From Opitutales bacterium (GTDB taxonomy: Bacteria; Verrucomicrobiota; Verrucomicrobiia; Opitutales; Oceanipulchritudinaceae), in the NCBI GenBank assembly GCA_020831525.1, contig JAFIGH010000001.1, positions 1 through 64,000 on the forward strand: DNA of 64,000 nucleotides. Direction: 5' to 3'. A program made the translations under genes and the position numbers. The first letter of the stretch is position 1, and each line of letters begins with the position of its first letter. Shown piece by piece: positions 1 to 64,000 of this stretch. The notes beneath the pieces were generated by a model that was given only the letters and a program-made list of their open reading frames with translations, had not been told where the DNA came from and made no database searches.

Positions 1-259
1 GGGTTTCGGCCCTTCGGGCCTGCGTATCCAACGAAACTGGCCCGCCCGTGCGCCGCGGCACCCCGCGCAGCCGACGCCTCGCCCGACACACCGGCATCCC
101 GCGCAGGCAAAACACCGCCTGAATACCCCGGCGCCAACGGCGCGATACCCCTCAGTCCAGGGCAACGCCCTGGGAACAAAGGCAACGCCGCGATTCCGCG
201 CGCTGAAGGTGCGCGACGGCAGGACCGCCCAAGCCCCATGTTCCGCAGCGTCAAACCGC
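1..259. repeat. Hairpin-rich intergenic DNA, probable interspersed repeat
   Basis: I see no gene here. The stretch carries several short perfect hairpins with three-base loops: GGCCC-TTC-GGGCC at 8-20, GCGCC-AAC-GGCGC at 131-143 and CCAGGGC-AAC-GCCCTGG at 157-173. A cluster of small GC hairpins outside genes is typical of REP-like or other interspersed intergenic repeats. Whether this one is repeated in the genome cannot be judged from a single copy. Confidence 0.4.
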
Positions 260-320
260 AATGGCGCTCGATTGGAAACGACCGGATTCCCCCGGGCACC
301 CGGATTATCCGAGTGCCATT
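260..320. repeat. Short inverted-repeat element, left copy
   Basis: AATGGCGCTCG at 260-270 faces CGAGTGCCATT at 310-320, a 10/11 match as an inverted repeat. The same terminal sequence, extended to a perfect 17-bp inverted repeat, bounds an element at 63812-63912. The left copy lies exactly where an Rhs reading frame loses its family resemblance, so it may mark an insertion or recombination boundary. Its interior differs from that of the right copy. Confidence 0.4.
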
Positions 321-914
321 GAGGTCAACCGCGACCCCGTCGGCGAAGCCGGCGGCGAAAACCTCTACGCCTTCGTCGGCAACGACCCGGTGAATTCGCA
401 CGATTTGCTCGGAATGCTTGTCGTTGTATTTCCCGGCGCTGCGGAGTATCCGCGAAGTCGGCCCGCCTATGAGCATTGGTTTCAGAATACGGATCACGGA
501 ATCTTTCACTGGAATGACGTTAAAGGCGCGGAACGATTTGTCCACGGTTACCTTGCCGACGGCAGCAGCATCCGGGTAATGGATTTTATTGTCCGGGTCA
601 GCGAAGGCGTGGATTCGCCCCTCCGCGGACCGGAGGACAGTCCTTCAGGGGGAGCGTTTCTGGTGACCGTGACCGAGCGAATGGAGACGGCGGAAGAGGC
701 CATTGCCCGCCTTTCCGGGCCGCGGGGTTACGCGGCGACACGCGCGGGGCAGTTCTCGGCATGGGCGGACAACCGGTTCAAACGGGCGACCGACCCGCTC
801 TACGCATCATTACAGGACGCGGTTCATTTCGGGGTTATGCCGTGGCAGTCCGCGCAGGCCATGCTCGACGCCCGTCAAATGAAGGAGGAGTGGGAGGCGG
901 AGAATGTACCATAA
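261..914 (+). pseudogene. Orphan C-terminal tip of an RHS-repeat protein
   Basis: Residues about 23-52 carry the end of the RHS-repeat-associated core: an NRDPVGEAGG stretch followed by NLYAFVGNDPVN and a DLLG motif. The YD-repeat barrel that should precede it is absent. The frame upstream runs into the inverted-repeat element at 260-320 and non-coding DNA, so this is a detached tip, not a complete Rhs toxin carrier. After the core motif come about 165 residues of variable C-terminal domain that I do not recognise; in Rhs proteins this part is usually the toxic effector. The true start is uncertain because the first 20 codons look non-native. The reading frame overlaps the next gene by 11 bp. 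It could be a silent donor cassette for a complete Rhs gene elsewhere, or simply debris. Confidence 0.6.
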
Positions 915-1512
915 AGTCCGAGTGGCACTTTTCCGCGTCCGGTTCGCGCGTAGGCTCCGGGCTGTTTCTGTGCTCGTCGTGTGTCTGGTGCTCAGCGGTT
1001 GTGCCACACGCCTGTCGCCGTTCGAGGTTACCGTGGTGGCCGCGGATGGAACTCCGCTCGAAGGCGCGTTTGTCGATGTGATGAAGGAGGCAAGGAAAGA
1101 TCCGTTTCCGAAATACGAGAAACGTGTCCTTGCGGTTACCAGGACTGACGGGCGTGCGGAGTTTCTTTACCCGAGCGGTGAGGTTAGGATGTTGGTCGTG
1201 CATGAAGACCACTGGCCCCTGTATTCCACAATTCGCCGGGGAGACCAGATCGTTCTACCGGAAAGTTCGGAGGTCTGGGAGACCTTGCAATCAACACGCT
1301 TGTCCGGTGAGGCGTATTTGGGCGTGTGGGCTGCAGGTTTCGCCTATGCGCAAGCGCAGCGGGGAGATCTGGTGTTCCGCGAAGACGAACACTATGAGGA
1401 CTATCTGGAGTGCCTTGAGCATCTCCGGCGGGAAGGCATACTCGATGCGCATGATGTTGAACGCGAAATTCATTCCGTGCCGTTGCCGTCCCGGTCGTCC
1501 AGCGAGGAATGA
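904..1512 (+). CDS. Putative lipoprotein next to the Rhs tip
   Basis: This 202-residue protein begins with a basic stretch and a hydrophobic segment ending in LSGC at about residues 31-34, a lipobox that predicts lipidation and membrane anchoring. The part after the lipobox (VTVVAADGTPLEGA, then a TDGRAEF turn) resembles the small beta-sandwich of carboxypeptidase-regulatory-like domains. The C-terminal third is charged and helical. Its ATG lies inside the end of the Rhs-tip frame, so the two would be co-translated. That position is where an Rhs immunity protein is normally encoded, but a lipoprotein is not the usual form, and no immunity family is recognisable. Function is unknown. Confidence 0.6.
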   Translation: MYHKVRVALFRVRFARRLRAVSVLVVCLVLSGCATRLSPFEVTVVAADGTPLEGAFVDVMKEARKDPFPKYEKRVLAVTRTDGRAEFLYPSGEVRMLVVHEDHWPLYSTIRRGDQIVLPESSEVWETLQSTRLSGEAYLGVWAAGFAYAQAQRGDLVFREDEHYEDYLECLEHLRREGILDAHDVEREIHSVPLPSRSSSEE

Positions 1513-1587
1513 AGTGACGACAATTGCCGGCGGCGAGGTTGGGCCGGATTCTCTCGCCGGTGCACAATTTCCGGAGACCGGCGCATT

Positions 1588-1959
1588 GTGGAAAGCGCCG
1601 CTAAGAAACAGGTCTGCGGTGAAGGTCCCGGGCCAACCGAATTGCCTGCCGGGTCGACGGAGGCGTGGCTCCGTCGCTACGGAGATTCGGTCTCCAGGTT
1701 CTTCAATACACGGGGGATGCCGGGAGATCGCGCCCGGCTATGCAAGTCCGTGGTGAAGAACCGCGGCGGAGAGGTGTCCGCCACCTCTGTGGCCTCCTGT
1801 TCAATCCCGGTTGGACAGCGCTGTGGTGTGGCTTGCGGGTCCGCGCTCGGTGAGCGGGTTGCCCGGCGCGGGTGTAATGTTGACAAAAACTTCCTCGGCT
1901 GCAGTGGTTTCCCGAAATGCCGATTCAAGCGCCCGCCGGGGAGTGAGGTTGGCGCGTGA
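1588..1959 (+). pseudogene. Remnant with topoisomerase-type C4 zinc finger
   Basis: Only the last third of this frame is recognisable. Codons from about 1822 read ERVARRG, then NFLGCSGFPKCRF, closely matching the zf-C4 zinc ribbon found at the C-termini of DNA topoisomerase I and in some restriction-type nucleases. The upstream cysteine pair is spaced CxxxC where CxxC is normal, and a glycine-cysteine replaces the usual GxN, so the finger is probably damaged. The preceding 70 codons look like random GC-rich translation. I read it as the tail of a lost gene. The remaining bases of 1513-2045 hold no other gene that I can support. Confidence 0.4.
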
Positions 1960-2045
1960 GAGCCGAACGGGGTGAGACCCATGAGCCAACGGGACCGCGA
2001 AAATCGGGTTGAACACCCGCCGTGGGCATCATAGAGTTTGTGTAA

Positions 2046-2270
2046 ATGAATGAACTAATTTCCCGGATCACAGTGGAACCGGCGAAGTGCGGGGGGAAGC
2101 CCTGCATTCGCGGCATGCGCATTCGTGTAGTCGACGTTTTGGACCTCTTGTCCAATGGACTGACGAATGAGGAGATTCTGAAGGAACTCCCCGACTTGGA
2201 AGAAGCGGATATCCGCGCCGCAATTCTCTACGCCCGCAACCGTATGGACCACACAGTGATCGCGGTATGA
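2046..2270 (+). CDS. DUF433 antitoxin
   Basis: This 74-residue protein has the DUF433 signature: an ITVEPAKCGGKPCIRGMRI stretch at residues 8-26, then a winged-helix-like segment ending in LPDLEEADIRAAILYA. DUF433 proteins are small DNA-binding antitoxins that neutralise a partner PIN-like toxin and usually repress their own operon. The downstream gene starts 4 bp before this one stops and encodes a DUF5615 PIN-like protein, the standard partner. Length matches the family (about 75 residues) and the frame looks intact. Confidence 0.9.
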   Translation: MNELISRITVEPAKCGGKPCIRGMRIRVVDVLDLLSNGLTNEEILKELPDLEEADIRAAILYARNRMDHTVIAV

Positions 2271-2599
2271 AGATCTGGGTCGACGCGCACATCTCTCCCG
2301 GCGTAGCGGCGTGGATCAACGAGACCTTCCCCCACGAAGCCAGTTCACTGCGTGCACGGGGACTTCGCGATGCGGATGACCTGACGATCTTTGAGCGTGC
2401 GCGGTCGGAAGATGTCGTGTTCATTACCAAAGACTCGGATTTCGTTAGTTTGGTGGAGGTGCGCGGCGCACCTCCGAAAGTGATCGTCCTACGGTGTGGA
2501 AACACGACAAATCAGCGGTTGCGGGAGATTTTCTCGGCGCACCTCGACAAAGCGCTCGCCAAGTTGTCCGCCGGGGAACGGATCGTCGAGATCGAATGA
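2267..2599 (+). CDS. DUF5615 PIN-like toxin
   Basis: This 110-residue protein starts MKIWVDAHISPGVA, with the first conserved aspartate of the PIN-like fold at residue 5. ITKDSDF at about residues 53-59 supplies the second acidic cluster, and an IVLRCGNT strand follows. These are hallmarks of DUF5615, the predicted RNase partner of DUF433 antitoxins. The gene overlaps the antitoxin by an ATGA junction, so the two are translationally coupled. It ends only about 18 bp from the decayed GH78 gene on the opposite strand, so the pair sits at the eroded edge of the CAZyme cluster. Confidence 0.88.
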   Translation: MKIWVDAHISPGVAAWINETFPHEASSLRARGLRDADDLTIFERARSEDVVFITKDSDFVSLVEVRGAPPKVIVLRCGNTTNQRLREIFSAHLDKALAKLSAGERIVEIE

Positions 2600-2616
2600 C
2601 AATTCGGTGGCCAAGA

Positions 2617-3319
2617 TCAGCGTCTATTAAAGAACGCCGTGGCCGTGAGCGGAGGCATCGTCAGCTCGGCGCGGCTGATATGACGCGGGCCGCGGTCGTG
2701 CCAGTCGCCGAGGCCCTCGCTCAGAATTCCGTCTTCGGTGCGGGACTCGAGGTAGGCGAAGTAGCGCTTCGGCAGGCGCCGGGCGTCAAAGTCTTCGCCG
2801 CCGTAAATATTGGAGTAGGTGATGGCTCCGGGATGCGTGCGCCATGTGCCGTCGGTTCCCACGACTTCGACGGATCCGTCGTCGTATTCGAGGCGCAGGT
2901 GTGCGATGAGCCGTTGTTCGCCGAAGCTGCCGATGAACTTGGTGAAACGCCCTTCCCGCTCCACATGGTACATGCCGTTGCCGGGCGCAACACCGAGCGC
3001 GTTGGAACCGCCGCGCAGCATGCCGGTGATATTGCGGGTGTCGTGGAGAGTCGATACCGAATAGAGGGTCCACCCGGCCGCTGTCCCACAGGTCCCCTTC
3101 GTCGCGGGCGAGCCGGTCGGGTGACGAAGCGACAAGGATCCGCCACGCGGTCTGGCGCTGGCCGCGTTCATCGCTTTCCATGCGCCAGTAGAGGCGGGGC
3201 TCGGCGACGTCGATACCGAGCGGATCGGGGGAATACTCGCAGCGCAGACCGACGATGCGGGTGTCCGCGAAGACCGGGCCGGCAAGAATGAGAAATGCAA
3301 GGGCGATTCGATACAACAT
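2617..3319 (-). pseudogene. Decayed GH78 alpha-L-rhamnosidase
   Basis: From the ATG at 3319 the frame encodes a signal peptide and the GH78 N-domain up to GDLWDSGRVD, very like the intact enzyme at 32115. The next recognisable segment (LHDTRNITGMLRGG through GGEDFDAR) lies in another frame and corresponds to sequence about 110 residues further on, so an internal deletion has shifted the frame. A second deletion of roughly 330 residues joins GGEDFDARR to YFAYLESRTEDG, removing the catalytic REKLGW region. The gene then ends at TATAFF, lacking the last 240 or so residues. It cannot encode an active rhamnosidase. The GH28 remnant upstream reads into it without a stop. Confidence 0.85.
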
Positions 3320-4277
3320 CGGAGCGAAGGGGTTGGGGGGCGGCGGGGCGGGGCGGGCGTCGATGTGTACGTTGTGGAGCTCGAAGTCCTCGACCCATTC
3401 GACGGTCATGCCATTGTGGCCGCTGCCGTGGAGGTTGTGGATACGCAGGTTTTCGATGGGCTGCTCGGCGAGGCCCATCATTTTCACCACTTCGCGGGCA
3501 CCCTGGACGTTCACGTTGCTTATGCCGATGTTGCGGAGGACGGGCGTGCGGTCGGTGAAGGGCTCTTCCCCACGGCCTTCGTAACCTTTGTGGAGGACGA
3601 TGGCTTCGTTGCGCGCGTTGTGGATGACCCAGTTGTCGAAGCGGAGGTTTTCCACGACACCGCCGCGGCCGCGGGCGGTCTTGAAGCGGATGCCGCGCTT
3701 GGTGCCGTAGGTGACGATGTTGGACGCCGTGACGGCGCGCACACCGCCGGACATTTCGCTGCCCACGACGACCGCGCCGTTGCCGCGGAACATAACGCAG
3801 TTGGTCACAGCGATGGCCTCGGAAGGGCGTCCGATCCGGCGGCCTTCGCCGTCGCGGCCCGATTTGATGACGATGCAGTCGTCGCCTGTATCGAAAAAGC
3901 AATTGGAGATGCGCACGTTGCGGGTGGAGTCGATGACAATGCCGTCGCCGTTGGAGCCGTGGGAGATGAACGTCGCCCCGCGCACTTCGACGTCCTCCGA
4001 ATAGATCGCGTGCAGGAGCCACATGGGTGAATCGCGGAGGGTGACGCCCTCGACGCGGATGTTCCGGCACTCGTAGAACTGCACAAGGGAGGGGCGCAGG
4101 TGGTCGATGACGCCGTCGTAGTCGCCGCGTCCGATGTCTTCTTCGCCGGCGTTGATGCGGTCGCGGAGGGCGGCCCAGTCGATCCGCCATTGCCGGGCTT
4201 CCGCCTGCCGCTCGTGCCGGTAATTGCCGTTGCCGCCACCACCAGTTGCGGCCGACGCCGTCGATGGTGCCGCGGGC
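3320..4277 (-). pseudogene. Decayed GH28 polygalacturonase
   Basis: Most of a bacterial GH28 beta-helix is readable: GTIDGVGRNWWW near 4270, RPSLVQFYECRN, GDGIVIDS, GDDCIVIKSG, GSEMSGGV and the RFK motif of the active site. The catalytic GHG has become GNG. The 5' end is lost, because homology begins directly after the stop codon of the small membrane protein gene at 4278. A frameshift separates the NWWW motif from the RQWRIDWAALRD segment (about 4215-4240). The C-terminal repeats are missing, and the frame passes through a proline-rich joint into the signal peptide of the GH78 remnant. Polygalacturonases hydrolyse galacturonan or the terminal GalA of rhamnogalacturonan; this copy is probably inactive. 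Confidence 0.82.
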
Positions 4278-4478
4278 CTACGGTTGGGCGTTGTCGGGAT
4301 CCTCTCTCGGGTCGGTGGCGCCGGCCGCTATGAGGCGGAGGGCGAACCAGCCGACAGTGAGGATGAGGGCGGTGGTGTTGAGGGCGGGTCCGCTGATGCG
4401 GCCGGCGGCGAAGAGGATACCGGCGGTGAGGATGCCGAGGAGGCAAAGGTAGGCGATGGCTTTGAGGACGGGTTTCAT
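4278..4478 (-). CDS. Small two-TM protein coupled to NCS1 permease
   Basis: The ATG at 4478 overlaps the stop codon of the permease gene as ATGA, so translation is coupled. The 66-residue product has two hydrophobic segments (about residues 7-27 and 35-54), a short loop with GRISGPAL, and a charged tail ending in DPREDPDNAQP. I do not know a named family for it. Its size, membrane nature and coupling suggest an accessory subunit or stabiliser of the permease. The tail abuts the GH28 remnant with no spacer, so the original C-terminus may have been altered by the deletion that removed the GH28 start. Confidence 0.65.
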   Translation of the reverse strand: MKPVLKAIAYLCLLGILTAGILFAAGRISGPALNTTALILTVGWFALRLIAAGATDPREDPDNAQP

Positions 4479-5878
4479 GATCGGGCGCGGAGGAGGTAAC
4501 GGGAGTGGAGGATGTAGACGGCACCGCAGACGAGCCACACCGGGAGTGTGAGGAAGGAGGGATAGACGCCCTTCTGGAAGAAGACGAAACCGAGGATGAG
4601 GCTGGCCGCCCATGCTGTGACGACAGCGGGGTTGAGGGTGGATCCGGTTCGTTCGGCGTAGTTGGAGGCATGCCTCATGCGCGGGAGGATGAAGTGGTCG
4701 GCAAGGAGCACGGCGCCGACGGGCGCGAGAATCATGCCGTAGAGACCGACGAAGCCGAGCAGTTGCATGGCGATGGCGGGGAACATGCCGGCGAACGTGG
4801 CGAGCATGCCGGTGACGAGCGTGACGCGGTATCGCGACTGTTTCGGAAAGATGGCCTGGAAGGCAAGGCCTGCGCGGTAGATCGTCGGGTTGGCGGTGGT
4901 CCAGCCCGCGATGACAACGCAGAGCAGTCCGGCGAGTCCGACGGCCTCAGCGGCCATGGGGCCGGGGAGGATGGCGAAGTTGCCGGGGTTTTGGCGCAGG
5001 TGGACGGCGAAGAGGAGGGAGGCCGCGATCCACGCCATGAAGTGGCCGATGTACATGCCCGCGGCGGAGGCCCAACCGTAGCTCGGTTTGCGGGCGTAGC
5101 GCAGGACGCTCATGTCGGCCATGCCGAAGTGCATGGCGGCGTTGGCAAACCACGAGAAAAAGAATACGTGCCAGAAAGTGAATTTGATTTGGCCGGGGAG
5201 CGGATCGCCGCCGGTCCAGATGACATTCTTGGCCGCGTCCCAGAACTGGCCGGGGTGCTCGATGCCGAGTTTGGGCAGGGCGGTGAGGCCGCAGACAAGG
5301 AAGATCGTGATCATCCACGGAGCGGCGTGGTTGGCGACGCGCGCGACTGTGTCGTACCCGCGGGCCGCGACGTAGGAGATGACTGCGCCGATGGCGAAGA
5401 CGACGAGGATCCATGTGATTCCGGTGGGGTAGCGGTCGGTCAGCTCGGGCATCGGCATGTTGAGCGGCAGCCCGACGGCGGTGGCCGAGACGGTGATCAT
5501 GGAGCCCGCGAGAAAGCAGAAAAGGAGGCCGTTGGCGGCGTTGTAGACGACGACAAACTTGCGCCCTGAGATCTTCTCCAGCTGGTAGTAGAGGGTGAGG
5601 CGCGCGCTTGTGGCCATGGGCGCGGTGAGGAAGCGCCAGCTGAGGACGGCCATGAGATTGCCGAGGAGAAGACCCGTGACGAGGTCGAAGGCGCTGACGC
5701 CGGCGGCGAGAAAGAGCGGCCCGATCATGAATTCGGTGCCGGCCGTGTGCTCGCCCGCGTACATACCCCAGAAGCTGCGGGCGGGTTTCTGGTTCTGCGG
5801 CGGGACGGGAGTGCGTTCAAACTCGCCCCCCGGCTCAACGGGCGGCGGAGGGCTTGCTTGGGTCGGGTCTTGGCTCAT
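4475..5878 (-). CDS. NCS1/cytosine-permease-like symporter
   Basis: This 467-residue membrane protein has about 12 hydrophobic segments. The front part (FWGMYAGEHTAGTEFMIGPLF, then GLLLGNLMAVLSWRF) and the middle (FFFSWFANAAMHFGMADMS) are typical of the nucleobase:cation symporter-1 family, LeuT-fold inner-membrane transporters. The start MSQDPTQ at 5878 is preferred: codons further upstream lie in the intergenic region and the end of the GH2 gene. The protein follows secreted hydrolases and sugar-acid enzymes, so its cargo here is more likely a product of those hydrolases than a nucleobase, but the substrate cannot be read from sequence. Confidence 0.82.
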   Translation of the reverse strand: MSQDPTQASPPPPVEPGGEFERTPVPPQNQKPARSFWGMYAGEHTAGTEFMIGPLFLAAGVSAFDLVTGLLLGNLMAVLSWRFLTAPMATSARLTLYYQLEKISGRKFVVVYNAANGLLFCFLAGSMITVSATAVGLPLNMPMPELTDRYPTGITWILVVFAIGAVISYVAARGYDTVARVANHAAPWMITIFLVCGLTALPKLGIEHPGQFWDAAKNVIWTGGDPLPGQIKFTFWHVFFFSWFANAAMHFGMADMSVLRYARKPSYGWASAAGMYIGHFMAWIAASLLFAVHLRQNPGNFAILPGPMAAEAVGLAGLLCVVIAGWTTANPTIYRAGLAFQAIFPKQSRYRVTLVTGMLATFAGMFPAIAMQLLGFVGLYGMILAPVGAVLLADHFILPRMRHASNYAERTGSTLNPAVVTAWAASLILGFVFFQKGVYPSFLTLPVWLVCGAVYILHSRYLLRARS

Positions 5879-5907
5879 GGTGGTTGTGGAGTATGTGAGG
5901 CGCCGGG

Positions 5908-8900
5908 CTACTCGACTTCGAGTTCGTCGAAGAGGAGGCGCGGAAGGTGCGGACTGGACAAGCGTATGATGTATGTGCCTGCGTTGATGCTGTTGCAAGT
6001 GCGGTTTCGCGAGATGATCCACTCGCCGGGGGCGGACGGGGCGTCGAAGGTCACGGTGTCGCTGCAGACGACGCGGCCTTCGCGGTCGATGATCTCGTAG
6101 TCGGCGGTGAAGGCGATTGGCTCCGCCATGGAGTAGCGGAAGTTGAAGTTGTAGCGGTCGCCGGCGTCGACGGAGATGATCCAGTCGAAGGTGCCGATGT
6201 CCGTGTCCGTGAGGTCGAGGTACCCGCCGCCGGAATACCCGGGGACGGCCGTCCGCACCGTTCCCTCGACAAACTCCAGCTCTTCGGCGGGATAGTATTG
6301 GGCGGCGCGGATAGTGCGGGTGAGGACGGAGTACATGTGTGCCTCGCCGCCGCCGGGAAGTGCCGGGTTGGGGCCGAGGCTTGCGGTGTCGCCGGGGTTG
6401 AAGCGCTCACGGTAGAGGCTGAAACGGTAGTTGTCGCCCGGCGCGGAAACGACGGTGTGCGGTGTTTCGAGCCAGCCTTCGATCCAGTTCGGCGTCTCTT
6501 CAATGCGCTCGTCGAGGGCGACGAGGACCTCGAGGTGGTCTTCGACTTTGAAGGTGGCGCGGAGGGCCGGGTTGGCGGCGTCCGCCTGGGCTGTCTGGAT
6601 CCAGTCGACGTCGCTGAACATGTTGGGGAACTGGACGAGGACGGGACCGCCGTCGGTGTATTGGTCGCGGCCCGCGCGGAAGTTGCCGACCGCGCGCCAG
6701 CCCTCGGGGGCGCGGCTGTTTTCCACGGCGAGGCCGTGAATCTGCTCGGCGGGCGGGGGCGGGCGGCGCTCCTGCACGATGACGGAATACATACGTCCGT
6801 CGCCGCCGGACGCTTCGCCATTGGGGCCGAGGACGACGGTGTCGCCGGCGTCGAAGCCGCGGCGGAAGAGTTCGAGGGGATGCTCCGGGGCGTCGGCGCC
6901 GGTCATGGTGTAACCGGTCGGATCCCAGCCGCGCAGCCATTCGGGTTTGGGGCGGACGGCAGGGTCGTGCGCGATGAAGACGTCGGCGTCGTCGCGCACC
7001 GTGAAGCGCATCAGTTCGCCGCTGTCGAAGGAGCGCGATTCCTGCGCCGTGCGGATCCACTCGGCTTCCCGAACTTCCCATGCGAGGTCGCTGATGGCGT
7101 GGTCGCGGTCGCCGTATTGGCGCATGCCAGTGTCGGCCCATGTAAGGGCGGCGAATTTGCGGGCGTTGGCGGCGTCGAAGACGGAAAAGTCCTGGATGAG
7201 GCGGTCCGGCCGCGGAGGGGCCCCGGCGGAGGCGTCCGCCGTGGATACGGCGAGCGCGGAGATGACGGCCTGGGTGGAGAGGACGCGCGGGAAGGAGACG
7301 ACGAGCTTGCCGTCGACGGCTGTTGCTTCGACATCTTTGCGGAGGGCATGCGCGCGGCCGACCTTGGACCAGATGTCGAGGTTTTCGATGACGGCCTCGC
7401 CGTTGACGGCGACGTCGAAGATCCGCCAGCCGGTGCAGTCGAGCCCGCCGCCGGTGCCATACCAGGGTTCGACGAAGTAGAGTTCCACTATGTATTCGCC
7501 GTCGGGTACATGGAAGACGAAGTCGAGTTCGTCGCGCCCGTAGCGGAAGGACTGGAAGAGGAGGTCGTCGCGGGTGTCGGCGACGGGATCGTAGATCTTG
7601 CGCTTGCTCCCGAAGACGGGGTGCAGGTTGGGGTAGGCGGAGGCCCATGAGCGCGATCCCCAGCTGTCGCCTTCGCGGTAGACGTTGTCGGCCTGCCACA
7701 CGTTGCCGTTGGTGTCGGTGTAGTCGGGGCCGCCGGCGTTGACTCGGAAGAGATAGTTGCGGTCTTCGAGGGGGGCGGTGGGGTTGCCCGCGCCATCCTT
7801 GAGCCGCTCCCACCCCGGGCCGCGGGGCAGGTGGTGGAGCTTGATGAGGTCGGTGGCGACGACTTCGCCGCCGACGCGCGCCTCGGCGTAGAGGAGGTTG
7901 GTCTCAATCGGCACGTCGTCCCAGCGGAAGTGGGTGCCGGGCTCGCCGCGGCTGCGCACGCCGAGTGACTCGCCTTTGTAGTCGTTGAAGAGTTCGACCT
8001 CCTCGGCGTTGGAATAGACGCGGATGCCGTCTTTGCGCCCCGGCTCGGTCCAGCGGTCGGGCCATGTGTGGGAGGCGATGTAGACCATGGGCTCGGTGTC
8101 GGCGGGCGCGTAATTGGAGCGGTACATGTAATAAACGTCGAGGAGTTCGCCCCAGATCGTTTGCAGCCCCTTGTTGTTGGCGGGACCGATCCGGTCGAAA
8201 TCGCGGATGCCGTCGCGTGTCTGCGTGCCGCGGTTGCCCACGTTGCGGCCGGGATTCTGGTGGGTGGTGAAGGGCCACATGAAGTGCCCGATGACCTTGT
8301 CGCGCACGGTCTCGGCGAGATGCACCTTCTTCTCCATGAGGAGGTTCATGCGCGGCTCGGTGTGCGGGCCGTCCTGCTTGAATTCGCCTTCGTCGTGGTG
8401 CTCGATGTTGCGCCATGCGCCGTATTCGCCGACGAGGCGCTGGTGGCGCAGGTCTTCGGCGTAGAGCGTGGGGTCGCCCCCGTAAGTGCCGGTCCAGTTT
8501 TGCGGGATGTCCCAGTCGGTGCCTTCGCCGCCGTTGCACGAGGCGACGAGGCGCTGGATGCTCGCCGTGGGGTCCATCTCGCGGATGATGGCGACGTTTT
8601 CCTTGGTGAACCAGACGGGCAGTTTGCTCTCGTTCTGGAGGCCGTAGAGGATGAGGGAGGGGCTGTTGCGCCGCTCGCGGATCCAGTCGCGCACGAGGGC
8701 CTTGAAGTTGGCCTGGAAGTTTTCGTTGTCGAACCAGATCTGCGCGCCGTTCTGCGTCCACCAGAGCATGCCCTCGCGGTCGACAAAGCGCTGGAAGCGG
8801 AGATTGTGCGGGTGGTGGGCATCGCGGAAGGCATTGAACCCGGCGGCCTGGATCTTGCGGATGCGGGTGAGCACTTCTTCGTCGGTGAAGGCGTGGCTGT

Positions 8901-9987
8901 TGCCCATGATGTGCTCGTAGTCGGCCACGCCGTTGATGAAGAAGGGCTCGCCGTTGAGAAGGAGGGGTTGATCGATGGGGCCTTCAACGTCGGGCCATTC
9001 GACCCAGCGGATGCCGAAGGGATTGATGATGCGGTCGACGACTTCGCCGCCCTCTTTGATGACCGTCTCCATGGTGTAGAGGTAGGGGTCGGACGGCGAC
9101 CAGAGGCGCGGGTTGTTGAGGGTGGGGGTGTCCTGACCGAGGATGGTCGTGGCACCGGGCCGCACGAACGTGTCGGTCGTCATTTCGGCGACGGTCCCGC
9201 CGTCGGCGTCGAGAACGCGGTTGACGAGAGTGAAGTCGCGGCGCTGCGCGCTGTAGTTGCGGATTGTGGTGCGGGTATGGACGACGGCGGCCTCGGCGGA
9301 GATCGTCTCGTCGTTCCAGATGTGCACGCCGAAGGGCTCGACACGCAGTGAGTCGGTGATGATGACGTGGGCCGGACGCGAGATGCCGAAGGGCTGCGTA
9401 CCTTCGGAGAAACCGTAGGTGAGTTCGCAGCCGCCGCAGACCCACGGGAGGTCGCGGATGCCCGACGGGTGGTCGGCGCGCAGGGCGACGGTGTTGGGAC
9501 CGTCGAAGTCGACGGCGTGCGTGATATCGAAAGTGAAGGTGAGAAGTCCGCCGCCGTGGTGGCCGATGAGCTTTCCGTTGATCCACACGGTGGCGTAGGA
9601 ACCCACGCCCTCGAACATGAGGAAGACTTGCCGCGCGGCGTCGGCGGGATCGAGTTCGAAGCTGCGGCGGTACCATGCCGAGCCGTGGAAGACGCCGTGC
9701 TTGGCTTGGCGGAAGCCCTCGTAGCCGTCCCAGTTGTGGGGGACGGTGACGGCTTTCCAGCCGCTGTCGTCAAAGCCCGGCTTTTCAAAGTCGGGGATGA
9801 CTTTGGCGTCGTCAGCGCTGGCGGTGCTGCGCCATCCGTCGTCGAGGAGGATGGAGCGGCGCGGCGAGTGGTCTTCGTCCGGCCACGGCACATTGGCGCC
9901 GAGCGTGGCGAAACCAAAGAGGAGGGTGCCCGCAGTGGCGAGGCGGAGAGTTTTAGTCGTCGGAGCGGAGTTCAATGGATACATCAT
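5908..9987 (-). CDS. Giant secreted GH2 glycosidase with malectin-like domain
   Basis: This 1359-residue protein has a signal peptide, a GH2 jelly-roll domain (about 45-230), an Ig-like domain and a TIM barrel (about 350-640). Acid/base Glu453 lies in YGLQNES and nucleophile Glu521 in GEYGAW. A malectin-like sugar-binding domain follows at about 740-900 (FRVNAGG start). Two tandem copies of a module occupy about 965-1080 and 1125-1235, each with WI-TAQ, P-W--GW, and GDT---LGPN. A final beta-sandwich closes the chain. GH2 covers beta-galactosidases, beta-glucuronidases and beta-galacturonidases; which this is cannot be decided. The start overlaps the upstream gene by 35 bp. It is far longer than the usual 600-1000 residues because of the added C-terminal modules. 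Confidence 0.85.
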   Translation of the reverse strand: MMYPLNSAPTTKTLRLATAGTLLFGFATLGANVPWPDEDHSPRRSILLDDGWRSTASADDAKVIPDFEKPGFDDSGWKAVTVPHNWDGYEGFRQAKHGVFHGSAWYRRSFELDPADAARQVFLMFEGVGSYATVWINGKLIGHHGGGLLTFTFDITHAVDFDGPNTVALRADHPSGIRDLPWVCGGCELTYGFSEGTQPFGISRPAHVIITDSLRVEPFGVHIWNDETISAEAAVVHTRTTIRNYSAQRRDFTLVNRVLDADGGTVAEMTTDTFVRPGATTILGQDTPTLNNPRLWSPSDPYLYTMETVIKEGGEVVDRIINPFGIRWVEWPDVEGPIDQPLLLNGEPFFINGVADYEHIMGNSHAFTDEEVLTRIRKIQAAGFNAFRDAHHPHNLRFQRFVDREGMLWWTQNGAQIWFDNENFQANFKALVRDWIRERRNSPSLILYGLQNESKLPVWFTKENVAIIREMDPTASIQRLVASCNGGEGTDWDIPQNWTGTYGGDPTLYAEDLRHQRLVGEYGAWRNIEHHDEGEFKQDGPHTEPRMNLLMEKKVHLAETVRDKVIGHFMWPFTTHQNPGRNVGNRGTQTRDGIRDFDRIGPANNKGLQTIWGELLDVYYMYRSNYAPADTEPMVYIASHTWPDRWTEPGRKDGIRVYSNAEEVELFNDYKGESLGVRSRGEPGTHFRWDDVPIETNLLYAEARVGGEVVATDLIKLHHLPRGPGWERLKDGAGNPTAPLEDRNYLFRVNAGGPDYTDTNGNVWQADNVYREGDSWGSRSWASAYPNLHPVFGSKRKIYDPVADTRDDLLFQSFRYGRDELDFVFHVPDGEYIVELYFVEPWYGTGGGLDCTGWRIFDVAVNGEAVIENLDIWSKVGRAHALRKDVEATAVDGKLVVSFPRVLSTQAVISALAVSTADASAGAPPRPDRLIQDFSVFDAANARKFAALTWADTGMRQYGDRDHAISDLAWEVREAEWIRTAQESRSFDSGELMRFTVRDDADVFIAHDPAVRPKPEWLRGWDPTGYTMTGADAPEHPLELFRRGFDAGDTVVLGPNGEASGGDGRMYSVIVQERRPPPPAEQIHGLAVENSRAPEGWRAVGNFRAGRDQYTDGGPVLVQFPNMFSDVDWIQTAQADAANPALRATFKVEDHLEVLVALDERIEETPNWIEGWLETPHTVVSAPGDNYRFSLYRERFNPGDTASLGPNPALPGGGEAHMYSVLTRTIRAAQYYPAEELEFVEGTVRTAVPGYSGGGYLDLTDTDIGTFDWIISVDAGDRYNFNFRYSMAEPIAFTADYEIIDREGRVVCSDTVTFDAPSAPGEWIISRNRTCNSINAGTYIIRLSSPHLPRLLFDELEVE

Positions 9988-11755
9988 CGATCAAGAAGGT
10001 TTTGAGCGGGGTTTTGTCGTCGGCGCCGGGCATGTCGTCCGGGCCGCTGGCGGGGCGCCGGCGGTATTCGCCGGTGCGGAAGGTAAGGCGTTCGACGGTG
10101 GACGGGTAGTCCGTCACGTAAGCGATGCGGTAGAGGACTTCCTCGCCGTCGACGCGGAGCTGGAAGCGTTCGGTGTTGCCGCCCGGATTCACGTCCAGCT
10201 CGAAGTCAATCCAGCGCCCGGCCTCGTAGGTGCCGGCGGGTTTCCACATGCCCTCGTGGCGGGCGATGACGCGCCCCTCTTCGGTGAGCGCGATCTGTAC
10301 GGGGCGCAGGCCGTCGCCGCTGTTGACATCGATCTCGAAGCGGCCGTCGGTCTGCTCCGCGAAGAGGCGGAAGCGGATGAGCACGCTGCGCCGCGGCGCG
10401 AAGACGCGCGTGGCGGAGGCGTAGTCGTAGGGGTCTTCGTCGCGCAGGCGCAGCGCGCGGCCCTGCGGCGAGCCGGTGTCGACGACGTCGACGGGCGCCC
10501 AGAGCGGACGGTAGACATTCCAGCCCTGCGGCATGTCGCCTACGGCGGTGTCTTCAAAGTCTTCCATGAGGTCCCCGGCGGGAACGTCGGCGGTGACGGG
10601 GACGGGCACACGGCTGACCCACATGTCCTCTTTGTTCACGCTGTAGGCGACCCAGAACTTGCCGTCGGGGGGCTCGCCGTTGCCGGGCACGATGCCGCGC
10701 ACATACTGCGGCCCCATGTTTTTGTAGTATCCGGGGAAGCGCTGGTGGGGCAGCTCGCCGTGGATGGAAAGCAAGTCGGTGAAGCGGCTGCCGTCTTCGC
10801 TGAGAGTGACGGCGAGCGGATGGCGCAGACGGGAGGTGGGGTTGAAAACGATGGCGAAACGCCCGTCGGAGGTTTCCTGCGCCCAGTATTTCGAACCGTT
10901 GCGCCAGAAGCCGGGGGCGGCGCCGGGGCGTTCCCAGCTCTGGCCCTCGTCGTCGGTGTAGGAAATCTGCGCGCCCTTCCAGATGCCGACGACGCGGCCC
11001 TCCGGCTGGCGGAACCACGAGAGGGCGCGACCGGACACTGTGTAGAATCCGTCTTCAGAGCGGTCCTCCTCCCACCACTGCGCGGTGGTGAGCTTGTCTT
11101 CGAGGAGGGCGTCGCAGGCGGCGACAAAACCTTCGTCGGGCGAATCCTTGTAGAAGGGATATTCGGCGGCTTTGGCCGGATCCCAGCCCGGATGGGAGTT
11201 GTAGCGGATGAAATAGATCGGACCGAAGGAACCGTCCTCATAGATTTCGCGCACGACGCGACCGATGCCCTCGCCGTTGTTCGGGCTCGGCGCTTCGCCG
11301 TGGAAAGCGAGGCTGAGGAGCCGCCCGTCGGGGGCGACGTAGAAGCCCATGCGCTGGTGGGTGAGCGTCTGGCTGCCGTCGGGCAGTGTCATGGCGGGAA
11401 AGATGAGGCGCGGGTCGTCCCAGTGCACGCCGTCCTCGGAGGTCATGACGGAGGTGTCGGTCGGCGTCTCGTGTTCGCTTACGGGGGCGCTGAGGTAGTG
11501 CAGGTAGAAGCGGCCGTTCCAGTAGGCGAGATTGGCCGCGTGCAGATAGGTGTGGTTGAGCCCGTCGGCGTGCGTCGGCGTGGTGCGGTTGGCGCGGTAG
11601 GTCTGGATGTTGTGCGTGCCCACGGCCCAGCGCAGTCCGCCGTCGGCGTTCGTGTTGGGCTGGATGTCCGTCTCGAGGATGACGGGGTGCTCTGCATTCG
11701 CGGCAGCGACGGTGGCGGCGGCGAGGGCGAGGGTTATGGGAAGGAGCGATTTCAT
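9953..11755 (-). CDS. Secreted sialidase-like beta-propeller protein
   Basis: This 600-residue protein begins with a clear signal peptide (MKSLLPITLALAAATVAA). It continues with beta-propeller blades carrying Asp-box-like turns (TSEDGVHWDD near residue 107; TDDEGQSWERP further on). From about residue 395 a second jelly-roll domain starts (DLMEDFEDTAVGDMPQGW), typical of a LamG or CBM-like module. The fold is that of sialidases and related propeller glycosidases and lyases. In pectin clusters such proteins act on ulosonic acids of rhamnogalacturonan II or on Rha-GlcA caps (families GH33, PL27, GH145). Family membership is not resolved by eye. It lies 13 bp after the pdxA-like gene. Confidence 0.65.
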   Translation of the reverse strand: MKSLLPITLALAAATVAAANAEHPVILETDIQPNTNADGGLRWAVGTHNIQTYRANRTTPTHADGLNHTYLHAANLAYWNGRFYLHYLSAPVSEHETPTDTSVMTSEDGVHWDDPRLIFPAMTLPDGSQTLTHQRMGFYVAPDGRLLSLAFHGEAPSPNNGEGIGRVVREIYEDGSFGPIYFIRYNSHPGWDPAKAAEYPFYKDSPDEGFVAACDALLEDKLTTAQWWEEDRSEDGFYTVSGRALSWFRQPEGRVVGIWKGAQISYTDDEGQSWERPGAAPGFWRNGSKYWAQETSDGRFAIVFNPTSRLRHPLAVTLSEDGSRFTDLLSIHGELPHQRFPGYYKNMGPQYVRGIVPGNGEPPDGKFWVAYSVNKEDMWVSRVPVPVTADVPAGDLMEDFEDTAVGDMPQGWNVYRPLWAPVDVVDTGSPQGRALRLRDEDPYDYASATRVFAPRRSVLIRFRLFAEQTDGRFEIDVNSGDGLRPVQIALTEEGRVIARHEGMWKPAGTYEAGRWIDFELDVNPGGNTERFQLRVDGEEVLYRIAYVTDYPSTVERLTFRTGEYRRRPASGPDDMPGADDKTPLKTFLIDDVSIELRSDD

Positions 11756-11768
11756 AGATTGACGGGTG

Positions 11769-12782
11769 TTAGCGTGTGTTGGACTTCGTGCCGCTCAGGA
11801 GGGCGGCCATTTTTATGGCTTCGATGAGGCTGCGCGGATCGGATCGACCGGTGCCGGACATGTCGAAATTCGTTCCGTGCTCGACGGACGTGCGGATGAT
11901 GGGCAGGCCGAGAGTGACGTTCACGCCGCGCCAGATCCCGAGCATCTTCACGGCGACGTGGCCTTGGTCGTGGTACATGGCGACGGCGGCGTCGAACTCG
12001 CCGTGGAGGGCGCGGAAGAACACCGTGTCGCCGGGGTGCGGTCCGGAGACGTTGTAGCCTTGGCGGCGTGCCTCCTCGATGGTCGGCGTGATGTAGTGCG
12101 CTTCCTCATCGCCGAAGAGTCCGTTTTCGCCCGCGTGCGGGTTGAGTCCGGCGACGGCGAGGCGGGGCACTTTGATGCCCATGCTGCGCAGTGCTTCGCG
12201 GGTGAGGTCGAGTACCTTGAGGATGCGTTCCGGGCGCACGCGGTCGATCGCCTCGCGCAGGGATACATGGGTGGAGACGTGGCTCACGCGCAGGTCGCCC
12301 GCGGCAAGCATCATCGTCGCCCCGGGAGATTTGCAGAGTTCGGCGAGGAGCCCGGTGTGGCCGTCGAAGTGGTGACCGGCGGCGTTGAGGGCCTCCTTGT
12401 TGATGGCGGAGGTGACGATGCCCGCGGCCTCGCCCGCGAGCGCGAGTTCGGTTGCGCGCACGATGTATTCGTAGCCCGCTTGACCGGCCGGCTTGCTCAC
12501 CTTGCCCAGTTCGAGCCGCGCGATGTCGATGTTGGCGAGGTCGACGACCTCGATGCGGTCGGCGGAGGGTGCGGCGGCGGCAATGTTGTCAACGGCGTGG
12601 ATTCCGGCGGTGCAGCCGGTGTAGCCTGCGGCGGCGCGGAGAACGGCGGCGTCGCCCACGACAACGGGGCGGCAGAGGGCGAGAATCTCCGGATCGACGA
12701 GCGCGCGGGTGATCAGCTCCGGGCCGGTCCCGGCGGGGTCGCCCATGGTGACGGCGAGGATGGGTGTGCGGGTGCGGTTCAT
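11769..12782 (-). CDS. PdxA-family 4-phospho-acid dehydrogenase
   Basis: This 337-residue protein has full PdxA signatures: TMGDPAGTGPEL at residues 11-22, the metal-ligand histidine in VSTHVSLREA, and MYHDQGHVAVK near residue 270. PdxA oxidises 4-phosphohydroxy-threonine in vitamin B6 synthesis. The PdxA2 subgroup, always next to a DUF1537 kinase, oxidises D-threonate or D-erythronate 4-phosphate to a 3-keto acid that decarboxylates to dihydroxyacetone phosphate. Here the start codon overlaps the DUF1537 kinase stop (ATGA), which argues for the catabolic PdxA2 role. Length matches the family. Confidence 0.88.
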   Translation of the reverse strand: MNRTRTPILAVTMGDPAGTGPELITRALVDPEILALCRPVVVGDAAVLRAAAGYTGCTAGIHAVDNIAAAAPSADRIEVVDLANIDIARLELGKVSKPAGQAGYEYIVRATELALAGEAAGIVTSAINKEALNAAGHHFDGHTGLLAELCKSPGATMMLAAGDLRVSHVSTHVSLREAIDRVRPERILKVLDLTREALRSMGIKVPRLAVAGLNPHAGENGLFGDEEAHYITPTIEEARRQGYNVSGPHPGDTVFFRALHGEFDAAVAMYHDQGHVAVKMLGIWRGVNVTLGLPIIRTSVEHGTNFDMSGTGRSDPRSLIEAIKMAALLSGTKSNTR

Positions 12783-13963
12783 GTTTGCGCGGGTTCCGGC
12801 TGGGTGTTCGTAAGGAGGTCGTGAACGGCGGGCGGCCACGGATAACTGCCCGGCTTGAGGGTGAAGGTGGCATGCGGGGCTTCCCGCGGCGAGAGGGAGA
12901 CGACACCGGGGCTCCATTCGCAGATGACGCAGAGGCGTGTCCAGCCGAGACGGCGCGCCACAGTGACGGCTGTCGCACCGCCTTCGACGATAAGATGGAT
13001 GTTGTCGTGACCGGAAGATACATGATATGCGACTTCCGCGAGAGCGGCGGCAACGGCGGTGGCATCGGCCGGGTCGGGTGAGTCGACCCGTGCGGGAAAG
13101 GCGGCGGCGACGCCGTCCGCAGCGAGTTTGGCACGGAGGCTTTCGGCCCACTGCGCGATGTCGCCCTTGGCGAGGCGGTCGTGCGGATGGCCCGGGCCAA
13201 AGGCGGCGGCGAGGAGATGCTGCGCGGAGGCGGCGGTTGTGCCGGAGACAAGAAGGGTCGGGGCTCCCGGGGCGCGGGGTGCTCCGTGGCTTTCCACCGG
13301 GTCGACGAAGTCCCGGTTGCGTTGCAAAACCGCGGTGAAGAAGGCGGCGGACCCTGCCGCGAGAGTGGAGTCGTCGAGGCAACTCGCCCATGCGGCGAGA
13401 TCTTCCGCCGAGGCGGCGTCGCCTGCGGCGATGCCTCGCACGGGCAGGGCTTCGCCGCGGCGGAGGGAAACAACGGGCCGGAGCCCCCCGTCGCCGAGAA
13501 GCGCGGCCACTTCGTCGGTGCGGGCGGGGTGGTGCGGATCGCGCGCAAAGTCGGTTTTGTGCAGGGGAATGCCGTTTATGCGGTAGCGCCCTCCTTCGAT
13601 GGAACGTCCCAGTACGGGGTTCGCCGGTACAACGAGGGCACGCGCAAAGCCGAGGCATTCCGCCGCCGCCCCCAACTCCGCCGCCACCGGTCCGCGCAGC
13701 ACGGAGTCGATCTTCTTGAAGAGCAGTGGGCCGGAGCCATCCAGTTGCCTCAGGGCGCTAAGACATTCCGCTACCCGCCGTGCCGCTTTTTCTCCGTTCA
13801 GCAGCCGTGTATCCGTGTCGACGACGAGGACATCCGTGTCACCGGCCGGTTGTCCGGCGTCGAGGCATACCTCCGCGGCAAGACCACGGCGGTGCACGAC
13901 GGCCGCAACCTCGCACGCACCGGTGAGGTCGTCGGCCAAGACGATGGGCGTCCGGCCTCGCAT
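12779..13963 (-). CDS. DUF1537 four-carbon acid-sugar kinase
   Basis: This 394-residue protein starts IVLADDLTGACEVAA, the DUF1537 N-terminal signature. FKKIDSVLRGPV, VVPANPVLGR and the C-terminal nucleotide-binding VEGGATAVTVARRLG follow. Family members phosphorylate D-threonate, D- or L-erythronate and related oxo-acid sugars at the terminal hydroxyl, using ATP. The product is normally the substrate of the adjacent PdxA2-type dehydrogenase, encoded in overlap immediately downstream. ATG at 13963 lies 4 bp after the aldolase stop. The usual isomerase or aldolase partners of the known threonate and erythronate pathways (OtnC, OtnI) are absent; a DapA-family aldolase takes that place. Confidence 0.88.
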   Translation of the reverse strand: MRGRTPIVLADDLTGACEVAAVVHRRGLAAEVCLDAGQPAGDTDVLVVDTDTRLLNGEKAARRVAECLSALRQLDGSGPLLFKKIDSVLRGPVAAELGAAAECLGFARALVVPANPVLGRSIEGGRYRINGIPLHKTDFARDPHHPARTDEVAALLGDGGLRPVVSLRRGEALPVRGIAAGDAASAEDLAAWASCLDDSTLAAGSAAFFTAVLQRNRDFVDPVESHGAPRAPGAPTLLVSGTTAASAQHLLAAAFGPGHPHDRLAKGDIAQWAESLRAKLAADGVAAAFPARVDSPDPADATAVAAALAEVAYHVSSGHDNIHLIVEGGATAVTVARRLGWTRLCVICEWSPGVVSLSPREAPHATFTLKPGSYPWPPAVHDLLTNTQPEPAQT

Positions 13964-13967
13964 ACGA

Positions 13968-14876
13968 TCAGCGCAGGTTGCAGGCGAGAAGCTCGACGCA
14001 GATGCCTTCCCGTTCTTTTTCCGGAATGGTCCGCAAGGGCGGAAGGACGTATGGCTCGCAGAGGCTCTGCTCGGCGAGGAGCACCTTGAGGGCGGCGAGG
14101 GATTGGCCGAGCGTGCGGTTTCCTTGGAAGACCCATGCGACCTCGTTGAGTAGGGTTTGCAGCCCGAAGGCTTCATTCCACTCGCCGTTGCGGGCGTGGT
14201 TGTACAGTTTCTCCCAGAGGGCCGGGACGAGATTGCCGGAGTTGGGGACAAGTCCGCTGTAGCCGAGCTTGAGGGCGTCGACAGAGAGGACGGAGGTGCC
14301 CATGAAGAGGGCGAAATCTTCACGCTCGGCGAAGCGGCGCGCGGCATCCTCCATGCGTCCGTCGACGCGTTCGGAGTCTTTGAAGCCGACAATGCGCGGG
14401 AGTTCGGAGAGATATTCAACGACAGTGAGCGGAAGAGACATGCCTGTCGTGGCGGGAATGTTGTAGAGGATGAGCGGGCCCTTCACATGATCGTGCAGTC
14501 GCTCGAAGTAGAGTTGCATCTCGTCAGGTGTGAGCGGGTAGTAGGAGGGCAGATGGGAGACGACGGCAGTGACGCCGGCGTCGAGGTAGCGTTCGGCGGC
14601 CTTGACCGCGTTGGTGAAGCAATTATCGCCGATGCCGGCGTAGACGTGCACGCGGTCGTCGACGGCACGCAGAACCGTAGTGACGAGGCGGAAGCGGTCA
14701 GTTCGGGGGATGGAGGCGGTTTCGCCGGTCGTGCCGAGGACAAAGACGCCGATGTTATGGGCGGCGAGGCGTCGCGCGATGCGTTCGACCGCCGGTTCGT
14801 CGATATCCCCGTCCCGTGTGAAAGGGGTGATCATGGGAACGACGACGCCGCTGTGGTGGTGGGGCTCGGAATTCAT
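13968..14876 (-). CDS. DapA-family aldolase, left operon
   Basis: This 302-residue TIM barrel belongs to the dihydrodipicolinate synthase / N-acetylneuraminate lyase family. GTTGETASI gives the phosphate/carboxylate loop, YNIPATTGM carries the active-site tyrosine, and the Schiff-base lysine lies in VGFKDSER (about residue 165). Such enzymes cleave 2-keto-3-deoxy sugar acids into pyruvate and an aldehyde, or make the reverse condensation. It lies between a Fe-dependent alcohol dehydrogenase and an acid-sugar kinase. A plausible order is aldolase cleavage, then reduction or oxidation of the aldehyde. The exact substrate is not deducible. Confidence 0.87.
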   Translation of the reverse strand: MNSEPHHHSGVVVPMITPFTRDGDIDEPAVERIARRLAAHNIGVFVLGTTGETASIPRTDRFRLVTTVLRAVDDRVHVYAGIGDNCFTNAVKAAERYLDAGVTAVVSHLPSYYPLTPDEMQLYFERLHDHVKGPLILYNIPATTGMSLPLTVVEYLSELPRIVGFKDSERVDGRMEDAARRFAEREDFALFMGTSVLSVDALKLGYSGLVPNSGNLVPALWEKLYNHARNGEWNEAFGLQTLLNEVAWVFQGNRTLGQSLAALKVLLAEQSLCEPYVLPPLRTIPEKEREGICVELLACNLR

Positions 14877-14878
14877 GG

Positions 14879-16042
14879 TTATAGGGCTTGGTGGTAGATT
14901 TGCTCGGCGTCGGCTTGGCTGACGGGGCGGGGATTGTTTTTGAGGAGGCGCGTGACCTTGAGGGCCGCCGCGGCGAGCGATGGAATGTCTTCGGCCGTCA
15001 CGCCGCAGGCCGAAAGGCCTTTGGGCAGGCCGCAGCGCGCCGATAGCTGTTCGACGAGGCGAACGCCCTCTTCGGCGGTGGCCATGATGTCTGAGCCTGC
15101 CTCAGCGCCCATGGCTCTGGCCACGGCGGCGTGGCGCTCAGGAGCGGCGGAGATGTTGAAGCGCAGGACGTGCGGAAGAAGAAGCGAGTTGGAAAGTCCG
15201 TGGGGGAGGCGGAAGCGGCTGCCGAGAGGATACGAAAGGGCGTGCACCGCGGCGGTGTTCACCGGACCCAGACAGTAGCCGCCGTAGAGGCTGCCGAGAG
15301 AGAGTGCGGCCCGCGCTTCGAGGTCCGAACCGTCGCGCACGGCGCGCTCGAGAGCGCCCGCGATGAGGCGAACGCCTTCAAGGGCGTAGAGATCGATGAC
15401 CGGATGGGCGAACAGATTGGTATAGGCCTCGATGCAGTGCGAAAGCGCGTCGATGCCGGTCGCGGCGGTGATTTCCGGTGGCAGGCTGAGCGTAAGGCAG
15501 GGATCCACAAAGGCGGCGTCGGGCACCAGAGCCGGGCCAATGGCCGCCCGCTTGGCCTTGGCTTCTTCGTCGTAGAGAATGGCATTGGGCGAGACTTCAC
15601 TTCCGGTGCCTGAGGTGGTGGGAATGCAGACGAGCGCGGCGCGGCGCGGTGGCGGAGGTCCCGCTCCGAGGAGATCCCGCACTCCGTAGTCCGCCCCGGC
15701 TACGGCGGCGGCGAGTTTGGCGACGTCGAGGACGCTGCCGCCGCCGAGACCGATAACGACGTCCGGCGCAGGTGAACCGGCTGCTCGCACGACGGCCTCG
15801 CACGCTGCCACATCCGGTTCCGGCGGGACGCTCTCGTCGATAATCAAGGATTCGACCGCTTCGCCGCATGCGGCAATGGCCGCCTCCGCGCCGCCGATGT
15901 GCGGCGACTTCACGACGAGAACTTTCCGGTAGCCTCCGGCGCGAAGAAACTCAGCGCAACCGTCGACTGCACCGGCCCCGTAACGCAGCAAGGGCGGGCG
16001 CAGAAGCGTCACCGGACCGGAGAGTTTTGAGGGAGCGTGCAC
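14879..16042 (-). CDS. Iron-containing alcohol dehydrogenase
   Basis: This 387-residue protein has the group III Fe-ADH signatures: GGGSVLDVAK (NAD-binding, about 99-108), IPTTSGTGSE, and the metal-binding histidines in ALSHCIEAY and HALSYPLGSRFRLPHGL. These enzymes reversibly reduce aldehydes or oxidise alcohols with NAD(P). The close relatives FucO and YqhD reduce lactaldehyde or similar short products of deoxy-sugar breakdown. GTG at 16042 is the likely start. It is the first gene of the left operon, and a promoter with a LacI-type operator lies about 180 bp upstream. In context it probably handles the aldehyde released by the neighbouring aldolase. Confidence 0.87.
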   Translation of the reverse strand: MHAPSKLSGPVTLLRPPLLRYGAGAVDGCAEFLRAGGYRKVLVVKSPHIGGAEAAIAACGEAVESLIIDESVPPEPDVAACEAVVRAAGSPAPDVVIGLGGGSVLDVAKLAAAVAGADYGVRDLLGAGPPPPRRAALVCIPTTSGTGSEVSPNAILYDEEAKAKRAAIGPALVPDAAFVDPCLTLSLPPEITAATGIDALSHCIEAYTNLFAHPVIDLYALEGVRLIAGALERAVRDGSDLEARAALSLGSLYGGYCLGPVNTAAVHALSYPLGSRFRLPHGLSNSLLLPHVLRFNISAAPERHAAVARAMGAEAGSDIMATAEEGVRLVEQLSARCGLPKGLSACGVTAEDIPSLAAAALKVTRLLKNNPRPVSQADAEQIYHQAL

Positions 16043-16123
16043 CGGGGGGCGGATTCAGTTGTTCTGCGGCGTACGACCGGGGAAAGCGGCTGGCATAGCT
16101 GCGCGTCTGTATTTGGACTGGCT

Positions 16124-16137
16124 TTTCATTAGTGAAA
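16124..16137. promoter_or_regulatory. Possible second operator in the leader of the left operon
   Basis: TTTCATTAGTGAAA is a perfect palindrome of TTTCA and TGAAA with a 4-base spacer instead of 1. It lies in the 5' leader of the left operon, about 95 bp from the main operator. It could be an auxiliary site for looping, but the different spacing makes it weak. Confidence 0.25.
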
Positions 16138-16216
16138 TCAAATTTCGAAGTATCTTATGAAAAGTGTTTTGCGGAAGTGTATGGTTTGATTTTTTTGGTT
16201 GAAATTGGATGAAATC

Positions 16217-16245
16217 AAATTGTTTCAATGAAACATCGAAGTCAA
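16217..16245 (-). promoter_or_regulatory. Left-operon promoter with LacI-type operator
   Basis: Read on the minus strand, TTGACT (16240-16245) and CAATTT (16217-16222) are spaced by 17 bp. The spacer holds the perfect palindrome TGTTTCA-A-TGAAACA at 16221-16235. A dimeric LacI-family protein bound there would block RNA polymerase directly. The -10 hexamer is weak. The same palindrome core recurs near the regulator gene and near the right operon. Confidence 0.55.
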
Positions 16246-16755
16246 TCCTTCAGTTTCAGGAATTTCAAGTTTTCTCCTGCCGCGCTTCGCCGGATGTCAG
16301 CAGGCATTCAGCGTGCCGCTCGCCGTTGCGAAGTCCCGCTGCGCACGCCCTTACCGCACCACCCGCGTAAGTGCCTTCCTCGCCCTTCCCGCGACCAACC
16401 CCTGAACCCGATGCCGACGCAGGTCTCTGCGATGAATTGCGCCGCTATCCGTTTCCGGCGATTCATCGCGGCCGTGCGATGCGAATCGTTCCCTGCGGTA
16501 TCCCGCGACCATCGCGGCGGGAAGTGGAAAGTGTGCACCGTTCGTCAAGTGTCGTCAAGTGATATATTTCCGGGTCAAGACAAACGATTTAACTTCGAGA
16601 TAAATAAAACTATGACAATAAATTTATCTCCGCAATGGTATTAGGAGGACGGCGGGAGAGCTTGGTTGAGGCGCGCGCGGGCGGAGTCGGCGATTTGTGG
16701 ATCCGCCGGGGCGGGGGCAAGGCTCGGCGGGCATGTGCCGGGGACGGAGTCGGCG
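16246..16755. other. Intergenic stretch downstream of the lacI-type gene
   Basis: I see no convincing gene. The possible reading frame at 16228-16644 has no family resemblance and an arginine- and proline-rich composition typical of random GC-rich DNA. Two small features stand out. The nonamer CGTCAAGTG occurs twice, at 16543 and 16553. GAGATAAAT (16597-16605) and ATTTATCTC (16622-16630) form a 9-bp inverted repeat with a 16-base loop that could help end transcription of the regulator gene. Confidence 0.4.
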
Positions 16756-17883
16756 TCAGAGCTGTGCGACGGAGTCGCGGACGATTAGCTTGGGGGTGAC
16801 GAGGACTTGGATGTCCTGCTCGACTTCGGGGTGTTCCACGCGCCAGCTCAGTTGATCGACGGCGAGGTGCCCGATGAGGTCGGCCTGCACGTCGATGGTG
16901 GTGACGGCGGGGTGCAGGTTCATGACGAGAGATTCCTCGTTGTTGCAGGAGATCACACTTACGTCCTTGGCGACATGCAGTCCCGTCTGGTTGAGGACGG
17001 AGTAGAGCTGAACGGCCGTCCGGTCGGAGGGAACGAAGAGGGCGGTGGGGCGTTTTTTCGCCGGAAGGGCGGCCCATTCCTCGACGAGGTGTCTGACGTT
17101 GTCGATGAGGGTTATGGCGGGCAGGGGCCAGATGCGGGTGTCGGGCGGCGGTGACTCAAGGAGGCTGTATTCGAGGCCGAGTTGGGTGGCGGCAATGTAG
17201 AAAGCGGCTTTCAGTTGCTCAAACTGCACCTGGCCCGGCTTTGGGTTAAAAAAGGCGACACGGCGGTGCCCCCGTTCGCGCAGGTGTTCGGCGATGAACT
17301 GCCCGGCTTGGAGGGTGCTGAAATTGACGTGATCGCCGCGGGCGTTGAGCGGACGGCCCATGAGCCAGACGTGCGGGTAGCGGTTGATGCTGCGGACCAG
17401 TTCGCTCTTTGCGGGCGAGGGGATGTTGCCTTGGTTGGGGCCTTTGAGAATGAGGCCGCCGACGTGATCGTCGGCAAGAAACGGGGGCACGCGTTCGCCG
17501 TCGGGGATGTTGGCGAACAGGACGCTGCGCCCTTCCGCGGAGAGGCTGCGCTCGATGCCCTGCAGGGCCGTACTGACGACGGGGAGGTGGACAAGCGCGT
17601 CTTCCATGCCGAAGCAGACGACGCCGATGTTGCCGGTTTTGGCGCGGTCGCCGCCCGCGCGTGAACGTTTGCGCTGGCGCAGGCGCACGTAGCCGAGTTT
17701 GGCGGCGGCGGCGTGGACCCGTGCGCGGATGTCCTCGTGGACGTCGGCATGGTTGTTGAAGACCCGCGAGACGGTCCCGGTGGCGACTCCCGCCGCCTTG
17801 GCGACTTCGGTTATGGTCGCACGCGGTTTGGTGCGCACGGACGCGTTTTTTGCGGTTTTCGGGGGAGTCTTTATCTTCGTCAT
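16756..17883 (-). CDS. LacI-family transcriptional regulator
   Basis: This 375-residue protein has a basic N-terminal extension and then the LacI helix-turn-helix and hinge (TITEVAKAAGVATGTVSRVFN, about residues 23-43; ARVHAAAAKLGYV). A periplasmic-binding-type effector domain follows (NIGVVCFGMEDAL, VISCNNEES, VTTIDVQ). Such proteins bind palindromic operators and usually release them when a sugar binds. It sits between two oppositely oriented clusters, the natural place for a pathway-specific regulator. Palindromes TTTCAnTGAAA at 16221, 17945 and, in variant form, 19657 and 58158 are its likely sites. The one 62 bp upstream of its own start suggests autoregulation. The effector is unknown. 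Confidence 0.92.
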   Translation of the reverse strand: MTKIKTPPKTAKNASVRTKPRATITEVAKAAGVATGTVSRVFNNHADVHEDIRARVHAAAAKLGYVRLRQRKRSRAGGDRAKTGNIGVVCFGMEDALVHLPVVSTALQGIERSLSAEGRSVLFANIPDGERVPPFLADDHVGGLILKGPNQGNIPSPAKSELVRSINRYPHVWLMGRPLNARGDHVNFSTLQAGQFIAEHLRERGHRRVAFFNPKPGQVQFEQLKAAFYIAATQLGLEYSLLESPPPDTRIWPLPAITLIDNVRHLVEEWAALPAKKRPTALFVPSDRTAVQLYSVLNQTGLHVAKDVSVISCNNEESLVMNLHPAVTTIDVQADLIGHLAVDQLSWRVEHPEVEQDIQVLVTPKLIVRDSVAQL

Positions 17884-17944
17884 AGCTTAAGTCGAATTAC
17901 AGCTCTCCCAAAGGTTCCGAATTCGGACGAGTTGGCAACCTTTA

Positions 17945-17955
17945 TTTCATTGAAA
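17945..17955. promoter_or_regulatory. LacI-type operator upstream of the regulator gene
   Basis: TTTCA-T-TGAAA is a perfect palindrome with one central base, the same core as the operator at 16221-16235. It lies 62 bp upstream of the regulator start and overlaps the U-tract of the terminator at 17961-17982. Autoregulation is the simplest reading. Confidence 0.55.
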
Positions 17956-17960
17956 CAAAA

Positions 17961-17982
17961 GCGCCCCGGAAAACCGGGGCGC
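17961..17982 (-). terminator. Rho-independent terminator of the 18020-19216 gene
   Basis: GCGCCCCGG-AAAA-CCGGGGCGC forms a perfect 9-bp GC stem with a 4-base loop. On the minus strand it is followed directly by TTTTGTTT. It lies about 40 bp past the stop codon at 18020 and separates that gene from the regulator gene. Confidence 0.85.
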
Positions 17983-18019
17983 TTGGTGTATAGAATTGGT
18001 GCTGAAGGGCGGTCCGCTC

Positions 18020-19216
18020 TCAGGGAATGGGAACAAACATCCACGCTCCGGTTTCATGAACGTCGGCCACGTAGGTCCAGCCTACGGCGGGATTGTAGAC
18101 CCACGGGTCGTGCCCGACGTAGAGCTGCCCCATCCAGTCGCCGGTGTCGGCCCAGCCGTCGACGACAGTGTAGCCGTACCACGTGACTTCGCCGTCGGTC
18201 GTGTAGGGTGTGACCGAAGCGTAGGTCGTGCCGACGCGGATCTCGTCGAAGATGATGTGGGCCTCGGGGCGGCCGTCATCGGGAAAGTCGGCGTCGCCCG
18301 CTTCAACGCCGATGCGCCCGACGGGGATGTGGAACGGCAACCCATTTCCTCTCAGGATGTCCTCCGTCAGGCCGTCTTCGTCGATCTCGGCTTCGAGGCT
18401 CGGGTTGACCCAGAAGGTGACGCGGTCGCCGGTGGCGGTGGCGGGATTGCCTTCGTCGTCGGTGATTTCGCCTTCCACGACGTTGCGCTCGATGCGCGCG
18501 ACGACGAGACTGGTCTGCTCGTGCATGAGGACGCCGGTGCGGATGCTGGTGACTTCGGAGTTGAACTTCCAGTCATTTGTCGGGGCGGCTGAGCCATCGC
18601 CGAAGTAGGATGGCGTCCCGATGAGTGCGTCCAGGGCGTTGCCACCGAATTGGCCGGTGTCCGGCGGACCCATCAGGCGAATTCCGGCGTTGCGGGGGTA
18701 GAGGTTGTCGCCGTAGGGGTAATCGCCCTCGAAGACAGGATCTTCCGGGTCGAGTTCCGGGCCGACGCGCTGGGCGAGGAAAGAGATGTAGTAGACCGAG
18801 CCCGGCTCGCTGCCGAGGGGGTCCGCGAGTTCGCGGGCGATGTTCAGGCTGCTGGAGGCGAAATCGCCGCGGATTGCGCCCGAGCCGTAGGCGTGGTTGC
18901 CGGAGGTGACGAGCCGGTTGCCCTCGGCGTCGGTGTATTCCAAGGTCCCTTCCTGAATCGGGGCGGAAAGCCCCTGCGAGCCCGCGGAGGTGACCCGCCA
19001 CGGGGCGGCCCAGCCGAAGCCGCCTTCGAGGTTCCCGAAGGTGAGGCTGCCGCCGACATCGTAGTCGAAGCCCTCGTAGGCAAGCAGGTTGTCGTCGTCG
19101 TGCACGATATTGGCGTGCGCGGTAGCTCCGAGCGAGAGCGCGAGACACAAGGCGCCCGTGACAAGGCGGGCCGCCGGTGTGGATGATTTTGGTAGCTTCA
19201 TTCTTTTATCTTTCAT
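18020..19216 (-). CDS. Secreted jelly-roll protein with W-rich C-terminal tail
   Basis: This protein of about 398 residues starts MKDKRMKLPK with a signal peptide ending near AHA. The mature part opens with YEGFDYDVGG and GWAAPW, and DEIRVGTTYA closes a domain of roughly 280 residues that looks like a LamG/concanavalin-type beta-sandwich. The same opening and closing motifs occur in the middle of the double pectate lyase at 58162. The C-terminal 60 residues (DGWADTGDWMGQLYVG, WVYNPAVGWTYV) form a tryptophan/tyrosine-rich module that I associate with Verrucomicrobiota surface proteins. ATG at 19216 is chosen because the residues further upstream do not look like a leader; 19201 is an alternative. 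It is probably a polysaccharide-binding surface protein. Confidence 0.65.
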   Translation of the reverse strand: MKDKRMKLPKSSTPAARLVTGALCLALSLGATAHANIVHDDDNLLAYEGFDYDVGGSLTFGNLEGGFGWAAPWRVTSAGSQGLSAPIQEGTLEYTDAEGNRLVTSGNHAYGSGAIRGDFASSSLNIARELADPLGSEPGSVYYISFLAQRVGPELDPEDPVFEGDYPYGDNLYPRNAGIRLMGPPDTGQFGGNALDALIGTPSYFGDGSAAPTNDWKFNSEVTSIRTGVLMHEQTSLVVARIERNVVEGEITDDEGNPATATGDRVTFWVNPSLEAEIDEDGLTEDILRGNGLPFHIPVGRIGVEAGDADFPDDGRPEAHIIFDEIRVGTTYASVTPYTTDGEVTWYGYTVVDGWADTGDWMGQLYVGHDPWVYNPAVGWTYVADVHETGAWMFVPIP

Positions 19217-19311
19217 TCGTATACGGGGTGTTTGAGAAACCCCGGTCCCGGCGGGCGGGTCCGCGCCGGAGAGCGGGGCGTCAGACTTAGTGAGGTCGAC
19301 TGTTTTCTTTA

Positions 19312-19354
19312 TTTCACTGATGTGTGTCAACAAAAATCATTGAAATTCAAATGA
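19312..19354 (-). promoter_or_regulatory. Possible promoter/operator of the 18020-19216 gene
   Basis: On the minus strand TTGACA (19325-19330) is a good -35 element. TTTCACTGATG at 19312-19322, in its spacer, matches 9 of 11 positions of the LacI-type palindrome, as at the left operon. An imperfect palindrome, TCATTGAAATTCAAATGA, lies at 19337-19354. No clear -10 is visible, so this is tentative. The rest of 19217-19617 shows no gene. Confidence 0.35.
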
Positions 19355-19617
19355 AATAATAAACATGCGTTGGATGCTCCTTCGTTCCGCTGTTTTCCTG
19401 CCGTCGTCCGTCCGGTTGGTGTTTTCGCTACGGGTCGCGGCTAAATTTTCCGGGCGGGGGCTGTGTCGGCGCGGGCGTAGGCGGAGCGGTATATAACCCG
19501 TCGCCAGGTTTTCGCGGGCCGCAGGTTCCGAAGGCTTTAATGTGCGGCGGGGCGGTCGTGCGAGCTGTCCGCCGTGGTGGTTTTCCGGCTGCGTCGGGAA
19601 ATTTCTTCGGAATTGCA

Positions 19618-19668
19618 TTGACACGGCCTTGGTGAAGCATGTTGAATTTTGGTCAGTTTCATATGAAA
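19618..19668 (+). promoter_or_regulatory. Right-operon promoter with LacI-type operator
   Basis: TTGACA (19618-19623) is followed after 18 bp by TTGAAT (19642-19647). TTTCATATGAAA at 19657-19668, a perfect 12-bp palindrome closely related to the TTTCAnTGAAA sites, covers the expected transcription start. It lies 60 bp upstream of the start codon of the first gene of the 38-kb run. Confidence 0.55.
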
Positions 19669-19727
19669 TAAAACGAATTTTTGCCGCTTCCCTTTTGGGC
19701 AGTGGCACTATCATTGATAAAGACCCC

Positions 19728-21980
19728 ATGAAACAAATCTGGAAATACCTCCTCACGCTTCTTCCGTTTCTGGTCGTCTGGGCGTTTCCCGCCCACGGCG
19801 ACGTTCCCTCGTTTCCCGGCGCGGACGAGGATGCGACGACCCCGGGCGGACGCTGGGGGCGCGTGATCTTCGTGACGAACCTGCAGGACTCCGGAGAGGG
19901 CAGCCTGCGCGCCGCGATGGAAACGGCGGGCCGCCGAATGGTGCTCTTTCATGTGAGCGGTGTGATCGAGCTGAAGTCGCCGATCACGGTGACGGCGCCG
20001 CGGATGACCGTGGCGGGCCAGTCCGCTCCCGGCGACGGTATTGTCATCAGCGGGGATGAGGTGGTGATCGACACGTACGACGTCATTCTGCGCTACCTGA
20101 CCTTCCACCGCGAGGGCCTGCGGGAGCAAGAGGACGCCCTGCGCCTGACCGACCAGGCGAAAGACGTGGTGACCGACAATCTCCGTTTCGTGCGCCGCCT
20201 CGACGGCGACCTTGCCTCCGTCCGTTCGGTTCTGCCGGCGGTGGACAGCGATCTCGACGGAATCCCCGATGCGTGGAAACGCCGTTTCGGGTTCGACCCG
20301 GACAATCCCCGCTTCGGCGTCTTCGACGCGAACCGCTCGGGGCTCAGCAACCTCGAGGAATTCCTCAGCGGGCGCGACCCGCGCAGCCGCATCGACTTTT
20401 CCGACCCGCGCCAGAATGTGAACGTACTCGATCCCGAAGTGCGCTTGGCCGACAGCGCGGAGGGTCAGACGCCCCGCCTGCGGTCCGCGCCGTATTACAT
20501 ACTGGATCCGGACGATTTTCAGCGGCACATCGAGTATTTCAACAGTGTCGACACCGAGGAGCGCGTTGTGAACAAGGTCTCAAACGCGGAGTCGTGGGAT
20601 TGGCTGAAGACGCGGATTCCGTTCTTCGAGTCGTCCGACGCCGACCTCGAGGAGATCTATTACTTCCGCTGGTGGGCTTTGCGCAAGCACCTCAAGACCG
20701 CCAACGGCTATCCGGCCTACACCGAGTTCATCGAACTGGAGACACAGGCACCCTTTGTTCCGGACCACCGCGTCATCGCGAGCGGCGTCTCCCACCACCT
20801 CCGCAACACCCGCTGGATGCGCGACCAGCAATTCGAGGAGGGTTATATCGACTTTTGGCTGAGGAGCAACGACGACCGGCCGCCGGACCACTTCCACCAG
20901 TACAGCAACTGGTTCCACCACACGCTCTGGGAGCGCAACAAGGTGGTCGATGACGACGAATTTCTCATTGAGCGTTTCGACGACCTGCTGGCCGATTACC
21001 GCGCATGGCAGGAAGAACATCAGCTGGAGAGCGGTCTCTACTGGCAGTACGATGTGTGGGACGCGATGGAGGAGTCCATCAGCGGTTCGCGCACGGAGAA
21101 AAACAAACGCCCGCCGCTGAACAGCTACATGTACGGCAACGCCCTTGGCATGGCGGAGATCGCGCGGTTGGCCGGTCGCCCGGAGATCGCGGCGGAATTG
21201 AAGGAGGAAGCCCGCGAACTGCGCGAGTTGACCCTCCACACCCTGTGGAACCCGGCGAGCCGTTTCTTCGAAGTGGTGCATGAGGACGGCACTTTTGCCA
21301 ATGTGCGCGAAGCCATCGGCTTCATCCCGTGGTATTTCCATCTGCCGGAAAAGAACCGCGGCTACGAGGTGGCTTGGAAGCAGGCCATCGACCCGGAAGG
21401 ATTTTGGGCACCCTACGGCTTCACCACGGCGGAGCGCCGTCATCCGCTCTTTCGCTCGCACAACATCGGCACCTGCGAGTGGGACGGCGCCGTGTGGCCG
21501 TTTGCCACCTCGCAGACGCTCGAGGCCATGGGCAACGTTCTCCGGGACTACGGGGACGTGCCGGTCACGGTCAAGGACTGGTTCGACGCCTTTATCATCT
21601 ACACCCGTTCGCACCGCTTCTACGACAACATCCCGTACATCGGCGAGTATCAGGACGAGGTCACGGGCTACTGGCTCAAGGGCAAAGATCCGCGCGCATA
21701 TTTCTACAATCATTCGACCTACGCGGACCTCCTCATCACCAACCTTGTGGGTCTCCGCCCGCGGGCGGACAATGTCCTCGAGGTGAATCCGCTGCTGCCG
21801 GAAGGGGAGTGGGCGTGGTTCGCCCTCGACGGGGTGCGCTACCGCGGGCACGACGTCACGATTCTGTGGGACCGCCTCGGCGACCGCTACGGATTCGGGC
21901 CGGGCTTTCATGTCTTGGTCGACGGCGAACTGTTTATGCAGGCGGACTCGTTGCAACGGCTCAAGGGAGAGCTACCCTGA
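19728..21980 (+). CDS. Truncated PL1-like domain fused to MGH1/GH63-like glycosidase
   Basis: This 750-residue protein has a signal peptide (about 1-24) and the first 135 residues of a PL1-type pectate lyase helix (GRVIFVTNLQDSGEGSLRAA, SAPGDGIVI). At residue 171 it jumps to the calcium-binding tail normally found at the C-terminus of such lyases (DSDLDGIPDAWKRRFG). The roughly 270-residue catalytic core of the lyase is missing. From about residue 255 comes an (alpha/alpha)6 glycoside hydrolase of the MGH1/GH63/trehalase kind, with YDVWDAMEESISGS, RPPLNSYMYGNA and CEWDGAVWPFATSQT. The lyase part is likely inactive, perhaps a binding domain; the hydrolase part looks intact. ATG at 19728 begins a good signal peptide. 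It is first in the right operon. Confidence 0.72.
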   Translation: MKQIWKYLLTLLPFLVVWAFPAHGDVPSFPGADEDATTPGGRWGRVIFVTNLQDSGEGSLRAAMETAGRRMVLFHVSGVIELKSPITVTAPRMTVAGQSAPGDGIVISGDEVVIDTYDVILRYLTFHREGLREQEDALRLTDQAKDVVTDNLRFVRRLDGDLASVRSVLPAVDSDLDGIPDAWKRRFGFDPDNPRFGVFDANRSGLSNLEEFLSGRDPRSRIDFSDPRQNVNVLDPEVRLADSAEGQTPRLRSAPYYILDPDDFQRHIEYFNSVDTEERVVNKVSNAESWDWLKTRIPFFESSDADLEEIYYFRWWALRKHLKTANGYPAYTEFIELETQAPFVPDHRVIASGVSHHLRNTRWMRDQQFEEGYIDFWLRSNDDRPPDHFHQYSNWFHHTLWERNKVVDDDEFLIERFDDLLADYRAWQEEHQLESGLYWQYDVWDAMEESISGSRTEKNKRPPLNSYMYGNALGMAEIARLAGRPEIAAELKEEARELRELTLHTLWNPASRFFEVVHEDGTFANVREAIGFIPWYFHLPEKNRGYEVAWKQAIDPEGFWAPYGFTTAERRHPLFRSHNIGTCEWDGAVWPFATSQTLEAMGNVLRDYGDVPVTVKDWFDAFIIYTRSHRFYDNIPYIGEYQDEVTGYWLKGKDPRAYFYNHSTYADLLITNLVGLRPRADNVLEVNPLLPEGEWAWFALDGVRYRGHDVTILWDRLGDRYGFGPGFHVLVDGELFMQADSLQRLKGELP

Positions 21981-22085
21981 GAAAGAGTTTTCATAGTGGA
22001 TGTTTTGGGTTACAGCGTCAGGTCAGCGGGGTGGGTGGTCGCCGAAAAGGCGACCCCGGCTCAATTCCTTTTCAGGGTGGGAGTT

Positions 22086-25000
22086 GTGCCGCGCCGCCCC
22101 CTGGCCTGGCTTTGTTTTTTTCTTCTTCCCGCGGCGGTTGTTCTGCCGGACCTGCGCGCCGAGCAAATCGGCCGCGCCGTGCACCGCGGTGATACCGGTG
22201 CGCTGATTTACGAGGAGGACGACCTCGGCAACCGCCTGCCGGATTTTTCCGCCGCGGGCTACGCCGGAGGCGGCGTGCCTCTTCCGGTAGTGGACGCCCG
22301 TGTGCGGGTTGCGCCCGGAGCGGGTGACGACACCGCCCGGATCCAGGCGGCGATCGACTACGTGGCGTCTCTGCCTGCCGATGACGACGGGTTCCGCGGC
22401 GCGGTTGCGCTGGAGGCGGGCGAATTCCGTGTCTACGGCCAGCTCCGCATATCGGCGTCGGGCGTGGTCCTGCGCGGACAGGGGAATGGCGGCGACGGCT
22501 CGGTGATTGTCGCGGCGGGCACGGACCGCCGCACGCTCATCGTCGTGCGGGGAACGGGCGATGCCGTTACCGGTGAATCCGTCGCCGTCGCGGACGACTA
22601 CGTGCCGGTGGGCGGGCTGTGGATCACTCCGGATTCGACGGCGGATTTTTCCGTCGGCGACCGTGTGCGGATCGACCGTCCCAGCCCGAAGGAATGGATC
22701 GAGGCTGTGGGCATGCACATCTCGCCGGCGCGGACGCACTACCGTTGGCGGGAGGGGCGGATCGACCTTTCGTGGGACCGCACCGTGACGGAAGTTGCGG
22801 ACGGTCGGCTGCGGCTCGACGCACCGTTGACGACTGCGCTGGAGGCGCGGTTCGGCGGGGCGACGGTCGTGAGGGTCGAGGACCCGGGGCGCATTGCCCG
22901 CGTGGGCATCGAACGCCTCCGCCTCGTTTCCGAGTACGACACGCGTTATCCCATGGACGAGGAGCACGCGTGGATGGGCATCCAGATGGACCATGTGGAG
23001 GACGCGTGGGTGGCGGATGTCACGGGCCGGCACTTTGTCAGCTCCCTTGTCGACCTCGGGCCGGGAGCGCGCGCCGTCACGGTGCAGGATTGCCGCTCCC
23101 TCGAACCTGTGTCGGAAAACGGCGGGTACCGTCGGCACACCTTCCACACACGGGGCCAGCGAACGCTATTTCTCCGCTGCCGCGCCGAACAGGGACGCCA
23201 CGACTTCACTGTCGGCTACCTTGCCACGGGACCGAACGTTTTTCTCGACTGCGAGGCGGTCGAATCCACCGGCACGAGCGGCTCCATCGGCAGCTGGGCC
23301 TCCGGCGCGCTCTTTGACAATGTGATTATCGACGGCGGTGACCTCGCCCTCGACAATATGGAGATCCGCTACGGCGGGGTGGGATGGGCGGCGGGCAACA
23401 GCGCGCTCTGGCAGTGCGAGGCGTCGCGCATCATCTGCCGTTCTCCGCCGGGTACGCTCAACTGGGCCATCGGTGTGTGGGGCAAGTTCATCGGCGAAGG
23501 GCGCTGGCAGCGCTCCAACGAGATTTTCGAGCCGCGCAGCCTGTACGAAGCACAACTTGAAGAACGTCTCGGAACCGACGCCGTGGCGGCACTCGAAAAA
23601 CGCGCATACAGTCCCCGCGGCGACGCCAATGCCCCCGCCCTTGAGGATGTCGTCGACGCCTCCGCATGGAGATCCGGCGCCGATGCGCCGGCGATCACCG
23701 GCGGGCTGCGCATCGAGAACGGCTGGCTCGTCGACGACAACGGTCTTGTAAGCGGAGGCACCTCGCCGATGCAGTGGTGGCGCGGCCATCTGCTGCCTAC
23801 GTGCACGGGCGACTACGATCCGCACCTGACGCGGTTTCTGCCCGGGCGCATCGGGCCGGGTGCGACGGAAGACTTTGCGGAGCTGCTGCAGCGCATGCGC
23901 GCAAACAACCATGCCGTCATGCGCCATCACTGGGGCCTCTGGTATGACCGCCGCCGCGAAGACCACCAGATGGTGCGCCGGGCGACAAACGAGGTCTGGC
24001 CGCCTTTCTACGAGATGCCGTGGGCGCGCAGCGGCGAGGGGCGCGCGTGGGACGGGCTGAGCAAGTTCGACCTCGAACGCTTCAATCCGTGGTATTTCAG
24101 CCGACTCCGCGAGTTCGCCGCCGTCGCGCGCGGGGAGGGGAGGGTCCTCGTCAATGAGATGTATTTCCAGCACAACATACTCGAGGCGGGGGCGCACTGG
24201 GCGGACTTTCCGTGGCGCCCGGTAAACGCCGTGCAGGACACCGGGTTCCGCGAGCCGCCGGAGTATGCCGGCGGCAAACGTGTTTTCAAGGCCGACGACT
24301 TTTACGACGTGGAACACCCGGTGCGCCGCGAGCTGCACCGCAAATACATCCGCAAGTGTCTCGATAATCTCGCGGGTGAGCCCAATGTTATTCACACGAC
24401 CAGCGAGGAATACAGCGGACCCCTGCACTTCGTCGAGTTTTGGCTCGATGTGGTGGAGGAGTGGATGGAGGAAACAGGCCACCGCCCGCTTATCGGCTTG
24501 AGCGCACCGAAGGACGTGCAGGATGCGATTCTCGGCGATCCCCGGCGCGCGGATTTCGTTGATGTCATTGAGTTCAAATACTGGTGGGACTCGACGGACG
24601 GACAATACGCGCCGGACGGCGGGCAGAGCCTCGCGCCCCGGCAGCACCTGCGTCAGTGGCGCGGCGCGCGCCCCTCGACGGACGATGTGGCGAAAATGAT
24701 CGAAGAGTATCGTTTCCGTTTCCCGGAGAAGGCGATCCTCGCGGGCGCTCTTCCCGGCGGGCATGACCCGTGGCGGGTGTTGGCGGCGGGCGGTTCGATT
24801 CCGGAGCTTCCGTCCGCGCTGGATCCCGCGCTTCGCGCCGCCCTTCCGTCCATGCGGCCGATGCACGGAAACGGGGGGCAAGGCGACTTTTTCGTGCTCG
24901 GCGATGAAGACGGGCGCCGCCTTGTCTATGCCCTGTCGGGCTCGTCACCGCGCGTGGACCTTTCCGGACACCGCGGCAGTTTCGAGCGCCGGGCTGTCGA

Positions 25001-25109
25001 TCCAGCCACGGGCCGCCTTGGCCCCGCCCGCGAAACCATTCAGGGCGGCGGCACCGCGCGCGTCGCCCGCTCTGTGCGTGAACCTTCCCTCTTCTGGATC
25101 AGTCGATGA
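22086..25109 (+). CDS. DUF6298-like secreted beta-helix plus barrel protein
   Basis: About 1007 residues. GTG at 22086 is chosen: AGGGTGG lies five bases upstream and a signal peptide (LAWLCFFLLPAAVV) follows. Residues about 40-470 form a right-handed beta-helix of the pectate-lyase-3 type (DTARIQAAIDYVA, VVLRGQGNGG, repeated strands). Residues about 545-900 look like an (alpha/beta)8 domain (HHWGLWYDRRREDHQ, HTTSEEYSGPLHFVEFW, DFVDVIEFKYWWDS). This layout fits the DUF6298 group of polysaccharide-locus proteins, whose activity is not established to my knowledge. The EE of SEEYSG and nearby acids are candidate catalytic residues. The stop overlaps the next start. Confidence 0.6.
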   Translation: MPRRPLAWLCFFLLPAAVVLPDLRAEQIGRAVHRGDTGALIYEEDDLGNRLPDFSAAGYAGGGVPLPVVDARVRVAPGAGDDTARIQAAIDYVASLPADDDGFRGAVALEAGEFRVYGQLRISASGVVLRGQGNGGDGSVIVAAGTDRRTLIVVRGTGDAVTGESVAVADDYVPVGGLWITPDSTADFSVGDRVRIDRPSPKEWIEAVGMHISPARTHYRWREGRIDLSWDRTVTEVADGRLRLDAPLTTALEARFGGATVVRVEDPGRIARVGIERLRLVSEYDTRYPMDEEHAWMGIQMDHVEDAWVADVTGRHFVSSLVDLGPGARAVTVQDCRSLEPVSENGGYRRHTFHTRGQRTLFLRCRAEQGRHDFTVGYLATGPNVFLDCEAVESTGTSGSIGSWASGALFDNVIIDGGDLALDNMEIRYGGVGWAAGNSALWQCEASRIICRSPPGTLNWAIGVWGKFIGEGRWQRSNEIFEPRSLYEAQLEERLGTDAVAALEKRAYSPRGDANAPALEDVVDASAWRSGADAPAITGGLRIENGWLVDDNGLVSGGTSPMQWWRGHLLPTCTGDYDPHLTRFLPGRIGPGATEDFAELLQRMRANNHAVMRHHWGLWYDRRREDHQMVRRATNEVWPPFYEMPWARSGEGRAWDGLSKFDLERFNPWYFSRLREFAAVARGEGRVLVNEMYFQHNILEAGAHWADFPWRPVNAVQDTGFREPPEYAGGKRVFKADDFYDVEHPVRRELHRKYIRKCLDNLAGEPNVIHTTSEEYSGPLHFVEFWLDVVEEWMEETGHRPLIGLSAPKDVQDAILGDPRRADFVDVIEFKYWWDSTDGQYAPDGGQSLAPRQHLRQWRGARPSTDDVAKMIEEYRFRFPEKAILAGALPGGHDPWRVLAAGGSIPELPSALDPALRAALPSMRPMHGNGGQGDFFVLGDEDGRRLVYALSGSSPRVDLSGHRGSFERRAVDPATGRLGPARETIQGGGTARVARSVREPSLFWISR

Positions 25110-26734
25110 ATTATCCGATGAAAGCGTTTTCGATATTCCTCCTCGCGGTCGCGGCAGGTGTTTTTGTTCCCTCCGCCGCCGTGGCTTCGCTCACCGCGCC
25201 CTCCGAGGTGGAACAGTGGGACTTAATCGAGCTGACGCTTGAGGGCCCGTCGGAAGGCAACCCGTTTCTTGAAGTGCGGATATCGGCCACGTTTTCCGAC
25301 GGATTCCAGAGCAAAGTTGTGGATGGATTCTATGACGGCGACGGAGTGTACCGCATCCGCTTCATGCCGGACCGCACGGGCACATGGACCTACGTCACGC
25401 ACAGCAACCGGTCGCGTCTGACGAATCGGCAGGGCCGGTTTACGGTGACGCCGGCGGGTGAAGGAAACCACGGGCCGGTGGGGGTGTACCAGACGTTTCA
25501 CTTCGCCTATGCCGACGGTACGCCGTACTTCCCGGTGGGCACCACGGCTTACAATTGGCTTCACCGCAACGACCGCCTGCGCACCGAGACAATTGATACG
25601 CTCGCGCAGTCTCCCTTCAACAAGGTGCGCATGTTGCTGTATCCGGAGGATGAAAAGGGCAGGCCGCTGCCGCCCGAATTTCCTTTCGAGGGAACCGACC
25701 CGCGCGCCCGCGAATGGGATTTCGAGCGTTTCAATCCTGCCTTCTTCCGCCGGATCGAAGAGGGAATCCTCGCCTTGCGTGACCTCGGAATCGAAGCCGA
25801 TGTCATTCTCTTTCATAAATACGGCGAGGACTGGGGCTTTGAGTCCATGGACGTGGAGACCGACGACCGCTACCTCAAATATGTTGTCGCCCGTCTCGCC
25901 GCCTTCCGCAATGTCTGGTGGTCGGTCGCGAACGAGTGGGACTTTGTGCGCACAAAGACCATGGCCGACTGGGACCGCTACTTTGAAATCCTCCGCGACA
26001 AGGATCCCTACGGACGCCTTCGCTCCATCCACAACGGATTCCGGATGTACGACCACAACAAGGACTGGGTGACACACGTGAGCATCCAGAATGGCGCCGC
26101 CGTGGAGGAATCGGGGCGCGCCCAGATGTACCGCGACGTCTATGAGAAGCCGGTTGTCTACGACGAGGTGAAATACGAGGGCGATCTTGTGCAGCGTTGG
26201 GGCAACCTCAGCGCGGAGGAGATGGTGCACCGTTTTTGGGCGGGCACTGTCGCCGGCACTTATGTCGGACACGGCGAATGCTACCAACACCCCACCCGCG
26301 AAATCTGGCTGACAACCGGAGGTGTCCTCCGCGGCGAGAGCCCGTCGCGCATTGCTTTTCTGCGGGATATTCTCGAATCCGTCCCGGGCCGGGTCAATCC
26401 GATCGACAAGTGGCAGGACCCGACGGCGGGCGGCGTCCACGGGGAACACTACCTCGTCTACTTCGGGCGCGAAGCGCCGGCGGAGTGGCCGTTCCGTCTC
26501 TTCCGCCGTGGTGTCGCAGAAGGCCAGGAGTACGCCGTCGAGATTATCGACACATGGAACATGACAATCACACCCGTTGAGGGAACATTCGTCGTCACCC
26601 GCGAAGACGGCTACCATTTCGTCGACCGGGAGGGAAGGTCCGTCGAGCTTCCTGGAAAGCCTTACCACGCGCTGCGTATCCGCCGCGTGGGCGGGGATTC
26701 TGTATTCGCCGCCGAGGAGCTTCCCCTCCTGTGA
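25106..26734 (+). CDS. DUF5060-domain GH-A hydrolase, apiosidase-like
   Basis: This 542-residue protein has a signal peptide and an N-terminal DUF5060 beta-sandwich (about 30-115, ending RFMPDRTGTWTYVTHSN). A TIM barrel starting at FPVGTTAYNWLH follows, with WWSVANEWDF (acid/base Glu candidate) and PVVYDEVKYEG (nucleophile Glu candidate), then a C-terminal beta-domain of the DUF5605 type. The barrel is akin to DUF4038/GH140 apiosidases, which release apiose-linked chains from rhamnogalacturonan II, but other activities occur in the clan. The ATG overlaps the previous stop by 4 bp. A second DUF5060 enzyme lies at 51972. Confidence 0.75.
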   Translation: MNYPMKAFSIFLLAVAAGVFVPSAAVASLTAPSEVEQWDLIELTLEGPSEGNPFLEVRISATFSDGFQSKVVDGFYDGDGVYRIRFMPDRTGTWTYVTHSNRSRLTNRQGRFTVTPAGEGNHGPVGVYQTFHFAYADGTPYFPVGTTAYNWLHRNDRLRTETIDTLAQSPFNKVRMLLYPEDEKGRPLPPEFPFEGTDPRAREWDFERFNPAFFRRIEEGILALRDLGIEADVILFHKYGEDWGFESMDVETDDRYLKYVVARLAAFRNVWWSVANEWDFVRTKTMADWDRYFEILRDKDPYGRLRSIHNGFRMYDHNKDWVTHVSIQNGAAVEESGRAQMYRDVYEKPVVYDEVKYEGDLVQRWGNLSAEEMVHRFWAGTVAGTYVGHGECYQHPTREIWLTTGGVLRGESPSRIAFLRDILESVPGRVNPIDKWQDPTAGGVHGEHYLVYFGREAPAEWPFRLFRRGVAEGQEYAVEIIDTWNMTITPVEGTFVVTREDGYHFVDREGRSVELPGKPYHALRIRRVGGDSVFAAEELPLL

Positions 26735-26768
26735 ACCCTTCACTCTTCTTCACAATCCTGAGACAACA

Positions 26769-27758
26769 ATGAGCACGAAAGCCCAGCATCGCCCAATCCT
26801 TCGACTCGCCGCCGCCGGTATCGCCCTCCTCCTTCCTTTCGCAGGCGCGGTGGCATCGCCCGAACCCATCCCTGACGAGGGCTACCTCTTCGCCCATTTC
26901 TATTTCAACGGGGAGTCCGGCCTTCACCTCGCGTGGAGTTCGGACGGTCTCAAGTGGCACCTCCTCAACAACGGCGAAAGCTACCTTGTGCCCGAAGTGG
27001 GGGAGTCGAAGCTCATGCGCGACCCGAGTCTCATCCAAGGGCCGGACGGTATGTTTCACATGGTGTGGACCACTTCATGGGCGGGACAGACCATCGGCTA
27101 CGCCTCGTCGCCGGATTTGCTCAACTGGTCGGAACAGCGCGCGCTGCCCGTCATGGGCCACGAACCGCGCGCGGAAAACTGCTGGGCGCCGGAGATCATC
27201 TGGGACCCCACGCAGGAGACCTACCTTATCTTGTGGTCGACGACGATCGTGGGCGTGTTTCCGGAGACGGCGATGACCAACCGTCGGCCTTCGCGCAACC
27301 ACCGTATCTACTCCACCACGACCCGGGATTTCGAAACCTTCACACCGTCGCGCGTGCACTATGACGGAGGCTACAATGTGATCGACGCCGCCCTCGCCCA
27401 GACGGACGAGGACTGGATCATGTTTGTGAAGAACGAGGAACTTGCCCCCGTCACGCAAAAGAACATCCGCATGCTGCGCGCCCCCACGCCCTACGGGCCG
27501 TTCTCCGCGCCGTCCGAGCCCCTTTCCACGGGCGACTGGTCGGAGGGCGCGTTTTCCATCCGCGTGGGCGACGCATGGCACCTCTACTACGACCAGCACA
27601 TGATCGACGAATACGGCCTCGTGCGCTCCTACGATCTCGAAAACTGGGAGGTCATGGACGGAAAGACGAGCTTTCCGCCGGGCGCGAATCACGGGAGTTT
27701 CCTGAAAGTTTCCGGTGACGTCATCCGCAGCCTCGTTGAGGCGACGCCCGAACCGTAA
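26769..27758 (+). CDS. GH43-like five-bladed propeller glycosidase
   Basis: This 329-residue secreted protein (signal peptide ending near AVA) shows the GH43-clan motifs in order: RDPSLIQGPDG (general base region), CWAPEIIWDP and WSEGAFSIRVGD (acid Glu region). GH43 enzymes remove alpha-L-arabinofuranose, beta-xylose or galactose residues; in pectin loci they usually act on arabinan or arabinogalactan side chains. Length fits a single-domain member. The protein lacks an extra CBM. ATG at 26769 follows a 34-bp gap from the previous stop. Confidence 0.82.
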   Translation: MSTKAQHRPILRLAAAGIALLLPFAGAVASPEPIPDEGYLFAHFYFNGESGLHLAWSSDGLKWHLLNNGESYLVPEVGESKLMRDPSLIQGPDGMFHMVWTTSWAGQTIGYASSPDLLNWSEQRALPVMGHEPRAENCWAPEIIWDPTQETYLILWSTTIVGVFPETAMTNRRPSRNHRIYSTTTRDFETFTPSRVHYDGGYNVIDAALAQTDEDWIMFVKNEELAPVTQKNIRMLRAPTPYGPFSAPSEPLSTGDWSEGAFSIRVGDAWHLYYDQHMIDEYGLVRSYDLENWEVMDGKTSFPPGANHGSFLKVSGDVIRSLVEATPEP

Positions 27759-27781
27759 AACCGGCGAAGGGAGAAAGAACC

Positions 27782-28561
27782 ATGAGAAACGTATCCATTC
27801 TATTCTGCATATTACTCGTCTCCGCGGCGGTCCAGACGGTCCGGGCCGGAGGGCTCAATGCGCTCGATCACGGGGTTGTGGCCGACGGCGAGACGGTGAA
27901 CACCGAGGCGATCCAAAATGCCTTCCTTCTCTGCGGCAAGACCGGCGCCGGGGCGGTCCGCTTCCCGCGGGGACGCTACCTTACCGGGCCTGTGGACCTG
28001 CCGGACTTTGTCGAAGTCGTCCTTGAGGACGGCGCCGAGTTGGTCCTTGTTCCGGACGAGGACGGATTTCCGGTGCCGGAGGACCGTGCGCTCCTTCGTG
28101 TGCGCGGCCAGCGCGGCGTCGCCATTCGCGGCGGCACGCTTACGGTGGACGACTCGGGCGCGGGCGTCCTTGTCGAGGACTCGCGCCAAGTGCGTATCAC
28201 CGGCACCCGGGTGTCCGGTCTGCGCGGTGTTCATGTCTCGGGTTCAAGCCGCGTTGTGATCGAGGACGTCGAGGTCTCGGCGCTGGAGCTTCCGCAGTTT
28301 TTCATTTCGGATTCGGAGAATGTGCGGCTGTCCAAGGTCAGCTCGCCGAGCACGTCAAACGAGCCCATCATCGCGCTGCACAACTGCCGCAATGTCATCC
28401 TGCGCGACACGGAGGCGAGGCCGCGCAACCGGACCTTCGTCCTCGTTCTCGGTTCTGCCACGGAAAATATCGATATCACCGGCAACGACCTTTCCGCCGC
28501 CTCGCCGCCTTACATGATCGGCCCCGACGTTCCTCCGGGGATACTCAAGGCCGACGACTGA
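27782..28561 (+). CDS. Short GH28-related beta-helix protein, likely non-catalytic
   Basis: This 259-residue protein has a signal peptide and then the classic N-terminal GH28/pectate-lyase-3 opening (LDHGVVADGETVNTEAIQNA, FPRGRYLTGPVDLP). A run of short beta-helix repeats follows. The GH28 catalytic motifs NTDG, GDD, GHG and RxK are all absent, and the chain is some 190 residues shorter than a polygalacturonase. The C-terminal FVLVLGSATENIDITGNDL resembles the usual GH28 end, so the middle seems to have been lost. AGGGAGAAAG upstream of 27782 is a good ribosome binding site, so it is probably expressed. A binding or structural role is possible. Confidence 0.65.
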   Translation: MRNVSILFCILLVSAAVQTVRAGGLNALDHGVVADGETVNTEAIQNAFLLCGKTGAGAVRFPRGRYLTGPVDLPDFVEVVLEDGAELVLVPDEDGFPVPEDRALLRVRGQRGVAIRGGTLTVDDSGAGVLVEDSRQVRITGTRVSGLRGVHVSGSSRVVIEDVEVSALELPQFFISDSENVRLSKVSSPSTSNEPIIALHNCRNVILRDTEARPRNRTFVLVLGSATENIDITGNDLSAASPPYMIGPDVPPGILKADD

Positions 28562-28580
28562 CACCGGACCCACCGCTCCT

Positions 28581-29522
28581 ATGAACCCTGTTTTCCCTTC
28601 CGAAGGTATTCTTGTCGCCCTGTGGCTTCCGGTCGACGAACACGGCTCGCTCGACCGGCCCGCTCTGCGGCAGCACTTCGCATGGCTGCGCGGGTGCGGT
28701 ATCCACGGCGTCATGGCGCTTGGCAGCAGCGGTCGCTTTCCGCTCATGGATGTAAAGTGGCGGCGCGACGCGCTGGAGTTTTTCGCCGAATTGGCGGAAG
28801 ACCTGCCCGTCATCGCGAACGTCAGCGACATCCGGCCCGCTGTCGTGGCGGAGCTGGGCCGCGCGGCAAAGGGGCTCGGCCTTGCGGGGATTTCGGTGAT
28901 GCCGCCGTGGTTCTACCGGGCCGGGCATGACGATCAGCTGGCCTTCTTTGAGGCCGCCGCCGATGCCGCCGATCTACCGGTGCTCATCTACAACTTCCCG
29001 GAGTTGACCGGCAACCGGATCGCCGCCGAGACCGTGGCTGCGTTTGCCGACCGCCGGCCGATGGGCGGAATCAAGCAGAGCGGGGGCGAATTCGATTACC
29101 ACCGTGAACTCATCGCTCTCGGACGGGAAAAGAATTTCGCGGTTTTTTCGGGGTCCGACACACGGCTGCCCGAAGTTTTCGAGTTGGGCGCGGCAGGCTG
29201 CATTGGCGGTCTCGTCAATATCGTCCCCGAATACATGGTCGCGCAGTTCAATCACCACCGGCGCGGGGTGCCGATGGATTTGGAGCCGACGCGCTCGCGC
29301 ATGGCGGAAGTGGGGCGTATCGTCGACCGACTCCCGCTCCCGGTCAACGTCATGGCCGGTGTGGAGGCGCGCGGCTGGAAAGCGGGGAGTGATGTCTCCA
29401 TTCTTTCGGCGGAGACGCGCAGGGTCATGGATGAAGTTGCGTACGACCTTCGCAAAGCCTTAACTTCGTGGAATCTGCCCCTCGGGCCACTCGCGAAAAA
29501 CCTCGCCGGAACCGCTGAATGA
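28581..29522 (+). CDS. DapA/NanA-family aldolase, right operon
   Basis: This 313-residue TIM barrel belongs to the DapA family. MALGSSGRFP replaces the usual GTTGE loop, YNFPELTGN carries the tyrosine and GGIKQSGGEF the Schiff-base lysine (about residue 155). The altered carboxylate loop and low resemblance to the left-operon paralogue suggest a different 2-keto-3-deoxy acid substrate. The following SSS symporter overlaps by ATGA, and a sialidase-like lipoprotein comes next, the same trio as in bacterial sialic-acid (nan) loci. In a pectin locus the corresponding ulosonic acids would be Kdo or Dha of rhamnogalacturonan II; this is inference. Confidence 0.82.
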   Translation: MNPVFPSEGILVALWLPVDEHGSLDRPALRQHFAWLRGCGIHGVMALGSSGRFPLMDVKWRRDALEFFAELAEDLPVIANVSDIRPAVVAELGRAAKGLGLAGISVMPPWFYRAGHDDQLAFFEAAADAADLPVLIYNFPELTGNRIAAETVAAFADRRPMGGIKQSGGEFDYHRELIALGREKNFAVFSGSDTRLPEVFELGAAGCIGGLVNIVPEYMVAQFNHHRRGVPMDLEPTRSRMAEVGRIVDRLPLPVNVMAGVEARGWKAGSDVSILSAETRRVMDEVAYDLRKALTSWNLPLGPLAKNLAGTAE

Positions 29523-31021
29523 ACCCGCACTTCACATTTCTAGACGGCACGGTATTGGCCGTTTACTTCCTCGCCGTCCTCTGGGTTGGCTTCAGCTTCC
29601 GCCGCAAGAGCGCTTCGGTTGACGGTTACACGGCAGCCGGACGCAACCTGCCGGGGTTGGTCACAGGACTCTCTATCCTCGGCACCTATGTGAGCAGTAT
29701 CAGTTTTCTGGCCCTGCCCGGCGCGGCCTACGGGGGCAACTGGAACGCGTTTGTCTTCAGCCTCTCGCTGCCCTTCGCGACGTTTATTGCGGTGTTTTGG
29801 TTTCTGCCCTTCTACCGGGGGTCGGGCTACATTTCCGCCTACCAGCATCTTGAAGCGCGCTTCGGATCATGGGCGCGCATCTACGCCTCCGTCTGCTACC
29901 TCCTTACGCAGATGGCGCGTATGGGCGCAGTGATGTACCTCATGGCCCTGCCCATCAGTATCCTCCTCGGGTGGGACATCCGCGTTATCATATTGATCAC
30001 GGGTGCCTCGGTTACGGCCTACACCTTTTTCGGGGGGCTCGCCGCCGTTATCTGGACGGACGCCGTGCAGACCGTGATTCTTGTCGTCGGGGCTCTTGTG
30101 TGCGCCACCGTCATGGTTTTCAGCCTGCCGGAGGGTCTGCCCCAGCTTTTCGAAATCGCGGCGGCGGAGAACAAGTTCAGCCTCGGCAGTTTCGGGCCCA
30201 GTCTCATCGAGTCCACCTTCTGGGTGACGCTCGTCTACGGGCTGGTCATCAATCTGCAAAACTTCGGGATCGACCAGAACTATGTGCAGCGCTACCTTGC
30301 CTCCCGTTCGGACAGTGAGGCGCGCAAGAGCGTGTGGTTCGGCGGGCTCATGTATTTGCCGGTCTCGGCGATTTTCTTTTTTATCGGCACCGCGCTCTAC
30401 GCCTACTACACGGCGTTGCCCGAAGGCCTGCCAGACCGATTCCGCGAAGAGGGCCAGGCCGACTCGGTGTTTCCGTGGTTCATTATTTCGGTGCTGCCGC
30501 CCGGTGTGACGGGACTTCTCATCGCGGCGGTGTTCGCCGCCGCGATGAGTACCGTTTCGACGAGTCTGAATTCCTCCGCGACCATCCTCTTCAACGACTT
30601 CTACAAGCGGTTTGTCCAACCGGACGCGACGGAGGAGCGCTCCATGTTTGTCGTGCGCGGAGTGACACTCGTATGGGGCGCGCTCGGCACGGGAATTGCC
30701 CTCGCCATGATTGAAGTGGCGAGCGCCCTCGACGCGTGGTGGACCCTCGCGGGCATTTTCGGCGGCGGGATGCTCGGGCTCTTCCTCCTCGGTTTAATCT
30801 CCCCCCGCACGGGTGGCCGGGCCGCGCTTGTCGGGGTGGCCGCAGGTGTCGCCGTGATCCTCTGGATGACGCTCTCGCCCGGATGGGAGGCGTTGCCAGA
30901 CATGCTGCAGAGCCCTTTCCACCGCTTCCTCGTTATTGTTTTCGGCACTGCCACCATCCTCATGACCGGATTTCTGGCCACATGGTTTTTCAACCGAAAC
31001 GGAACCCCGAAGGAGAATTGA
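29519..31021 (+). CDS. SSS-family sodium:solute symporter 1
   Basis: This 500-residue membrane protein of about 13 helices has typical SSS features: YTAAGRNLPGLVTGLSILGTYVSS in the first helices (sodium-site serines), GGLAAVIWTDAVQT, and AAVFAAAMSTVSTSLNSSAT in the eighth core helix, which carries the second half of the Na2 site. SSS proteins import sugars, sugar acids, sialic acid or amino acids with sodium. Its start overlaps the aldolase stop. AAGGAG inside its last codons serves the next gene. It differs in sequence from the symporters at 48127 and 56432, so the locus probably imports several products. Confidence 0.9.
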   Translation: MNPHFTFLDGTVLAVYFLAVLWVGFSFRRKSASVDGYTAAGRNLPGLVTGLSILGTYVSSISFLALPGAAYGGNWNAFVFSLSLPFATFIAVFWFLPFYRGSGYISAYQHLEARFGSWARIYASVCYLLTQMARMGAVMYLMALPISILLGWDIRVIILITGASVTAYTFFGGLAAVIWTDAVQTVILVVGALVCATVMVFSLPEGLPQLFEIAAAENKFSLGSFGPSLIESTFWVTLVYGLVINLQNFGIDQNYVQRYLASRSDSEARKSVWFGGLMYLPVSAIFFFIGTALYAYYTALPEGLPDRFREEGQADSVFPWFIISVLPPGVTGLLIAAVFAAAMSTVSTSLNSSATILFNDFYKRFVQPDATEERSMFVVRGVTLVWGALGTGIALAMIEVASALDAWWTLAGIFGGGMLGLFLLGLISPRTGGRAALVGVAAGVAVILWMTLSPGWEALPDMLQSPFHRFLVIVFGTATILMTGFLATWFFNRNGTPKEN

Positions 31022-31023
31022 AA

Positions 31024-32118
31024 ATGAATACAGCTCGAAAAAATACACCACGGATCCTCACCGCCGCCTCCGCAGGCCTGGTCGCACTGGCTGTCGTCGG
31101 CTGCGAACAACAAGCCGCGACGGGCAGTGTGGAACGCCCCTCGCCGGTGGTTGCTTCGTCTTTCATCAACGCCGATCCGCCGTACCCGTCCTGCCATGCC
31201 TCAACCATTGCGGAAACAGCCCAAGGCCACCTTGCCTCCGCATGGTTCGGCGGCACGCACGAGCGCCATCCCGACGTGGGCATCTGGTTTTCACGCTTCC
31301 TCAACGGCGAGTGGATCGAACCCGTGGAAGTGGCAACGGGCGAGCAGGATGACGGCGAGCGCTATCCCTGCTGGAACCCCGTCCTCTTCCAACCGCCGGA
31401 AGGCGACCTGCACCTGTTCTACAAGGTGGGGCCCAATCCGCGGGAGTGGTGGGGCATGGTCATGCGTTCGGCCGACGGCGGAGAGACATGGAGCGAGCCG
31501 GAACGCCTGCCGGACGGAATTGTCGGCCCCGTCAAGAACCGTCCCGAAGTGCTTGCCGACGGTTCATGGCTCTCGCCCTCAAGCAGCGAGCACGACGGCT
31601 GGCGCCTGCACTTCGAGCGGTCGCGCGACGGCGGCCAATCCTGGGAGCGCATCGGCCCGGTCGATCCCGGACGCAACATGGACGCGATCCAGCCGAGTAT
31701 CCTCATCCACGACGACCTTACGCTGCAGGCGGTTTGCCGCACCCGTCAGGGAGCGATCGGAAGCACATGGTCGTTTGACGCGGGCGAGACATGGACGCCG
31801 GTCGGCGCGATTGAGTTGCCGAATCCGAACTCCGGGACCGACGCCGTGACTCTCGCCGACGGCCGCCACCTCATCGTCTACAACCACGACGCGACCTCCA
31901 TCGAGCGTTCCGACAAAGGCGTCCGGTACCCGCTGAACCTCGCGATTTCCAGCAACGGACTGAAGTGGGAGATGGTCTGTGTCGTGGAGAGCCTGCCCAA
32001 CCGCGCGGGTTATGCCTATCCCTCGCTCATCCAGGCATCGGACGGGATGGTCCACATCACTTACACATGGAACCGCGACCTCATCAAGCACGTCGTGGTC
32101 GACCCTTCGAAACTATGA
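31024..32118 (+). CDS. Sialidase-like (COG4692-type) propeller lipoprotein
   Basis: This 364-residue protein has a signal peptide ending VVGC at about residues 24-27, a lipobox. Three clear Asp-boxes follow (SADGGETW, SRDGGQSW, SFDAGETW), with the motifs RYPCWNPVLFQP, NRPEVLADGS and NSGTDAVTL that mark predicted neuraminidases of the COG4692 kind. Such proteins recur with rhamnosidases, and their chemistry is not sialic-acid cleavage in most plant-degrading bacteria. Related propellers include GH33 Dha hydrolases, PL27 Rha-GlcA lyases and GH145. Anchoring would keep it at the cell surface or in the periplasm. It sits between an SSS symporter and a GH78, with ATGA overlap to the latter. Confidence 0.75.
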   Translation: MNTARKNTPRILTAASAGLVALAVVGCEQQAATGSVERPSPVVASSFINADPPYPSCHASTIAETAQGHLASAWFGGTHERHPDVGIWFSRFLNGEWIEPVEVATGEQDDGERYPCWNPVLFQPPEGDLHLFYKVGPNPREWWGMVMRSADGGETWSEPERLPDGIVGPVKNRPEVLADGSWLSPSSSEHDGWRLHFERSRDGGQSWERIGPVDPGRNMDAIQPSILIHDDLTLQAVCRTRQGAIGSTWSFDAGETWTPVGAIELPNPNSGTDAVTLADGRHLIVYNHDATSIERSDKGVRYPLNLAISSNGLKWEMVCVVESLPNRAGYAYPSLIQASDGMVHITYTWNRDLIKHVVVDPSKL

Positions 32119-34853
32119 CGAAGACACGCATGCTTTTTCTTTTTGGTTGGATCGCCGCCGCGTTGTCCGCCACCGTCCTGTCGGGGGAAATCCGCGTCGC
32201 CGACCTTCGTTGTGAATATGCCGTGGACCCGTTGGGGATCGACGTCGCCCAGCCCCGCCTCTCATGGCGGATCGAGAGCGATACGCGTGGCCAGCGGCAA
32301 ACGGCATGGCAGGTGTTGGCCGCCTCCTCGCGCGACCGGCTTGACGCGGGCGAAGGCGACCTCTGGGACAGCGGGCGCGTCGACGGTGACGAGACCCTGC
32401 ACATCCGCTATGCCGGCGCGGAGCTAGAGCCATCGCAAAAAGTCTACTGGAAAGTTCGCTCTTGGGACCGCGACGGCAACCCCTCGGACTGGAGCGGGAC
32501 GGCCACGTGGACGATGGGACTCTGGAGCGCCGACCACTGGGGTCCGGCACAGTGGATCGCGGCGGCGGAGGAGTCCCCGTCCATTCTTTTCCGGCGCGAG
32601 TTTGAAGTGCGCGGCGGTCTGAAGCGCGCCATTGCCTATGTGTCGGGACTGGGTCACTACGAGTTGTATGTGAACGGCGAAAAGTCCGGCGACGACCTTC
32701 TCACCCCCGGATGGACGAAATACGATGTCTCGGCGCTCTACGACACGCACGACATCACCGGTCTCCTCGCCGAAGGGGCGAACGCCGTCGGCATGGAGCT
32801 GGCAAACGGCATGTACCACGTCCAGCGCGAGGGCCGTTTCGGCAAATTCCAAGGTTCCTTCGGGGACAAGCGGGGAATCGCGCACATCCGGCTCGAATAC
32901 GCCGACGGCACGGTTGACGTTGTCGGGACCGATGAGTCGTGGCGCAGCCACGCGGGTCCCGTTACCTTCACCAACATGTTCGGGGGCGAGGACCACGACG
33001 CCCGCCTCGAACCGGACGGATGGAAAGCGCCGGGCTTTGACGACAGCGGTTGGACCGACGCCCGGTTGGTCGGGGATATCTCCCGGGCGACCCTCCGAGG
33101 GCACCGCGCGGGATCCGATCCGGTGCGTGTCATCGAAAAGCGGGCACCCGTCGAAGTCCGTGAACTCGCCGGCCCGGGCGCGACCTTGTTTGATTTCGGG
33201 CAAAACACTTCCTACATGCCGCGCCTCGTTGTGAGCGGTCCGCGCGGCAGTCGCGTGCGGCTCATTTCCGGCGAACGGATTTATCCGGACGGCTATCCGT
33301 CACGCGCCTCCATGGGCGGTATCCACCGCGGCACGTCGTGGTGGGAATACACAAAAGCCACGGATGAGGATGAGATCTGGTACCCGCGGTTCTTCTACAT
33401 CGGCAGCCGCTACATCCAGGCACAGACGTTTGCACCCGAAGACGGAGGCGAACGGGCGGAGGTTGTTTCGCTTCACGGGCGGATCGTGCATGCCGACGCC
33501 GAGGCGACGGGCACCTTCAAAGCCTCCGACCCGCTCCTCGGGCGTATCCGCGACCTGGTGCGTTGGGCGCAGCGTTCCAATATGGTTTCCGTCCTCACCG
33601 ACTGTCCCCACCGGGAAAAGCTCGGCTGGCTGGAGCAGATCCACCTCAACGGTCCGTCGCTGCGCTACGAGTGGGACCTCGCCCGCGTCTTTTCCAAAGC
33701 GATGTTCGATATGGCGGACTCGCAGACGGAGGACGGGCTCATCCCGAACATTGCGCCTGAGTTCACGGAGTTCCGCGGGACGTTCCGTGCCGCGGCGGAG
33801 TGGGGCGCGGCGTTCATCCAAGTGCCGTGGCAGCAGTACCAATTCAATGGTGACACGGCACTCCTTGAGCGTTTCTACCCCGCCATGCGCGAATACTTTG
33901 CCTACCTCGAATCCCGCGCCGAGGGCGATATCCTGGACGAGGGCCTCGGCGACTGGTTCGATCTCGGGCCGCGGCGGCCGCCGGGGCGAGCGCAACTGAC
34001 GCTGCCCCCGATCACGGCAACGGCCTATTTCTTCAACAACGCCCGCGTGCTCACGGAGATCGCGTCCATCCTCGGGAAAGAGGAAGATGCCCGCGCCTAC
34101 GGGATCCGCACCCACGAGATCCGCACCGCCTTCAACAATGCGTTTTTCAACGCCGAAGGCGGATACTACGGGGACAACACGCAGGCGGCCAACGCCATGC
34201 CGCTCGTTCTCGGCATCGTTGAAACGGAGGAACGCGACCGTGTTTTCGCTTCGCTCCTCGGCGACTTAAATGAACGCGACTATGCCCTCACGGCGGGTGC
34301 CGTGGGCTACCGCTACCTCTTGCAGGCGCTCACGCAGGGCGGCCGCGACGACGTGATCCACCGCATGATCACGCAGGACGACAAGCCGGGCTATGCATGG
34401 CAGTTGAATGCGGGGGCGACTGCGCTCACCGAGTCATGGGAGGCGCACGCCACGACTTCGAACAATCACTTCATGCTCGGGCACATCACCGAGTGGTTCT
34501 ACAAGGACCTCGCCGGCATTCGCCTCGATCCGGAGCGGCCGGGTTTCGCGGGGGCGATTATCGAACCGCGGCCCGTCGACGGTCTCGACTGGGTCGAGGC
34601 CGCCTACAAGAGCGTGCGCGGCCCCGTGAAGGTCCGCTGGGAACGCTCGGGCGGCGACACATTCCAGCTTAGAGTAACCGTGCCCGCCAACACCACGGCC
34701 GAGGTACGCGTGCCCGCCCGCAACGACACCGCCGTGCAAGAGGGCGGTGTCGAAGCAGACGCCGCGGAGGGCGTGTCCTTTGTCCGCCGTGCTGCCGACC
34801 GCGCGGTCTACCGGGTGGATTCAGGCACCTATACGTTCACTTCGGTTTGGTAA
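32115..34853 (+). CDS. GH78 alpha-L-rhamnosidase
   Basis: This 912-residue secreted protein has the full bacterial rhamnosidase layout: N-terminal fibronectin-like domain (LRCEYAVDPLGIDVAQPRLSW), a beta-sandwich with NGMYHVQREGRFG, the Bac_rhamnosid domain, the (alpha/alpha)6 barrel with [14 protein letters not shown] (about residues 495-508, general acid Glu), TESWEAH (base Glu region) and a C-terminal beta-domain. It hydrolyses terminal alpha-L-rhamnose from pectic or glycoside substrates. It is the intact counterpart of the decayed copy at 2617-3319. ATG at 32115 overlaps the preceding stop. Confidence 0.92.
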   Translation: MTKTRMLFLFGWIAAALSATVLSGEIRVADLRCEYAVDPLGIDVAQPRLSWRIESDTRGQRQTAWQVLAASSRDRLDAGEGDLWDSGRVDGDETLHIRYAGAELEPSQKVYWKVRSWDRDGNPSDWSGTATWTMGLWSADHWGPAQWIAAAEESPSILFRREFEVRGGLKRAIAYVSGLGHYELYVNGEKSGDDLLTPGWTKYDVSALYDTHDITGLLAEGANAVGMELANGMYHVQREGRFGKFQGSFGDKRGIAHIRLEYADGTVDVVGTDESWRSHAGPVTFTNMFGGEDHDARLEPDGWKAPGFDDSGWTDARLVGDISRATLRGHRAGSDPVRVIEKRAPVEVRELAGPGATLFDFGQNTSYMPRLVVSGPRGSRVRLISGERIYPDGYPSRASMGGIHRGTSWWEYTKATDEDEIWYPRFFYIGSRYIQAQTFAPEDGGERAEVVSLHGRIVHADAEATGTFKASDPLLGRIRDLVRWAQRSNMVSVLTDCPHREKLGWLEQIHLNGPSLRYEWDLARVFSKAMFDMADSQTEDGLIPNIAPEFTEFRGTFRAAAEWGAAFIQVPWQQYQFNGDTALLERFYPAMREYFAYLESRAEGDILDEGLGDWFDLGPRRPPGRAQLTLPPITATAYFFNNARVLTEIASILGKEEDARAYGIRTHEIRTAFNNAFFNAEGGYYGDNTQAANAMPLVLGIVETEERDRVFASLLGDLNERDYALTAGAVGYRYLLQALTQGGRDDVIHRMITQDDKPGYAWQLNAGATALTESWEAHATTSNNHFMLGHITEWFYKDLAGIRLDPERPGFAGAIIEPRPVDGLDWVEAAYKSVRGPVKVRWERSGGDTFQLRVTVPANTTAEVRVPARNDTAVQEGGVEADAAEGVSFVRRAADRAVYRVDSGTYTFTSVW

Positions 34854-34857
34854 ACGA

Positions 34858-36123
34858 ATGACATTCTCCGGAAAGGTATACGCGCTTCTTGCCGGTCTTG
34901 CCCTCGCGGCAACACCGGCGGCTGCGGCGTGGATACCCGCCGGACTGCCGGACGCCGACGGCGGGGACGGCTACCTGTGCCGCCGTGCGTTCCTCACGGA
35001 GGAAGAAGGCGCGCGTGTGCTCGGCGACGCCCTGCAGGCTTTTCCCGACGACGGGAGGTGGTGCGACTACGCGGCCCATGTGCGGCAGCGCGTTCTCGAA
35101 GCAATGGGCTTTTCCCCGCTTCCTGACCGTCCCGAGTTGAGTACAGTTGTCCACTCCCGCCGCACGCACAACGGGTATTCCGTGGAAAACGTCGCCGTCG
35201 AGACACTGCCGGGGTACTGGATGACAGGGAATCTCTACCGTCCGGCGGATCCGCGAGCCGATGGCGCGGCGGTACTGCACTTGCACGGTCACACTCCGGG
35301 GCCGGACGGAGCCGGCGGGTGGAGTCGGCACGGCCGTTTTCGGGAGGAATACCAATACAGCGCGGCAACACTCGCGCGCATGGGCGCAGTCGTGCTGTCC
35401 GTCGACATGGCGGGCTACGGCGATCAGTTGAAACTGGTGGGCGCGGAGGCTCACCGGACACCTGCGTCGATGGCGCTACAGTTTTGGAACGGCCTGCGTG
35501 CAATCGATTTTCTCGCCGATCTCCGGGAGGTCGACCCGGCGCGCATCGCGGTGGCCGGATTTTCGGGAGGCGCGACGCAGGGGCTTCTGCTCACCGCGTT
35601 GGACGAGCGTGTGGCCGCGCAGGCCTCGGTCGCCATGGTCTCGGCGCACTTTTTCGGCGGGTGCCCCTGTGAGAGCGGACTGCCGGTCCACCGCAGCGCG
35701 GATCACTTTGCGAGCAACCCGGTGTTCGCCGCGATGGCGGCACCGCGCCCGTTGTTGCTCGTTTCTGTCGGCGGCGACTGGACAAAGAACACCCCGCAGG
35801 TGGAGTACCCATTTGTCCGGGGCATCTACCGCCGCATGGAAGCGGCCGACCGTGCCGGCAACATCCACTTGCCGGACGAAGGGCACGATTTCGGCCCCTC
35901 GAAGCGACAGGCGGTCTACGCGTTTCTCGGTGCCGCGCTCGAACTCGACGCCGAGGCTGTTTTCAACGAGGCGGGCGAGTGGACGGAGGCCGGTGTGACC
36001 CTCGAGGCACCCCCCGCCATGCGAGTTTTCAATGAAGAACATCCCGCGCCGGAAGGGGCCGTCGGCGATCCGGACGCCGCCCTCGCGCGGTTGCTCCTGA
36101 CCCAAACAACATCTATACCATGA
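34858..36123 (+). CDS. Secreted alpha/beta-hydrolase, acetyl-esterase-like
   Basis: This 421-residue protein has a signal peptide (ALLAGLALAATPAAAA) and an alpha/beta-hydrolase core. The nucleophile Ser236 lies in GFSGGAT, and the likely catalytic His343 in DEGHDFG. LHLHGHTPGP forms the oxyanion-hole region. It resembles the acetyl-xylan/pectin esterase-type hydrolases common in polysaccharide loci, which remove acetyl groups that block glycosidases. Between two GH78 enzymes it probably deacetylates rhamnogalacturonan or its oligosaccharides. It starts 4 bp after the GH78 stop and overlaps the next GH78 by ATGA. Confidence 0.78.
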   Translation: MTFSGKVYALLAGLALAATPAAAAWIPAGLPDADGGDGYLCRRAFLTEEEGARVLGDALQAFPDDGRWCDYAAHVRQRVLEAMGFSPLPDRPELSTVVHSRRTHNGYSVENVAVETLPGYWMTGNLYRPADPRADGAAVLHLHGHTPGPDGAGGWSRHGRFREEYQYSAATLARMGAVVLSVDMAGYGDQLKLVGAEAHRTPASMALQFWNGLRAIDFLADLREVDPARIAVAGFSGGATQGLLLTALDERVAAQASVAMVSAHFFGGCPCESGLPVHRSADHFASNPVFAAMAAPRPLLLVSVGGDWTKNTPQVEYPFVRGIYRRMEAADRAGNIHLPDEGHDFGPSKRQAVYAFLGAALELDAEAVFNEAGEWTEAGVTLEAPPAMRVFNEEHPAPEGAVGDPDAALARLLLTQTTSIP

Positions 36124-39100
36124 AACTGTATTTCCGATACCAACGGAGCTTTCGTTTTCTCGCCGCCCTGTGTGGGATTCTTACCGCATGCGCCTTTTCC
36201 GCTACCGGGGTTCACGCGGACAGTGTAGCCGTCGTCGACCTCCGTGCCGAAGGCATTGTCGAGCCCGTGGGCATCGATTCATTCCGCCCGCGCCTGTCGT
36301 GGCGCCTCGAGAGCGACCGCCGCGGCGTGCGGCAGACCGCCTATGCCATCCGTGCCGCTTCCTCGCGCGAAGGCCTCGCCGGGGATTCGCCGGACCTGTG
36401 GGACAGCGGCAAGCTGGGGGGTGCCGGCCCGTCCCACACCTACCGGGCGACACCTTTGTCGAACCACGAGCGCGTCTATTGGCAGGTGCGTGTCTGGGAC
36501 GAAAACGACGAGCCAACGGCGTGGAGCGAGCCGGCATCGTGGACGATGGGTATGACGGACCGCCGCGGTTGGAACGCGGATTGGATCACCCATCCGGAGT
36601 GGCTCAAGTTTGAGCGCCCGCACCTCGGTTACCGGTCGGAATCAGCCGAATCCGTCGATACACCGAAATGGATCGAGCTGGATTTGGGCCGCGACTATCC
36701 GGTCGACGAAGTGATCCTGCACGCCCTGCGCCACACGGTGGCGGAGCGCCTCGGATTTCCCGTGAGTTTTGTCATTGAGGCGGCGGCAGCACGTGCGCAC
36801 GATGACTGGCAGACGCTCCTCGATACGACGGATGAACCGCTCAACGTTTGGTTTACCCGCCACAGCGCCGAAGGCGACGGGCGTCCGGCACGCTTTATTC
36901 GCCTGCGTGTTCCCGTGCTGCGCGAGCTGAACGGCGAAATCTGCCTCGCGCTTTCGCAGATCGAGGTGCGGTCCGGCGGAAGCAATGTCGCCGAAGGTGC
37001 GCGTGTGACGGCGAGTGACAGCCTCGAGGAGGGCTACTGGAGCGCCTCCGCAGTGGTCGACGGTCTCGGGCTGCCGGACGCGAATCCGGTGGTCCACAAT
37101 GCCATGGAACTTCGCCGCGAGTTCACCCTCGGCGGCGTGCCGGAACGCGCGCTCGTGCATGTTGCCGGACTCGGCGGGTATATACTCGAGGTCAACGGGA
37201 AACGGGTCGGCGACGACACTTTGAAACCGGGATGGACCGACGTCGACAAGACTGTTCCTTACGGCAGTTATGATGTCTCGGACCTGCTGCGGGAGGGCGG
37301 CAACGCCATCGCCATCCGGCTTGTTCCCGGCATGTTCAGCGTGTCCGAGCCGGGAGACCGCTATACCAAGTTTGTCAGCCGGTTCCGCCCGCTCACGGCG
37401 CGCGCCACGCTGTGGGCGCGTCTCGCCGACGGTTCCGAGGCGCAGATCGTCACAGACGAGAGCTGGAGCGTCCGCAAGAGCGATGTCGTGACCTACACGC
37501 ATGTTTTCGGGGGAGAGGACTACGACGCGCGGTCCTTCGACCCGGGTTGGAGCCGTCCCGGTTTCGATGAACCGAACGAATGGATTCCCGCCGTGAAAAA
37601 CGAGGCGCCCGGCGGTTGGCTCCGCGGGGCGGACGGGTCCGCTCCGCCCATCGTCCACCACGAAACACTTGAGCCTGTGTCCGTCACAAAGATACGGCCC
37701 GGTGTATCCGTCTACGACCTCGGGCAGAACGCCTCCATCATGATCCGCCTGAAGACGCGGGGCAACGCGGGCGACCGGGTGCGCATGTTCCCGGCCGAAC
37801 TCCTCGCCGACGACGGCACGGTCGACCGCGGGTCCGTGGCCCACCGGTCGCGCCCGGCGTGGTGGCAGTACACGCTCGCCGGCGACGGTGACGAAACGTG
37901 GACATCGGACTTCTACTACCACGGGTCGCGTTACATCCAGGTGGAGACGTTTCCCGCCGACGATGACGGAGCGCATCCCGAGGTATTGCGCCTCGAAGGG
38001 TTGGTGACCCACACCTCCGCCGCGCCTGCGGGGCACTTCAAGACCTCAAGCGAACTCTACAACCGCACGCGCGAACTCATCCGCTGGGCGCAGCGCAGCA
38101 ACCACATGAGCATAGGGACCGATTGTCCGCACCGTGAAAAGCTCGGCTGGCTGGAGCAGTCGCACCTCAACGGCCCTTCGCTGCGCTACGAGTTCGACCT
38201 CGCTCGCTTCTACCGCAAGACTCTCCGCGACATGACGGAAGCCCAGACGGCGGACGGCCTCGTGCCCAACATCGCACCGGAGTACATCGTCTTCGAGGGT
38301 GCGTTCCGTGATTCGCCGGAGTGGGGGAGCGCGCTCGTTCTCGCCGGTTGGCAACAGTATTTGTATGCCGGTGACACTTCGGTCTTCCCCGATTTCTATA
38401 GCTACATGCAGCTCTACGTGGCCTACCTCGACAGCATGTCGGAGGACGGCATTGTCGACCACGGTTTGGGCGACTGGTATGATCTTGGACCGGAGCACCC
38501 CGGGTTTGCACAATTGACGCCACGATCCCTTACGGCCACGGCTATATTCTACGAGTGTATCGAAACACTGCGGCGGGTCGCGGAAATGCGGACGCGTCAC
38601 GGCGAGACCGCCGCCTATGCCGAGTGGGCCGAGCGTGTGCGCAACGCTTTCAACGACAAGTTCCTCGACCGTGAGACCGGCACGTACTCGACAGGCAGCC
38701 AGACGGCGCAAGCCATGCCTCTGGCCGTGGGTCTGGTCCCCGACGATCTTCGCGGCAAAGTCTTCGAGCGGCTGGTCGAGGATATTCGCGGGCACGGGAA
38801 TCAGTTGACGACCGGCAACGTGGGGCACGGCTACCTCCTGCGCGTGCTGGCGGAAGCAGGGCGGTCCGACATCATCCACGACATGCACCACCAGAGTGAT
38901 CGACCGGGCTACGGCTGGCAACTGGAGCGCGGAGCGACGAGCTTGAGCGAGGCATGGGATGCGAACCGGCGGGCCTCACAGAACCACTTCATGCTCGGGC
39001 ATATTATCGAATGGTTCTACCGCCATCTCGCGGGCATCGCGCCCGATCCGGAAGCTCCGGGCTTCCAGCACGTGAACATCGCTCCGCAACCGGTGGGCGA

Positions 39101-39374
39101 TCTGACCTTTGCCGAGGCCTCGCACGAATCCCGCTACGGAACGGTCTCCGTGCGATGGGACCGCGGTGACGGTGAGTTCCGGCTGCGCGCTACAGTACCG
39201 CCGCTGGCCACTGCGACCGTCTCGCTTCCCGCCGACGAGGGCGCTGCCGTCACGGAAAGCGGAGAGGCGGCGGACGATCAACCGGGCGTGACCTACGTCG
39301 GACGGGAGGACGGACGCGCCCTCTTTGAGATCGAATCCGGCACCTACACCTTCACCACCCGCTGGAGCGAGTAA
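36120..39374 (+). CDS. GH78 alpha-L-rhamnosidase with inserted discoidin-like domain
   Basis: This 1084-residue secreted enzyme shares the GH78 plan: N-domain, [13 protein letters not shown] linker region, catalytic barrel with [14 protein letters not shown] (about residue 667 on) and LSEAWDAN, and a C-terminal beta-domain. It is some 170 residues longer than its neighbour. An F5/8-type (discoidin/CBM32-like) domain is inserted at about residues 170-315, visible in [19 protein letters not shown] and FIRLRVPV, ending before the [15 protein letters not shown] segment. The insert probably adds sugar binding. The two GH78s are far from identical and likely cleave different rhamnosyl linkages. Its stop overlaps the methylesterase ATG by one base. 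Confidence 0.9.
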
Positions 39375-40348
39375 TGCGCTGGACTCTTGCCAGTCTCATC
39401 CCCGCCTTTCTGTGCGCCTTCGCGGCGAATGCCGCGAAGGAGGTCACAGTTTGCGCGGACGGGACCGGCGATTACACGACAGTGCAGGCGGCCGTGGCCG
39501 CCGTCCCCACAGGAAGTCCTGAGGCACCGGTGACGATCCGCGTGCGGCCCGGCACCTACCGCGAGCTAGTCTATATCCAGCGGGAGAAACGATTTCTGCG
39601 CATCGTCGGCGAGGAGGCGGAACGTACCGTCGTCACCTACAACCTGCACGCGAACATGACGGGTCTTGACGGCGAGCGTATCGGAACTTTCCGTACGCCG
39701 ACGGTAGTCGTCGACGCCGACGATATCACATTCGAAAACCTCACCTTCGAAAACACCGCCGGTCCCGTTGGCCAGGCCCTTGCCGTGCGCGTCGACGGCG
39801 ACCGCGTGGTCTTCCGCAAATGCCGTTTTCTCGGCTGGCAGGACACGATCTTTCTCAACCGCGGCCGACAGTATTTCGAGGACTGCTACATCGCGGGCAG
39901 TACTGATTACATCTTCGGCGGGGCGACGGCGTATTTTCTGCGTTGTCACCTGCACAGCCTGCGCAGCTCGTACATTACCGCCGCCTCTACGCCGAAGGAG
40001 GCACCGCACGGGTTTGTCTTCGACCGCTGCCGGATCACGGTGAAGTCGGACGACCTGAGGATCTACCTCGGGCGTCCGTGGCGGGACTACGCGCAAGTGA
40101 CGTTCCTACGCACGGATATGCCCGCCGCCGTCCGCCCGGAGGGCTGGCACAACTGGAACCGGCCCGAACGCGAGGAAACGACGCGTTTTGTCGAAATCGA
40201 AAACCGCGGCCCCGGCGCCGACCGCTCCGGGCGCGTCGCATGGGCGCGCTTTCCCGGTGCCGACGAGGCAACGCGTATCACACCCGCCGCCGTCCTCGGA
40301 GGCCCGGACGACTGGAATCCGGCGGCGTCACCCCACAGAACCAACTAA
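39374..40348 (+). CDS. Pectin methylesterase (CE8)
   Basis: This 324-residue secreted beta-helix protein carries all CE8 motifs: [18 protein letters not shown] with Asp157, STDYIFG with Asp178 (nucleophile and acid), and YLGRPW with Arg234. Pectinesterases hydrolyse the methyl ester of galacturonate in homogalacturonan, preparing it for pectate lyases such as those at 54770 and 58162. GSTDYIFG differs slightly from the common GTVDFIFG but keeps the catalytic Asp. The enzyme is single-domain with a clear signal peptide. It begins on the last base of the GH78 stop codon. Confidence 0.94.
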
Positions 40349-40363
40349 CGAACATCTCTTCCC

Positions 40364-43300
40364 ATGAAACGGATACAACGATTCACAACCCTTGCCGCCC
40401 TTGCCCTTTCGAGCGCCGCGGCGGCGTTTGCCGATAGCGCAAAAGACGATCCGGTGCTGTGGTACACAGCGCCCGCCGAATATTGGACGGAGGCCCTCCC
40501 GGTGGGCAACGGCAGTCTCGGCGGAATGGTCTTCGGCAACCCCGCGCGCGAGCAGGTGCAATTCAATCACGACACGCTGTGGACGGGCACCGTTCATGCC
40601 TATCACCGCGACGGGGCGCACCGGGTGTTGCCCAAGCTGCGGGAACTGCTGCGCGAGGGCCGCCAGTCCGACGCCCACGACCTCGCCATGCGCGAGTTCA
40701 TGAGCGTGCCCCTCCGCCAGATGATGTACCAGCCTTTCGGTGACCTGTATTTTGATTTTCCCGGGCATGAGGCTGCCGAAGACTACCGGCGCGAACTCAA
40801 CCTTGCCTCCGCCGTGGCCAAAACCGCCTACACTGTCGACGGCGTTCGCTTCACACGCGAGACCTTCTCCAGCTATCCGGCGGATGTTCTCGTCACACGG
40901 GTGACGGCTGACCGGCCGGGCCGTGTTGGGTTCACCCTTGCGATCGACTGCCCCCACGAAACACACGAAATCACGGCCGTGGGCGACGACCAGTTGCTGC
41001 TCCGCGGCAAGGTGCAGGACGACGGCATCGGCTTTGCCGCCCGGGTGCGCGTGCGTGTGACGGGAGGAACCGCTACAACGGATGGGCGCAGCATCGTCGT
41101 CGAAGGTGCTGACGCCGCCACTGTTCTGCTCAGTGCAGGTACGACGTTCCGGAATTTCCGCGACCTTTCCGGCGATCCGGAGGCAGAAACCGAGGTAATC
41201 CTAAAGGCCGCTTCGCGCAGGGACTACGGCACGCTTCGCTCCACCCATGTCGCGGACCACAGCCGCCTCTTCAACCGCGTGTCTCTCGAACTCGGCACGA
41301 GCGAAGCGGCGGAGCTTCCCACGCACGACCGCCTGCGGCGGGAGGACAAGAGCGACGACCCGGCACTGGCGGCACTGCTCTTTCATTACGGGCGCTACCT
41401 TCTCATTGCGTCGAGCCGTCCGGGGTCGCAGCCCGCGAATCTCCAAGGCATCTGGAACGATCTTCTCGAACCGTCGTGGGGCAGTAAGTACACGATGAAT
41501 ATCAACTTCGAGATGAACTACTGGCCGACCGAGGTGACAAACCTCACAGAGAGTTACGAGCCGGTGCTCGACATGATCGACGAGCTGGTCGTGAGCGGCC
41601 GCGAGACCGCGCGTGCCCATTATGACGCGGACGGTTGGGTGCTTCACCACAACACCGATATCTGGCGCGGTACGGCCCCCATCAACCACGCCAACCACGG
41701 CATCTGGCCGGGGGGCGGCGCATGGCTGAGTTTTGTGCTTTGGGAGCGATACCGCTACACGCGCGACCGCTCGTTCCTCCGCGACCGCGCCTATCCGGTA
41801 ATGAAGGAAGCGGCGCGGTTCTACACGGAAGTCCTCGTCGAGGATCCGGATACCGGCTGGCTCATCAGCGGTCCTTCGAACTCGCCCGAGCACGGCGGCA
41901 TGGTCATGGGGCCGACGATGGACCATCAGCTCATCCGCCGGCTCTTCCGTGCGGTCTCCGATGCGGTCAGCGTGCTTGAGATTGAGGAGGACAAGCCGTT
42001 CGCGGCCCGCCTCGACGAACTGCGCGGACGCATCGCACCGAACCAGATCGGACGCCTCGGGCAGTTGCAGGAGTGGCTGGAAGACCGCGACGATCCGGAG
42101 AACGATCACCGGCACGTTTCGCATCTCTGGGGTGTGTTTCCCGGCGACGAGATCACATGGGAAAATCCGGACTATATGGAGGCGGCGCGCACGTCCCTCG
42201 ACTTCCGTGGCGACGGCGGCACAGGCTGGTCGCTCGCGTGGAAGATTGCCCTGTGGGCGCGTTTGCTCGACGCGGAGCGGGCGCACTCGCTTGTGCTGAG
42301 CCAGCTCAATCTCGTCGAGGATACGCCCGAGGGCCGCACAATGTCGGGTCCGGGCGGCTCGTATCCAAACCTTTTCGGGGCGCATCCGCCCTTCCAGATC
42401 GACGGTAACTTCGGCACGACCGGCGGCATTGCCGAAATGCTTCTCCAGAGCCATACCGACGAGATCGTCCTGCTCCCCGCGCTGCCCTCCGCGTGGTCCA
42501 CCGGTTCGGTCACCGGCCTGCGTGCGCGCGGCGGGTTCGAGATCGACATGCGTTGGAACGACGGCGAGCTGACCGAAGCGGTCGTTCGTTCGACGACGGA
42601 TGAGTGGGGGCGGCTCCGCTACCGCGACCGCGTCATGGATGTGCAGGTGGAACCGGGCAAAAAAGCCCGCTTCGGCAAAGGCCTGCGCGACAAACAGGCA
42701 TATGACGGCAGCCTTGAACCGCTGGAACTCGGCCTGAATCTAATGAGGACGCAGATCCTCCGGTTTCGCGAGTGGATGCCGGAAGGCCAATTGGTGCCGT
42801 CCCGCTGGGGTTATATGCAAGGGTTGCTCGCCGCCAGTCTGGTGGATTTATCCGACGCGACCGGAGATCCCTACGCCTTTGTCTACGGGCAGGAATTTTT
42901 CTCACCGCTGATCAGCGACGAGGGGTCCCATGAGCGCTTTGAGATCAGCCGTTTCGACATCGACCATGTGAAGCCCGGGCGGGTGATCCTGCAGTTGTAT
43001 GAGCGCAACGGCCTCGAACGCTACCGCAAGATGGTCGAGAATATCCGGGGCCAGCTCGATGTGCAGCCGCGGACAAACTCAGGCGGCTATTGGCACAAAG
43101 GCGTTTACCCCTACCAAATGTGGCTGGACGGTCTCTACATGGCCATGCCTTTCCTTGCCCGCTACGCCCACCAGTTCGACCGGCCGGAGGACTTTGACGA
43201 GGTCGTGCGGCAGATCACCCTTATGGACGAAGTATCCTTCGATCCCGACGCGGGGCTGCACTACCATGCATGGGACGAGACGCGCGAGCTGGACTGGTCG

Positions 43301-43834
43301 GACCCGGAGACAGGGCTTTCGCCCAATTTCTGGAGCCGGAGCATCGGATGGTACGTCATGGCGCTGGTCGATGTGCTCGACTACCTGCCGAAGGACCATC
43401 CCGGCTACAAGCAGGTGATCGAGATTCTCGGTCGCACGGCGGACGGCATCGTTCGTTGGCAGGACGAACGCACCGGCCTATGGTGGCAGGTGACGGACCA
43501 AGGCGAGCGATGGGGAAATTACCTTGAAAGCACCGCCGCCGCGATGTTCGTCTATGCGCTCACCAAGGCCGTGAACGGCGGACACCTGCCGTGCGATGCC
43601 TATGCCGATACCATCGAGCGGGGCTGGCAGGGCATTCTGGACCACCTCCTCGACGTCGACGACGCGGGGCAGGTCCACCTGATGCAGGGCTGCCGGGTCG
43701 CCGGCCTGAACTTCGGGCGCGACGGCTCTTACGAATATTACCTCAGCGAACGGATTGTCAGCAACGACCTCAAGGGCGTCGGCCCGATGATCTGGGCCTG
43801 CATCGAAGTGGACCGCTACCTCAAAAACCAATGA
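40364..43834 (+). CDS. GH95-GH105 fusion enzyme
   Basis: This 1156-residue secreted protein joins two catalytic units in one frame. Residues about 25-765 are GH95: LPVGNGSLGGMVFG, MNINFEMNYWPTEV, WEHGG-type EHGGMVMGPTMDHQ, HRHVSHLWGVFPG and DGNFGTTGGIAEM. GH95 contains alpha-L-fucosidases and alpha-L-galactosidases. Residues about 775-1156 are GH105: RWGYMQGLL, YQMWLDGLYM with the catalytic Asp near residue 922, and FWSRSIGWYVMAL. GH105 removes the unsaturated uronic acid left by pectin lyases at the non-reducing end. There is almost no linker between the two. The fusion could couple removal of a lyase scar to release of L-fucose or L-galactose. Confidence 0.9.
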   Translation: MKRIQRFTTLAALALSSAAAAFADSAKDDPVLWYTAPAEYWTEALPVGNGSLGGMVFGNPAREQVQFNHDTLWTGTVHAYHRDGAHRVLPKLRELLREGRQSDAHDLAMREFMSVPLRQMMYQPFGDLYFDFPGHEAAEDYRRELNLASAVAKTAYTVDGVRFTRETFSSYPADVLVTRVTADRPGRVGFTLAIDCPHETHEITAVGDDQLLLRGKVQDDGIGFAARVRVRVTGGTATTDGRSIVVEGADAATVLLSAGTTFRNFRDLSGDPEAETEVILKAASRRDYGTLRSTHVADHSRLFNRVSLELGTSEAAELPTHDRLRREDKSDDPALAALLFHYGRYLLIASSRPGSQPANLQGIWNDLLEPSWGSKYTMNINFEMNYWPTEVTNLTESYEPVLDMIDELVVSGRETARAHYDADGWVLHHNTDIWRGTAPINHANHGIWPGGGAWLSFVLWERYRYTRDRSFLRDRAYPVMKEAARFYTEVLVEDPDTGWLISGPSNSPEHGGMVMGPTMDHQLIRRLFRAVSDAVSVLEIEEDKPFAARLDELRGRIAPNQIGRLGQLQEWLEDRDDPENDHRHVSHLWGVFPGDEITWENPDYMEAARTSLDFRGDGGTGWSLAWKIALWARLLDAERAHSLVLSQLNLVEDTPEGRTMSGPGGSYPNLFGAHPPFQIDGNFGTTGGIAEMLLQSHTDEIVLLPALPSAWSTGSVTGLRARGGFEIDMRWNDGELTEAVVRSTTDEWGRLRYRDRVMDVQVEPGKKARFGKGLRDKQAYDGSLEPLELGLNLMRTQILRFREWMPEGQLVPSRWGYMQGLLAASLVDLSDATGDPYAFVYGQEFFSPLISDEGSHERFEISRFDIDHVKPGRVILQLYERNGLERYRKMVENIRGQLDVQPRTNSGGYWHKGVYPYQMWLDGLYMAMPFLARYAHQFDRPEDFDEVVRQITLMDEVSFDPDAGLHYHAWDETRELDWSDPETGLSPNFWSRSIGWYVMALVDVLDYLPKDHPGYKQVIEILGRTADGIVRWQDERTGLWWQVTDQGERWGNYLESTAAAMFVYALTKAVNGGHLPCDAYADTIERGWQGILDHLLDVDDAGQVHLMQGCRVAGLNFGRDGSYEYYLSERIVSNDLKGVGPMIWACIEVDRYLKNQ

Positions 43835-43860
43835 ACCCACCCAACGAAGAGAATTCAATA

Positions 43861-46800
43861 ATGAAAACACCATCAACCAAGACCCTCAAGAGCATTGTCG
43901 TGGCGGGAGTCGGCGCATTTGCCGCGCAGAGTGCCGTCGCGGATTTCGAGTACACCGTCTACGATTACCCGGACCCCATCAGCCTCAACGGCGAATGGAA
44001 GTTCAAATGGACGGCGGACAAGAAAGAAGCCGATGCCTACCGCTGGTTCTACGAGGAAGGCTACGACTACTCGGACTTTGATACCATTCCCGTGCCTTCG
44101 AACTGGACGACCCACGGCTTCGAGGAGCCGCACTACGTCGACGGCACGGAGGCCGAGGGCTTCTACGTGCGGACTTTCACGGTACCGGAGGAGGTTGATG
44201 GCCTGCGGGCGCTGCTCCACTTCGGCGGCGTATGGGCTTCGGCCGAGGTGTGGCTCAACGGATACAATCTCGGTCGCCATGACAGCGGGTTCACGCCCTT
44301 TGGCTACGACATCCGCGACCACCTCAAGGCGGGTGAAGAGAACATCCTCTGCGTCCGCGTGCGTCAGCGCTTTGGGGGCAACCTCTTCAAGTATGATGCC
44401 AACGACGACTGGGGCCTGCCGGGCATCTACCGCGACGTGTGGATGGAATTTTCGCCGCCCAACCTCTATATCGAGAACGTCGAAGTTCTTACCGAATTCG
44501 ATGAATTTTTCCGCGACGCCGACGTAAAGCTGCGCGTGCATGCTTTCCGGCGCGAACGCGACCACTTTCGCGCGCCCTCGCCGCCGTTCCAAGTACGCGC
44601 CACTGTGCTCGACCGCGACGGCGAAGCGGTCGCAAGCGAAACCGAGGAATTCACGATCAACGCCGGCCACATGGGCCGCGATGTGCGTTTCCGCGTGCCG
44701 GTGAAGGCACCAAAGCACTGGACGGCGGAGACCCCCAACCTCTACACGCTGAAGATCGAGCTGATGCGGGATGAAGGGGTGGTTGTGCACACATGGGAGG
44801 ATACCCTCGGCTTCCGCGAGATCTCCGTGGAGGGCGGGGTTTTCCGCATCAACGGGCGCGCGGTCAAGTTGCGCGGTGTCAACCGTCACGACCAGCATCC
44901 GGACGTCGGCCGCGCCACGCGCGAGGAGCACTGGCGCGAAGATATTCTCATGATGAAGGAGGCCAATATCAATGCCGTGCGCCTCGCTCACTATCCGGCG
45001 GCAGAGGGCTTTGTGCGCATGGCCGACGAGCTTGGCCTCTACGTCATAAACGAGGTGCCGCTGGGTTTTGGGGGCAATCGTTTTCGCAAACCGATTTTTG
45101 CGGGCGGCATGATGCTCCGCGTCTACAGTACGGTTGAGCGCGACCGCAACCGTCCCTCTGTCGTCGTGTGGTCCTTCGGTAACGAAGACCCCCTTACGAC
45201 GATGCACGTCTCCGGCGTACGCGCCCTCAAGGGCATGGATCCGAGCCGACCCATCCTCCTGCCGTTCCGCGCGGAAGAGGAGACGCCCCCGGAAGTCGAC
45301 ATCCTCGCGCCGCATTACTGGTTTACCGATGAATACGACGAACTGGGGGCCTCAGCGCGCCGTCCGGTCATCACCACAGAATACACGCATGCCCTTGGCC
45401 GGAACCAGGACTTCGGTGAGCTGGACGACCGCTGGACGGCACTCACGCAGCACCCCGCCGGCGCTGGTGGATTCATCTGGATGTGGGCCGACATCGGCTT
45501 GCGCCGCGAGGTGGCGGGCCGCGAGGTCCTCGATCCTATGGAGGACAAGGACCGCTACACGCGCGAGGGCAGCGAACTGGTCGTCGGTAAATGGGCGGGG
45601 CCGGACGCAGTCTACGATTCGCACGGCCGCCACGGGACAGACGGTATCGTCGATGCCGACCGCGAGCCGCAGCAGGACTACTTTGAAGCAAAGGCTGTCT
45701 ACGCGCCTGTCCGCGTCCTTGTGGACCGCATGCCGCTGACGCGCGGCCAGACGGAAATGCGCGTTCCCGTGCGCAACGGATACGATTTCCGCAATATGTC
45801 GGATGTCACTTTCGAGTGGGAGCTGTTCCGCGACGACGAGGTGATTGACAGTGGAAGCATACAGAAGGAGGCGCCGCCGCACGTCACTCGCCGCCTCGTC
45901 ATCCCCGCCACAGCGATTGGCGACGATCCATCTGAAGCTGTACACTACGTCCAGTTCACCATCCGCCGCGACGACGGAAGCGTCATGAATCGGCAGTCGG
46001 TGCGCTTCGACTACGACCGCACACCGCAGCCCGCCGGCCCGGCCTCGCCGAACCGGCCCAGCACGAGTACGCGCGGCGACATCCTCACCGTTTCCAACGG
46101 CCCCGCTTCCTATGAGTTCAACACCCGCACAGGCGAAATTTCCCGCATACTTATGGGCGGACGTGTCGTCGCCGAGGGCATGGACGTCGTCGTCTGGCGC
46201 GACGCCACCTTCAGCGAGCGCAACCGATTTGACACACGCGAGCGGCGCTACGACTGGACCACCTACATGCAAGGGCTCGATCCGGAACTGCGTTCATGGA
46301 ATGTCGAGGAATCCGACGACGGCGTATCCGTTCGCGTCAGCAGCGAGTACCGCTATGACGAGTTGAATTCGTTTGTCGCGGATATTCACTACCGCGTTAC
46401 CGACACAGGCACGCTCCGCATCGATCTTGAGGTCACGCCGGATCTCGACATCACCGAGTTGCCCGAGATCGGCATCGAGCTGAGCGCCGTCCCCGGGGCC
46501 GCCGCCCTTACATGGCTGGGCGAAGGTCCCATGGATTCGTTGCCGGGCCGGACCTCCGCGACCTACTTCGGGTGGTGGAGCGCCGACATCGGCGGTGAAT
46601 ACGCCGCCGGCACGAAGTCCGCCATTGAGTGGGCGCGGCTTGGCTACGACCACGGGGCCGCCATACACGTGAAGGGCGTCGCCGGCGTGCGCCTCGACGA
46701 ACACGACGACGGCGGGCACGCCTTCCGCATGTTCACCCACCTCGCCGGGGCGTGGACAAAGAACGGCCCCGCCGAGCGACCCGAGTGGCACCTCTCCCTT

Positions 46801-46884
46801 ACCGACGTCGATCCGTGGTTCGGCCGCGAACTCAATAAGTGGGATTCCTTCAAGGGCTCCTTCGAGCTTGTCCCCGTCGAATGA
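43861..46884 (+). CDS. GH2 beta-galactosidase-like enzyme
   Basis: This 1007-residue secreted protein has a full LacZ-type layout: sugar-binding domain (SLNGEWKFKW, WTTHGFEEPHY), Ig-like domains, and a TIM barrel with acid/base Glu442 in WSFGNED and nucleophile Glu507 in VITTEYTH. RGVNRHDQHPDVGR is the usual start of the barrel. A C-terminal beta-galactosidase small chain follows (YEFNTRTGEI through LTWLGEGPMDS). It most likely removes beta-linked galactose, for example from galactan side chains. It is distinct from the giant GH2 at 5908. The start MKTPSTK at 43861 gives a normal signal peptide. Confidence 0.9.
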   Translation: MKTPSTKTLKSIVVAGVGAFAAQSAVADFEYTVYDYPDPISLNGEWKFKWTADKKEADAYRWFYEEGYDYSDFDTIPVPSNWTTHGFEEPHYVDGTEAEGFYVRTFTVPEEVDGLRALLHFGGVWASAEVWLNGYNLGRHDSGFTPFGYDIRDHLKAGEENILCVRVRQRFGGNLFKYDANDDWGLPGIYRDVWMEFSPPNLYIENVEVLTEFDEFFRDADVKLRVHAFRRERDHFRAPSPPFQVRATVLDRDGEAVASETEEFTINAGHMGRDVRFRVPVKAPKHWTAETPNLYTLKIELMRDEGVVVHTWEDTLGFREISVEGGVFRINGRAVKLRGVNRHDQHPDVGRATREEHWREDILMMKEANINAVRLAHYPAAEGFVRMADELGLYVINEVPLGFGGNRFRKPIFAGGMMLRVYSTVERDRNRPSVVVWSFGNEDPLTTMHVSGVRALKGMDPSRPILLPFRAEEETPPEVDILAPHYWFTDEYDELGASARRPVITTEYTHALGRNQDFGELDDRWTALTQHPAGAGGFIWMWADIGLRREVAGREVLDPMEDKDRYTREGSELVVGKWAGPDAVYDSHGRHGTDGIVDADREPQQDYFEAKAVYAPVRVLVDRMPLTRGQTEMRVPVRNGYDFRNMSDVTFEWELFRDDEVIDSGSIQKEAPPHVTRRLVIPATAIGDDPSEAVHYVQFTIRRDDGSVMNRQSVRFDYDRTPQPAGPASPNRPSTSTRGDILTVSNGPASYEFNTRTGEISRILMGGRVVAEGMDVVVWRDATFSERNRFDTRERRYDWTTYMQGLDPELRSWNVEESDDGVSVRVSSEYRYDELNSFVADIHYRVTDTGTLRIDLEVTPDLDITELPEIGIELSAVPGAAALTWLGEGPMDSLPGRTSATYFGWWSADIGGEYAAGTKSAIEWARLGYDHGAAIHVKGVAGVRLDEHDDGGHAFRMFTHLAGAWTKNGPAERPEWHLSLTDVDPWFGRELNKWDSFKGSFELVPVE

Positions 46885-46917
46885 TGGCCACACGCTCGGC
46901 GCTTCCATTATGAACTC

Positions 46918-48063
46918 ATGCGACCAAATATGAAACGGACGCTCCGGCTTGGCGTCGTCGGTCTGGGCGAGGGGCGCAGCATCCTCTCGGCGGGCGTGGA
47001 GAGCCCGCTTTGGGAGGTTGCGGGGCTCTGCGACCTCGATGAGGCTCTCGGGCGCACGCGGTGCGCGGAGTTCGGCCTATCGCCTTCGCTCTTCACGACA
47101 TCGCTCGACGCTTTGTTGGGCGATGCCGGTATCGACGCCGTGGGGATCTACACGCCCGACGCGCTCCACGCCGATCATGTCTTGGCAGCGCTGCGCGCGG
47201 GCAAGCACGTGATCTGCACGAAGCCGTTCGTGACGGATCTATCGCGCGGGCGTGAGATCCTCGAAGCGGAGGAGGCGTCGGGCAGGCGGGTGATGGTCGG
47301 GCAGAGCAGTCGGTTTTTCACGCCCTTCACGCGCCAACGGACGCACTTCGGGGAGGGAGCGCTCGGGGAGATCATCACGGTGGAGGCGTATTACCATGCT
47401 GACCACCGTTGGTTTCTCAATAAGCCGTGGGCACGCAAGGAGTCCTTCAAGTGGCTCTACGCGTGTATCAGCCACCCGGCCGACCTTGTGCGCTGGTATT
47501 TGCCGAATATCGAGGAAGTGACGGGGTATTCCATGCTGAGCGAAAACGGCCGGGCGCTGGGGCTCGTCCATCCGGACACGTTTCATTTCGTTCTCCGCAC
47601 CGGAAGCGGACACATCGCCCGCGTTAGCGGATCGTATTCCGGCCCCACCGTGCCGGAGTCCCGAGACAGCAATATGAGCTGTGTTCTCCGCTGTTCGGAA
47701 GGCGCGAGCCAGGCGGATTATTTCGACCTGCGCTATGCGTGGAAGGTCGGAGGTCGGTCGGTCGTGGAGACTTATGCGGACGAAGACGCCCACTATTTCC
47801 GCTTCGAGGGACACTCGCACCACGCCGGTGAGTACCAGAACTACATTGAATACTTCGCGCGTTGCCTTGAAAACGGAACCGCGCCAAAGCCGGATGCCCG
47901 CGAGGGCCTCGTGACCGTCGCCCTCATGCAGGCGATGGAAGAGGCGTCGACGCGCGGCGTCGCCGTCAAAGTCCGCGATATCCTCGACCGACGCAGTCTG
48001 GCCGACCTCTGCGACGGCGACGAAGTTCCCGCTTCGGCCTCCTCCGCCGGAGACGGATGTTAA
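46918..48063 (+). CDS. Gfo/Idh/MocA-family oxidoreductase
   Basis: This 381-residue cytoplasmic protein begins with a Rossmann motif (RLGVVGLGEGRSI), has the CTKPF sequence in place of the family EKP, and the substrate-site stretch ACISHPADLVRWYLP with conserved Asp and His. These enzymes use NAD(P) on sugars, inositols or sugar acids. There is no signal peptide or Tat leader, unlike many Planctomycete and Verrucomicrobial relatives, so it acts on an imported sugar. It lies between the GH2 and an SSS symporter. ATG at 46930 is an equally good start. Confidence 0.87.
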   Translation: MRPNMKRTLRLGVVGLGEGRSILSAGVESPLWEVAGLCDLDEALGRTRCAEFGLSPSLFTTSLDALLGDAGIDAVGIYTPDALHADHVLAALRAGKHVICTKPFVTDLSRGREILEAEEASGRRVMVGQSSRFFTPFTRQRTHFGEGALGEIITVEAYYHADHRWFLNKPWARKESFKWLYACISHPADLVRWYLPNIEEVTGYSMLSENGRALGLVHPDTFHFVLRTGSGHIARVSGSYSGPTVPESRDSNMSCVLRCSEGASQADYFDLRYAWKVGGRSVVETYADEDAHYFRFEGHSHHAGEYQNYIEYFARCLENGTAPKPDAREGLVTVALMQAMEEASTRGVAVKVRDILDRRSLADLCDGDEVPASASSAGDGC

Positions 48064-48126
48064 CCGCGCCGGTCCCTTTCTATTGAATCGAAACGAACGT
48101 AATCTCACTCACCAACCTCCAATATC

Positions 48127-49800
48127 ATGCAACTCATAGACTGGATTGTTGTCGCCGCTTACTTCTGTCTCCTCATCGGAATCGTCTGGTGGTCGTCCCG
48201 CCGCCAGCGCAACCCGCAGGACTACTTTCTCGCCGGCCGGGAGATCGGCTGGTTTGTCGTGGGCTGTTCGCTCCTCGCTTCGAATATCGGCTCCGAGCAC
48301 ATCGTCGGTCTGGCCGGAAGCGGGGCGAACCAAGGCATGGCGATGGCCCACTGGGAGTTGCACGCATGGGTGATGATCATCCTCGCGTGGGTCTTTGTAC
48401 CGTTCTACTACCGCTCGGGCGTGTTCACGATGCCGGAGTTTCTCGAACGTCGCTTCGACGCCCGCGCACGCTGGATGCTCTCTATCGTTTCGCTTGTCGC
48501 CTATGTTTTCACGAAGGTCTCCGTCACGGTCTACGCGGGGGCCATTGTTTTCCAGACACTCCTGCCCGACACCTTCGGCACGCCGCAGAATGCCTTCTGG
48601 GTCGGCGCCATCACGACCGTTGTTCTCACGGGGATCTACACGATTCTCGGCGGTCTGCGCGCGGTGGTTTACACCGAGGTTGCGCAGACAGGCCTGCTCC
48701 TTACCGGTTCATTGTTCGTCACGATTTTCGGCCTCTCCCAGCTCGGCGGCTGGGGGGAACTGAAGATAACGCTCTCGGACCAGGCCGATCAGTTCGCCCT
48801 CTGGCGTCCGCTCTCCGACCCGGACTTTCCGTGGCTCGGCGTCCTTATCGCCTCACCGGTGATCGGTATCTGGTATTGGTGTACCGACCAGTATATCGTG
48901 CAGCGGACTCTCGCCGCGCGCAATATGCAGGAGGCCCGCCGCGGTGCGCTCTTCGGTGGTTTCCTCAAGGTCTTGCCGGTATTCCTCTTTCTCGTTCCCG
49001 GTATGATCGGGTTCGCTCTGCATGAAAAGGGCTTGATCCAAATCCCCCTCGATCCGGCGACCGGAGAACTGCGCGGTGACTCCGTCTTCCCCGCCATGGT
49101 TGCCACACTTTTGCCCGAAGGTCTGCGCGGCATCGTCGTCGCCGGACTCATGTCGGCGCTCATGAGTTCGCTCGCTTCGCTCTTCAACTCGTGTGCGACG
49201 CTCTTCACCATGGACATCTACCAGAAGCTCCGTCCGAACCGTCCGGACAAAGAACTGGTCACGGTGGGACGGATGGCGACCGGAGTCGTCGTCGTTCTCG
49301 GGCTTCTGTGGATTTTTGTCATGCCGTGGGTGTCGCAGGGTGGCCTCTATGTCTACTTGCAGAGTGTGCAGGGGTATCTCGCCCCGCCGATCACAGCGGT
49401 CTTCCTCCTCGGCCTCTTCTTTAAGAGGATCAACTCCCGCGGAGCCATTCTCGGCCTGACGATCGGGTTTTTCCTCGGCATGTTCAAACTGGTTGTGCAG
49501 GCGCTTGTCGGCGGCGAGATTATCGCCGACGCGGGCTTCTTCGGCTGGCTCGGCAACTACCTTTTCCTCTACTATTCCGGCCTCCTTTTCCTCGTCAGCG
49601 TGATCATCGTCATCGTCGGTTCGCTCACTTCTCCGGCGCAGGACGAGAAATCCATCGAGGGCCTTACATGGGGTTCGGTGAACCAACAGGACCGTGACGA
49701 TAGCCGCGCCGCATGGGACTGGCGTGACATCGCCGGTACCGCCGTGGTTCTCGGTCTCGTCGTCGGCATCTACGTCTACTTCAGCTTCTGGCTCCAATGA
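48127..49800 (+). CDS. SSS-family sodium:solute symporter 2, SGLT-like
   Basis: This 557-residue protein of about 14 helices resembles the sodium/galactose transporter vSGLT and the SGLT group: NPQDYFLAGREIGWFVVGCSLLAS, SGANQGMAMAHWELHAW, YWCTDQYIVQRTL and ALMSSLASLFNSCATLF. It most likely imports a hexose or deoxyhexose with sodium. A charged cytoplasmic linker precedes the last helix (DQRD-rich region near 525). It is one of three SSS paralogues in the run, each next to a different enzyme set. The stop overlaps the next gene by ATGA. Confidence 0.91.
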   Translation: MQLIDWIVVAAYFCLLIGIVWWSSRRQRNPQDYFLAGREIGWFVVGCSLLASNIGSEHIVGLAGSGANQGMAMAHWELHAWVMIILAWVFVPFYYRSGVFTMPEFLERRFDARARWMLSIVSLVAYVFTKVSVTVYAGAIVFQTLLPDTFGTPQNAFWVGAITTVVLTGIYTILGGLRAVVYTEVAQTGLLLTGSLFVTIFGLSQLGGWGELKITLSDQADQFALWRPLSDPDFPWLGVLIASPVIGIWYWCTDQYIVQRTLAARNMQEARRGALFGGFLKVLPVFLFLVPGMIGFALHEKGLIQIPLDPATGELRGDSVFPAMVATLLPEGLRGIVVAGLMSALMSSLASLFNSCATLFTMDIYQKLRPNRPDKELVTVGRMATGVVVVLGLLWIFVMPWVSQGGLYVYLQSVQGYLAPPITAVFLLGLFFKRINSRGAILGLTIGFFLGMFKLVVQALVGGEIIADAGFFGWLGNYLFLYYSGLLFLVSVIIVIVGSLTSPAQDEKSIEGLTWGSVNQQDRDDSRAAWDWRDIAGTAVVLGLVVGIYVYFSFWLQ

Positions 49801-51941
49801 TTCGACCTATGATACGACTCCAAACCCCAATCAACATCCTCCGGACCGCGGCGTATGCCGCGCTGCTTGGCCTCGGCTTCACCGCATGGGGCGGTTCGGC
49901 GGTTCTGGAATACGCGGAGAAACTGGCGCGGGAGGCGTCGGTGGATATCAGCTACACAATCGACGAGGATCTCGGCCATCCGGAGGCTTTCCGGATCGAG
50001 AGCGGCGAAAACGGCGCGGCGAAGATCATCGCCGGAGGTCCGGGCGGCGTGCTCTACGGGGTGCAGGAACTGCGCCTTCCGCACACTGTTGTCGGTGCCG
50101 AGGGCACGCCTGATTTCGACGTGCGGGGTACCGTGCTCATGATGCTGAGCGCGTCGTGGTCCTACCAGTCGGAGCTGAGCCCGGAGCGTTACCCGTGGTT
50201 CTTCGACCGCGAGTTGATGACCCGCTATCTCGACTACGTCATGTCCGCGCGGTTCAATACCGTTGTTATCTGGTCGGGGCATCTCTTTCCGCACATCCTC
50301 GAGCTACCGGAGTATCCCGATGCTTCGCGCTTCAGTGTGGAGGAGATCCGGCGCAACCAGGAACAGTTCAACTGGTTCGCGGAGGAAGCGGCCAAGCGGA
50401 ATATCTCGGTTCTCACGCACTTCTACAACATCCACATCAGCGAAGACCTCGCCCGCGCGAAGGGCAGGGAGGGGCGCGACCCCACACGCTACGCCGAGCC
50501 GGATGACTTTGTGCGTGAATACTACCACACGATCCTCCTGCGCTACCTCGAGACGTTTCCGAATGTGAGCTTGTATATTTGTCCCGGCGAGTCGCTCGCG
50601 CTGGAACATCAGGAGGCATGGTTCCGCGATGTCATCTTCCGTGCCGCGCGCGACAGTGGAAGAAATCCCCACCTTGTCATCCGCGACTGGACGCTCGATC
50701 CGGAATTCCAGCGGAAGCTCCCTGAAATGTATGAGAATCTTTCCTCGGAGTTGAAGCACAACGACGAGACGATCACGAGCACATGGCCGGATCTCCGCCA
50801 CCGGGAGTGGGCGGGGGTGCTGAAGGGGCATATCATCAACCTGCATGATCCCGCTGACGCCACACCGTACCGCGTGGGCAGTCCCCGCATGTTCGGCGAG
50901 ATGGTGCGCCGGTGGCACGAAGAGGGCTACATGACGGGGGCATGGTTCTACCCGCCGCAGTGCTGGATCTGGCCGGACACGCTCGACATCGTGCGCGACG
51001 AGGACGGGGACGAAAGTACGCTCATGACCTTCGACCGCGATGAAATGTGGCACCTCATTCAAGGCCGCCTTCTCTGGAAGGCGGAGCGCGATCCGGAGGA
51101 GGAATTCCGCTGGGCGGCGGACTGGGTGGGGCGCAAGTTCGGCTACGACCGTGTCGGCGAACGGATTGTCGAGTGGTACGACCTTACCGCGCCGATCCTT
51201 CCGGGTCTGCAAAACCTCACCTCTATCCGCTTCGGTAATTTCTTTCCTCCGTCCATTGCCCGCGTGCAGGCGGATGTTGACGGTATCTTGCACTACCGCA
51301 CGACAATCGGTGAAGGCCCCATCGAGGGAGCCGCCGGTCTGACGAACCAGCGCTACTACAGCCGCCCCGTGGACGAGTTCACGCTCGAACGCTACAAGCG
51401 CAAACACGGCATCGACGATCTACGCGATCCGCACAGCGTGCCGGTTGCTGTCTATGTCGACCGGGTCGTCGACGGTGAAGATCTTGACGGGTATGTTTTG
51501 CCCGTTGAGTTGATCGACCTCTATCAGGAGATGGCGATAGAGTCGCGTGCCCGCGCGCGTGAAGCTGCCTTGATGCCGGTAAACAATCCGGCCGAGATGC
51601 ACCGCTTTGTGCAGGACAGCGAGATTCTCCTCCTCACGGTCGATTACTACCGCCACAAGATTCTCGCCGCGAAGGAAAAACGGTTTTACGAGCGCACGGG
51701 CGATCCCGCCCGTCTCCAGGCATTCCGGGCGCACATGGAGGCCTCTGTCCCGGCCTACAAGCGGATGTTTCAGTACGCAGAGCAATTCTACCGTGCCGGA
51801 ACCTCCATGTGGGACGCCAAGTCGTGGGAGCGTACGCTCGACGACCGCGTCATCTGGGACTATGAACAACAGATCTACTGGATAGAGAATCCGCATGACC
51901 GGTTCCCCGCGATCTGGGATCCGACCCGCGGAAACGATTGA
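49797..51941 (+). CDS. Secreted GH-like protein, alpha-glucuronidase-type fold
   Basis: This 714-residue protein has a signal peptide, a small N-terminal alpha/beta domain ending GGPGGVLYGVQELRL (the pattern of the GH20/GH67/GH115 N-domain), and an apparent TIM barrel (about 105-420: ARFNTVVIWSGHLFPHIL, LTHFYNIHIS, VSLYICPGESLAL, GAWFYPPQCW). A helical C-terminal third follows (about 490-714). The Glu in CPGESLAL is a candidate catalytic acid. I cannot place it in a named CAZy family. The layout suggests removal of a uronic acid or amino sugar cap. It lies between a symporter and a DUF5060 hydrolase. Confidence 0.5.
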   Translation: MIRPMIRLQTPINILRTAAYAALLGLGFTAWGGSAVLEYAEKLAREASVDISYTIDEDLGHPEAFRIESGENGAAKIIAGGPGGVLYGVQELRLPHTVVGAEGTPDFDVRGTVLMMLSASWSYQSELSPERYPWFFDRELMTRYLDYVMSARFNTVVIWSGHLFPHILELPEYPDASRFSVEEIRRNQEQFNWFAEEAAKRNISVLTHFYNIHISEDLARAKGREGRDPTRYAEPDDFVREYYHTILLRYLETFPNVSLYICPGESLALEHQEAWFRDVIFRAARDSGRNPHLVIRDWTLDPEFQRKLPEMYENLSSELKHNDETITSTWPDLRHREWAGVLKGHIINLHDPADATPYRVGSPRMFGEMVRRWHEEGYMTGAWFYPPQCWIWPDTLDIVRDEDGDESTLMTFDRDEMWHLIQGRLLWKAERDPEEEFRWAADWVGRKFGYDRVGERIVEWYDLTAPILPGLQNLTSIRFGNFFPPSIARVQADVDGILHYRTTIGEGPIEGAAGLTNQRYYSRPVDEFTLERYKRKHGIDDLRDPHSVPVAVYVDRVVDGEDLDGYVLPVELIDLYQEMAIESRARAREAALMPVNNPAEMHRFVQDSEILLLTVDYYRHKILAAKEKRFYERTGDPARLQAFRAHMEASVPAYKRMFQYAEQFYRAGTSMWDAKSWERTLDDRVIWDYEQQIYWIENPHDRFPAIWDPTRGND

Positions 51942-51971
51942 ACCCCGGCAACCCCCTACCCGTACCGCCTA

Positions 51972-53666
51972 ATGAAATTCATACCCCTTTCCTTCCGCCG
52001 CTCTCTCGGCGCGGCTTTCGCTTTCGCCGCCGCGTCCGGCGTGGTGTCGGCGGAGTTGGTCGAGATGACGGAGACCGTCCCCAACTACCGGCTGTTCGAA
52101 GCCGCCGTCACAAACGACGTCGACTACGATAACAAGTTCACCGGCACCGAGCTGCTCGTGCAATACCAGGCGCCTTCGGGGCGCCTCATCGAGTTCCGCG
52201 GGTTCTTCGACGGACACGGCGACGGCACAGGCGACCCCCGCTCCGGCAACGTGTGGAAGATGCGCTTCATGCCCGACGAAGTCGGCACATGGCGGTTTGT
52301 CTATCGCTGGACGGACGGCACGCCGGGCGGACGCGGAGAGTTCGAGAGCGTCGCCGAGGGCGCAGGCCCCGGGATTATCAAGGCCTATGACAAGAATCCG
52401 CACTGGTTCGCCTACAACGGCACCGAGCCCGTCTGGCTGAAGTCCTACTACGAAACCGGGCACGGCTCTCTCGGGCAGGATTTCGACTGGATTGTGGAGA
52501 ATGTCTATCAGCCGCTCGTCGATCACGGCTACAACCACCTTCAGGTGAACTGGCTGATGTCGCTCTGCTGCTTTGAGCAGTACTATCTTGACGGCCCGGA
52601 ACCGGAAACCCTCGACCTCGCGCTTTATGAGGAGGGCAAACCGTCGTCGACGATGAACCTCGATGTCTGGCGCCGCAAGGAGCGTCACCTCGGCTGGCTC
52701 AACGACCACGACGTGGGCGTGCATATGTTCCTCGGCTTCGACGGCAGCCAGAACGAAGGCCCGGCGTGGGACAAACTCAGCCACGAAGATAAGGATTTCT
52801 ACGTCCGGTATTCGGTCGCCCGGATGGGCGCGTTCGCGAATATCGCCGGATGGAACTTCGTCTGGGAGGTGCCCGGTGACCGCGAGGACTATGAACTCGG
52901 CTTCACGCGCCTGGTCATGAAGTACGATGTCTTCGACCACCTGCGCACCTACGAGGATGAGTTTCCGCGCGAGAACCATTATCACCTGCCGGAATACACC
53001 TTTGCCGCCGTGGAGAATCACGGCATCGCGGCGCCGGACAAGGACATGGAGCGCTACCACATCTGGCGGGACGCGTGGACGCACCACATGGCCTGCCTGC
53101 TCGGCTACAAAGGCAAGCCCGTCTATATGTCGGAAGGCAATGCGCTCTGGCGGCGCTTCTGGCAGGAACTCACAAAGGCGACGCAGGCGGATCTCCGGCG
53201 CTCGGCCTGGGCATGCGTGACGGCGGGGGCTTCCTTCAACTGGAACGGGCACGCCGGTGAATACGAACTCTACGCGGGCGGTCCCGATGGCCTTCCGTTC
53301 AACGAGGAAAACGAATACACCAAGTCGGAACGCGCCGTGCAGATCGTTGCTGACGTAATGACCGGGGAAGTGGAGTTTTTCCGTATGCGCCCGAACGACT
53401 TTCTTCTTGTCGGGCACCAGCCCCTCCGCGTCTACGCCCTCGCCGAGGAGGGTCGCCAGTACCTTGTTTTCGCTCCGGACGGTGAGCCGTTTTCCCTGCG
53501 TATGGAGGCCGGGGAGTACCCGCGCGTCCGCTGGATCGACACCGTCACCGGTGAGCATGTCGATGCTGCTCCGGTACGGAGCGCGGGCCTTGACGAACCT
53601 GTCGCCTTCACCGCGCCCGACCGCGAAACCGATTGGGTGCTCGTCGTCCGTTCGGTACCGGAGTGA
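51972..53666 (+). CDS. DUF5060-domain hydrolase 2, collagen-binding-like C-terminus
   Basis: This 564-residue secreted protein has the DUF5060 beta-sandwich (about 30-125, KMRFMPDEVGTWRFVYRW), a TIM barrel starting near WLKSYYETGHGSLG, with NFVWEVPGDRE (acid Glu region) and PVYMSEGNALW (second Glu), and a C-terminal beta-domain (YLVFAPDGEPFSLRMEAG) like the putative collagen-binding domain of apiosidase-like enzymes. It is clearly different from the DUF5060 enzyme at 25106, so the two likely have different substrates. Activity is unproven; GH140-like apiosidase is the nearest described function. Confidence 0.68.
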   Translation: MKFIPLSFRRSLGAAFAFAAASGVVSAELVEMTETVPNYRLFEAAVTNDVDYDNKFTGTELLVQYQAPSGRLIEFRGFFDGHGDGTGDPRSGNVWKMRFMPDEVGTWRFVYRWTDGTPGGRGEFESVAEGAGPGIIKAYDKNPHWFAYNGTEPVWLKSYYETGHGSLGQDFDWIVENVYQPLVDHGYNHLQVNWLMSLCCFEQYYLDGPEPETLDLALYEEGKPSSTMNLDVWRRKERHLGWLNDHDVGVHMFLGFDGSQNEGPAWDKLSHEDKDFYVRYSVARMGAFANIAGWNFVWEVPGDREDYELGFTRLVMKYDVFDHLRTYEDEFPRENHYHLPEYTFAAVENHGIAAPDKDMERYHIWRDAWTHHMACLLGYKGKPVYMSEGNALWRRFWQELTKATQADLRRSAWACVTAGASFNWNGHAGEYELYAGGPDGLPFNEENEYTKSERAVQIVADVMTGEVEFFRMRPNDFLLVGHQPLRVYALAEEGRQYLVFAPDGEPFSLRMEAGEYPRVRWIDTVTGEHVDAAPVRSAGLDEPVAFTAPDRETDWVLVVRSVPE

Positions 53667-53713
53667 TCGAACCCGCGCGGCGCGCGGGACAACGAATCTG
53701 AAAATCTGATTTT

Positions 53714-54724
53714 ATGAGCATGAAAAAACTACACACGAACATAATCCGACGCTTTCCCGTGTTGGCGGCCGGTGCCATGGGTGCCGTGATCGTCGCCGGA
53801 GGTGTGTCGCTTTCCGCCGCCGCTGACAAAGCCCCGCCGCAGCGGATGACCATTGCACAGGCGTTTGAGCCGGTGGTGGTCGACGGACTCTCCAACGACC
53901 GCGTCTGGGAGCGCGGAACGCTGACCTACGGGTTCCTGCGCTCCGGCGACGGCGAGCCGGCGCACCACGGAACGCGCGCCCGCGCCATCTACGACCGCAC
54001 GCACCTATATATTGCGTTCACCGCACTGGAACCGGCGGTTGACGACGTTACTGCCGCCGCGCACCAAGGTGGAAATGACCGGCGTGCGAATGACACCGTG
54101 GGCGTACGCTTATCGGTTCCCGAAGGGAACGGGGATACACGAGAGTTTGAAATCCACGTGAATCCGGCGAACCGCGTGTGGGTCATGGTGAACGACCGGG
54201 AACAGCGCGACGGCCTGGAGGGCGTGCGCACAGGCATTTTCCCCCGGGAACGGAGCTGGGACGCCGAGATCGCCGTGCCCTTCGCCGCCCTCGGTGTGGA
54301 CGAGCCCCGCGTCGGTGATCTCTGGGAGATCGATTTCCTGCGCCACCGGCCCGCCCGCGGGGACGATGCGGAAGAATCCTCGGCATGGAACCCGCCCGGA
54401 GGAAAGGGTGAACTGCGCTTCGGGCGCGACCTTATCGTCTATCTCTATTCGCAACGTCCGTTCACCGGCCGCGACGAGGTGATGGTCTACAATCCCTCCG
54501 ACCAGCTCCGCCAGTTGCGCGCCGAAATGATCGACGCCAGGACAGGCAAGGTGGTGTCTCACGAAACGATTTACCTCGGCTCCGGCCACCGCCGCCAGCA
54601 CTATCCGCTTCCGGCACCCGAAGCCGGCGACTACTACCTCGTTGTCCGGCAGACGGACCGCCCCCTCGAAAGCGACGACGATAAACTTGTGGAATGGCGT
54701 CCGCACCGCTCCGGGAGCCGTTGA
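53714..54724 (+). CDS. Secreted CBM9-like (DOMON) domain protein
   Basis: This 336-residue protein has a signal peptide and, at about residues 45-235, a CBM9-type beta-sandwich: PVVVDGLSNDRVW, YDRTHLYIAFTA, DTVGVRLSVP and WDAEIAVPFAALGV are its usual strands. The last 90 residues form another beta-domain (DEVMVYNPSDQLR). No catalytic module is present, so it is likely a stand-alone carbohydrate-binding protein. Directly upstream of a pectate lyase, it may hold substrate at the cell or assist that enzyme. Confidence 0.72.
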   Translation: MSMKKLHTNIIRRFPVLAAGAMGAVIVAGGVSLSAAADKAPPQRMTIAQAFEPVVVDGLSNDRVWERGTLTYGFLRSGDGEPAHHGTRARAIYDRTHLYIAFTALEPAVDDVTAAAHQGGNDRRANDTVGVRLSVPEGNGDTREFEIHVNPANRVWVMVNDREQRDGLEGVRTGIFPRERSWDAEIAVPFAALGVDEPRVGDLWEIDFLRHRPARGDDAEESSAWNPPGGKGELRFGRDLIVYLYSQRPFTGRDEVMVYNPSDQLRQLRAEMIDARTGKVVSHETIYLGSGHRRQHYPLPAPEAGDYYLVVRQTDRPLESDDDKLVEWRPHRSGSR

Positions 54725-54769
54725 TCCATGCAAGTTGAACAACGCCAAAAACAAAGGATTTCATCCGCT

Positions 54770-56344
54770 ATGTATTCAAAGTTCAGTATAACGTCACTCC
54801 TTCTGATTCTCGCCGGCGGCGCTGTTGCCGCCGACCACGTCCGCCCGGGACACTTGTCGGCTCCCGTGGTCGTCGACCGTCCGCCGGTCAATGTCGAGCA
54901 TGTCTTCACTCCGGGCGACCTTCCGCAGGCCGATATCCCCGCTTTCCCCGGTGCCGAGGGCGGCGGGAAATACAGCTTCGGCGGGCGCGGAGGACGTGTC
55001 ATCGTCGTCACGAGCCTTGAGGACAGCGGCCCCGGCACCTTCCGTGAAGCTGTCGAAGCGGAGGGGCCGCGCGTTGTCATCTTCAATGTGGCGGGGATCA
55101 TCCGCCTCGAATCGAAGGTGCACATCACCAATCCGTACCTCACCCTTGTCGGACACACCGCGCCGGGCGACGGCGTGGTCATCGGCGGGGCCACTGTCGA
55201 TATCGACACGCACGACGTAGTGGTGCGCTATATGCGGTTCCGCCGCGGTATCAGCTCCGCCTATGCCGCCCACGACGGCGCCATGGGCACGGGCAATCCG
55301 GTGGGCAACATCATTGTCGACCACTCCTCCTTCAGTTGGGGCCTCGACGAGAACATCTCGCTCTACCGGCACACCTACCGCGCGCCCGGCGAGGGCAAGC
55401 TTTATGTCGGCCCGGTGCGCAATCTCACGATTCAGTGGTCGATCTCCAGCGAGGCGCTGGACACACACAACCACGCATTCGGGGGTACATGGGGCGGTCG
55501 AAACAGCAGCTTCCACCACAATCTCTTCGCCAACAATACCGCCCGCAATCCGAGCATCGGCATGGGCTTTAACTTCAACTACACGAACAACGTGCTCTTC
55601 AACTGGAGGCACCGAACCGTCGACGGCGGCGACCACCGCAGCCGGGTAAACATCATCAACAACTACTACAAGCCCGGCCCCGTCACTCTGGACGGGCCCA
55701 TCCAATACCGTATCGGCCGCGTGCAGCCGAACCCCGACCGCGCCGACAATCCTATCCGGCGTTGGCCGCTCTGGTATGTGCGCGGCAATGTCGTGGAAGG
55801 ATATCCGGAGGTCACCGCCGACAACTGGAAGGGGATGGAGTTTCACGACGATCCCCACCTCGATGACGATGCCTTGGCGGAACTGACGCGTTCCAAGGAT
55901 CCGTTTCCCATGGCACCGGTCACTCTGCACACGGCGGAGAGGGCTTACGAACTCGTCCTCGATTACGCCGGGGCGAGTCTGCCCCGCCGCGACTCCGTCG
56001 ACGAGCGCATTATCCGCGAGGTGCGCACCGGCGAGGTCACCTACAAGGAAGGCAACGGAATCATCACTGATATCGATCAGGTAGGCGGATTTTCCGAATA
56101 CAACGGCGATCCCTACAAGGACAGCAGCGGCGACGGGATCCCCGACTGGTGGAAAATCCGCTATGGTCTGGATCCGAACGACCCGGCCGACGCCTACCTC
56201 GACATGAGCGGCGACGGCTACAACAACCTCGAGTGCTTCATTTACGGGCTTGACCCGTGGAAGTACACCGACTGGCGTGATCCCGCCAACAACGTGAACA
56301 CCCTCCGCGACCCCAACAACACCCTCATCCGCAATCCCGGTTAA
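54770..56344 (+). CDS. Pectate lyase, PL1-like
   Basis: About 524 residues. ATG at 54770 is chosen: AAAGGAT lies upstream and a signal peptide follows (FSITSLLLILAGGAVAA). The beta-helix starts PGAEGGGKYSFGGRGG and shows HTAPGDGVVIGG, VDHSSFSWGLDEN (about residue 183) and NNYYKPGP, the pattern of PL1-type lyases of Bacteroidota and Verrucomicrobiota. The C-terminus has a calcium-binding segment ([19 protein letters not shown], from about 454). Pectate lyases cut de-esterified homogalacturonan by beta-elimination, giving unsaturated oligogalacturonides, the substrates of the GH105 module. This is the intact homologue of the lyase part truncated in the 19728 protein. Confidence 0.88.
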   Translation: MYSKFSITSLLLILAGGAVAADHVRPGHLSAPVVVDRPPVNVEHVFTPGDLPQADIPAFPGAEGGGKYSFGGRGGRVIVVTSLEDSGPGTFREAVEAEGPRVVIFNVAGIIRLESKVHITNPYLTLVGHTAPGDGVVIGGATVDIDTHDVVVRYMRFRRGISSAYAAHDGAMGTGNPVGNIIVDHSSFSWGLDENISLYRHTYRAPGEGKLYVGPVRNLTIQWSISSEALDTHNHAFGGTWGGRNSSFHHNLFANNTARNPSIGMGFNFNYTNNVLFNWRHRTVDGGDHRSRVNIINNYYKPGPVTLDGPIQYRIGRVQPNPDRADNPIRRWPLWYVRGNVVEGYPEVTADNWKGMEFHDDPHLDDDALAELTRSKDPFPMAPVTLHTAERAYELVLDYAGASLPRRDSVDERIIREVRTGEVTYKEGNGIITDIDQVGGFSEYNGDPYKDSSGDGIPDWWKIRYGLDPNDPADAYLDMSGDGYNNLECFIYGLDPWKYTDWRDPANNVNTLRDPNNTLIRNPG

Positions 56345-56362
56345 CGGCACGCCTTCGCACCA

Positions 56363-56396
56363 CGCCGCCGCGCCCGCCATGGCGGGTGCGGCGGCG
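56363..56396. other. Strong GC hairpin between pectate lyase and symporter genes
   Basis: CGCCGCCGCGCCCGCC (56363-56378) pairs with GGCGGGTGCGGCGGCG (56381-56396) over 16 positions with one G-T wobble and a two-base gap. No U-tract follows. It could stabilise the upstream mRNA end or reduce read-through into the symporter gene. It is the only strong hairpin I noticed between genes of the long run. Confidence 0.5.
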
Positions 56397-56431
56397 GCGG
56401 GCCCGTCCCCCGATCGCACCCAATCCCGATC

Positions 56432-57991
56432 ATGGATACTTCAATACACTGGTTTGATGGTCTGATAATCGTCGTCTACCTGAGCCTCATGCTCGGGATG
56501 GGACTCTATTTCGCCCGGCGGCAGACGAATACCGACCGCTACTTCATCGCGGGCAAGACCCTGCCCTCATGGGCGATCGGGTTGTCCATTCTCGCCACGC
56601 TCATCAGCAGTGTGACGTTTATCGCTTATCCGGGGCAGGGCTTCGCGTCCAACTGGATTCTGCTTGTGCAGGGGCTCATGGTCCCGGTCGTGCTCATTTT
56701 CCTCGTATGGTTCATTGTTCCGCTCTTCCGCGGTGCCATCGGCCTCAGCGCATACGAGTATTTTGAGAAGCGCTTCGGCATCTTCGCGCGCATCTACGCT
56801 TCGCTCGCCTTTGCCATGGCGCACTTTTCGAAGATGGGCACGGTGTTCTTCCTCCTCGCCCTCGTCCTCTCCTCCATGCTCGGGGTCGACATTACGCTGC
56901 TCATTATCTTCCTCGGGATCGCCGTGGTCGTTTATACGCTGATCGGTGGGATCGAGGCGGTCGTTTGGTCCGACGTCATCCAGGGGATTCTTCTGCTCGC
57001 CGGCGGGCTTGTCTGCATCTTCGTTCTCTTTTTCACTCTGCCCATTGGAGGGGGGGAGCTGGTGCGTGTCGCGTGGGAAGCGGGCAAAATCGACTTCGGG
57101 CCCTACGACTGGGATCTCGCGAAGCTGACGTTCATCGTCATGGTCCTCAACGGTTTCTTTTACGGAATCCACAAATACGGCACCGACCAGACTATCGTGC
57201 AGCGCTACCTCGCTGCCCGGTCGGACCGCGACGCCATCCGCGCTTCTCTCGTCGGCGTGTTTCTTTGCGTGCCCGTGTGGGCGCTCTTCATGTTCATCGG
57301 TTCGCTTCTCTACGGTTACTACACAAGCAGCGTGGCGGAACTTCCGCCCGACACGCGGGCCGATGCCGTCTTTCCGTACTTCATCATGACGGAGCTGCCC
57401 ATCGGCATCACCGGCATCATCTTCGCCGGTCTCATCGCGGCGGCGTTTTCAAGTCTCGACTCCGACCTGAACAGTCTCGCCGCCGTTTCGGTGGAGGACT
57501 ACTACAAGCGCTTCGGCAATAATGTCGACGACCGTGCCGCCCTGCGCTTCAGCCGCATCATGGTTGTCATCTTCGGCGCGGCTTCGATCGCCATCGCCAT
57601 GTATTATGTCCACGCCGACAACGAGACCATTCTCGCCATTATCTTCACATTCTACGCCATTTTCTCGGGCGGCATTGCGGGCCTCTTCCTCCTTGGGGTG
57701 TGTACGCGGCGCGCGAACAAGCAGGGGCTTTACGTCGGTATCGTGGCGACTGTCCTCTTCACGGGCTGGGCGCTTCTCACCTCGACACCGCTTGTCCCCG
57801 GCAGCGACCCCGTTCTCGACCTCGGGCGCTTCAATTACGGACACCACAGCTACATGCTCGGCGTCTATTCCCACCTCGTTCTCTTCGGCGTCGGTTATAC
57901 CGCCAGCTTGTTCTTCAAGTCTGAGGATCCGGCCGCCAACCTCACGATCCACGCGTGGCTCGCGAAACGACGGGGGCGCGCGGCGGAATGA
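56432..57991 (+). CDS. SSS-family sodium:solute symporter 3
   Basis: This 519-residue protein has about 13 helices and SSS motifs: RYFIAGKTLPSWAIGLSILATLIS, YTLIGGIEAVVWSDVIQG, HKYGTDQTIVQRYLAARS and AGLIAAAFSSLDSDLNSLAA. It is closest in pattern to the symporter at 29519 within this window. It follows the pectate lyase and lies just before the second promoter, so its cargo may be a galacturonate product. It is the last gene of the 38-kb run. Confidence 0.9.
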   Translation: MDTSIHWFDGLIIVVYLSLMLGMGLYFARRQTNTDRYFIAGKTLPSWAIGLSILATLISSVTFIAYPGQGFASNWILLVQGLMVPVVLIFLVWFIVPLFRGAIGLSAYEYFEKRFGIFARIYASLAFAMAHFSKMGTVFFLLALVLSSMLGVDITLLIIFLGIAVVVYTLIGGIEAVVWSDVIQGILLLAGGLVCIFVLFFTLPIGGGELVRVAWEAGKIDFGPYDWDLAKLTFIVMVLNGFFYGIHKYGTDQTIVQRYLAARSDRDAIRASLVGVFLCVPVWALFMFIGSLLYGYYTSSVAELPPDTRADAVFPYFIMTELPIGITGIIFAGLIAAAFSSLDSDLNSLAAVSVEDYYKRFGNNVDDRAALRFSRIMVVIFGAASIAIAMYYVHADNETILAIIFTFYAIFSGGIAGLFLLGVCTRRANKQGLYVGIVATVLFTGWALLTSTPLVPGSDPVLDLGRFNYGHHSYMLGVYSHLVLFGVGYTASLFFKSEDPAANLTIHAWLAKRRGRAAE

Positions 57992-58020
57992 ATTAATATG
58001 AAATAAACGAACCGATTAGG

Positions 58021-58048
58021 TGCGCCGTGAGGTCACCTAGTTGGCGCA
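58021..58048 (+). terminator. Possible terminator after the symporter gene
   Basis: TGCGCC (58021-58026) and GGCGCA (58043-58048) can pair around an inner GTGA-GG-TCAC hairpin, and the stem is followed by TTCTTCC. It lies about 30 bp after the stop. The U-tract is poor, so it is a weak call. Confidence 0.35.
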
Positions 58049-58115
58049 TTCTTCCGCATGTGACGCAAGATTGAAACCGTTTCGTAAAATCCGGGGGCTG
58101 CGTCGTTGTGTTCGC

Positions 58116-58168
58116 TTGACGTGAATGCTGCGGTGTATTTTAATGAAGGAAAAATAATTTCATGGAAA
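58116..58168 (+). promoter_or_regulatory. Promoter and operator-like site of the double pectate lyase unit
   Basis: TTGACG (58116-58121), a 17-bp spacer and TTTAAT (58139-58144) form a good sigma-70-type promoter. TTTCATGGAAA at 58158-58168 matches the LacI-type palindrome at 10 of 11 positions and overlaps the start codon at 58162. This suggests separate transcription of the last three genes, possibly under the same regulator. Confidence 0.5.
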
Positions 58169-61100
58169 CAACGATACCCCTTGCCCGCTTCCGGCGTTTT
58201 CGCTGTCCGCCGGTTCGCCGCTTTTGCGCATGCTCCACGCTCTTCGCCATGGCGCTGCTCTTTCTCTTCGTCACGTCACCGCTTGGAGCCGACGACCGTA
58301 TCCCCGCCTTTCCGGGTGCCGAAGGATACGGCAAGTACACCACCGGAGGCACCCGCCTCGCGCCCGAAGTCACTCGGCCCGTACCGATCACCGTTCACAA
58401 GGTGACGAATCTCAATGACGGCGGGCCGGGCAGTCTGCGTGCGGCGGTCAACGCCTCCGGCCCGCGCGTGGTGATTTTTGAGGTTTCCGGCACGATCCGG
58501 CTGCGTTCCAGCCTCGTTATCTCCAACGCCATGATCACGATCGCGGGCCAGACGGCGCCGGGCGACGGTATCTGTATAACCGGACATCCGGTGATTATCG
58601 ACGCCGGTAATGTCGTCCTTCGCTTCCTGCGCATTCGGCTGGGCGACGAGTTCGACGTAGAGGCGGATTCGCTCGAGATATTGCCGGGTCGTGGCAATAT
58701 CATCATCGACCACTGTTCATTCAGTTTCGGTATCGACGAGACGTTTTCAGCGTACGCCGTGAGAAACGTGACCGTGCAATGGTGCATCATCAGTGAGAGT
58801 CTTTTCGAATCGATCCACGACAAGGGGACGCACGGATACGGATCCATCCTCGGCGGGGAGGGGATGAGCTTCCATCACAATCTCTATGCCCACCACTCCA
58901 GCCGCACGCCGCGCTTCAACGGCGGCCGGGCGGGCACGGCGGGAACCGAGCTTGTCGATTTCCGCAACAATGTCATCTACAACTGGGGCTTCAACGGGGC
59001 GCACGGCGGCGAGGTCCGGGCGAAAATCAACATCGTAAACAACTACTACAAGGCGGGTCCCGCCACCAGCACCGACCAACGCCTCTACCGCATCGTCGAG
59101 CCGACGTCCGATCGGCTCATGTCGGGGGAAATTCTTTACGACGAAGACGGGCTACCCTACCACACGAGCCAGTGGTTTGTGGACGGCAACTACGTGTATG
59201 GTTTTCCCGATGTGACGTCGGACAACTGGGCGGGCGGAGTGCAGGGAGCTTACGCCGATGATCCGGAAATCCGCGTGCACGAACCCTTCGCGGTCGAATA
59301 TCCCCTGCCGGAGTACAGTGCGGAGGAGGCTTTCGAGCGGGTGATGCGGTACGCGGGGGCGACCCTTCCGCGGCGCGACGCGATCGACCGGCGGATTATC
59401 TGGGAGACGCGCACGGGCACAGCCACCTACGGAGCGTCATTCGGCGCGGGCACGGGCATTATCGACACGCCGTCGGATGTCGGCGGCCTGCCGGAGCTGC
59501 GCAGTGCCGAAGCGCCGTTGGATTCGGACGGCGACGGAATCCCCGACTGGTGGGAGATTGCGAACGGCCTCGATCCGCACGATCCTTCGGACGCCCACCG
59601 GGTCGATGATCCCTCCGGCTACACCAACCTTGAACTCTACCTCAACGAACTCGCGGCCGCCGCCATGCCGCGGAAGGAAACCGGCGTGTATGAGGGTTTC
59701 GATACGCAGCCCGGCGGGCTCGCCGGGGTCTCGGGCGAAACCTCGGCGGGCTGGGGCGCGCCGTGGACGGCAAACAGCTCGCACGAGATCATCGAAGACG
59801 GTCTCTCATGGCCCGGGCTGCCTACTTCCCCCGGAGCGCTCAAGTTGGGAAGTGACGATTCAGACGGTGCCTTCGACACGCTTTACCGTATGCTTGACGC
59901 GCCTTACCGTGGATCGGGAAGCATGTGGGCGAGCGTGCTCGTCGAGCCTTCCGTGTTGACCACGTCTGCTATCGGCGGATTCCTCCAGGTTGTCTTCGGC
60001 GACGGCGCGCAATCCAACAGCATCTATATGGGTGTCCAATGGGGCGGGCAGCACTGGCAGGCCGGCGGATCGCTCGTGATCCCGTCCGTGGATGGGCGTG
60101 TGACGAGCAATGTCACCGCTGCGGCGGGGGAGACCGCTTTCCTCGTCTTGAACTTGGATTTCGAGACAAATATCGGTACCTTCTGGGTGAATCCGGAGGC
60201 GGGCGTCGAGCATCCGGGAGAACCTGTCGGGAAGTTCACGTTCGACGAGCTACTGACGGTCGACCGGGTCGGCGTCGCCTTCCACAACTGGGGCAGCGGA
60301 ATCTTCAGCGGGAGTGTCATCGACGAAATACGCGTCGGGACCTCATACGCTTTTGTCTCCGGTGATTTCGCCTACGGGCCGCAATGGTTGCCCAACGCGG
60401 TGGACCGGATTGTGCGCGGCGCTTATCCCATGTCGCCTTCGCATCTCGACGGGTCGGGCTATAGTTGGCCCGGTTCATGGAGCGGTCACTGGCACCCGGA
60501 TTTCGGTGAGTTCGTCCGTCCGCCGGAGGCCGACTGGATCTTCTCGCTCTCCGAGCGGACGTGGTACTATCCGTTGTCCGTTGTCCCCGGCGAATTCTAT
60601 TTCTACGAACCGGCGGCGGATGCATGGCACTGGTCGGCGGACGGTCTGGGCGGCTTTTTCTGGTCCCAGGCCAACGCCGAGTGGGGGGAGATCAACCGCC
60701 TGAATGTTTCCGAAGCCGACGTGCGCCCGCCGGTCGCGGAGGACGGCGGTCCCATTGGCTATGCCTCCCTCCCGCGGCGCGGTGTGGAGTCGCTCACCGG
60801 TGGCAAGGGCGGACCGGTCGTCTATGTCGAGACACTTGCCGAACTCGCGCACTACGCCGGACTCGATGACCCGCATATCATTGTCCTCGACGCCGACCTC
60901 GAAGGCGCGTCCACCGTGCAGGTACGGTCGAATACAACCCTGCTCGGGCGCTCCGGCGGGAGTACCCTCACGGGCATCGGCCTGCAAATGAACAACTTTG
61001 CCCACAACATCATTGTCCGGAATCTGCGCATCAACCGCGTCGCCGATCCTGTCAACGACGGCGACGCCATCCAGATCCGCGGCGGCGCTCACAGCATCTG

Positions 61101-61728
61101 GGTGGATCACTGTGAACTCTTCAACGAGGATCCGCTCGACCAGCCCGACAGCGAGAAATACGACAGCTTGCTCGATGTGACGAACGGCGCGGGGTATGTC
61201 ACTGTGTCATGGACCCACTTTCACTCCCAATACCGAATGATGCTCCTCGGATCCGGCGACTCGCTGGGCAGCCGCGACGACCTGCGCATCCGCGTGACGA
61301 TCCACAACTGCATCTACGAGAATCCGCTCCCGGATTCCGGTCCCGTCCACCGCGGGGGCTCGCGCACACCGAGCCTGCGCTTCGGCAAAGCGCATGTTTT
61401 CAACACGCTCTACCGACACCTCAGCGAGGGCCCCAATTCGCGCAACGAAGCGGACATCCGCTTCGAAAACAACGTCCTCGAACACGTGAACCGCTCGTGG
61501 CGCGATACCGCGGGCGGCGGATTCGGTCGGGGCTACTTCGACTTCGGCGGGGCGGATTTCGGTGAAAACCGGCTCATCAACACGACCGCCCGCACCGACA
61601 TCCTTGAACGCTCCTTCGGGCCGCCCTACGAATACGAACACGCGCTGCTGCCTGTCGACGATCTGGTCGGCATCCTGCGCGAACGCGTCGGCGCGACACT
61701 TGACGATCCCTTCGACGGGCTTCCTTGA
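58162..61728 (+). CDS. Two-domain pectate lyase with central jelly-roll module
   Basis: This 1188-residue secreted protein has several modules. First comes a PL1-like helix (about 45-430) with [22 protein letters not shown] and [12 protein letters not shown] calcium-binding segment follows ([11 protein letters not shown], about 454-480). A jelly-roll module (about 508-725) opens [10 protein letters not shown] and ends [10 protein letters not shown], as in the protein at 18020. Then come a tryptophan/tyrosine-rich stretch (about 740-850) and a second, classical PL1 (about 856-1188). The classical PL1 has [28 protein letters not shown] and the catalytic Arg region [15 protein letters not shown] (near 1070). 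Both lyase domains look complete. It should cleave polygalacturonate with high avidity. The signal peptide is somewhat long (about 45 residues). Confidence 0.88.
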
Positions 61729-62738
61729 TGAAGTGGGCACCGCCGAAAATCATATTTGGCTCCAGCGCGCTGGGGAATCTCTACGGTGTCGTGGAAGACT
61801 CCGCGAAGCGGGCCATCGTGGCCGAGTGGATCGCGCGGGGGAAGCCGACGCCCGTCATCGACTCCGCCGGCAAATACGGCGCGGGGTTGGCCCTCGAATG
61901 TATCGGCCGCTTTCTCGGCGAGTTGTACGTGCCCCCGGAGGCCGTCACCATCAGTAACAAACTGGGTTGGAAGCGTGTGCCGCTGCGCACCGACGAACCT
62001 ACCTTTGAGCCAGGGGCGTGGTTTGGCCTGGAGCACGACGCGGAGCAGTGCATCGGCTACGAAGGCATCCTCGAATGCTGGCGGCAGGGCAACGAATTGC
62101 TCGGCGGATACTATGCACAGGTGCTGTCCGTGCACGATCCGGATGAGTTTGTCTCCGCCGCCGCCTCGGAGGCCGAAGCGGGGGAACGCTACCGGCAGGT
62201 CCTTGATGCCTACCGCGCCCTCGCGGAGTTGCGCGACGCCGGCGAGGCCCTCGCGGTGGGCGTCGGTGCCAAGGACTGGCGCATCATCCGCCGCCTTGTC
62301 GACGACGGTGTGGCGCTCGACTGGGTGATGTTTGCCAACGCGTTCACGCTCTTCAGCCATCCGCCGGAGGTGATGGCGTTTATGGATACGCTGCGTTCGA
62401 AGGGGATCACAGGCATCAACTCCGCCGTATTCAACGCCGGATTCCTCACCGGCGGAAAGTATTTCGATTACCGCGTCGTCGACCGTGCGCGCGACCCGGA
62501 ACTCTTCGCATGGCGCGACGCCTTCATGGAGGTCTGCCGGGAGCACGGCACCGACCCGGCCCACGCCTGCTGTCAGTTTGCCCTCTCGCCGCCCGCCGTC
62601 GCCGCGCTCGCCCTCAACACAAGCCGTGCCGAGCGCGTCGCCGACAATGTCCGCTGCGTAAGCGAAGCGCTGCCGTCCGCCTTTTGGAAGGCGATCAAGG
62701 CGCGCGGCCTCCTTGAAGACGACTACCCTTATCTGTAG
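61728..62738 (+). CDS. Aldo-keto reductase, L-sugar dehydrogenase-like
   Basis: About 336 residues. ATG at 61728 overlaps the lyase stop (TGATG). The chain is an AKR barrel: [11 protein letters not shown] at the start, [20 protein letters not shown] with catalytic Asp and Tyr, [10 protein letters not shown] with Lys, and [10 protein letters not shown] with His. Many AKRs of this type are NAD(P)-dependent L-fucose, L-galactose or L-rhamnose dehydrogenases giving the lactone. Next to a Zn dehydrogenase and downstream of GH95/GH78 enzymes, oxidation of a released L-sugar is the likely role. The NAD(P)-binding C-terminus is somewhat divergent. Confidence 0.82.
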
Positions 62739-62743
62739 GCCTT

Positions 62744-63775
<1,032 letters not shown>

Positions 63776-63800
63776 GCGGCAACCCAACCGGTGGCACCCG

Positions 63801-63925
63801 GTTTAGACGGGAATGGCGCTCGGATAAGCTGCTGGCTCGCAGGAGTGCGACTCTTTAGACCGCATAATACCATTGGTACGCTTTTCGACTCCGCTCTTAT
63901 CCGAGCGCCATTAGGTTTAGACGGG
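63801..63925. repeat. Inverted-repeat element, right copy, with flanking direct repeats
   Basis: AATGGCGCTCGGATAAG (63812-63828) and CTTATCCGAGCGCCATT (63896-63912) form a perfect 17-bp inverted repeat bounding 101 bp. GTTTAGACGGG occurs directly on both sides, at 63801-63811 and 63915-63925, as a target-site duplication would. Inside, GGAGT and ACTCC arms and a TACC-ATT-GGTA hairpin could extend the fold. No transposase is encoded. It resembles a MITE or a large hairpin element, and its tips match the element at 260-320. The remainder of 63776-64000 shows no gene that I can support. Confidence 0.6.
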
Positions 63926-64000
63926 GGTCGTAAGATTGCGGGTTTACACGGAAAAGGGGTAGGATGGTGGGTTGTGAGACCAATCAAATCAAGGGTCATT

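Follow-up and report, generated by a model that had tools for sequence, protein, structure and literature searches.

A four-gene operon linked to a GH143-family propeller as a candidate module for catabolism of the RG-II sugar Dha

Few plant polysaccharides match RG-II in complexity; how a gut bacterium breaks it down outside the cell has been worked out. A rare sugar of this pectin is Dha (3-deoxy-D-lyxo-hept-2-ulosaric acid), a C7 diacid that resembles sialic acid. Pathways for D-apiose involve a DUF1537-type kinase. The founding member of GH143 frees Dha from RG-II by cleavage (PMC6811678). D-threonate is catabolised by a D-threonate kinase (DUF1537) and PdxA2 (Zhang et al. 2016, as cited in PMC10079672); D-threonate kinase and 4-phospho-D-threonate dehydrogenase lead to DHAP and support growth on D-threonate (PMC10079672). 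The D-apiose pathways with RuBisCO-like proteins are those of Carter et al. 2018, as cited in PMC6302742. In the open literature searched, we found no description of Dha catabolism inside cells, or of Dha aldolase and D-threuronate reductase activities.

We have analyzed a stretch of 64,000 nucleotides (the window) from an Opitutales bacterium. Four of its genes, referred to here as the quartet, encode an Fe-ADH, a DapA-family aldolase, a DUF1537 kinase and a PdxA2-type protein. The features of the locus are as follows.

2786-4190, minus strand: terminal gene of the operon, GH28 polygalacturonase-like, apparently with a broken reading frame in the ORF list (PF00295 on ORF 2786-4084)
4475-5878, minus strand: NCS1/cytosine-permease-like transporter (NF008241, weak match)
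5908-9987, minus strand: large GH2 with a malectin domain (PF02836/PF02837/PF00703/PF11721)
9953-11755, minus strand: GH143-family beta-propeller with an apparent signal peptide (PF24067 Beta-prop_BT_1020, E 1.4e-88, and PF22585)
11769-12782, minus strand: PdxA, PdxA2-type (PF04166)
12779-13963, minus strand: DUF1537 kinase of a short clade (PF07005 and PF17042)
13968-14876, minus strand: DapA-family aldolase (PF00701)
14879-16042, minus strand: Fe-ADH with a GTG start (PF00465/PF25137)
16756-17883, minus strand: LacI-family regulator upstream of the operon (PF00356/PF13377)
19542-21980, plus strand: GH142-type enzyme (residues 301-808 match 5mqr 603-1102, E 4.5e-148)
25106-26734: apiosidase-like gene (PF13204)

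The quartet, the propeller and the large GH2 are confirmed as a single tight operon. The gap between the Fe-ADH and aldolase genes is 2 bp and that between the aldolase and kinase genes 4 bp, the kinase and PdxA genes overlap by 4 bp (ATGA), PdxA and the propeller are separated by 13 bp, and the propeller and GH2 genes overlap by 35 bp. Coordinates, domains and spacings thus bear out the original prediction of a non-standard gene set in one operon with a GH2 and a propeller enzyme, as well as the translational overlap of DUF1537 and PdxA2; the other gaps had been given as 3-4 bp. The pectin and RG-II enzymes found around the quartet in this window belong to GH142, GH2, GH28, GH78, CE8, GH95 and PL1. 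Relatives of the LacI-family regulator adjoin the quartet at three other loci (L036, L044, L051). Upstream of the Fe-ADH gene is a perfect palindrome, TGTTTCATTGAAACA; no such element was found in 12 other quartet loci, and a conserved LacI operator was therefore dropped as evidence.

We consider it quite likely that this operon serves specifically to catabolize the Dha of RG-II side chain D. In the proposed route, L-Araf would be removed by a GH142 enzyme and Dha then freed by the GH143 propeller. Uptake of Dha would fall to an SSF symporter in relatives and perhaps to the NCS1-like permease here. The DapA-family Schiff-base aldolase would cleave the C3-C4 bond of Dha to give pyruvate and D-threuronate, and the Fe-ADH would use NADH to reduce the aldehyde of D-threuronate, yielding D-threonate. 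The DUF1537 kinase would convert this to D-threonate 4-phosphate, which PdxA2 would oxidize with NAD+ and decarboxylate to CO2 and DHAP, an ordinary intermediate of glycolysis. The predicted net reaction, Dha + ATP to pyruvate + DHAP + CO2 + ADP, is redox neutral, with NADH balanced, and each quartet gene is used once. We infer uptake, cleavage and reduction, as well as the substrate of every enzyme of the window; for relatives, the literature supports GH143 activity (PMC6811678) and the kinase and dehydrogenase steps (PMC10079672). The stereochemistry matches. Dha has the D-lyxo configuration (PMC12168206), and its retro-aldol cleavage must yield pyruvate and a C4 aldehyde-acid, so that reduction yields exactly D-threonate, the DUF1537/PdxA2 substrate; Fischer bookkeeping leads from D-lyxo Dha to this one of the four possible tetronates. 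The outline predicted earlier, in which a pectin sugar is broken to a C4 acid, and phosphorylation and oxidative decarboxylation of this acid then yield a triose phosphate, is supported. Action of the kinase on ordinary D-threonate unrelated to pectin had been named as a refutation, which is a false choice, since D-threonate is stereochemically required from Dha by cleavage and reduction.

The DapA-family protein has the hallmarks of a class I pyruvate aldolase of the DapA/NAL superfamily: the Schiff-base Lys, the catalytic Tyr, the GTTGE motif and the fold. Y138, K166, T49, T50 and the GTTGE motif are invariant, and the structure closest to its AF2 model (pLDDT 92.5) is the C. glutamicum N-acetylneuraminate lyase 5c54. 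It scored 148.6 against the true-DapA model TIGR00674, under the cut-off of 206.15. A housekeeping role in lysine synthesis was rejected because the genome has another, stronger DHDPS-family gene (contig C62, 293 bits). We propose that this protein is a Dha aldolase releasing pyruvate and D-threuronate. The nearest solved relatives of the Fe-ADH are the methanol dehydrogenase 8zrl and the lactaldehyde reductase 1rrm. Residues D198, H202, H267 and H281, which we take to be the expected metal ligands, are invariant across 8 relatives, and the protein is a proposed D-threuronate (2,3-dihydroxy-4-oxobutanoate) reductase.

The best NCBIfam model for the kinase is that of D-threonate kinase (NF047819), matched at 117.8 bits, far under the equivalog cut-off of 450. 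The protein is short, its match to NBD_C is partial, and its AF2 model (pLDDT 85.5) gave good matches to DUF1537 structures only. We propose that it acts as a D-threonate 4-kinase. The operon PdxA scored 296 bits against 2hi1, 277 bits against the D-threonate 4-phosphate dehydrogenase 6e85 and 200 bits against the biosynthetic PdxA of E. coli, which places it with the PdxA2 type by similarity. It passes only the general model TIGR00557; its score against the D-threonate-4-phosphate dehydrogenase equivalog NF002891 was 323.6 bits (cut-off 583). It would be a decarboxylating D-threonate-4-phosphate dehydrogenase that forms DHAP. A second PdxA gene is present in the same genome (contig C75), and a housekeeping B6 role for the operon copy was rejected on that account. 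The DUF1537 kinase pairs with PdxA2, and no OtnC- or OtnI-type domain was found among the operon genes.

The propeller matches the N-terminal half of BT1020 (5mqr 38-608, E 6.2e-125) with 43.8% identity, and all 20 of the near-invariant polar residues checked are held in common, as in a BT1020-type N-terminal propeller. Membership of this Dha-hydrolase family, which names the substrate, had been overlooked in the original prediction. PF24067 is a broad family, in whose tree BT1020 does not join the clade of the window propeller and is drawn out on a long branch; the Dha specificity of the latter thus rests on family, residues and context and not on orthology to BT1020. We propose that it is probably a Dha hydrolase. 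The GH142-type enzyme corresponds to the other catalytic half of BT1020, which removes L-Araf from chain D. The GH2 matches positions 356-1251 of the 1400 in NF049877 (beta-D-glucuronidase/beta-L-arabinofuranosidase) at 1192 bits, under the cut-off of 1800, and resembles the portion of the RG-II enzyme BT0996 that acts as a beta-glucuronidase.

The genome-neighborhood analysis of the four genes that had been called for showed that the quartet recurs, usually contiguous with GH143. With DUF1537 as anchor, 388 sampled genomes of the phylum were surveyed. The quartet was found in 11, all of which carry a strong GH143, against 1 of the 377 others; conversely, it was found in 11 of the 12 strong-GH143 genomes and in none of the other 376 (Fisher p ~2e-20, a significance overstated by the relatedness of the genomes). 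Quartet and GH143 are contiguous in the window and at 14 distinct other loci (L035-L039, L042-L044, L049, L050, L051, L054, L056, L065), and because the five-gene grouping is contiguous in so many other genomes it is not due to chance. L051 comes from Pelagicoccus, a carrier that is in culture. Quartet and GH143 are rearranged yet linked in L045 and L128, and apart in 4 more genomes reached via GH143 (L185, L190, L191, L192). Gene order differs between distant members, and the quartet genes stay together despite these changes and across classes. An SSF symporter directly precedes the Fe-ADH gene in 7 distinct quartet loci. The window operon has no adjacent SSF symporter; its NCS1-like transporter, without BLAST similarity to SSF proteins, may stand in for it in uptake. 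In the quartets of L185 and L128 a sialidase-like BNR protein is inserted. Most of the GH143-family genes retrieved are from Bacteroidota, where no quartet was found within 10 kb and DUF1537 is missing from most of the genomes checked; Dha is therefore handled otherwise, or not at all, in those Bacteroidota. No DUF1537 was found in the genomes of L053, L063 and L064, which belong to the window's own GH143 clade. Paenibacillus DapA and DUF1537 genes near GH143 were rejected as a quartet, because this DUF1537 is a long-type one with a RuBisCO-like protein next to it and so of the apiose kind.

Apiose had been suggested as a candidate source; in such a route the DUF1537 kinase would phosphorylate an apionate-derived acid, to be decarboxylated next. 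Apiose is present in RG-II and the window holds the apiosidase-like gene, but published D-apiose routes rely on RuBisCO-like proteins whose substrates are phosphorylated acids (PMC6302742), and no such protein is encoded in the operon, which thus falls outside the D-apiose pathway. The only RuBisCO-like protein of the genome is on contig C102 beside a long-type DUF1537, an Asp/Glu racemase and an FGGY kinase. This separate set, which matches the described D-apiose route, makes apiose a highly improbable substrate; moreover, a pyruvate aldolase would be superfluous for apiose, and it is GH143, rather than an apiosidase, that accompanies the quartet as its conserved glycosidase. RG-II as the likely source stands. 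The same pathway chemistry could instead serve Dha from green-algal scales, which contain it (PMC1413533), or another ulosaric polymer, and some quartets do lie beside sulfatase-like, BNR or LamG proteins instead of pectinases. Given the pectin and RG-II enzymes around the window operon, we attach little credence to such a source here.

It is also unlikely that the operon joins two unrelated functions, with DUF1537 and PdxA2 serving imported D-threonate while DapA and Fe-ADH act on another 2-keto-3-deoxy acid, such as KDG or Kdo, and reduce its aldehyde product. DUF1537-PdxA pairs without DapA and Fe-ADH do exist (L175, L176, L177, L184, and L195 at a contig end), but strong GH143 occurs in none of the 5 pair-only genomes of the sample against 11 of 11 quartet genomes (p 2e-4). 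The cohesion of the four genes through order changes and across classes also argues against separate functions, as does a branch with support 89/81 that splits the quartet DapA proteins from their paralogs. Kdo was rejected as substrate, since its retro-aldol product, D-arabinose, would not feed into DUF1537/PdxA2.

As for the Dha module, it is reasonably probable that it represents the first complete route for Dha in bacteria, with D-threonate kinase and PdxA2 fed by a Dha aldolase and a D-threuronate reductase, and that within Verrucomicrobiota it goes along with GH143, with versions accompanying other sialidase-like proteins and possibly serving algal Dha polymers. Such a module would name a gene for each step and give D-threonate metabolism a natural source. 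It would supply enzymes for assaying or preparing Dha, a sugar that lacks reference material (PMC12168206), and would correct the annotation of a gene lineage now called dihydrodipicolinate synthase and PdxA.

The locus shares with D-threonate catabolism its kinase and decarboxylating dehydrogenase families, a PdxA nearest the PdxA2 type and the predicted product, DHAP; it differs in that an added aldolase and aldehyde reductase would produce D-threonate intracellularly from a sugar of polysaccharide origin, and in its kinase, which falls in a short, divergent clade. Sialic acid catabolism, which runs through a sialidase, a symporter and N-acetylneuraminate lyase, likewise has a sialidase-like glycosidase, an SSF symporter, as in relatives of this locus, and a pyruvate-releasing aldolase of the DapA superfamily, whereas the substrate proposed here is a C7 diacid rather than a C9 sugar, and the second product would be a C4 acid entering a tetronate pathway instead of ManNAc. 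The D-apiose pathways also serve an RG-II sugar, but this operon lacks the RuBisCO-like protein, which is found with its own set on contig C102. With RG-II degradation in B. thetaiotaomicron, where BT1020 combines GH143 and GH142, the locus has in common both modules, a BT0996-like GH2 and other RG-II hydrolases; here, however, separate genes in clusters of divergent orientation encode GH143 and GH142, and genes predicted to catabolize the released sugar inside the cell are attached.

We have compared the operon of the window with related loci in other genomes. The window is contig C167, from a genome of 5.3 Mb, and the nearest relatives found, the loci L049 and L050, are both labelled Opitutales. 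The four genes, order and tight spacing of the original prediction were borne out, with a 4 bp overlap between DUF1537 and PdxA and remaining quartet gaps of 2 and 4 bp. From upstream to downstream the genes are as follows.

16756-17883, LacI-type regulator, upstream of the operon
14879-16042 (-), Fe-ADH
13968-14876 (-), DapA-family aldolase
12779-13963 (-), DUF1537 kinase
11769-12782 (-), PdxA
9953-11755 (-), GH143-family propeller (PF24067)
5908-9987 (-), GH2
2786-4190 (-), GH28 gene at the operon 3' end, apparently broken, with overlapping reading frames

The operon also has an NCS1-like permease where relatives have an SSF symporter. A perfect palindrome, TGTTTCATTGAAACA (about 16221-16235), precedes Fe-ADH and is a possible LacI operator; none was seen upstream of other quartet loci.

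The only solved relative of the propeller by sequence is BT1020 of B. thetaiotaomicron (5mqr/5mqs), the N-terminal half of which founded GH143 and cleaves Dha, a C7 sialic-acid-like diacid of side chain D, from RG-II (PMC6811678). Propeller residues 34-593 match this half with E 6.2e-125 (43.8% identity across 544 positions), and in a 97-sequence alignment 20 of 20 mapped near-invariant polar residues are common to both, although BT1020 lies outside the window's propeller clade. GH143 retains the sialidase Tyr-Glu nucleophile pair (PMC6811678). GH142, the C-terminal half of BT1020, is matched by the gene at 19542-21980 (E 4.5e-148). The operon GH2 scores 1192 bits, under the model cut-off, against the glucuronidase/arabinofuranosidase model NF049877, and GH78, GH95-GH105, CE8, GH2, PL1, GH28 and apiosidase-like genes occur elsewhere in the window. 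The window is an RG-II locus.

It also holds a second DHDPS-family aldolase with an adjoining SSF symporter (28581-31021, +); the aldolase may act on Kdo, and a close relative (57%) is found near a propeller in genome G158 (L034). The second PF24067 propeller of the window genome (contig C116, L033:9772-11634) is accompanied by sulfatase-like genes and two DHDPS-family genes, with no quartet, and may serve another 2-keto-3-deoxy sugar.

Judged by its sequence, the quartet PdxA is clearly PdxA2-like; the genome has a second PdxA on C75. Among NCBIfam models the kinase scores best with D-threonate kinase, but so far under the cut-off that the protein is a divergent member; only DUF1537 structures match its predicted fold. 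The aldolase falls under the DapA model cut-off, retains Lys166 and Tyr138, and its predicted model is closest to sialic-acid lyase. Five DHDPS-family genes occur elsewhere in the genome, the strongest on C62, and a branch with support 89/81 separates the quartet DapA proteins from the paralogs. The four expected metal ligands of Fe-ADH are kept in all eight relatives compared.

We infer the following assignment of enzymes to steps. A class I pyruvate aldolase would cut Dha at C3-C4, releasing pyruvate and a four-carbon aldehyde-acid, reduction of which would give D-threonate and no other tetronate; Fe-ADH would consume NADH and PdxA2 regenerate it. By this chemistry, with DUF1537 and PdxA2, the quartet alone predicts that the substrate is a C7 2-keto-3-deoxy diacid; the family of the adjacent glycosidase points independently to such a compound.

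PF24067 was searched in 388 genomes of the phylum, 12 of which have a strong match (E below 1e-40). DUF1537 is rare (25 of 388) and served as anchor in profile searches of fetched neighbourhoods, so that quartets without it escape. Eleven genomes have a quartet, a count that leaves out two DUF1537 loci in genomes without one (G010:C17 and G293:C22), and every one of them belongs to the 12 with strong PF24067. In one of these genomes the quartet (L178, G373:C3:261000-279000) has frameshifts in every gene, through sequencing error or decay; the twelfth genome, G158, has a propeller from another clade. In five genomes the DUF1537-PdxA pair occurs but is not accompanied by DapA and Fe-ADH (L175, L176, L177, L184 and L195, the last at a contig end); none of the five has a strong GH143. 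Counted by genome, the Fisher test gave p of about 2e-20, and the comparison with the pair gave 2e-4; both values are optimistic because the genomes are related.

Scanning the propeller alignment against one genome per species gave 80 loci. The five genes are repeatedly contiguous in Opitutales (14 loci besides the window, each counted once). The order is GH143, Fe-ADH, DapA, PdxA, DUF1537 in L045 (G169), and Fe-ADH, DapA, PdxA, a sialidase-like BNR protein, DUF1537 and two GH143 genes in L128, a subdivision 3 MAG; in L072 (Phycisphaerae) DUF1537, at the contig start, adjoins the propeller. The linkage thus survives rearrangement, which argues for a shared function. An SSF symporter immediately precedes Fe-ADH in L036, L038, L039, L042, L043, L044 and L051; in L035, L037 and L065 it comes after the propeller. 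In four more genomes where GH143 was found the quartet lies away from it (G389, L191; G390, L190; G391, L192; G399, L185), in G399 roughly 20 kb away on the same contig. An FGE-PA14-BNR_2 protein between PdxA and DUF1537 (L185:9088-11886, L128:4047-6992) is a candidate alternative Dha hydrolase.

Some genomes fit poorly. The searched neighbourhoods of Bacteroidota GH143-family genes have no quartet, and most of the genomes checked lack DUF1537; other organisms must therefore treat Dha differently. The genomes of L053, L063 and L064, of the window's propeller clade, also have no DUF1537.

Apiose, originally proposed as a candidate source, is unlikely to be the quartet's sugar. A separate set on C102 (2619-12303, L180) comprises a RuBisCO-like protein, long-type DUF1537, Asp/Glu racemase, GH78-like protein and FGGY kinase, and appears to be the genome's apiose/apionate route. 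Since RuBisCO-like proteins are involved in D-apiose catabolism (PMC6302742), apiose probably has its own locus. At the GH143 loci L239 (Paenibacillus) and L053 (Paraglaciecola) there are split transketolase and FGGY kinase genes, the set that an apiose transketolase route would call for, which supports an RG-II context for their propellers.

In the open literature searched we found no description of the two linking reactions (Dha aldolase and D-threuronate reductase) or of the whole module, and subscription papers may hold one; the second half of the route is already known, as is the glycosidase family.
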